Counted from the first letter of the stretch, positions 1 through 33,738 are shown. The stretch is 33,738 nt of DNA from Mucilaginibacter sp. (GCA_029237615.1 JAQNCM010000173.1:1-33738); one strand, 5' to 3'. A program made the numbers and translations. Notes: generated by a model from the sequence alone, not told the origin.

Positions 1-281
1 GTACAGGCATGGTTTACAAATACATTCTTACCCATTTTAATAAATGCGCCAAAATTTGTAAAAAATGGAGCGAAAACAATGGTAGAATCGTCTATCTCTG
101 TACCAATCACAGCGCTTAGCCGTTCCCTGATTTGACCTACATCCCTTGATGAAGCATTAAGTTCGGAAATTAGGTTTATAGTCCGGGAAACCACTTCCTG
201 TACCTTTGGATATTGCGAATCATCCAACCCCACTGGGTCGCCATCCTTTAATCGTTGGAAAATATCTTTACTTACACTCAT
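1..281 (-). CDS. Sugar O-acetyltransferase-like protein (left-handed beta-helix/hexapeptide family), truncated by the window edge
   Basis: Read by eye on the minus strand from ATG at 281: MSVSKDIFQRLKDGDPVGLDDSQYPKVQEVVSRTINLISELNASSRDVGQIRERLSAVIGTEIDDSTIVFAPFFTNFGAFIKMGKNVFVNHACT. The NFGxFIKMGKNVFVNHACT segment is typical of maltose/galactoside acetyltransferases. Open to the edge and absent from the supplied ORF track. Confidence 0.75.
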   Translation of the reverse strand, partial: MSVSKDIFQRLKDGDPVGLDDSQYPKVQEVVSRTINLISELNASSRDVGQIRERLSAVIGTEIDDSTIVFAPFFTNFGAFIKMGKNVFVNHAC

Positions 282-456
282 GGTTCAGCTATCTCAAACT
301 TATAAATAAAAAGCCTTATTTATAGGGCTTCGTTTTTCTTATCTTCTATAGGTTGAATAAAAACACTTTCATAGCCTCGACAAACGTTCCATTAATAGCT
401 AAATCGCTTTTCAGGACAGGTTTGATTATAAGCCAATATGTGTTTATAACGCTGTC

Positions 457-523
457 TTGTCTCGCTTTGTCCCGGTGTCCCGGTTATAGCAGACCGGGAC
501 AGTCGGGACAATACGAAAGACAA
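457..523. repeat. Long imperfect hairpin built from TGTCCCGG units
   Basis: TTGTCCCG-g-TGTCCCGGT (467-484), loop TATAGCAG, ACCGGGACA-gt-CGGGACAA (493-511), plus outer TTGTCT/AGACAA (457-462/518-523). Confidence 0.75.
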
Positions 524-627
524 TAGATGCTAACTAATTAATTAGCTACAGTATTTTTATAATATCGTCGATCACCACCAAACGTTAAAAATTACTTGGT
601 AACTTGGCTACACAAACTTAATCAACC

Positions 628-1503
628 ATGATCAAATACAATAAACTACTTTTTTGTCTGTTGCTATTGCCTGCCGTGCTGCGGGCACAAACCACGCCCA
701 CTGTTATTCCGCTTTGGCCAAATGGGGCACCCGGTTTTGAGAATCGCCGAAATGAACCCGAGCAGGCGAAAGATTACTGGGTAAAAAATATCCACAATCC
801 CTCGCTTACGGTGTTTTTGCCGCCCAAAGAAAAAGCCAACGGAGCTGCTGTGATAGTTTGCCCCGGCGGCGGACATCGCTTGTTGGTTTGGAATGCTGAA
901 GGAGCTGACCCGGCTAAGTTTTTAAATAACCTGGGGATTACCGTTTTTGCATTAAAATATCGTTTGGGCCGCGATACGCTTTCGCCTTATAAAGTAGAGG
1001 TGCATGCACGCGAAGATGGTTTACGTGCCATGCGGCTGGTACGTAGCAGGGCAACTGAATTTGGGCTTGATACTAATCGTATCGGTATGATGGGTTTTTC
1101 AGCTGGTGGGGAAGTGGTTGATATGGTGACTTTCGGCCCTAATGCGCCTGACGCTAATGCGCCCGATCCCATTGACCGCCAAAGCGCAAAACCGAAATTT
1201 TTGATCCAGGTATATCCCGGTCCGGCGTTTATTCCTGATGTGATACCGCATGATGCCCCGCCGGTATTTTTAGTTGTGGCCAATGACGATCCCTGCTGTG
1301 CCGTACCGGTAATGCAGCTGCTTGAAAAGTATCGCGAAGCAAAAGTGCCGGTTGAAGCCCACATCTTTACACATGGGCTGCACGGTTTTAATATGGGATA
1401 CCGGTCCAAATTAAAATCCATTAATAACTGGCCGCAACGGCTGGCCGATTGGCTGTCGGATAATAACATCTTAGAACCTGAAAAACCTAAAGTGCTGCAT
1501 TAA
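628..1503 (+). CDS. Secreted alpha/beta hydrolase (BD-FAE/acetylxylan-esterase-like)
   Basis: Signal peptide, HGGG-like CPGGGHR oxyanion region, GFSAGG nucleophile elbow, C-terminal HGLHGF histidine. Confidence 0.85.
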   Translation: MIKYNKLLFCLLLLPAVLRAQTTPTVIPLWPNGAPGFENRRNEPEQAKDYWVKNIHNPSLTVFLPPKEKANGAAVIVCPGGGHRLLVWNAEGADPAKFLNNLGITVFALKYRLGRDTLSPYKVEVHAREDGLRAMRLVRSRATEFGLDTNRIGMMGFSAGGEVVDMVTFGPNAPDANAPDPIDRQSAKPKFLIQVYPGPAFIPDVIPHDAPPVFLVVANDDPCCAVPVMQLLEKYREAKVPVEAHIFTHGLHGFNMGYRSKLKSINNWPQRLADWLSDNNILEPEKPKVLH

Positions 1504-1645
1504 GCCCAAAGTTTCTAAGGGGATCATAAAAGGTTAGTTTAAATGTAAACGGTGCCAATGGTTGGTTTGTTTGCAGCGTGTAATTTCAGCAAATAATAAA
1601 CTTTATGATTTATAAATGTGTTACCTTTAAATAAACCCATTAGTT

Positions 1646-1942
1646 ATGGCAAATTTCCAGGAAGTTATAGCATCTGATAAACCCGTATTAGTTGATTTTT
1701 CGGCAGAATGGTGCGGGCCTTGTAAAATGATGCCGCCGATATTAAAACAGGTAAAAGATACCCTTGGCGACCAGGTAACCATTATAAAAATAGATATAGA
1801 TAAAAATCCGGCCGCCGCCAATGCATACAGGGTACAAAGCGTACCTACCCTCATGATATTTAAAAACAGCGAAACCAAGTGGCGGCAAAGCGGTGTAATG
1901 CAAGCCAACCAGTTATTGCAAGTTATACAGCAATACGTATAA
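1646..1942 (+). CDS. Thioredoxin
   Basis: 98 aa with canonical WCGPCK active site and cis-Pro SVPT motif. Confidence 0.95.
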
Positions 1943-1963
1943 CGAGATAAGAGAATAAAGGCG

Positions 1964-1995
1964 AAAGGTTGTCGTGCAAATGGTAACCTTTTTTT
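1964..1995 (+). terminator. Probable Rho-independent terminator after the thioredoxin gene
   Basis: AAAGGTT ... AACCTT followed by a T7 run, 22 bp after the stop codon. Confidence 0.6.
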
Positions 1996-2058
1996 GCTTT
2001 TGTAATTTTGAACAAAAGAGAACCAATCTCTAAATCACTCTTGTTTGTAACAGGTTTT

Positions 2059-2090
2059 TTACTTAAGTTTACTTTTAGTAACTTAAGTAA
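2059..2090. promoter_or_regulatory. Inverted repeat upstream of the DoxX gene
   Basis: TTACTTAAGT (2059-2068) and ACTTAAGTAA (2081-2090); 10-bp perfect arms, about 38 bp before the likely ATG at 2128. Confidence 0.5.
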
Positions 2091-2127
2091 AGATTTTATC
2101 CCAACAAATCTAAACAGGAGGCTTGTT

Positions 2128-2571
2128 ATGAGTATGGTTCATGAGATCGAAAAGTGGGGTGATACCCATCATCCAAAAGCTTTGGATATTATCCGCATTG
2201 CACTCGGCGTTTTTTTATTGATAAAAGGGTTAACATTTATGGATAATACCGGGTATCTGAAAAATCTGATTGAAAATCAGGATGTGATACACGTTTCACC
2301 GGGATTACTAATGGCCCTCGTTTACTATGTTACGTTTGCGCACCTGGTTGGCGGCGTGTTGATTGTATTGGGCACCTTAACAAGGTTTGCCTGCATTATA
2401 CAGATACCTATTGTACTGGCAGCTGCATTTTTAACCGGTATCTTCCAGGAGCCTATTAATACAATGGTGTGGCCCTCCCTGGTGGCGCTGATATTACTGG
2501 TGTTGTTTACTATCATTGGCTCCGGACCGCTATCGCTCGATAGGTATTTATCAAGCTGGGACGATATGTAA
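2128..2571 (+). CDS. DoxX family membrane protein
   Basis: The ORF track begins at 2008, but ATG 2128 follows AACAGGAGG and gives MSMVHEIEKWGDTHHPKALDIIRIALGVFLL with four hydrophobic helices typical of DoxX/DoxD. Confidence 0.8.
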   Translation: MSMVHEIEKWGDTHHPKALDIIRIALGVFLLIKGLTFMDNTGYLKNLIENQDVIHVSPGLLMALVYYVTFAHLVGGVLIVLGTLTRFACIIQIPIVLAAAFLTGIFQEPINTMVWPSLVALILLVLFTIIGSGPLSLDRYLSSWDDM

Positions 2572-2635
2572 GGGGTGAGTTGCAGGTTGTGAGTTGTGAG
2601 TGAGCAATTTCACCATTCCCCAATGATCAATGACA

Positions 2636-2905
2636 TCAATATTCCGCCATCATTTCGTCTACATAGCACCAAAGCCATCTTTCACCCGGCTCGGCCGAAA
2701 TTGCTACCGGATGGCCCGCGGCATGTGCGTGTTTGCTCATGTGCATATTGGGTGAACTATCGCAGCAAAGTGTTGCGCCACAGGTTTGGCAGGTACGCAG
2801 ATGTACCCAGCTGTCGTGCGTCTTTATACATGCTTCGCATACATATTCTTTTGGTTGCTTAAGGGTTTTTATGGCGGCCAGGTGCTTGCAAATATCCTCT
2901 TCCAT
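2636..2905 (-). CDS. Stand-alone UBP-type zinc finger protein (zf-UBP)
   Basis: From ATG 2905: MEEDICKHLAAIKTLKQPKEYVCEACIKTHDSWVHLRTCQTCGATLCCDSSPNMHMSKHAHAAGHPVAISAEPGERWLWCYVDEMMAEY. C-H, CxxC, CxxC, C and H-H ligands plus the W-x-WCYVD signature. Confidence 0.9.
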   Translation of the reverse strand: MEEDICKHLAAIKTLKQPKEYVCEACIKTHDSWVHLRTCQTCGATLCCDSSPNMHMSKHAHAAGHPVAISAEPGERWLWCYVDEMMAEY

Positions 2906-3012
2906 GTTTTTGATATATATTAAAACATAAAAGTAACACAATTTTGTTTTTTAATATTTCAATCTATGTTAATTAATCATCCTGTTATCTTTACAATTCT
3001 GCACCAATTAAA

Positions 3013-4422
3013 ATGATGATTACAACAGCTATTGAAAGACGGAAGTTAAGCAGCTTTTTATTATTGATGATTTTATTAGCTGTTTGCTTAAAGGGAATGA
3101 CACAGCCAAAGGCTTTTTCCTCTATCAGCCAGATCCTGAAAAATATTCAACCACCTCAATTTAAAAAGGCTACTTACGACATTACCACATTTGGTGCCAT
3201 TGCTGATGGGCAAACTGATGTAAAACCTGTATTGGATAAGGTGATCAGTTTATGCAGCGTTAGCGGCGGCGGAGAAGTGATCATCCCAAAAGGAAGCTTC
3301 TTTGTAGGCGGACCGATTGTACTTAAAAGCCATGTAAACCTGCATTTTGCCGATGGTGCCGAAATTATTTTCTCTTCCGATGAAAAAAATTATTTACCTG
3401 CTGTGTTAACTTTATGGGAAGGAACCGAATTATTCAACTACTCGCCGCTGTTTTACGCTTACCAGTGCTCAGATATTGCAATAACCGGCAATGGTAACAT
3501 CAATGGCTCTGCAAGTAAAAACTTTGCAAAATGGAGGCCGCAAAACTCTCCGGAGCAAAATACATTAAGGCAAATGGGTATTGATGGTACCCCGGTTTAT
3601 AAAAGGGTATTTGGCGAAGGCTTTCATTTACCGCCGGATATGCTACAGTTTTTTGGCTGTAAAAATGTACTGATAGATGGTATTTCTATAACAGATGCGC
3701 CTTATTGGGTGATTCACCCGGTGTTGTGCAATAACGTTACGGTTCAAAATGTAACCATTAACAGCCATAACTTAAACAATGATGGCTGTGATCCCGAAGC
3801 CTGTACCAATGTGTTAATTCAGCACTGTAATTTTACGGTTGGCGATGACGGGATAGCCATAAAAGCAGGCAGGGACCAGGACGGCTGGAGAATAGGCCAG
3901 CTTACTGAAAATGTGATCGTTCGCAATTGCGTATTCAATTCAAAAACCAACGGATTATGCATTGGCAGCGAGATGTCGGCAGGGGTAAGGAATGTATACA
4001 TGTATAACATTAAGATCACTAAATGCTTGAGCGCCATTTACTTTAAATCAAACCTGGATCGTGGTGGCTTTATCGAAAACATCCATGTTGATGATGTGCA
4101 ATGCGATAGTGCACGTTCCGCATTTATCCGCTTCGAAAATAATTATCATGGCTCTCGCGGTGGTCATCATCCAACCCGGTTCAGTGATTTTACAATCCGG
4201 AATGTAAGCTGTACGCGCTCCGGCGAAGTCGCCATTTATGCTGTAGGCGTAAAAGACTATCCGCTTGAAAATATCTCACTAAAAAACGTAACCGTATTAA
4301 GCACCCCCAAAGATGAGATCATTGATAACATTCGGAATTTGAAATATGAAAATGTTTTAGTGAACGGCACCAGTTTAAAAAAGCCCGTAATTACCGGGAT
4401 TGTTAAGCTGCATACGGATTAA
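3013..4422 (+). CDS. Glycoside hydrolase family 28 (polygalacturonase-like)
   Basis: Right-handed beta-helix with ITTFGAIADG N-terminus, NNDGCDPEACTNV, GDDGIAIKAG and GSEMSAGVRNV motifs. Confidence 0.92.
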   Translation: MMITTAIERRKLSSFLLLMILLAVCLKGMTQPKAFSSISQILKNIQPPQFKKATYDITTFGAIADGQTDVKPVLDKVISLCSVSGGGEVIIPKGSFFVGGPIVLKSHVNLHFADGAEIIFSSDEKNYLPAVLTLWEGTELFNYSPLFYAYQCSDIAITGNGNINGSASKNFAKWRPQNSPEQNTLRQMGIDGTPVYKRVFGEGFHLPPDMLQFFGCKNVLIDGISITDAPYWVIHPVLCNNVTVQNVTINSHNLNNDGCDPEACTNVLIQHCNFTVGDDGIAIKAGRDQDGWRIGQLTENVIVRNCVFNSKTNGLCIGSEMSAGVRNVYMYNIKITKCLSAIYFKSNLDRGGFIENIHVDDVQCDSARSAFIRFENNYHGSRGGHHPTRFSDFTIRNVSCTRSGEVAIYAVGVKDYPLENISLKNVTVLSTPKDEIIDNIRNLKYENVLVNGTSLKKPVITGIVKLHTD

Positions 4423-4438
4423 CCATCTAAAAAATGAA

Positions 4439-4532
4439 TGTCATGCTGAACGCAGTGAAGCATCTTCTGCGCCATGCTTGCGGTATATTTATCTCTTTAA
4501 GAGGATTCTTCGCTATGCTACCCAGAATGACA
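4439..4532. repeat. REP-like interspersed palindrome, copy 1
   Basis: ATGTCATGCTGAACGCAGTGAAGCATCTTCT against the reverse complement of AGAGGATTCTTCGCTATGCTACCCAGAATGACAT. Confidence 0.8.
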
Positions 4533-4568
4533 TGTTATGAGTTACAAATTAAACAAGCTGTCATGGTG

Positions 4569-4650
4569 AGCCCCGTCGAACCATGTGTGGTGGGCTCTCC
4601 AGGATGCTTGGCATGTGGTAAAGCCTCTGCGCTCGCCCTTCGACGGGGCT
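4569..4650. repeat. Second intergenic palindromic element
   Basis: Perfect 12-bp arms AGCCCCGTCGAA (4569-4580) and TTCGACGGGGCT (4639-4650). Confidence 0.75.
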
Positions 4651-4753
4651 GTATGCCAAAGGAGGTTTTTGGTCTCCTGTCCGCCATGGGTCGGACAACA
4701 TGATGCTTTTGTTTCACCGCCGACATAACCTAATCAACTTAATCCACTAAACA

Positions 4754-6415
4754 CTACACCTCCGCCAGATACTTATGCACAAAGCTTATCGCCATGGAGC
4801 CTTCGCCTACTGCTGATGCGACCCGGTTCATAGCGCCTGCACGTACATCGCCTGCGGCAAAAATACCGCGGCAGCTTGTTTCCAGTAAAAAGGGATCGCG
4901 GTTCGTTTTCCAGATCTTGGTAAAGCTGTCGTACCGCCGTAGCTCCCGCCCGGTTTCAATAAAACCTTTTTCATCCTTTATAATGTTGAGCTTTATCCAG
5001 TCGGTATAGGGTTTGGCTCCTATAAAAACGTAAAGCGCGACTGCATCTTTGGTAACCGTTTCTTTTGTTTTTAGGTTGATAAGTGTCAATTTTTCAAGGC
5101 AGTTGCTGCCGATCGCCTCTTTTACCTCTGTATCAGTAATTACCCGGATATTAGGAATATTTGCGATCTGCGTTATCAGATAGGCCGACATCGTATAACT
5201 TAAACTATCCCTGCGAATGATAATAGATACATTGCTGGCGAATTTAGACAGGTATACTGCCGCCTGTCCTGCCGAATTGCCGCCACCTATAATGTAAACA
5301 TCTTTACCCTTGCAGGCCGCCGCCTCTGTCATAGCAGCACCGTAGTAAACCCCGGCACCGGTAAAGTTTTCAATTCCGCTAACATCCAGCTTGCGGTAAT
5401 CAACCCCGGTGGTGATAACCACCGTACGGCTGATTATTTCGGGGCCATCATCCAGCATAATAGTTTTGTAACCGTCTTTTTGAGTAATATCATTTACTGC
5501 TTGTGGTGATAAAAACTCCGCACCTAAACGTTTGGCCTGGCTGATGGCCCGCCTGGTCAGATCTGCCCCGCTTAAACCTGCCGGAAAGCCTAAGTAATTT
5601 TCAATACGCGAACTGGAGCCCGCCTGTCCGCCCGGAGCCTTTCGCTCAATAAGCAAAGTCTTTAACCCTTCAGAAGCGCCATAAACCGCCGCCGCCAATC
5701 CAGCCGGACCAGCGCCTATAATAACCACATCGTAAATTTCGTTGGTAATTTCAAGGTTTTTGCCAGCTTTTTCAGCTATTTCCCTGATTGTTGGTTTGCA
5801 CAAAAAGGTACCGTCTTCAAAAATAATCATTGGCAGCTCATCAACTTTTACCTTATTAAGGTCCAATATTTCTTTTGCATCCGGATTTTTTTCAATATCA
5901 AGCCAGCGGTAGGGTACAAGGTTACTCGCCAAAAAATCTTTAACCGTATGTGATTGCGGCGAATACTGGTAACCAATTACTCTGATGCCTTTAAACTCGG
6001 GAATATAATCACTTTGCCAGTCATCCAGCAGATCGTTCAAAACCGGGTAAAGTCTTTCTTCCGGCGGGTCCCATGGTTTCATCAGGTAATAATCCAGCTG
6101 CACATCGTTTATGGCCTTTATGGCCGCTTCGGTATCTGAATAAGCGGTAAGCAAAACCCTTTTTGCTCTGGGAAATATTTTTATAGCCTTTTCCAAAAAA
6201 TCAGTGCCATCCATTTCGGGCATTCGCTGGTCGCATACAAACAAGGCAACCACATCCGAACTGTTTTTCAGGTCGGTGAGGCTTTCCAGTGCCTCGTTTG
6301 CTGATGTCGTACTTAAAATTTTATATTCTTTTCCATAAACCGATTTCAAGTCACGGCTTATGGCACGTAACACCTGCGGGTCATCATCTATCGAAAATAT
6401 TATTGGTCGTTCCAT
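4754..6415 (-). CDS. Response regulator fused to thioredoxin/glutaredoxin-like and FAD-dependent thioredoxin-reductase-like domains
   Basis: REC domain (IDDDP, CDQRMPEMDG, LTAYSD, KPW), then a Trx/Grx-like fold (RVIGYQYSPQSHTV...DELPMIIFEDG), then pyridine-nucleotide oxidoreductase (IIGAGPAGLAAAVYGASEG, IIGGGNSAGQAAVYLS, AAGDVR). Confidence 0.93.
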   Translation of the reverse strand: MERPIIFSIDDDPQVLRAISRDLKSVYGKEYKILSTTSANEALESLTDLKNSSDVVALFVCDQRMPEMDGTDFLEKAIKIFPRAKRVLLTAYSDTEAAIKAINDVQLDYYLMKPWDPPEERLYPVLNDLLDDWQSDYIPEFKGIRVIGYQYSPQSHTVKDFLASNLVPYRWLDIEKNPDAKEILDLNKVKVDELPMIIFEDGTFLCKPTIREIAEKAGKNLEITNEIYDVVIIGAGPAGLAAAVYGASEGLKTLLIERKAPGGQAGSSSRIENYLGFPAGLSGADLTRRAISQAKRLGAEFLSPQAVNDITQKDGYKTIMLDDGPEIISRTVVITTGVDYRKLDVSGIENFTGAGVYYGAAMTEAAACKGKDVYIIGGGNSAGQAAVYLSKFASNVSIIIRRDSLSYTMSAYLITQIANIPNIRVITDTEVKEAIGSNCLEKLTLINLKTKETVTKDAVALYVFIGAKPYTDWIKLNIIKDEKGFIETGRELRRYDSFTKIWKTNRDPFLLETSCRGIFAAGDVRAGAMNRVASAVGEGSMAISFVHKYLAEV

Positions 6416-6503
6416 GGTAAAAGGAGTATTATTTTACTAAAATTATTACAAAATGTATCGATCCCATAAATCCAAAATCAAAATCCGACTTCCGAAATCA
6501 AAA

Positions 6504-7907
6504 TCATCCGTCAATCGGAAAACAAACGATAAATTCCGTTTTTCCGGGTATTGATTGCACTTTTATCGATCCTTTATGCTGGTGCACAATTCGTTGCACT
6601 ACTTCAAGGCCCATTCCTGTGCCTTTACCCATTTCCTTGGTGGTAAAAAACGGGTCAAATATCCTTGATTTTATGTCATCAGATATGCCGGGGCCATCGT
6701 CAACAATAAATACCTGTACAAAATGCCGGTCGCGCTCCGTTTTAATGGTTAACGTCCCTTTATTATTTGGTTCCATCGCATCCAGTGCATTGTCAATCAG
6801 GTTGGTCCATACCTGGTTAAGCTCACCTATCAGCGCTTTTACCGGCGGCAGGGTTTCGTCAAAATCTTTAACCAGCGTAATATTGCTTTTCCTGATCTTG
6901 TGTCCCAGCATGGTGAGTGTATTTCTTATTCCCGTATGGATGTCGGCATATTGTTTATCCGTCCCCCGGTCCATGTGGGTAAAGGTTTTAACAGAGGACA
7001 CCAGATCCGCAATACGGCGGGACGATTCCTGTATATCTGCAACCATTCTTTCGGTTACCAGCAGGCTACTGATCCAGTTGAAAACAGGCGAATAATAATT
7101 GACCGGGATATGCTTGCCAAATGTTTCAAGCACATGTATGCCAAAATTAAAATCCGCAAAATTTTCTGCCACTTCATAACTATTTTCAACTTCATGGTCA
7201 TCCAGCCAATCGGTCAACTCTTCCTCGAGTTTGGTTTTTTCTTTTAGCGTTAACCGCGGTCTCTCTTTTACGGCAAGTACTTTAAATAATTCTTCATTTA
7301 ACGCATCCACCTGTCTGGTATCCATTTGAATGGCGATCACCTTTTTGAAGGTTTTCGGTTCAGCACGCAGATGCTCAATAAGGGATACCGAATCACGTAC
7401 AATTGCCGATGCCGGGTTATTCAACTCGTGTGCAAGGCCTGCAGAAAGCTTGCCCAGCGCCATCATCTTTTCGTTTTGCTGCTGCAAGGCTGTAAACTCG
7501 CGCACCCGGTTGCTCATTACATGAACCAGTGCCTGGGTAAGCTCAAATTGATCCCTTACCATCTCCCTTATCCGTTCTGTAGGGAACGACATCACTTGCA
7601 GTTCGCCGCCTATAGGGTGGCTGCTAACGGTAGCAACAACACCACGTGAGTAGGGTAGGTATCCGGTAATATCTCCCGCTCCTTGTATAGCAATTTCGCG
7701 CGTGATTCCATTTTGTGTTAAATAAATTAACAGCCTGCCTGTAATTATAAAATGCGGTCCGGCTAAGGGCTCGCCCTGTACCGTTAAGTGCTCTCCGTCC
7801 TGCAGCAGGTGTACAATACTGTTGTCAATCAGCCATTGTAATTGATTATCAGGTACATTTTTTAAAGCATCAAATTTTTTTAGTGTATTTACAGTAACGG
7901 GCTCCAT
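6504..7907 (-). CDS. Soluble sensor histidine kinase with N-terminal cNMP-binding-like domain
   Basis: N-terminal beta-roll (HFIITGRLLIYL...), H-box LAHELNNP, N-box NLIDNALDAM, G-boxes DDGPGIS and GTGMGLEV; no transmembrane segment seen. Confidence 0.92.
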   Translation of the reverse strand: MEPVTVNTLKKFDALKNVPDNQLQWLIDNSIVHLLQDGEHLTVQGEPLAGPHFIITGRLLIYLTQNGITREIAIQGAGDITGYLPYSRGVVATVSSHPIGGELQVMSFPTERIREMVRDQFELTQALVHVMSNRVREFTALQQQNEKMMALGKLSAGLAHELNNPASAIVRDSVSLIEHLRAEPKTFKKVIAIQMDTRQVDALNEELFKVLAVKERPRLTLKEKTKLEEELTDWLDDHEVENSYEVAENFADFNFGIHVLETFGKHIPVNYYSPVFNWISSLLVTERMVADIQESSRRIADLVSSVKTFTHMDRGTDKQYADIHTGIRNTLTMLGHKIRKSNITLVKDFDETLPPVKALIGELNQVWTNLIDNALDAMEPNNKGTLTIKTERDRHFVQVFIVDDGPGISDDIKSRIFDPFFTTKEMGKGTGMGLEVVQRIVHQHKGSIKVQSIPGKTEFIVCFPIDG

Positions 7908-7969
7908 ACATTTAAAAGTAAGTATTATTCTTTAATTTTAAATCGAATAGTTTTTGTTTGCGAAGCGCT

Positions 7970-8116
7970 TACTCATCCCGACTTGCTACGCTGGTGAACC
8001 TATGGCAAGCTATAAAGAGGGTAACTTCATTTTTATTTTTCTTGTTCCCTCTTTTTTGCCTGCAAAAGGAGGGAGGCAGAGCATGGCACCCAGTGAGTTA
8101 CCACATGTTACCAATT
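7970..8116. repeat. Interspersed repeat element, divergent copy C
   Basis: TTACTCATCCCGACTTGCTACGCTGGTGAACCTA arm, internal CCCTCTTTT...AAAAGGAGGG hairpin, then tandem GTTACCACAT-GTTACCAATT (8097-8116). Confidence 0.5.
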
Positions 8117-8144
8117 TCATGGTTCCTGCGATCTTCTAATCAGC

Positions 8145-8174
8145 AAAAAAACATCGCCCCAAATTGGAGCGATG
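8145..8174 (-). terminator. Rho-independent terminator for the 8205-8588 gene
   Basis: CATCGC (8152-8157) pairs with GCGATG (8169-8174); on the minus strand the stem is followed by T7. Confidence 0.8.
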
Positions 8175-8204
8175 CATTTTTAATTATGATTTACTGAGTT
8201 GCTA

Positions 8205-8588
8205 TTATTGTTGGATAAAAAAATCCTTTTTGCCTTCGTCATCATAAACGCGGAGGGCTTTTTTTACTGTTTGATGGTTGGCGGTTACTTCAAGGGTATA
8301 ATCTCCAACTTCAAGCTGGGTAAGGATATAGCCTTTTTCCATTGTTTTAAATTTTGACATAACGTCTTTAAATATTGCCTGCCCATCCTGGTTGTAAACG
8401 ATCACTACGGCTTTGCTGGCCTCCGGATTGCTTACTTTAATATTGAGGCCTTTGTTAGATGGCAGTGAAGAAAAAGTAACCATTTCTTTTGATGCGCCGC
8501 CGTCTGCAACAACTTTTACAGGGCTTGCTGCGAAAACGCTTACACTTGCTAATAAGAATAAAGCGGTTAATTTGATTGATGTTTTCAT
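8205..8588 (-). CDS. Small secreted protein, function unknown
   Basis: 127 aa, clear signal peptide (MKTSIKLTALFLLASVSVFA), beta-rich sequence, own terminator. Confidence 0.8.
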   Translation of the reverse strand: MKTSIKLTALFLLASVSVFAASPVKVVADGGASKEMVTFSSLPSNKGLNIKVSNPEASKAVVIVYNQDGQAIFKDVMSKFKTMEKGYILTQLEVGDYTLEVTANHQTVKKALRVYDDEGKKDFFIQQ

Positions 8589-8679
8589 GATTTTTAAGTT
8601 TTAATATTTTTGTTTAATTTGTATTATTTTCTGTTTGACAATTCAAAGAAACAACAACTAAAAACACTAAAAAAATCAA

Positions 8680-8710
8680 ATAGACCATCACCTTTTAAGT
8701 ATAGACCAAC
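8680..8710. promoter_or_regulatory. Direct repeat ATAGACCAWC x2, 21-bp period (candidate LytTR-type operator)
   Basis: ATAGACCATC (8680-8689) and ATAGACCAAC (8701-8710), 92-122 bp upstream of the minus-strand start at 8588. Confidence 0.5.
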
Positions 8711-8843
8711 TGCGATAAACAGTCGGCAAACCCATATAATGTGCTCATAGTTAGCAAAATAGGTGTTTCATCGGGTATTAAAGGGGATTCATCGGCGAAA
8801 TCTTTGGGTTAGTCAGGTTGGGGAGCCATTGTCGCGCACGATC

Positions 8844-8932
8844 TGTCATCCCATAACGCAGTGAAGGATCTTCTGCGCCCGACCGGAAAGGCGAATACAT
8901 TTTAGCCAGAAGTTACTTCGCGATGCTATGAC
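8844..8932. repeat. REP-like interspersed palindrome, copy 2
   Basis: TGTCATCCCATAACGCAGTGAAGGATCTTCTGCG ... AGAAGTTACTTCGCGATGCTATGACA. Confidence 0.8.
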
Positions 8933-8966
8933 AATTTGCGGATTAGTATGACAGGTGAAGCAATAA

Positions 8967-10058
8967 TTATTTCAGCATAAATACCTCGAGAGCGATGTCA
9001 CCGTCATGTGCGCCGGGGCCCTGGCCAGGAGGAGGGCTCATCGGTGGTGGACCTTGCGTGGCCGGCCTGTTGCCACCCGGAGGAGGGCCACCCGGGCCAC
9101 CGGCACCACCGGCTATGTATATTTTATGATCAAGTACCGTCCCGCCCACGCCATTTCGCGCCACGTTCAGATCGGCCGTTTTGGTCCATTCGGTTGACGT
9201 AGCGGGGTCAAAATAATAAACATCCTTTTGTGAATGATTTGGTGTGGTAGCCGTAGCTCTTTCGCCGCCTATGTAATATATCTTATTGTCGAGATTGACG
9301 GCAGTACCGCCGCCTGTACCCATTGGCAGCTTTGCCGGCAGCGTGCTCCAGGTACCGGTTTTAAAATCATAGCAATCCACATCCAGCGCTGTCTGACTAA
9401 AAAAATTCAGCTTATTATCCGGGTCTCGGAAGCTGGTATTGCGGCCTCCTACCGCATATAACTTATCGCCTACAACAACCGCCATGCTGTGATCGCGAAT
9501 ATGCGGTGCATCAGGTAATGCCCTCCAGCTATTGGTAGCAGGGTTGTACTCATCAAACAAATTGTTGGTGCCGCTGCTATGGCCGTGAGTTATGCCACAC
9601 ACCAGATACAATTTGCCTTTATAAACGGCTTCCCCGGCACCCGCCCTGCGCCGATCTGCTGGTATTTCGGACAGCTTTGTCCAGGTATCCGTTTTGGTAT
9701 CATAACTATAAGCATTGGGCATGGGCGTTTGATTGGGGAAGCTACCATTATAAAAGGCATCCAGTACATAAATTTTTTCGCCCAGCGCAACTGCCTGCAA
9801 ATGGTGCATTACTACGGGTGCCATTGCCTTTTTAGTCCAGGCGTTGGTTTTGGGGTCATAAATCTCAACAGGCATAGCAGGGCCATCGCCGCCAATTAAA
9901 TATAGTTTCCCGTTTGCAGCTACCAGGCTGCATTCAGCGCGGGCATCCGCCTTGTTTTTTGTTTTAACAATATGCCATGTGCCATCGCCGCCGCCCTGCG
10001 CAAAAGCAATAGTGGTAACAAGCGCCGTTAAAACCAGGGTTATCAGTATCTTTTTCAT
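8967..10058 (-). CDS. Secreted kelch-repeat protein
   Basis: Repeated kelch blades (LYLIGGDGPAMPVEIYDPKTNAW, LYAVGGRN, IYYIGGERA, IYIAGGAGG); signal peptide from ATG 10058; Pro/Gly-rich tract near the C-terminus. Confidence 0.88.
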   Translation of the reverse strand: MKKILITLVLTALVTTIAFAQGGGDGTWHIVKTKNKADARAECSLVAANGKLYLIGGDGPAMPVEIYDPKTNAWTKKAMAPVVMHHLQAVALGEKIYVLDAFYNGSFPNQTPMPNAYSYDTKTDTWTKLSEIPADRRRAGAGEAVYKGKLYLVCGITHGHSSGTNNLFDEYNPATNSWRALPDAPHIRDHSMAVVVGDKLYAVGGRNTSFRDPDNKLNFFSQTALDVDCYDFKTGTWSTLPAKLPMGTGGGTAVNLDNKIYYIGGERATATTPNHSQKDVYYFDPATSTEWTKTADLNVARNGVGGTVLDHKIYIAGGAGGPGGPPPGGNRPATQGPPPMSPPPGQGPGAHDGDIALEVFMLK

Positions 10059-10086
10059 GACTTTGAATAAATTAATTACCACCTCT

Positions 10087-10170
10087 TGTCATCCTGAACA
10101 AAGTGAAGGGTCCTCTTCGCCTTTTTATTTAGGCTACTTATCTCTATAAGAAGATCTTTCTCTATCGCTC
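10087..10170. repeat. REP-like interspersed element, copy 3 (partial)
   Basis: TGTCATCCTGAACAAAGTGAAGGGTCCTCTTCGC ... AAGAAGATCTTTCTCTATCGCTCAAGAT. Confidence 0.6.
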
Positions 10171-10192
10171 AAGATTATAATTTGCAATATTC

Positions 10193-12787
10193 CTATCCTC
10201 CCACATTAACCTCCACCAAACTGCTGTTATCCACCCCATACTTTTTGGCAATGGCTTTTATGGTAGTACCCTTATTTACCTTAAATGGTTTTGAATATTT
10301 ATTGGCGTCAACAAATGAAGGAGTAGTTCCGTCGGTAGTATAAAAAATTATTGTACCAGCTTTAGGGTTGGCAATAGCAGCCATATTTCCTTTTATACTG
10401 ATAACAGGCTTTGCTACAATGTTTACATACTTTTCGGTACGGGCATCATGTATCACTCCCTGCCAGTTCATCCCGAAGCCAAAATCATAGGTATGGCCCG
10501 CGGCATCGGTATAACAGGTCATATCATGCGGAATGTCTTCGTCCTGCAATTCAACGGTGCGCATGTTGGCCGGCATCTGGAAAGGCAGCAAGCCCGATGG
10601 TTCATTAACGCCTGTTAAAATATCTAATATAGCCTGGTTTTCAACGCCGAAGCTGGCTACTATCGCGTTAGCATGCTTCTCAAATTCAGCAGGTATTGCC
10701 GGTTTGCTCAGGGTGATGGCAACTATAACAGGTTTACCTTTCATCGCTGTCTTAGTTTCTTCAATGGTCTTCAAATCGTTGTAGTTGGCGGCGGTAATGA
10801 CTTTGCCTTTGTAGCTGCGGTTGGTTACGCCGGGTTCAACCGGGTCGCCTGCCGCTATACTGTGTTCGCGGGCTTCAGCTGCGGTATAGCTGCCATATTG
10901 TAAGGTAATCGGCACATATCCATTGCCGCCTTTAGCCTTGTCATCCGCATCATACCCGGCACCACCACTGGGACTGCTTACAAAAACAATGGCATAATCG
11001 GCCTTTGCCGGGTCGTCGGTTACGGTGAAATACCTACTTATCAAATCTGCCTTTACTGCATCATCCCAATGCTCTTTTGACGGCGGGCCGAAAAAGCCTT
11101 TTATGGATGGGGTATATTTTTTAGGCAGATAAATGGTTTTGCCTTTTTGCAGCGGCAGTATGTTGCCCTGGTTTTTAAGCATCACAATGGATTTGAGTTG
11201 TGCATTGTAACCGGCGGTCATAAACTCCGGCTTTCCAACGGTGGCTTTTGTATGGTCAACATCCAGGTAAGGATTTTCAAAAAGCCCCACCCTAAAAATA
11301 TTGGTAAGCAGCCTTACAGCAGATTGCTCGAACCTTACCCGCATAAATGCTTCGCCATGCTCTTTAACGCCCATGTTGTACGCCTCAATCACCGGGCGGG
11401 CGTCATTGTTACCGCCAAACTGATCAACCCCTGCCATTAATATTTTGTAGTGACGCTCAGCCACAGTAGCGGTTTCCATCCCCCATGATTTCCCGGCGAA
11501 AATATCCGGTGTTTTGCCTTCATCAGCAGTAACGCCCCAATCAGTACAAACTACCCCGTCATAGCCATATTTGTTGCGCAGCAGGTCGGTAATCAAATAC
11601 TTGCTGTAACTATTACCTGCATTGCCCTGCTTATCCCTGTTGTACGAAATAGTGTAATATGGCATTACCGCCGAAACCATTTTGGTTGGACCTGATAACT
11701 TTAAAGCGCCATCAATAAACGATACCAGGTGTTCATCAAAGTTATTACCTGGATATACTGCAAACTTTCCATAGGCAAAATGAGCATCCCTGCCACCTTC
11801 CTCCGGGCCGCCGCCGGGCCAGTGTTTCATCATGGCATTTACGCTGTTGTAACCCCAGCCGTCTTTAATTTCGGCGCCGCCGGTGGAGGTTTGAAACCCA
11901 TCCACATACCCGCGCGCCATATCTGCGTCCAGTTGCGGGTCCTCGCCAAAGGTGCCGTTAATTCGTGCCCAGCGTGGTTCGGAGCCGAGGTCTATCTGCG
12001 GAGATAAAGCGGTAGCAATCCCTAAAGCCCTGTATTCTTGCGCGGCAATATTGCCGAATTGCTGTACCACCGCAGGATCAAATGTTGCAGCCAAACCTAA
12101 CTGATCAGGCCACTGCGATATGGCGCCACCAGCGCCGGCAGTATATTCAACCCCGGTGTTGGTGCTATGCCGGGGATCTGAGCTGTTATTAGCCGGGATC
12201 CCGAAGCCTGCCCCTTCTACCAATGCCTGTACATTATTATTCCAGCGGGCGGCAACTTCGGGGCTTTTTACCGAAGTGATAAGCACATGGCGCAGGTTAT
12301 CTTTTAATAAAAAATCTTTTTGCTGATCGGTTACCAGGGCGGCGTCTATCCCACCTTCGTTAAATTTCTTTCCATTATAAGTTCCCGCACCAAATGGGCC
12401 GCCTGACATAGCCGGAATCGCCTGGTGAGCGCTGTAAAGCATCAACCCGGCAATCTGGTCAATGGAAAGTTTGGATGCCAGGTCTTTCGCACGTTCACTT
12501 GCAGGCAGCCGCCAGTCTTCATATTTATCGAGTTTGCCGTTTTTGTTGAGGTCTTTAAAAGCCAAACCGTCAACTGTTAAAATTTTAACGCCCGAGTTTG
12601 AGGAATAGCCAAGCGTTGGCCCATTGGCATTTTTTACCAGGATAGTACCTGTGCTATCGGCCAGCTCTGCCAACCCGTTTTTGGTGATACCGACTGGTTT
12701 TCCGGCGGACATTCCAGCCAGCAACAACACGGTAAATGATGCGCCTGATAGCCACAGCATGACAGGAACGTAAAAATTTCTCTTCAT
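10193..12787 (-). CDS. Glycoside hydrolase family 3 (beta-glucosidase-like) with chitobiase-like C-terminal domain
   Basis: GH3 signatures (GVVCTDWGVTADEG, KHWPGGGPEEGGRDAH), DLNKNGKLDKYEDW calcium-loop-like motif, C-terminal GTIIFYTTDGTTPS. Confidence 0.93.
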   Translation of the reverse strand: MKRNFYVPVMLWLSGASFTVLLLAGMSAGKPVGITKNGLAELADSTGTILVKNANGPTLGYSSNSGVKILTVDGLAFKDLNKNGKLDKYEDWRLPASERAKDLASKLSIDQIAGLMLYSAHQAIPAMSGGPFGAGTYNGKKFNEGGIDAALVTDQQKDFLLKDNLRHVLITSVKSPEVAARWNNNVQALVEGAGFGIPANNSSDPRHSTNTGVEYTAGAGGAISQWPDQLGLAATFDPAVVQQFGNIAAQEYRALGIATALSPQIDLGSEPRWARINGTFGEDPQLDADMARGYVDGFQTSTGGAEIKDGWGYNSVNAMMKHWPGGGPEEGGRDAHFAYGKFAVYPGNNFDEHLVSFIDGALKLSGPTKMVSAVMPYYTISYNRDKQGNAGNSYSKYLITDLLRNKYGYDGVVCTDWGVTADEGKTPDIFAGKSWGMETATVAERHYKILMAGVDQFGGNNDARPVIEAYNMGVKEHGEAFMRVRFEQSAVRLLTNIFRVGLFENPYLDVDHTKATVGKPEFMTAGYNAQLKSIVMLKNQGNILPLQKGKTIYLPKKYTPSIKGFFGPPSKEHWDDAVKADLISRYFTVTDDPAKADYAIVFVSSPSGGAGYDADDKAKGGNGYVPITLQYGSYTAAEAREHSIAAGDPVEPGVTNRSYKGKVITAANYNDLKTIEETKTAMKGKPVIVAITLSKPAIPAEFEKHANAIVASFGVENQAILDILTGVNEPSGLLPFQMPANMRTVELQDEDIPHDMTCYTDAAGHTYDFGFGMNWQGVIHDARTEKYVNIVAKPVISIKGNMAAIANPKAGTIIFYTTDGTTPSFVDANKYSKPFKVNKGTTIKAIAKKYGVDNSSLVEVNVGG

Positions 12788-13009
12788 AATTGAACGCAGG
12801 ATTATGGTTAAATAATTGGTTATTTAAAATCTTGATAACAAACAATGAGGCCAGTTACGCCATTGTGTTTTAGTGACACATTAAAAGTAAATATAGTAAT
12901 AAATAATACAAATAGTAGTCGATAAGTAACCTGAGTAAATAGATAGAAACACCATTTTAACCGATGAGTAGATTTAAGATGGATAGTTTTTAGTAACATT
13001 GATAACACT

Positions 13010-13125
13010 TGTTACTACTGTTACCAAGTGTTACTAAGTAATACAATTCATTTATTGCCTTGTGCACGGAATATGGCGAATAGTCTACTCACTGCGACGG
13101 GCGCTGCGCTGGTTGACCTCTATTG
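13010..13125. repeat. Interspersed repeat element, copy B, with tandem TGTTACYAAG decamers
   Basis: TGTTACTAC-TGTTACCAAG-TGTTACTAAG (13010-13038), then CTACTCACTGCGACGGGCGCTGCGCTGGTTGACCTCTAT. Confidence 0.6.
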
Positions 13126-13192
13126 CGAACTTAGTTAGTAGAAGTATCCCTGTAACCCTTTTTGCCTTATATTTGAGTTGAGGAAATGCTGA

Positions 13193-13507
13193 ATGACTCA
13201 GATCAGAGAAATAAAGTGTCCGCATTGCGGGGAGTGGACCATGTGGCAGGGGGATATAGACGACAGATGCCTGTATTGCGGTGAGTTCCTTGAATCGAGG
13301 CGTTTCTCGCGCGAGGTTGAAAGAAAAATACGCAATGAGGTACTAAAAGAAAATGACTACCTTTTTATAAAACCGGAAGACGGTCCGTTTAAGCGCCTGC
13401 TTAAACGGATGTTAAACTCGCTGCGCTGGCTGGCATTTTACTTGCAAATTGTGTTTTTCATTTTCGTAACGCTGATACTGGTATTAATAAGCTTAGTTCC
13501 CGGTTAA
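13193..13507 (+). CDS. Small zinc-ribbon plus C-terminal transmembrane protein, unknown function
   Basis: CPHCGEW...CLYCGEF zinc ribbon, charged linker, C-terminal hydrophobic helix. Confidence 0.75.
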   Translation: MTQIREIKCPHCGEWTMWQGDIDDRCLYCGEFLESRRFSREVERKIRNEVLKENDYLFIKPEDGPFKRLLKRMLNSLRWLAFYLQIVFFIFVTLILVLISLVPG

Positions 13508-13864
13508 ATGAAAACATTACTTAACCCCTGGTTTATTGCCGGTTGTATTATATGGATAGTGGTGATAACAACGAGAAAACTTGGTCACCCGCTTCCTTAT
13601 GTTAATGGCTACATAAACGATGCCTTTGCTGTACCTGTAATTGCCAACCTGGGGCTTTGGTTTCAAAGAGTGGTTATTATTAAAAGCAATTATTACGTGC
13701 TGGCACCCCGCCATGTGATTTTTATTGTGCTTTACCTTGCTATTTTTTTTGAAGGGCTGCTGCCCTGGTTATCAAAAAACTATACAGCCGACTGGATCGA
13801 TGTACTGCTGTATGTTATCGGAGGCTTGTTCTTTTACAGGGTGATGAATGTGGTTAGAGATTAG
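13508..13864 (+). CDS. Small multi-pass membrane protein, unknown function
   Basis: Starts immediately after the stop of the preceding ORF; several hydrophobic segments. Confidence 0.7.
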   Translation: MKTLLNPWFIAGCIIWIVVITTRKLGHPLPYVNGYINDAFAVPVIANLGLWFQRVVIIKSNYYVLAPRHVIFIVLYLAIFFEGLLPWLSKNYTADWIDVLLYVIGGLFFYRVMNVVRD

Positions 13865-13928
13865 TTTGAAAATGGAAAGCACAGAAAAACAGCAAGAAAT
13901 GCAAAATCTTTCGCCTTTTACCTGCTCC

Positions 13929-14339
13929 TTAAGCAAATGTTCTTATCTGCATACCTGCTTCCAGTAGTTTTGACACGGGGCAGGCTTTGGCTATCTGCAT
14001 CAGCCGTTCCCGCTGTTCGTCGGTTACTGACGTTAAAAACTTAAGGTTACGGTCTATCACCATAATTTTTATATCGTCTTTAACTTCATGGTACATGTTT
14101 AGGGCAACAGCGATTTCAGGGATATCCCACCCCTTCCTGTCAATATACATGCGCAGCGTTGCCACCGTACAAGAGCCTAGTGATGATAACAATAAAGTAT
14201 ACGGATCCGGGCCAAGCGCCTTTCCGCCAGACTTTTCTGGTTCGTCAACTATAAATTTGCCGCCCCGCCACTCCACGGTGCATAAATATTTCACCATGCC
14301 GATAGTGGCAATAACCGGTTCTTCAAATAAATATTCCAT
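13929..14339 (-). CDS. OsmC family protein
   Basis: GPDPYTLLLSSLGSCTVATLRMYIDRKGW and CPVSKLLEAG motifs with both catalytic-type cysteines. Confidence 0.92.
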   Translation of the reverse strand: MEYLFEEPVIATIGMVKYLCTVEWRGGKFIVDEPEKSGGKALGPDPYTLLLSSLGSCTVATLRMYIDRKGWDIPEIAVALNMYHEVKDDIKIMVIDRNLKFLTSVTDEQRERLMQIAKACPVSKLLEAGMQIRTFA

Positions 14340-14429
14340 ACAATAATATTGCGTAAATAAATTTTAAGTTTTTTGCCTCACCTGTCCTCTCCAAAGGAGA
14401 GGTGTTCAGAAGCTTTATAGTGGATAATA

Positions 14430-14711
14430 TTAAAACAGCACATCAGCAAAATCAGGGGTCATGTTTATTATCTTTTTGGCGTAAGGGCAAAGCGGCAATA
14501 TCTTCATCTGGTGTTCGCGGGCATACTCAACGCCTGCTTTTACCAGCTGCTTGCCCAGCCCTTTGCCTTCATAAGCTTCATCCACCTCTGTGTGAACAAT
14601 GATCATCTTTCCAGGTCCCGAAAAAATATATTGCATCAGGGCTATCTCCTTGCCGTCATCTTCCATAAAAAATATGCCGCGTTTGCCGTCGTTTTTGTTT
14701 TGTATTTCCAT
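14430..14711 (-). CDS. Small GNAT family N-acetyltransferase (COG2388-like)
   Basis: IIVHTEVDEAYEGKGLGKQLVKAGVEYAREHQMKILPLCPYAKKII. Confidence 0.9.
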   Translation of the reverse strand: MEIQNKNDGKRGIFFMEDDGKEIALMQYIFSGPGKMIIVHTEVDEAYEGKGLGKQLVKAGVEYAREHQMKILPLCPYAKKIINMTPDFADVLF

Positions 14712-14764
14712 ATTTCTCTTTACGGTTCAAACCAACAGAAAATATTTCTTAAATCCATCCTCTT

Positions 14765-14876
14765 ATTGCATAGAGGGGGCGACGAGCGCAGCGAATGCCG
14801 GGTGAGTAGGGTATATGCCTTGCTAAACGGCATTACAAATGTGAACCCATTTTAAATTTGGTAACACTTGGTAACA
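14765..14876. repeat. Interspersed repeat element, copy A, inverted relative to copy B
   Basis: CATAGAGGGGGCGACGAGCGCAGCGAATGCCGGGTGAGTAGGG ... TTTGGTAACA-CTTGGTAACA (14857-14876). Confidence 0.6.
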
Positions 14877-14910
14877 GAATACCGTTACTAAACTGTTCAT
14901 AAAAACCATC

Positions 14911-16317
14911 CTATCTCCAGCCGCCACCCAGTGCACGGTAAAGATTTACTATTGCCTGCAGTTGTTGCAGGTGGTCGTTAACACCGTTAAGGCGGGCTGC
15001 CAGCAGACTTTGTTCTGAGGTCAGTACATCAGTATAATTAGTTGCGGAACTGTAGCGCAGCAGTTGTTGGGTATAATCAACAGCTTTTGTTAAAGCTGCT
15101 ATTTGTTTGCTTCTGGAACTGTCTTTTTCCATGGCAGTTTGATGGGCGTATAATGCGTTTGATACTTCGCTTCCAGCTACCAGCAACGTTTGCTGAAAGT
15201 TGTTAAGTGCTTCCGTTTGTTGAGCCTGTGCTATTTTTAACCTTGCCTTGTTAATGCCCTGGTTAAAAATGGGTTGTGTTAACCCGGCGGCGATATTGTA
15301 AAAAATGGAATTAATAAAAAAGTCCTTCAGCGTTAAATTTGAGAACCCTCCCGATGCAGTTATCGTGAAAGCCGGATAAAAATAGGTATGCGCCGTATTG
15401 GTGTTTTCAAATGCCGCCCTAAAAGCATATTCCGCCTGTTGCACATCGGGCCTGTTTTTTAATAATTGTGCCGGGATGCCGGTTTGCAGGTTGTTAGCTG
15501 GCTGCTGGTCGTCCAGTTTGGTTCGTACTACCGCACCGGGCGGGCGGGCAAGCAGCAGATTAATAATATTCTCCGTTTCGCGGATATTCCGTTTTAAATC
15601 AGGAATCACTACCTCGGCCGCATAGCGGTTTGCCTCGCTTTGTACCACGGCAGCACCGTTAACTACATCGGCTTCCTTTAGGTCCTTCATGGTTTCCATC
15701 TCTTTTAACCGCGATTTTACAGTTTGTTTCGTTATTTCAAGTTGTTTATCAAGTGCCAGTAAAGTGTAATAGTAATTAGCAATATCGGCAATCAGCTGCG
15801 TTTGTACGGCCCTTTTGGCGGCATCTGTCTGCAATAAATTGGCAAATGCTGCTTTTTTAGCACTCTTTAATTTCCCCCATACGTCTGCCTCCCACGAGGT
15901 ACCCAAACCAAGCTGATAAGTGGTGGTTAAAGTGCTGATGTTTATGCCAGCAGGAAAATTTAAGCTTGCCGCCGATTGCTCCGACCGGGTAATGCCCGCA
16001 CTTCCGCTTAATGACGGGTAAAACACAGCTTTAGTTTGTCCGAGCACAGCCTGTGCTTCTGCTATTTTTTGTATAGCATTTTTTAAATTCAGATTTTTGG
16101 ATAAACCTTCACGTATCAGGCCTTTCAAAGCGGTATCAGCAAATAAGGTTTCCCAGGGCATGCTTGCAATAGTTGTAGTGTCGGCTGTGCTTTGTCCGCG
16201 GTAAAGGTTGGCGTTGTTAAGCAGGGGCTGACTGTAGGGCCTTGTTACCTTACATGACAGTGAAGCTCCTATTAATACAAGGATTAAACAACTATATTTT
16301 AAATAGGATTTGCTCAT
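14911..16317 (-). CDS. TolC/NodT-type outer-membrane efflux lipoprotein
   Basis: N-terminal lipobox-like ASLSC, NLKNAIQKIAEAQA, TSWEADVWGKLKSAKKAA, LLKNRPDVQQAEY. Confidence 0.93.
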   Translation of the reverse strand: MSKSYLKYSCLILVLIGASLSCKVTRPYSQPLLNNANLYRGQSTADTTTIASMPWETLFADTALKGLIREGLSKNLNLKNAIQKIAEAQAVLGQTKAVFYPSLSGSAGITRSEQSAASLNFPAGINISTLTTTYQLGLGTSWEADVWGKLKSAKKAAFANLLQTDAAKRAVQTQLIADIANYYYTLLALDKQLEITKQTVKSRLKEMETMKDLKEADVVNGAAVVQSEANRYAAEVVIPDLKRNIRETENIINLLLARPPGAVVRTKLDDQQPANNLQTGIPAQLLKNRPDVQQAEYAFRAAFENTNTAHTYFYPAFTITASGGFSNLTLKDFFINSIFYNIAAGLTQPIFNQGINKARLKIAQAQQTEALNNFQQTLLVAGSEVSNALYAHQTAMEKDSSRSKQIAALTKAVDYTQQLLRYSSATNYTDVLTSEQSLLAARLNGVNDHLQQLQAIVNLYRALGGGWR

Positions 16318-16334
16318 TATCTTTTTTGTAAAAT

Positions 16335-19300
16335 TTAAACCGCCGTTGTAATAGCATCATCCTCATCCTCATCGTGCCCACGTTTGCTGCGTATTTTTTC
16401 CTGCAGGGTTTGAAAAATAATAAACAGGATCGGTATTGCAAAAACACCCACAACGGTACCTATAAACATGCCGCCAACAGCACCGGTACCAATTGAGCGG
16501 TTACCAAAAGCACCCGCACCGGTTGAGAACATTAAGGGCATTATACCAAAAATAAATGCAAATGAGGTCATTAAAATGGGTCGTAAACGGGCTTCGGCTC
16601 CTTCAATGGCGGCTTGCACAATATTCATCCCGGCACGCCTGCGGTCCAGTGCAAACTCAACAATTAAAATTGCATTTTTAGAGAGCAGGCCGATAAGCAT
16701 GATAAGGGAGATCTGCACATAAATATTGCTGTCTATACCGGCTATTTTCGCAAAAAGGTAAGTGCCTGTTAAACCGATGGGCAATGATAACAACACAGCG
16801 AAGGGTAAAATATAGCTTTCATATTGCGCGCTCAGTAAAAAATAAACAAATACCAGGCAAAGGATAAATATGTAAAGAGATTGTGTGCCAGATGAAATTT
16901 CTTCGCGTGTTAATCCCGAAAAATCGTAGCCGTAGCCGGGCGGCAGTTTCTCTGCAGCTACAGCTTTTATCGCTTTAATGGCGTCTCCGGTGCTGTAGCC
17001 TGGCTTTGGTAAGCCTGTAACCGATACGGCTGTAAATAAGTTAAAACGCTCTATCGATTCTGGCCCGAATACTTTGGTGAGTGTGATAAACTCGGTAATG
17101 GGCGCCATGGTGCCGTTTGTATTGCGTACAAAAATTTTATTTAAGCCCGTTGGATTAGCACGGTAATCATAATCGGCCAGAACCATTACCCTGTACTGCT
17201 TGCCAAATAGGATAAAATTAGAGGCATACAGGCCACCATAATAACCCTGCAAAGTATTTACTACTGAATTTACCGATATGCCCGCCTCTTTACATTTAGC
17301 TACATTTACATCCACCTGGTACTGTGGGAAATTTGGATTGAAGGAAGTATTGGTATTCTGAATTTCGGGGCGTTTATTTAATGCCGCTAAAAAGTCGCCG
17401 GTGACTTTAAAAAGTTCTGATGGGGTGTGGCCGCCTTTATCCTGCAGCTGGAATTGAAAACCGCTGCCGGCACCAAAACCCTGTATGGTCGGGGGCGAGA
17501 AAAAGAAAATGTTAGCCTCGTGAATACCGCCTATTTTTGAATAAAGCTGGCCGATAACGCTTTGGATATTGTCATTTTTCCTTTGATCCCATGTTTTTAG
17601 CTTGACGATCACCATGCCGTAGGCGCTTCCGCTGCCCGCTAAAAAATTAAACCCGACTATCTGCAACGATTTTCGTACCGACGGCAGTGCGCGGGCTATG
17701 CTGTCAATCTTTTTGGTGATAGCGGCGGTACGCTGCATGCCCGATGCCGGTGGCAAACTGATACTGGCGAAAATTGTTCCCTGGTCTTCGCTGGGAACAA
17801 AGCTGGATGGCGTGGTTTTAATAAGAATGCCTAAGGACAGTGCGAATAGGGCTATTACAATTACTACTATCCATTTTTTATTGGCCAAAAAGCCAACAGA
17901 GCGTTTATAGTTATTAACCACTGTAAAAAAAGCAGAATCAAAGCGGGTATAGAACCAGTTAAACCAGCGTTTCTTTTTATGTTCTTCGGAGTGCGGCTTC
18001 AAAAATATGGCACATAAAGCCGGACTCAAGGTTAAGGCGTTTACTGCTGAAAGCAGGATTGCTACCGCCAGCGTGATGCCAAACTGTTTATAAAATACGC
18101 CTGTGGATCCCGTAATAAACGTAACCGGCAAAAATACGGCCGACATAACAAGGGTGATGGAGATGATGGCTCCTGCTATTTCGCTCATCGCGTCTACTGA
18201 AGCTTTGCGGGCCGATTTATAGCCTTTATCCAGTTTGGCATGCACAGCCTCAACTACCACAATGGCGTCATCCACAACAATCCCTATTGCAAGCACCATT
18301 GCAAATAGCGTGAGCAGGTTTATGGTAAAACCAAACAGACTTAAAAAAAAGAAGGTACCTACAATTGCCACCGGTACTGCAATAGCCGGAATAAGGGTTG
18401 AACGGAAATCCTGCAGAAAAATAAATACAACAATAAACACCAATATGAAGGCCTCAACCAGTGTGCTGATCACTTTTTCGATAGAGGCGTTAAGATATTC
18501 ATTGGCATCAACCATGTAGGTGATCTTTAATCCTTTCGGGAAAGACGCCGAAGCAGTTTCGAGAATGCTTTTTGTTTGGTTTATTACATCGCGGGCATTG
18601 GATCCTGATGCCTGGGTAATGCCCACACCAATGGAGGGCAGGCCATTTGTTTTCAGGTCGACAGAGTAATCCATTGCGCCCAGCTCGATGCGTGCTACAT
18701 CGTTTAAGTGTAATAACTGGCCTTTACCTACTGATTTTAAAATGATGTTCCCAAATTCAGCAGTGTTTTTTAGCCTCCCGGTATATCTTATTACATATTG
18801 AAACGACTCATCGCTGTTTTCTCCGAACTTGCCTGGCGCTGCCTCAATATTCTGTTCATTTAAGGCATTGGTTATGTCATCAGGAATGAGTCCATAACGC
18901 GACATTACATCCGGCTTTAACCATATCCGCATGGAGTAATCCCTCGATGTGAAGATCTGCGTATTACCTACGCCGTTTACACGCTGAATGGCCGGCACCA
19001 GGTTTATCTTTGCATAATTTTGCAGAAAGGTTGCATCAAAAGTTTTGTTATCGCTCGAGAGGACAAATATAAGCAGGTTGCTGTTTTGGCTTTTAGTTAC
19101 TGTAACACCTGCCTGGGTAACTACCTGTGGCAAAAGACTGGTAGCACGTGACACGCGGTTTTGAACGTTTACAGCAGCAAGGTCGGGATTGGTACCTACC
19201 TTAAAAAAAATTGAAATAGATGCCGACCCATCATTACCTGCAGATGAGGTTATGTAGGTCATGTTCTCAACCCCGTTTATCTGTTCTTCCAGGGGGATGA

Positions 19301-19484
19301 TCACACTCTTAAGCACCACATCGGCATTGGCACCACTATAATTAGCAGATACCTGCACGGTGGGCGGTGCTATATCCGGGTATTGTGAAATGGGAAGGTT
19401 TACCAACCCGATCACTCCCAGGATAACAAGCAATACCGAGATGACAGTGGATAATACAGGCCGCTCTATGAATCTTTTTAACAT
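16335..19484 (-). CDS. Efflux RND transporter permease (HAE1/AcrB type)
   Basis: 1049 aa; MLKRFIERPVLSTVISVLLVILGVIGLVNLPISQYPDIAPPTVQV, GIVVDDAIVVVEAV. Confidence 0.96.
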   Translation of the reverse strand: MLKRFIERPVLSTVISVLLVILGVIGLVNLPISQYPDIAPPTVQVSANYSGANADVVLKSVIIPLEEQINGVENMTYITSSAGNDGSASISIFFKVGTNPDLAAVNVQNRVSRATSLLPQVVTQAGVTVTKSQNSNLLIFVLSSDNKTFDATFLQNYAKINLVPAIQRVNGVGNTQIFTSRDYSMRIWLKPDVMSRYGLIPDDITNALNEQNIEAAPGKFGENSDESFQYVIRYTGRLKNTAEFGNIILKSVGKGQLLHLNDVARIELGAMDYSVDLKTNGLPSIGVGITQASGSNARDVINQTKSILETASASFPKGLKITYMVDANEYLNASIEKVISTLVEAFILVFIVVFIFLQDFRSTLIPAIAVPVAIVGTFFFLSLFGFTINLLTLFAMVLAIGIVVDDAIVVVEAVHAKLDKGYKSARKASVDAMSEIAGAIISITLVMSAVFLPVTFITGSTGVFYKQFGITLAVAILLSAVNALTLSPALCAIFLKPHSEEHKKKRWFNWFYTRFDSAFFTVVNNYKRSVGFLANKKWIVVIVIALFALSLGILIKTTPSSFVPSEDQGTIFASISLPPASGMQRTAAITKKIDSIARALPSVRKSLQIVGFNFLAGSGSAYGMVIVKLKTWDQRKNDNIQSVIGQLYSKIGGIHEANIFFFSPPTIQGFGAGSGFQFQLQDKGGHTPSELFKVTGDFLAALNKRPEIQNTNTSFNPNFPQYQVDVNVAKCKEAGISVNSVVNTLQGYYGGLYASNFILFGKQYRVMVLADYDYRANPTGLNKIFVRNTNGTMAPITEFITLTKVFGPESIERFNLFTAVSVTGLPKPGYSTGDAIKAIKAVAAEKLPPGYGYDFSGLTREEISSGTQSLYIFILCLVFVYFLLSAQYESYILPFAVLLSLPIGLTGTYLFAKIAGIDSNIYVQISLIMLIGLLSKNAILIVEFALDRRRAGMNIVQAAIEGAEARLRPILMTSFAFIFGIMPLMFSTGAGAFGNRSIGTGAVGGMFIGTVVGVFAIPILFIIFQTLQEKIRSKRGHDEDEDDAITTAV

Positions 19485-19574
19485 ATTTTTTTGTGTGAGA
19501 GATGTAATACTTTACGCTCCCATTATTGAGATTTCCTTTCCTGCCGACGCACTTGCGCCTTAGTTATCTTGAAT

Positions 19575-20789
19575 TTAATTAAGTCCTTTATAAAGGGTTT
19601 CACCATTAACTTCAACTGGCTTAATTTCGGTTCCGTCTTTTAAATTATTTGCACCTTCGGCAATTATCCTGTCACCGTTTTGCAGCCCTCCTGTTATAAT
19701 GTAAAACTGGCCGGGCGTACTCTCCATAACGGTAATGGCAACATTTTTTATCTTGTTGTGGCTGTCAACCAGGTAAGCAAACCGCTTGTCCTGCAACTCA
19801 TAGGTAACATTCTGTGGAACTGCTATTGCACTTTTAATAGTCTTGGGTATTCTTATAATTGCGCTGCTGCCGCTACGTAACAGCCCCCTTGGATTAGCAA
19901 AAGCCGCTCTGAAGTTGGCAGAACCGGTACTGGTGTTGATGAGACCGTTCACGGTTTCAACCTTTCCCTTGTACGCATAGGCGGTACCATCAGACAGTAC
20001 AAGCGTAACCTGCGGGATGCTATTTAATTTGGCACGAAAGCTTGTATTGCTGCTGTCACGACTAAAACCGAGTAGCTGCTTTTCGTTCATTGCAAAATAG
20101 GCGTAAACAGTAGCTGTATTATAAACGGTAGTTAAGGGATCAGTGGTAGTGCTGGTAACCAGGCTGCCTAACTTATAAGGTAGTGAGCCTATCACGCCGT
20201 TAACGGGGCTTACAATGGTGGTATAGCCTAAATTCATCCGTGCATTTTCCAGTGAGGCTTTAGCCTGTGCCAGGGCAGCCTGCTTTGATTGCAGTGTATA
20301 CTGGGCCGATTCAAGCTCATAACGGCTGATGATTTCTTTTTCTACCAGCGGTTTAACTTTATTAACCTGTAACGTGGCAGTATTGATATCGGCTTCTGCA
20401 GTTTTTATTCCTGCTTCGGCCGTGCGCACTTCCTGTTCATATTGCGGCGCTTTTATCTTGAATAATAACTGCCCCTTGTTAACCAGCGAACCTTCATCAA
20501 CATAAATTTTTTCTACATAGCCATCCACCTTCGGTCTTATTTCGATATTCTGAAGACCCTGGATACTTGCCGGATAATCAGTTGTTAAGGTTACCTGCCG
20601 GGGATGCAAAGTAACCACCCTATAAGTTGGTATAGCCTGTGCATTTCCACCATTTTCTTGCTGGCCTTTGCTGCCGCACGAATACAGAAATAGCAAGCCT
20701 GGCAGCGCCAGAACAATTATTTTTTTGTTAAGACTGTAGCAGCCTCGCAAACAATAACAGTAGCTGTGTAAAATTTTATTGATGTTCAT
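19575..20789 (-). CDS. Efflux RND transporter periplasmic adaptor (MFP/AcrA-like)
   Basis: Lipoprotein-type N-terminus, IRPKVDGYVEKIYVDEGSLVNKGQLLFKI, coiled coil, TIVSPVNGVIG. Confidence 0.95.
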   Translation of the reverse strand: MNINKILHSYCYCLRGCYSLNKKIIVLALPGLLFLYSCGSKGQQENGGNAQAIPTYRVVTLHPRQVTLTTDYPASIQGLQNIEIRPKVDGYVEKIYVDEGSLVNKGQLLFKIKAPQYEQEVRTAEAGIKTAEADINTATLQVNKVKPLVEKEIISRYELESAQYTLQSKQAALAQAKASLENARMNLGYTTIVSPVNGVIGSLPYKLGSLVTSTTTDPLTTVYNTATVYAYFAMNEKQLLGFSRDSSNTSFRAKLNSIPQVTLVLSDGTAYAYKGKVETVNGLINTSTGSANFRAAFANPRGLLRSGSSAIIRIPKTIKSAIAVPQNVTYELQDKRFAYLVDSHNKIKNVAITVMESTPGQFYIITGGLQNGDRIIAEGANNLKDGTEIKPVEVNGETLYKGLN

Positions 20790-21034
20790 TAAAAATTGTG
20801 ATAGTTTAATCAGGATAACCGGTTGGCAAAGATAATAGCATTTATGATATCGTTCGATGATTTTCGGGTATTCATTTAATAAATTATGATCACGTAAATT
20901 AATTATTTATATCGGGCTGTAGCAATCATCCTAATCAGTTGTAGTTTATTTCCAACGTTTTGCCTTTACTTATTAAGTCTCCGCTAAATGTATTTTGTTA
21001 CAGCAACCTGATAAATTTTTTATTGTGCCGCAGC

Positions 21035-21787
21035 TTATACCCACCTGCTCAAAAACTGGCTGAAGCTTTCTTTATACTGGTCGCCTACGCTGATATTGAT
21101 CTTGCCAATCTGCAGCGCGTTACGGGTAATGGAATTAATCTTATCCAACGAAACAATAAAGGAGCGGTGTACACGCATAAATCGTTTAGGAGGCAGTTTT
21201 TCTTCAAGCGATTTGAGGCTGGTAAGGGATAGTATGGGTTTTTCAGCGCTTTTGAGCCAAACTTTCACATAATCCTTTAAGCCCTCAATATAAAGGATAT
21301 CATTTAACGCAATACGTACCAAATGGTATTCCACTTTTAAAAAGAGGTATTCGTCTTCTATACGCTCTTCGGGAGCAGCAGCAGTGGCCGTTGCCGGGGT
21401 GTTTGATTTTTCGAGCAGTTCACAATAGGCCAATGCTTTATTGGCTGCATGCAAAAACTCTTCGTAGTTAAAGGGTTTCAGCAAATAGTCCAGCGCATCC
21501 ACGCGGTAGCCCTCCAGCGCAAATTGGTTATACGCAGTTGTAAAAATGATACGGGGTTTGTTGCTTTTACTATTGTCCAGCACACGTGCGAGCTCGATAC
21601 CGTTCAAATCGGGCATCTGGATGTCTAAAAACAATACATCTATTTTTTGCGAATGGATGGCTCTTAACGCTTCTACCGCACTGGAGAACTTGCCCGCAAG
21701 CTTTAAAAACGGTGTTTGTTCAATAAACGAAGCCACCAGGCCGAGTGCCAGCGGCTCATCATCAACAGCTATGCAATTTAATATCAT
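21035..21787 (-). CDS. LytTR-type response regulator
   Basis: REC (CIAVDDEPLA, DVLFLDIQMPDLNG) plus LytTR DNA-binding domain (FMRVHRSFIVSLDKI). Confidence 0.95.
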   Translation of the reverse strand: MILNCIAVDDEPLALGLVASFIEQTPFLKLAGKFSSAVEALRAIHSQKIDVLFLDIQMPDLNGIELARVLDNSKSNKPRIIFTTAYNQFALEGYRVDALDYLLKPFNYEEFLHAANKALAYCELLEKSNTPATATAAAPEERIEDEYLFLKVEYHLVRIALNDILYIEGLKDYVKVWLKSAEKPILSLTSLKSLEEKLPPKRFMRVHRSFIVSLDKINSITRNALQIGKINISVGDQYKESFSQFLSRWV

Positions 21788-22866
21788 GACAGATCGAGCG
21801 TTAAGTGAATCGAATAAATATTTTCAGATGTATTATCATCGATCAGCAAAGTATACTTGCCGGGATATAAAAGGTCGAGCCTGCGGCGGGTATTGTTAAG
21901 CCCTATGCCGCTGCCTTCCTCTAAGTTATTACTTTGTTCTTTAATAATACTATTTACTACAATTAATTCTACCACATTATTTTTTTGTTCAACCACTATG
22001 TTGATGTGACTCTGTTGGGTGGCGCTTACGCCATGTTTAAAAGCATTTTCTATAAAGGGTAAGAATAACATTGGCGCAATAGCCATTTCCCTAAGGGCTG
22101 TAGGTGAGTCAAATTCGATTTTAACCACATCAGTTAACCGCAGCTGCATCAGGCTGATATAGTCTTTTATAAAAGCAATCTCCTGGCTTAACCGGGTAGT
22201 GGCATTCTGCGTATCATACAACACATAACGCATCATTCTTGATAACTGATGGATGGCTTTACGGGAGGTATTGGCGTTTACGAGCGTAAGCGCATAAATA
22301 TTATTAAGGGTATTAAAAAAGAAATGAGGGTTAATCTGTGCCTTCAGAAATGACAGTTCAGAGGTCACCCGGTCCTGCTCCATCTCCTGGTGTACCTGTT
22401 TATCGTGCTGCCATTTTTGTATAGTGGTGATACTTGTGCTGATACCCATAACCAGGGCGCTGGTACCAATAAGGGACGCCAGTATAAAGGGATCCCAATG
22501 ATGACCGTGCGGGCGGTGCTTTTGAGGCACACCTTTGTGAAAAGCAGCATCCATCAACTGGTGCAGGTTTAGCCAATCGTCAACATAGCTGCTAAATATT
22601 GCAATAACAGCCACTACGCTAACTGCTGCCAATAAATAAATACCATTTTGGTTTTTTAATAAAAGTTTGGGTACCAGTACAAACGAATTCAAATAAAACG
22701 CAACTACCAGCAGGATGAATGTGATGCCATTCTTTACCCATAACTGGTAAGGTATTGCGATGTTTAATGTTAACGGCTGAAAGAAAAACAGCATGCCAAG
22801 AACGGCCCATATCAATACATGTATAATTATGGTTACCAGCTTACTTTTGGATTTTGTAATGATCAT
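21784..22866 (-). CDS. LytS-type sensor histidine kinase
   Basis: Four N-terminal TM helices, LKAQINPHFFFNTLNNIYAL, PMLFLPFIENAFKHG; 4-bp ATGA overlap with the LytTR gene. Confidence 0.95.
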   Translation of the reverse strand: MIITKSKSKLVTIIIHVLIWAVLGMLFFFQPLTLNIAIPYQLWVKNGITFILLVVAFYLNSFVLVPKLLLKNQNGIYLLAAVSVVAVIAIFSSYVDDWLNLHQLMDAAFHKGVPQKHRPHGHHWDPFILASLIGTSALVMGISTSITTIQKWQHDKQVHQEMEQDRVTSELSFLKAQINPHFFFNTLNNIYALTLVNANTSRKAIHQLSRMMRYVLYDTQNATTRLSQEIAFIKDYISLMQLRLTDVVKIEFDSPTALREMAIAPMLFLPFIENAFKHGVSATQQSHINIVVEQKNNVVELIVVNSIIKEQSNNLEEGSGIGLNNTRRRLDLLYPGKYTLLIDDNTSENIYSIHLTLDLS

Positions 22867-23004
22867 TTCATTGGTTATTAAATTAAGTTAAACAGGTGAT
22901 GGCTGTTATTGCAGATATATCTGCAAATGAATTAAATATTCACGTAATCAACTACTTAACTGAATGGCAATATTACAAAGGTAATTCTCATAAAGCCAAT
23001 AATA

Positions 23005-23035
23005 ATCTATCAACAGGCAAAACTTACCGACCAGC
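23005..23035. promoter_or_regulatory. Degenerate 21-bp-period direct repeat in the LytS upstream region
   Basis: ATCTATCAAC (23005-23014) and ACCGACCAGC (23026-23035); each 7/10 to ATAGACCAAC. Confidence 0.35.
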
Positions 23036-23111
23036 GGCTAATAATAAACTTTAAAACATTGCTGTTACTAAATGCGTGTTAAAACACTGTTTTTGTAGTG
23101 CAAATAGCGGT

Positions 23112-23142
23112 TTTTATCTACTTGTTTAACGCGTTGGTCTAT
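23112..23142. promoter_or_regulatory. GTTGGTCTAT half-site plus degenerate partner, 21-bp period
   Basis: TTTTATCTAC (23112-23121) and GTTGGTCTAT (23133-23142); the latter is the exact reverse complement of 8701-8710. Confidence 0.45.
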
Positions 23143-23199
23143 TCTGTTTTTTGGTATGCTGGGTTTGGTATTGTTTTGCTATATCTAAATTAAATAAGC

Positions 23200-26052
23200 A
23201 TGAAATTTTTATACCTTCTTATAGTTGTAACCTTCCTCATCGGACTAAAAGCGGATGCACAAACCGCTCGTGATGTGCATGGCACGATAATGGACTCAAC
23301 AAAGGTCACCCTACCGGGTTCAACCGTTAAAATTTTAACAGGCTCCGACAGCACTACTACCATAACCGACGCCAAAGGCGCTTTTGTATTCCCCGCGATT
23401 AAAACAAACCAGTTCAGTTTGGTTATACAGTCAATCGGCTTTGAGCCGATAAAACGTCATTTTGTAATGGACAATACTAATCAGCCGGTTTTTTTAAGAC
23501 CGGTAATTTTAAAAGCTTCTACCACTATGCTGAACACGGTGGTGATATCAGACGTATTACCGGTTAAAATTAAAGAGGATACCGTGGAATTTAATACCGC
23601 TGCTTATAAGGTACGAGATGGTGCACCTATTGAAGATGTGATAAAAAAGATTCCGGGCGCCGATGTAGATGCCAGTGGTAACATCACCTTCCAGGGAAAA
23701 AGCGTTACCAAAGTAAGGGTTAACGGAAAAGACTTTTTTGGTGGTGATTTAAAAACTGCCACACAAAACTTGCCTGCCGATGCTGTCCAAAATGTGCAGA
23801 TGGTAAATGATTATGGCGACCAGGCCAACCTAACCGGAATAAAAACCGGCGAACCCGAAACGATATTAAACATCAACATAAAACCAAGCCGTAACCACGG
23901 GTATTTTGGCCAGGCCAGCGTAGGCGACGGACGGGATGCAATACCACAAGTAGCTGGGAACAAAGATGCAAACCGGTTTTTGGCACAAGCTAACCTTTTT
24001 AATTTTGAGGGCAGCAGGCAGATTGCCGTGTTAGGTAACCTTAACAACACCAACACCAATCTGTTCAATTTTGGTGGTGGCGGCGGCGGCGGCAGAACGG
24101 GCGGCGGTGGCCCTCCGGGAGGCAATAATGTTAGCAATGGCATTACTACTGCGCGATCCATCGGCTTTAATTACCGTGACTCATGGGGGAAAAAGATCAC
24201 TGTTTATGGCAGCTATAGCTTTTCTGACAACACGGTGAATACCGTCAGCTCAACGCTTCAAAATAATATTTCGCTTACCAGTCCCAGTACAAACACACAA
24301 AGCAACACTGAAACCGATCAGAAAAAGAACCACAGGTTTACCTTTAATATGGAGTACAAGCCTGATACCGTCAATTATTTAAAAATAAGTCCCTCGTATT
24401 CGTACGCCGGGCTAAACACCAACCAATTTGGAGCTAACTTACTTGCCAGGGATACGACTACACTCTCAAACTATAACTATAAAACGCTGAGTCATTCATC
24501 GGCACCAAATTATGGTATAAATGTACTTTATAACCACAGATTTAATGGACATGGGCGCAATTTCAGTGTAAACGTTGGCACCGGCCGCTCCACAAGCAAT
24601 CAGTATCAAAATCCTGTTTATACATATATTTCTGGTGCTGCCAACGCACCTTTAGATCAGTTTATTAATACCAACAGTCGTACCGATACCGTGGGAGCAT
24701 ATTTCTCCTACATTGAGCCCATATCCAGGCGCTCCTACATTGAGGTGAACTACAACTATAAACATTCTTACACCACAGCTGATAAACAAACAGATACCTT
24801 AACTTCAAACGGCCAGGTTAATAATTACGCGTTGCTTAGTAACCAGTATAATTTCACTTTTATCACCAATCGTTTTGGTTTAAACTACCGTTTTGTTGAA
24901 AAGAAATACAATTATGTTTTAGGAGTAACCGCACAACCTTCGTTATTGGAAGGCAGCTCGCCAATAAGCGGTGCAACACGTATGCAGGCGTTTAACTTTT
25001 CGCCAAACGCGCATTTCATTTATAACTTTTCGCGCACCCAGTCGTTGAGCGCCAACTATAGCGGCAGCAGCAATCAACCAACTTATTCAGAATTGCAGCC
25101 GGTTACCGATTTTTCAAACGCATCCTATCCAATAACCGGTAACCCCGATCTGAAACCGGAGTATAACAACAGTTTCTCCATACGGTACAATAAGTTTAAT
25201 TTCGAGTCGGGCAACGTGTTCTTCAGTAATTTCTCGTTTGTGCAAACAGATAATAAAATAGTATCTAATACTACCAATTATCCCCGCGTTTATACACCGA
25301 ACAGCAAATTTGCAGGTACTGTGGCCACCAATTATTTAAATGCTCCCGGGTATTATTCAGCCCAGGCTTTTTATGTATTTGCCAAACCCTGGGACAAACG
25401 TAAGTACAACCTGTTTTTTGTAGGAAACCTATCTTACAATAATAACATATCCTACATCACCAATGTGGATGCAGCGACTTATGATATGACAACCGAGAAA
25501 AACATTGCCAAAACCATTGTGGCCTCGCAGAGTGTACGTTTCAGGGTTGATATTACCGATGTTATTGATGCCCAGTTAAGTACTACTTATAGTGTTAACT
25601 CATCCAAAAACTCAATCAACCAACCGGGTATCCAGGATAATTTCAGAACATTGGTATTGGGAGTAAATGGTAAAAACTACGTGTGGAAAGATTGGACCTA
25701 CAGCTATGATTACTCAAAAACACTTTACTATGGCTACAAGGGAGCAACCAACCCCAATATATTTAATACTTACATAGAGCGCAGGTTTTTAAAGGGCAAC
25801 ATGGCAACGCTGCGTTTATCGCTAATGGATGCATTTAACCAAAACACCGGTTATACCAGCACTCAAAACGGTAACTTTATTACACAAACAAATGTGAACA
25901 GGTTAGGGCGTTATTACCTGCTCACCTTTACATACCGTTTCCAGAAGATGGCCGGTAAAGCGCCAAATATGGGGCCAGGTGGCTTTGGAGGTCGTCCGCC
26001 AGGTGGTGGTCCGGGTGGCCCGCCTCCGGGTGGTGGCCCGTCGGCCGATTAA
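23200..26052 (+). CDS. Large outer-membrane beta-barrel protein with N-terminal carboxypeptidase-regulatory-like domain (TonB-receptor-like)
   Basis: Signal peptide, DVHGTIMDSTKVTLPGSTVKI domain, plug-like VIKKIPGADVDASGNITFQGKSVTKVRVNGKDFFGGD, long beta-barrel; Gly/Pro-rich internal and C-terminal tracts. Confidence 0.9.
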   Translation: MKFLYLLIVVTFLIGLKADAQTARDVHGTIMDSTKVTLPGSTVKILTGSDSTTTITDAKGAFVFPAIKTNQFSLVIQSIGFEPIKRHFVMDNTNQPVFLRPVILKASTTMLNTVVISDVLPVKIKEDTVEFNTAAYKVRDGAPIEDVIKKIPGADVDASGNITFQGKSVTKVRVNGKDFFGGDLKTATQNLPADAVQNVQMVNDYGDQANLTGIKTGEPETILNINIKPSRNHGYFGQASVGDGRDAIPQVAGNKDANRFLAQANLFNFEGSRQIAVLGNLNNTNTNLFNFGGGGGGGRTGGGGPPGGNNVSNGITTARSIGFNYRDSWGKKITVYGSYSFSDNTVNTVSSTLQNNISLTSPSTNTQSNTETDQKKNHRFTFNMEYKPDTVNYLKISPSYSYAGLNTNQFGANLLARDTTTLSNYNYKTLSHSSAPNYGINVLYNHRFNGHGRNFSVNVGTGRSTSNQYQNPVYTYISGAANAPLDQFINTNSRTDTVGAYFSYIEPISRRSYIEVNYNYKHSYTTADKQTDTLTSNGQVNNYALLSNQYNFTFITNRFGLNYRFVEKKYNYVLGVTAQPSLLEGSSPISGATRMQAFNFSPNAHFIYNFSRTQSLSANYSGSSNQPTYSELQPVTDFSNASYPITGNPDLKPEYNNSFSIRYNKFNFESGNVFFSNFSFVQTDNKIVSNTTNYPRVYTPNSKFAGTVATNYLNAPGYYSAQAFYVFAKPWDKRKYNLFFVGNLSYNNNISYITNVDAATYDMTTEKNIAKTIVASQSVRFRVDITDVIDAQLSTTYSVNSSKNSINQPGIQDNFRTLVLGVNGKNYVWKDWTYSYDYSKTLYYGYKGATNPNIFNTYIERRFLKGNMATLRLSLMDAFNQNTGYTSTQNGNFITQTNVNRLGRYYLLTFTYRFQKMAGKAPNMGPGGFGGRPPGGGPGGPPPGGGPSAD

Positions 26053-26161
26053 TATTTTATCCTGTAACAATCTGTGCAAGAAGAGCGTCTTATCAACGAA
26101 AAAAAAGCTATAACTGGCATAATATAAAGAGCTTAGGGTTCTCTTAAGGGAGCATGAGAAA

Positions 26162-26184
26162 AGGCCGGAGTGAGACACCGGCCT
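26162..26184 (+). terminator. GC-rich hairpin, possible first terminator/attenuator
   Basis: AGGCCGG - AGTGAGACA - CCGGCCT; no strong T-run directly after. Confidence 0.5.
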
Positions 26185-26221
26185 GGATTTAGTTGATTGT
26201 TATTGATTTTTTAATCTTAAC

Positions 26222-26258
26222 AAAGCGTTCCGGGGTGAGATACGGAACGCTTTTTTTT
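26222..26258 (+). terminator. Strong Rho-independent terminator
   Basis: AAAGCGTTCCG - GGGTGAGATA - CGGAACGCTTT, with a T8 run ending at 26258. Confidence 0.85.
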
Positions 26259-26300
26259 GCAGGTTTCAGATTAAATACGAAAGTTTGTTGATTTGGGATT

Positions 26301-26768
26301 TTACCCGTTAGTAACAGCCAGTGTTTCGAACGCAATTTCGAGTGATTCTATGGCTATTTCGTTGCTTTCAGACATGAGGTCGGTACCTGTCATTTTTATC
26401 AGGCAGGCATTACCCAGTGTCCATGACATGGTTCGGGCACCGTTTTCATCCAGCAATTGAATAACTACGTTTTCTTTATATTGGGGAGAAGAAGGGCCCA
26501 TGAATTTTAAATGCCAATTAGAAAATTTCGCTTCATTAACAAAAATTCCTTTACGCATTGTTACATTCCCCGTTTTGGCCATAACGGGGAATTTTTTTGT
26601 TGATAATAATTGGTTCCCTGCCTGCCGGTACTCATTAACCGGCGATTCAGTTTCTAATCCTGAGACTTCCTGAAATGAGGCAGGGCTGTCCAGTGAACTG
26701 AATAATACTTTAAAATAAAACTTGGGCAGTGGCCAGGAATTATCTTGTGTTAGTGCTTTATTCGGCAT
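26301..26768 (-). CDS. Phage-tail/contractile injection system tube-like protein (gp19/TIGR02241-like), orphan
   Basis: WPLPKFYFKVLFSS...ASFQEVSGLETESPVNEYRQAGNQLLSTKKFPVMAKTGNVTMRKGIF...SLEIAFETL. Confidence 0.88.
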   Translation of the reverse strand: MPNKALTQDNSWPLPKFYFKVLFSSLDSPASFQEVSGLETESPVNEYRQAGNQLLSTKKFPVMAKTGNVTMRKGIFVNEAKFSNWHLKFMGPSSPQYKENVVIQLLDENGARTMSWTLGNACLIKMTGTDLMSESNEIAIESLEIAFETLAVTNG

Positions 26769-26847
26769 AATTTGCGGTTAGATTTACGTAAAATTAATGC
26801 ATAATTTCATCATTTCTGTTGTCCGGAAGTAACGGGGTGCATCTTTT

Positions 26848-27537
26848 CTATAAACGCTTTATTTTTATATTCTTCAGCCATACCTTTTGGCCGTGATGTT
26901 GAAACATAATGTGGCCGCTGGTAGATTTGGCAAAATTAGGATTGTTCCGGTACTTGCTTTTACTAATCAGATCATTAAGTTCTTTGGATCCAAGTTCATA
27001 TTCCACCACCTTTTCGCCATTTATCCATTGTTCCACATGCCCATGATCTACCAGTAACCTGGCGGTATTAAATTCGCCAACAGGTTTAAGGTGTTTATTT
27101 TGTGGTGTAATTAAATCATACAGCGAACCTGCCGAACGCCTGGGCTCATGATCGTTAAAACCTATATCATCCAATAGTTGGAATTCAAAATTATCCAGCC
27201 AGTTTGGGCTATTGCCATTGCCCGATTCGTGGCTTGAGTTTTCCTGTACATTATAAAAAATGCCGCTATTGCCTCCTTCAGACATCGCCCATTCCAACGT
27301 TAAATCAAAATTGGTATAAGTATCTTTTGTTACCAGGTCTACGTTCGGAACATTCGTCTGGGCAACTAATGCGCCATCCTCTATCTTCCATGCCTCCGGG
27401 AAAGCATCCATTTTGTAGCCACGTAATTCCTTTACAGAAGTTCCGTTAAACAAGTATTGCCATTTATTTGAATGCTGCGCATAAACGGTATTGCCGAAGC
27501 AATAAATTGCTGCAAATAGCAAAAGTGACTTTTTCAT
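26848..27537 (-). CDS. Secreted DUF1080 (3-keto-disaccharide hydrolase-like) protein
   Basis: WQYLFNGTSVKELRGYK, FDLTLEWAMSEGGNSGIFYNVQE, GHIMFQHHGQKVWLKNIKIKRL. Confidence 0.92.
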   Translation of the reverse strand: MKKSLLLFAAIYCFGNTVYAQHSNKWQYLFNGTSVKELRGYKMDAFPEAWKIEDGALVAQTNVPNVDLVTKDTYTNFDLTLEWAMSEGGNSGIFYNVQENSSHESGNGNSPNWLDNFEFQLLDDIGFNDHEPRRSAGSLYDLITPQNKHLKPVGEFNTARLLVDHGHVEQWINGEKVVEYELGSKELNDLISKSKYRNNPNFAKSTSGHIMFQHHGQKVWLKNIKIKRL

Positions 27538-27684
27538 TGTTGTTTATAATTGAGCAACTAAGTTATATTAATAATAAATACACGTAGTACTGGTCTTGTA
27601 ACAATTTGAAGAGGTGGGGAAAATGGACCGGACAGGTTGGTAAATCTCATCTGCCTGAAGCCTGGTTAGTTGCACTTTCTTGTT

Positions 27685-27930
27685 TTATTTACTGACTTTA
27701 TCGTGGTCGGAAGACAGCGTTTGTTGTTCCGTATTCATTGAATCCGCCTCCCTGTGGGTTGCCATGCCAAGTTGCATACCTTCTATATCTCCCTGGTCAT
27801 CAAAATTTTCAGCATTGATGTCCGGCAAACCACTGGCTTCCTTTTCCGGGTTTTTAAGTAATGTGTTTTCACCTCCGGGTTTTATATTGCCCTCATTACT
27901 TTTAACGGTGTCATTCCCCTGCTTATTCAT
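27685..27930 (-). CDS. Small hydrophilic, probably disordered protein
   Basis: 81 aa ORF with low-complexity acidic/polar composition; no family recognised. Confidence 0.5.
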   Translation of the reverse strand: MNKQGNDTVKSNEGNIKPGGENTLLKNPEKEASGLPDINAENFDDQGDIEGMQLGMATHREADSMNTEQQTLSSDHDKVSK

Positions 27931-28316
27931 AATGCTGTTTAATACTAATAACCACCAGTTTGCCTGATTGTTTAAAAATCATGTGTAATGAAAAGAAACA
28001 ACACCTTTAAAAATCGGGTACAAGGATTTCGGTTTGTTTAACATCAGCCTGGGAATTATTTATTAGGGTCGCGTAATTTAAGACTGACAAGAAGCATAGG
28101 TTTAAGTCAGCTTAAGCAAGTTTAAACCTCTTATTTTTTCATATAATAATTATAATATAACATCTTTTAAATCGGATTGTACGTATAACATTCCGCAGTT
28201 ATTGAAGTTTAATATTATTTGATAGATATAGATAATAATTAAACTATTTGATAAAACATTGGTCATAGTGGCTTAATGTAAACCAGATAATTTAACCTTT
28301 AATTGCGGATATATAG

Positions 28317-29555
28317 TTGAAGACACTTAAATACTTACTCAGCATAGCCGCAGTTTTAATATATACACACACTTTTTCGCAGCAACAGGCAGTTACAGCT
28401 ACTCAAAGTACAGAGATCACTAACTTGAACAATCCGGCTATTGATTCTGTCAATCAAAAAGACCTGATAGACATTTTTCAAAAAATGCTGGATAAAAAAA
28501 CCGGCTCCGATAAAAGGAAACTCCCCCAAAAAGCCATTTTTTCAGTAATTCCTTATGGCGGTTATTCGCTTTCAACTGGTTATATAGCAGACATCAGCGG
28601 TAATGTAGGATTTTATACCAGTACATCACACAACGAGAACCTTTCGGTAGTGGCCGCTGACGTTTCGTATGACTCTAAAACGCAAAAAGTATTTTTAACA
28701 CGATCGGAAATTTGGGCCTTTGAAAATAACTATAAGGTCGTGAGCGACCTGCGTTTGGAAAGGTATCCTATGGAAACTTACGGCTTAGGATCAACAACAA
28801 CCTTCAACACGGATAACGATCTGGATTTTACTTATGTACGTATATATGAAACTGTGCTTAAAAAAATCGCGAACGACTATTATGCAGGTGTAGGATATAA
28901 CCTCGATTATCATTCCGGTATTACGGCTACCGGGAATTTGAATAACACAACGTCGGACTATGAGAAGTACGGTCAAACTACCGCATCAACTTCATCGGGA
29001 ATTAATCTTGATTTTTTGTTTGATAACCGGAAACCCCCCCTTAGCCCACAAAATGGCTGGTATGCCAATGTTGTTTATCGTCAAAATTTAACGGCTATGG
29101 GCAGTAATGCAAATTGGCAGTCGTTGCAAATGGATTTCCGGAGATATTTCAAGTTTTCGTCAAATTCGCCCAACGTGCTCGCTTTATGGAGTATGGCTGC
29201 ATTTACCAGGGGTAATGTGCCATATCTTGATTTACCTTCTACCGGTTGGGATATGTATAATAACAGCGGCAGAGGTTATGCAATAGGCAGATTTAGAGGC
29301 AGGAATATGCTTTACCTGGAGGGGGAATATCGTTTTGGAATTACACATAACGGATTGATTGGAGCCGTGATTTTTGCTAATGGCGAAAGTTTTACCGGAT
29401 TGCAGGGCAATGCCTTTCAAAAGATAGCTCCTGCCGCAGGAACCGGTTTGAGGATTAAAGTAAACAAACATTCCAATACAAATATATGTATTGATTATGG
29501 GGTTGGCACCGGAGGCTCGCGCGGCTTTTTTGTTAACCTGGGAGAAGTGTTTTAA
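28317..29555 (+). CDS. Omp85/BamA-like outer-membrane barrel without POTRA domains, paralog 1
   Basis: TTG start, signal peptide, GRGYAIGRFRGRNMLYLEGEYRFGI, C-terminal VNLGEVF. Confidence 0.82.
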   Translation: MKTLKYLLSIAAVLIYTHTFSQQQAVTATQSTEITNLNNPAIDSVNQKDLIDIFQKMLDKKTGSDKRKLPQKAIFSVIPYGGYSLSTGYIADISGNVGFYTSTSHNENLSVVAADVSYDSKTQKVFLTRSEIWAFENNYKVVSDLRLERYPMETYGLGSTTTFNTDNDLDFTYVRIYETVLKKIANDYYAGVGYNLDYHSGITATGNLNNTTSDYEKYGQTTASTSSGINLDFLFDNRKPPLSPQNGWYANVVYRQNLTAMGSNANWQSLQMDFRRYFKFSSNSPNVLALWSMAAFTRGNVPYLDLPSTGWDMYNNSGRGYAIGRFRGRNMLYLEGEYRFGITHNGLIGAVIFANGESFTGLQGNAFQKIAPAAGTGLRIKVNKHSNTNICIDYGVGTGGSRGFFVNLGEVF

Positions 29556-29664
29556 TGTTGATGGTCAATTAATTTTAAGCAAACAAATATAAATTCTTAA
29601 AAGGAATATCATTCAATTTATGAACACGCATTTATTTTGATTACCAACACATAGAAACGCTGCT

Positions 29665-30900
29665 TTGAAAAACATAAGATATTTATTTTGTGTAGTTACT
29701 GTTTTTATTTCTTTTAATAGTTTTGCGCAAAAGGACACGTCATTATCATCTAAAAATTCAAATCTAAAAACGGCACAGCCTGTAATAGATTCGTCTAAAC
29801 AAGTGGATGCTATTGACTTATTGTATAAGGTGCTGAAGAAAAAAGCGCTTGAGAACAAAAGGCAGAAATCAGGCAAATTAAATTTTTCGTTGGTGCCGGC
29901 ATTTGGATATTCGCTTTCCACCGGGTTTGCAGTCGATCTGACTGGGAATGTTGCTTTTTATACCAGCCGCTCTCACAAAGAAAACTTGTCGGCGATTGAT
30001 GCCGAAACCATTTATGATACTAAAGGCCAGTTGATATTCACCAGTCGCTCCGAAGTTTGGGCTGATAACAATAATTACAAATTAGTTACTGACCTGCGTT
30101 TGGAAAAGTATCCTGAGGATACTTATGGTTTAGGCACCAAAACGACGAGCGCTAAGGATGATCCCATAAAATTTATATATCTGCGAACTTACACTACTTT
30201 ATTTAAAAAAATACTCCCTGATCTTTACGGGGGGATAGGTTACAAACTGGATCACCATTATAATATCAGCCAAAGCGGTAATGCAGATCGTACAGTTTCC
30301 GATTTTCAAAAATATGGCTTTGCAACTGCTTCAACATCTTCCGGTTTGACTTTAAACCTGCTTTACGATAGCCGAAGGAACGAAATAAATCCGCTTGGCG
30401 GAGGATTGGCTTCTATCTCTTATCGTCAGAATTATACGTTTTTAGGAAGTGACAATAGTTGGAGGCAATTGAGTATGGAATTTAAGAAATTTTTGAAGTT
30501 GTCGCCTCAATCGAATAATATACTTGCCTTTTGGAGCATAGTTCAATTTACGTCTGGTGCCGTTCCTTATCTTGATCTTCCGGCTACAGGAGAAGATATG
30601 TATAACAATTCTGGCAGAGGATATACCCAGGACAGATTCAGAGGCAAGAATTTTCTTTACCTGGAAAGTGAATACCGTTTTGGTATTACCAAAAATGGCT
30701 TAATAGGTGGTGTAGTATTTGCAAACGCAGAAAGCTTTTCAGAATTTACTACTAACAGATTCGAAAAAATCGCCCCTGCCGCCGGGACCGGCATACGTGT
30801 AAAAATTAACAAGCACTCGGACACCAACGTTTGTTTGGATTACGCCTTTGGACTTTACGGCTCACATGGCCTTTTTGTTAATTTAGGCGAAATGTTTTAA
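29665..30900 (+). CDS. Omp85/BamA-like outer-membrane barrel without POTRA domains, paralog 2
   Basis: TTG start, collinear with the preceding gene; VPYLDLPATGEDMYNNSGRGYTQDRFRGKNFLYLESEYRFGITKNGLIGG, C-terminal VNLGEMF. Confidence 0.82.
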   Translation: MKNIRYLFCVVTVFISFNSFAQKDTSLSSKNSNLKTAQPVIDSSKQVDAIDLLYKVLKKKALENKRQKSGKLNFSLVPAFGYSLSTGFAVDLTGNVAFYTSRSHKENLSAIDAETIYDTKGQLIFTSRSEVWADNNNYKLVTDLRLEKYPEDTYGLGTKTTSAKDDPIKFIYLRTYTTLFKKILPDLYGGIGYKLDHHYNISQSGNADRTVSDFQKYGFATASTSSGLTLNLLYDSRRNEINPLGGGLASISYRQNYTFLGSDNSWRQLSMEFKKFLKLSPQSNNILAFWSIVQFTSGAVPYLDLPATGEDMYNNSGRGYTQDRFRGKNFLYLESEYRFGITKNGLIGGVVFANAESFSEFTTNRFEKIAPAAGTGIRVKINKHSDTNVCLDYAFGLYGSHGLFVNLGEMF

Positions 30901-31066
30901 GGTGCTGCTGATCATTTCTGAATATGTAATGTTTTTGATAATTTTAATAATTGTTTAAAGCAAACTCATTTCTTTGTATAGCCGAAATTAGCGAATGGTT
31001 CATTTGACCGGATACATATCCTGACTTAAACCATTTGTTAATCTAATCAGCAGTCAACTATCCAAA

Positions 31067-31402
31067 ATGCATACCTATTGTTTAACCCTGGATTTAAAAG
31101 ATGATGCTGCTTTAATAGCGGAGTACGAAAGGTATCATATTGAAATATGGCCTGAAATACGCAAAAGTATCGTTGAATCGGGTATAATTAAGATGGAAAT
31201 ATACCGGTTTGATACCCGTTTATTTATGATTATGGAAACGAATGATAGCTTTACCTTTGAAAAGAAAGCCGAAATGGATGCAGCAAACAGCCAGGTACAG
31301 GAATGGGAAAACCTGATGTGGGAATACCAGCAGCCTCTTAAAAAGGCTCTTAAAGGTGAAAAATGGGTTTTGATGAATAAGATATTTGAATTGAATAAAT
31401 GA
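31067..31402 (+). CDS. L-rhamnose/L-fucose mutarotase family protein
   Basis: 111 aa; YERYHIEIWPEIRKSIVESGIIKMEIYRFDTRLFMIMET. Confidence 0.9.
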   Translation: MHTYCLTLDLKDDAALIAEYERYHIEIWPEIRKSIVESGIIKMEIYRFDTRLFMIMETNDSFTFEKKAEMDAANSQVQEWENLMWEYQQPLKKALKGEKWVLMNKIFELNK

Positions 31403-31403
31403 C

Positions 31404-33065
31404 ATGTCAGAAAAAAAAGATACTTTTTTAAAGATCCATCCCAATGACAATGTTTTGGTAGCCCTGCAGGATCTGCCGCAGGGAACAACGGTCAGTTTTG
31501 AAGGGAAAAGCTTTACTTTGACAAGCAATATCGCAGCCAAGCATAAGTTCAGTATCACTGATCTGCAAGCTGGTGATAAAATATTTATGTATGGCGTATT
31601 GGTGGGTAAGGCAACACAGTTTATTCCACCGGGCGGACCAATCAGCACACAAACCGTTCATCACGCTTCAAGTGAATTCCATTTAGGAGAGCGTAAACTT
31701 GATTGGCGCAAACCGGATACCAGCAAATTTGAGGGCAAAACCTTTATGGGCTATCACCGGTCCGATGGATCAGTGGGTACAGGTAATTATTGGATTGTGG
31801 TCCCCCTGGTTTTTTGTGAAAACCGAAACATCAATGTGTTAAAGGATGCATTATCCGATAAGCTCGGGTATAAAAAGGCCAAGACTTACGAAGGCGATGT
31901 AGAGCAATTAATTGAGCTTTACCGGGCCGGGAAATCTGCACAGGAAATATTAAATGCCGATATAGCAGCGTCTGATGATAAAGCAACATCAAAAAGGCTT
32001 TTCAAAAATATTGATGGTATAAAATTCCTGACGCATGAAATGGGCTGCGGATGTACCCGTGCAGATGCACAAACGCTGTGCGGACTCATAGCAGGTTATA
32101 TTACTCATCCTAATGTGGCGGGAGCAACCATATTAAGTCTTGGTTGCCAGAATGCGCAGGTAAGTATCCTGCAGCAGGAAATAGCGTTGCGCGATAAAAA
32201 CTTCAGCAAGCCGCTTATCATTCTGGAGCAGCAAAAAGTAGGAACCGAGCAAGATATGATGCAGCAGGCCTTGAAACAAACGTTTGCCGGCCTGGTACAA
32301 GCTAACCAGGTACAGCGGAAACCTGCATCCTTATCAAAGTTATGTATAGGACTGGAATGCGGCGGGTCCGACGGCTTTTCAGGAATTTCTGCTAACCCGG
32401 CATTAGGCTACGTATCTGATTTGTTGGTTTCAATGGGAGGTGCTGTTATACTTTCGGAATTTCCGGAACTTTGCGGCGTAGAGCAGGAGTTAAGCGACCG
32501 TTGCGTTGACGAAGAAAAAGCAAATCAATTTATGAAGTTGATGACCGCTTATAATGCCCGTGCAGTTGCGGACGGATCCGGTTTTTATGCCAACCCATCA
32601 CCCGGAAATATCCGCGACGGATTAATTACCGATGCCATAAAATCTGCCGGGGCAGCAAAAAAAGGCGGAACCTCGCCTGTTACCGATGTATTGGATTATC
32701 CAGGAAAAGTAACAAAACCCGGGCTTAATTTGCTTTGTACACCCGGGAGCGATGTGGAAAGTACTACTGCCGAAGTTGGCGCAGGTGCCAACATCGTACT
32801 GTTTACAACAGGACTGGGCACCCCAACAGGTAACCCGGTTACCCCGGTGATTAAACTATCAACCAATACTGCTACTGCTGTTAAAATGCCAGACATTATC
32901 GACATTAATTGCGGGACGGTTATTGAAGGGAAAGAGACAATACAACAAGCCGGGGAACGGATACTGGAATACATAATACAGGTAGCAAGCGGCGAAGCCG
33001 AGCCAAAAGCAGTGCAGCTAGGGCAGGACGATTTTATCCCCTGGAAAAGAGGCGTTTCTTTGTAA
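31404..33065 (+). CDS. Altronate dehydratase family protein (UxaA-like, SAF plus UxaA domains)
   Basis: N-terminal SAF domain, YHRSDGSVGTGNYWIVVP, EMGCGCTRADA, ECGGSDGFSGISANPALGYVSD, GAGANIVLFTTGLGTPTGNPVTPVIKLSTN. Confidence 0.93.
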   Translation: MSEKKDTFLKIHPNDNVLVALQDLPQGTTVSFEGKSFTLTSNIAAKHKFSITDLQAGDKIFMYGVLVGKATQFIPPGGPISTQTVHHASSEFHLGERKLDWRKPDTSKFEGKTFMGYHRSDGSVGTGNYWIVVPLVFCENRNINVLKDALSDKLGYKKAKTYEGDVEQLIELYRAGKSAQEILNADIAASDDKATSKRLFKNIDGIKFLTHEMGCGCTRADAQTLCGLIAGYITHPNVAGATILSLGCQNAQVSILQQEIALRDKNFSKPLIILEQQKVGTEQDMMQQALKQTFAGLVQANQVQRKPASLSKLCIGLECGGSDGFSGISANPALGYVSDLLVSMGGAVILSEFPELCGVEQELSDRCVDEEKANQFMKLMTAYNARAVADGSGFYANPSPGNIRDGLITDAIKSAGAAKKGGTSPVTDVLDYPGKVTKPGLNLLCTPGSDVESTTAEVGAGANIVLFTTGLGTPTGNPVTPVIKLSTNTATAVKMPDIIDINCGTVIEGKETIQQAGERILEYIIQVASGEAEPKAVQLGQDDFIPWKRGVSL

Positions 33066-33299
33066 CCCTCCCTTAGCATGCAAAATATAACCTGCAATAT
33101 ATCCCTGTGGCGGCCTGTTAAATTATGTTAATTTTTTAAACATCAAGCCTTTTCATAGATTATTAATAACAATTTTGGATTGTTTCCGTTAAACCACTAA
33201 AATCCAAAGTGAACAAAGAAACAGCAGAATGCAACAACAATCTACCGGTTTTTTTGAAATGCTTTTTAAAAAGGAATTAACCTTGTCAATTACTATACA

Positions 33300-33738
33300 T
33301 TGAAAAGCATTCAGATGAAATACCCCTTATTAGTAATTCTTTTATTCTTCTCGGTTTTAGTTAAAGGACAAAATACCATAGTTAGAGGCACTATAACCGA
33401 TGCCCACACAAATCAAATCTTATCGCTGGTATCCGTTTCGTTTCCAGGTACATCTAGTGGCGTTAGTAGCGATAGTAATGGTAAATATGCCATAACAACC
33501 GGAAAAACCTATACGGAGCTAAAATTTACTTCGATAGGTTATAAAACAGTTACCCGGATTATAATTGCTGGAAAAGTGCAGCTAATTAATGTTAAAATGC
33601 AACCTGATGTACAAGCATTAACCACGGTTAACATCAGCTCCGGCAAACGAAAACGATACACCAACTAGGAGAATCCAGCGGTTGAACTGATCAGGGAGGT
33701 AATAGCCCATAAATACGAAAACAGAATGCAGAGCTACG
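33300..33738 (+). pseudogene. DUF5686-like protein (carboxypeptidase-regulatory-like N-terminus), interrupted by in-frame TAG and truncated by the window edge
   Basis: ORF ends at TAG 33666-33668 after ...SGKRKRYTN; the same frame continues open with ENPAVELIREVIAHKYENRMQSY to the edge. Confidence 0.65.

Follow-up and report, generated by a model that had tools for sequence, protein, structure and literature searches.

LytTR-type operators consist of 9-bp direct repeats, mostly separated by a 12-bp gap, and lie just upstream of the -35 element (PMC6193735). In the open-access literature, such operators are described in Firmicutes, and repeats have been predicted in Bacteroides LRS-like operons, whose architecture is different (PMC6193735). 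The FhRhHRS motif is important for binding by AgrA (PMC4227749). LytTR regulators are numerous in Bacteroidota, with several per genome here. Our search of the open-access literature, with subscription papers outside its scope, returned no binding site for a kinase-linked LytTR regulator of this phylum and no paper on a Mucilaginibacter LytTR protein.

The window, i.e. the whole stretch of DNA analysed, comprises 33,738 nt from the soil bacterium Mucilaginibacter sp. (GCA_029237615.1, JAQNCM010000173.1:1-33738), whose 5.27-Mb genome assembly has 708 contigs and is 88% complete. The comparative data lead us to propose, with a probability of about 0.88, that a LytS-LytTR two-component system autoregulates and activates the genes of an outer-membrane beta-barrel protein and of a small DUF3244-like secreted protein. 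As part of the same best explanation, the repeats described below would be the operator of the LytS-LytTR pair encoded at 21035-22866. This kind of switch is already known; the regulon itself is previously undescribed. The locus has the features of LytTR systems: repeats of about 9 bp in direct orientation, spaced by 11-13 bp so that the period is 21-22 bp; a position immediately upstream of the -35/-33 element or adjoining it; and a histidine kinase encoded together with a receiver-LytTR regulator. In a comparison by eye, the motif yCCGTCTAT resembles the published half-sites ACCGCTTAT / ACCGACTAT, the half-sites of the window being looser.

Genes and candidate half-sites

Four genes of the window are central to this proposal:

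21035-21787, minus strand: LytTR response regulator, with receiver and LytTR DNA-binding domains (Pfam)
21784-22866, minus strand: LytS-type histidine kinase, 360 aa, with N-terminal membrane segments and a His_kinase domain (Pfam, alignment)
23200-26052, plus strand: outer-membrane beta-barrel protein, 950 aa, OMP_b-brl_3 (Pfam)
8205-8588, minus strand: small secreted protein, 127 aa, DUF3244 / Por_Secre_tail-like beta-sandwich (Pfam, AlphaFold, fold match)

The lytS and lytTR genes overlap, and the kinase/regulator pair is kept in relatives. Pfam identifies the His_kinase (E 4.9e-25), Response_reg (E 7.7e-22) and LytTR (E 2.7e-17) domains; the NPHF motif of LytS is intact, and the sequence FMRVHRS of LytTR fits the FhRhHRS motif. 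A role of the His-rich loop of the window LytS in metal sensing was considered and dropped because the histidines are not conserved; a G/P/P/K-type motif is.

Both putative targets are predicted envelope or secreted products. The barrel protein has an N-terminal carboxypeptidase-regulatory-like domain and a Gly/Pro-rich tail, and a sequence search of the PDB returned no relative. As for the small protein, its N-terminus is signal-peptide-like and its Pfam matches are under the gathering cut-off. Its AlphaFold model has a mean pLDDT of 80, with values of about 90 or more for residues 40-127, and the best PDB fold match of the model is a DUF3244 structure, 4g5a (E 4.7e-4).

The candidate half-sites are distributed over three promoter regions:

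8722-8731, minus strand: distal third half-site GTTTGCCGAC of the small-gene promoter, 21 bp upstream of the next half-site
8701-8710, minus strand: half-site 1 GTTGGTCTAT of the small-gene promoter, kept in relatives
8680-8689, minus strand: half-site 2 GATGGTCTAT of the small-gene promoter (sequence, relatives, genome profile scan)
23112-23121, plus strand: weak half-site 1 TTTTATCTAC of the barrel promoter (sequence, relatives)
23133-23142, plus strand: half-site 2 GTTGGTCTAT of the barrel promoter (sequence, relatives, genome profile scan)
23026-23035, minus strand: variant half-site 1 GCTGGTCGGT of the lytS promoter (sequence, lytS-upstream alignment)
23005-23014, minus strand: variant half-site 2 GTTGATAGAT of the lytS promoter (sequence, lytS-upstream alignment)

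Six of these had been reported in the initial annotation, and all were found where it had placed them. The 21-bp period that it gave holds within each of the three pairs, and the orientation of the pair towards the gene downstream is indeed the same in all three. The proximal barrel half-site is close to its gene as described, except that it ends 57 nt, not 58 bp, before the ATG at 23200. The third half-site of the small-gene promoter was absent from that annotation. With a scoring matrix trained on barrel and lytS half-sites only, its offset ranks 3rd of 60 in 27 small-gene promoters, behind the two known half-sites.

Conservation and distribution of the repeats

Simple motif counts would fit chance matches, or a general feature of A/T-rich Bacteroidota promoters with no dedicated regulator. 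There is no enrichment of GTTGGTCTAT in the window (26 occurrences with up to two mismatches versus 27.8 expected), and the paired 7+7 pattern with two mismatches occurs 33 times in the genome versus 37 for a reversed control. These raw counts are not informative, since the 10-mer covers only part of the operator and chance matches abound. The sole perfect GGTCTAT pair in the 5.27-Mb genome is that at 8680-8707.

Conservation speaks against a chance origin. Relatives of the 127-aa protein and of LytS were gathered from the same genus, and the repeats, with an invariant 21-bp period, are retained in each of the three promoters across about 30 Mucilaginibacter genomes. In alignments made without seeding, which covered 28 small-gene and 29 lytS/barrel intergenic regions, conservation peaks at the half-sites and is weaker on either side of each; profile self-similarity is greatest at lag 21 for every one of the three promoter classes. 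Furthermore, 42 operators of the small-gene and barrel classes align without gaps and with the same invariant period. The small-gene consensus is TTTGCCGAt-N12-TTgGTCTAT-N12-TGGTCTAT, and that of the gene divergent to lytS (the barrel gene, or the small gene in some genomes) consists of two GTCTAT cores at a distance of 21 bp, with GTTTTTT after them.

Each class also predicts the other. Using matrices built without the window genome, the window barrel operator was the second-best match (31.0 bits) to the matrix from relatives' small-gene promoters, and the window small-gene operator scored 32.4 bits with the matrix from relatives' barrel promoters; the best match in any of 60 shuffled windows reached 14.7 bits with the small-gene matrix and 14.8 with the barrel matrix. 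Similarly, profile R1, a sequence-only profile from the 42 operators that include the two window sites, detects no strong sites in the 5.27-Mb genome other than those before the small gene and the barrel gene (E 1.2e-8 and 8.3e-7), the next value being 0.78. A random distribution of the motif in the genome, which the initial annotation had named as the outcome that would count against it, is thus not what the scan with the full operator model returned. R1 sites (E <=0.05) are present in 130 of 150 genomes of the genus, at 1-6 per genome. The genus-wide conservation of cores and spacing, the small number of sites per genome, their specificity for particular gene classes and the cross-class prediction together refute the chance or A/T-rich reading, whose probability we consider negligible.

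The lytS pair had been listed with the other two as a repeat of their type, each half-site matching at 7 of 10 positions. It agrees with them in period, register and orientation but not in sequence, and is clearly a divergent variant that needs a separate model. The lytS-upstream alignment contains a conserved variant operator with the consensus CCGTCGGTAAA...gATAGATT and the variant core GTCGGT / rTAGAT or GGCGAT, and 21 is the only lag at which its conservation profile shows self-similarity. Scored with a half-site matrix built from the other two classes, the window lytS pair ranks 2 of about 898 positions and orientations in the intergenic region, with a median rank of 4 of about 898 across 30 genomes, in the orientation first proposed. 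The reversed reading (rc AATCTAT...TTTACCGA) scores below the forward one in most genomes with that matrix and was rejected. Profile R2, of the lytS type, gives a clear match in the window genome only at the lytS promoter (E 5.4e-17; next 0.02).

Association with LytTR and predicted targets

The barrel(-)-lytS(+)-lytTR(+) synteny is conserved in the genus, the barrel gene being divergent to lytS in most Mucilaginibacter relatives. The named loci of this type nearly all belong to Mucilaginibacter, with one additional MAG titled only 'Bacteroidetes'. In four genomes (G004, G006, G021 and G044) it is the small gene that lies divergently next to lytS, and in G004 the small gene and the barrel gene are each preceded by a site of their own.

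Presence of the operator (E <=1e-3) follows that of the LytTR orthologue: among untrained genomes, it was detected in 49 of the 50 that have the orthologue and in 8 of the 34 that lack it, a comparison for which Fisher p-values are inflated because the genomes are related. Genomes with the operator but no detected orthologue include G015, G051, G059, G110, G131, G165, G167 and G168. Several of these are incomplete assemblies, and the contigs of G051 and G059 end near lytS.

We infer from this association that the protein binding the operator is LytTR. Alternatively, the operator might be genuine but belong to another regulator, such as a LytTR paralogue encoded elsewhere, with the adjacent LytTR a mere neighbour or sharing the sites by cross-talk. 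The window genome does encode several further LytTR-type regulators, sister paralogues of about 57% identity adjoin similar operators in several genomes, and a few genomes have the operator without the orthologue. Nevertheless, the contrast of 49/50 with 8/34 in untrained genomes, the operators flanking lytSR in nearly all relatives and the variant operator in the lytS promoter itself argue for the adjacent LytTR, and make ownership by another regulator improbable. Related sites also precede the lytS-divergent gene in Spirosoma and other Sphingobacteriales/Cytophagales; together with the paralogues found beside similar operators, they indicate that the operator belongs to a LytTR subfamily. 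It is therefore possible that more than one LytTR uses it, with cross-talk between paralogues.

The targets of the LytTR operator appear to be few. In 60 regions of untrained genomes, which were chosen around top-scoring sites and in part come from genomes near the training genomes, 54 of 63 sites precede orthologues of the barrel gene (28) or the small gene (26). The distance from site to start codon is narrow, mostly 54-62 nt for the barrel gene and 82-91 nt for the small gene. The other sites include those of four secreted proteins from a single family, each of 200 aa, and of two GH3-type enzymes, the latter named by eye from sequence. Two further loci of the window were rejected as targets. 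The downstream RND efflux operon (14911-20789) has no operator upstream in the window and is not beside lytTR in most named relatives. As for the GH3 gene (10193-12787), its upstream region scores negative, though a GH3-type gene carries the operator in two other genomes.

Promoter geometry, mode of regulation and described counterparts

Promoters of Bacteroidota are described by -33 and -7 elements (TTG / TAnnTTTG). The elements of this type predicted in the three promoters are:

8644-8651, minus strand: -7-type element TTTCTTTG of the small-gene promoter, exactly 28 nt downstream of half-site 2
23171-23178, plus strand: -7-type element TTGTTTTG of the barrel promoter, exactly 28 nt downstream of half-site 2
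22997-22999, minus strand: -33-type TTG of the lytS promoter, near-invariant in the lytS-upstream alignment
22968-22975, minus strand: -7-type element TAATATTG of the lytS promoter, nearly invariant in the alignment, 29 nt downstream of half-site 2

Half-site 2 thus ends 28 nt (barrel and small gene) or 29 nt (lytS) upstream of the predicted -7 element. In untrained genomes, all 28 barrel promoters have a T[TA]nnTTTG that starts exactly 28 nt past half-site 2, and so do 24 of the 26 small-gene promoters. The lytS promoter has the layout TTG-N21-TAATATTG, and the -7 elements of the barrel and small genes are poor (TTnnTTTG).

Comparative sequence evidence establishes the operator with its spacing and geometry, the genes that it serves and its connection with LytTR. 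Repeat conservation, promoter geometry, lytS-lytTR linkage, co-occurrence with LytTR and a few-site regulon all back the LytTR operator put forward in the initial annotation. They also strongly support its suggestion that the barrel and small secreted-protein genes are targets, and the conserved variant operator in the lytS promoter makes the autoregulation that it had suggested probable.

Activation with autoregulation is the best reading because the sites fit LytTR operators in repeat length, period and position. Half-sites 21 bp apart, i.e. two helical turns, would place LytTR domains on the same face of the helix, with two half-sites per promoter and three at the small gene. As the proximal half-site abuts or sits just upstream of the -33 region, bound LytTR could contact RNA polymerase. 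Phosphorylation presumably controls LytTR: once phosphorylated by LytS, it would strongly activate the barrel and small secreted-protein genes, and it would also activate its own lytSR operon through the weaker variant site, thereby providing feedback.

That LytTR activates and does not repress is deduced from operator position alone. It might instead repress at all sites, or only at lytS, as negative feedback, while activating the other two promoters. In favour of this, the weaker lytS variant lies just upstream of a near-consensus promoter (TTG-N21-TAATATTG) that may fire unaided. However, half-site 2 lies 28-29 nt before the -7 element, near the position of LytTR activators, whose repeats are upstream of -35 (PMC6193735), and the poor -7 elements of the two strong targets also point to activation. 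Repression is accordingly the less probable mode, and we regard it as unlikely.

It is tempting to speculate further, although we hold this extended view to be rather doubtful, that the LytS-LytTR pair is a dedicated and conserved surface-remodelling switch of Sphingobacteriales/Cytophagales. Its targets would be almost only the barrel and the small beta-sandwich protein, joined now and then by a GH3 gene or another gene for a secreted protein. The order of response might be set by a graded operator code, in which the small gene has three half-sites, the barrel gene two and lytSR a weak variant pair, and LytS might sense the barrel or its ligand through its Pro/basic periplasmic loop.

With its conserved operator and fixed promoter geometry, the system unites three separate annotations in one testable regulon, and places the outer-membrane barrel and the small DUF3244-like protein in a common context. 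The operator matrix can be used to annotate LytTR regulons in the genus, and probably also in related orders.

Among described systems, the HdrR/BrsR LRS of Streptococcus mutans has two 9-bp direct repeats with a 12-bp gap just upstream of -35, as well as autoregulation and few structural targets (PMC6193735), all of which resembles the arrangement found or, for regulation and targets, predicted here. The sequence ACCGCTTAT, likened by eye to yCCGTCTAT above, is an example of the half-sites of such LRS operators. HdrR/BrsR depend on a membrane inhibitor and no kinase, whereas the present locus encodes a LytS histidine kinase and a receiver-domain regulator; its -33/-7 promoter of the Bacteroidota type, its outer-membrane and secreted targets and the third half-site at one promoter are further differences. 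The AgrA-P2/P3 system of Staphylococcus aureus (PMC4227749) is similar in having a two-component LytTR regulator with the same FhRhHRS DNA-contact motif, and direct repeats in front of both the regulator's operon and a divergent promoter. Unlike that system, the Mucilaginibacter locus has another half-site sequence, no peptide-signal genes were seen, and its putative targets belong to a Gram-negative envelope. Finally, the LRS-like operons of Bacteroides thetaiotaomicron and B. ovatus (PMC6193735, Table 3) belong to the same phylum, and direct repeats have been predicted ahead of their TATCTTTG-type promoter. Their repeats are of 11 bp with an 11-bp gap, a 22-bp period and another sequence, in contrast with the 21-bp period found here, and their LytTR regulators are membrane-embedded with no kinase, whereas that of Mucilaginibacter is kinase-linked.

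Half-sites at the small-gene promoter

The predicted LytTR-type operator of the gene for the small secreted protein extends beyond the pair of half-sites reported for it:

8722-8731, minus strand: third half-site, GTTTGCCGAC, in phase with the reported pair at 21 bp

As this half-site is both in phase and kept in the small-gene promoters of relatives, the sequences suggest that the small gene is preceded by an array of three half-sites.

Other genes carrying the operator

In several genomes of the genus, the operator lies 82-85 nt from the start of genes for a 200-aa secreted protein family (MKT.ILTIAIA...; regions L300, L301, L316 and L328). It also precedes two genes of other genomes (L329, L332) that by eye encode GH3-type glycoside hydrolases, unlike the GH3 gene of the window (10193-12787), which is without operator.

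Further genes of the window

A response-regulator receiver is fused to a pyridine-nucleotide-disulphide oxidoreductase in the product of 4754-6415 (minus strand), and the neighbouring gene (6504-7907) codes for a histidine kinase that carries a cNMP-binding-like domain. The T4 gp19-like tail tube protein gene (26301-26768, minus strand; Pfam E 4.8e-33) stands alone, no second tail gene being noted among the listed window ORFs. Two Omp85-superfamily proteins of ~411 aa each are encoded by tandem duplicates (28317-29555 and 29665-30900), both called with TTG starts.

LytS loop and barrel tail

The periplasmic loop of the histidine kinase LytS (21784-22866), at residues ~110-130, has a G-P-P-K/R-type motif kept across relatives. 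Set beside this motif, the tail of the predicted outer-membrane barrel protein is Gly/Pro-rich. Contact between loop and tail is possible.
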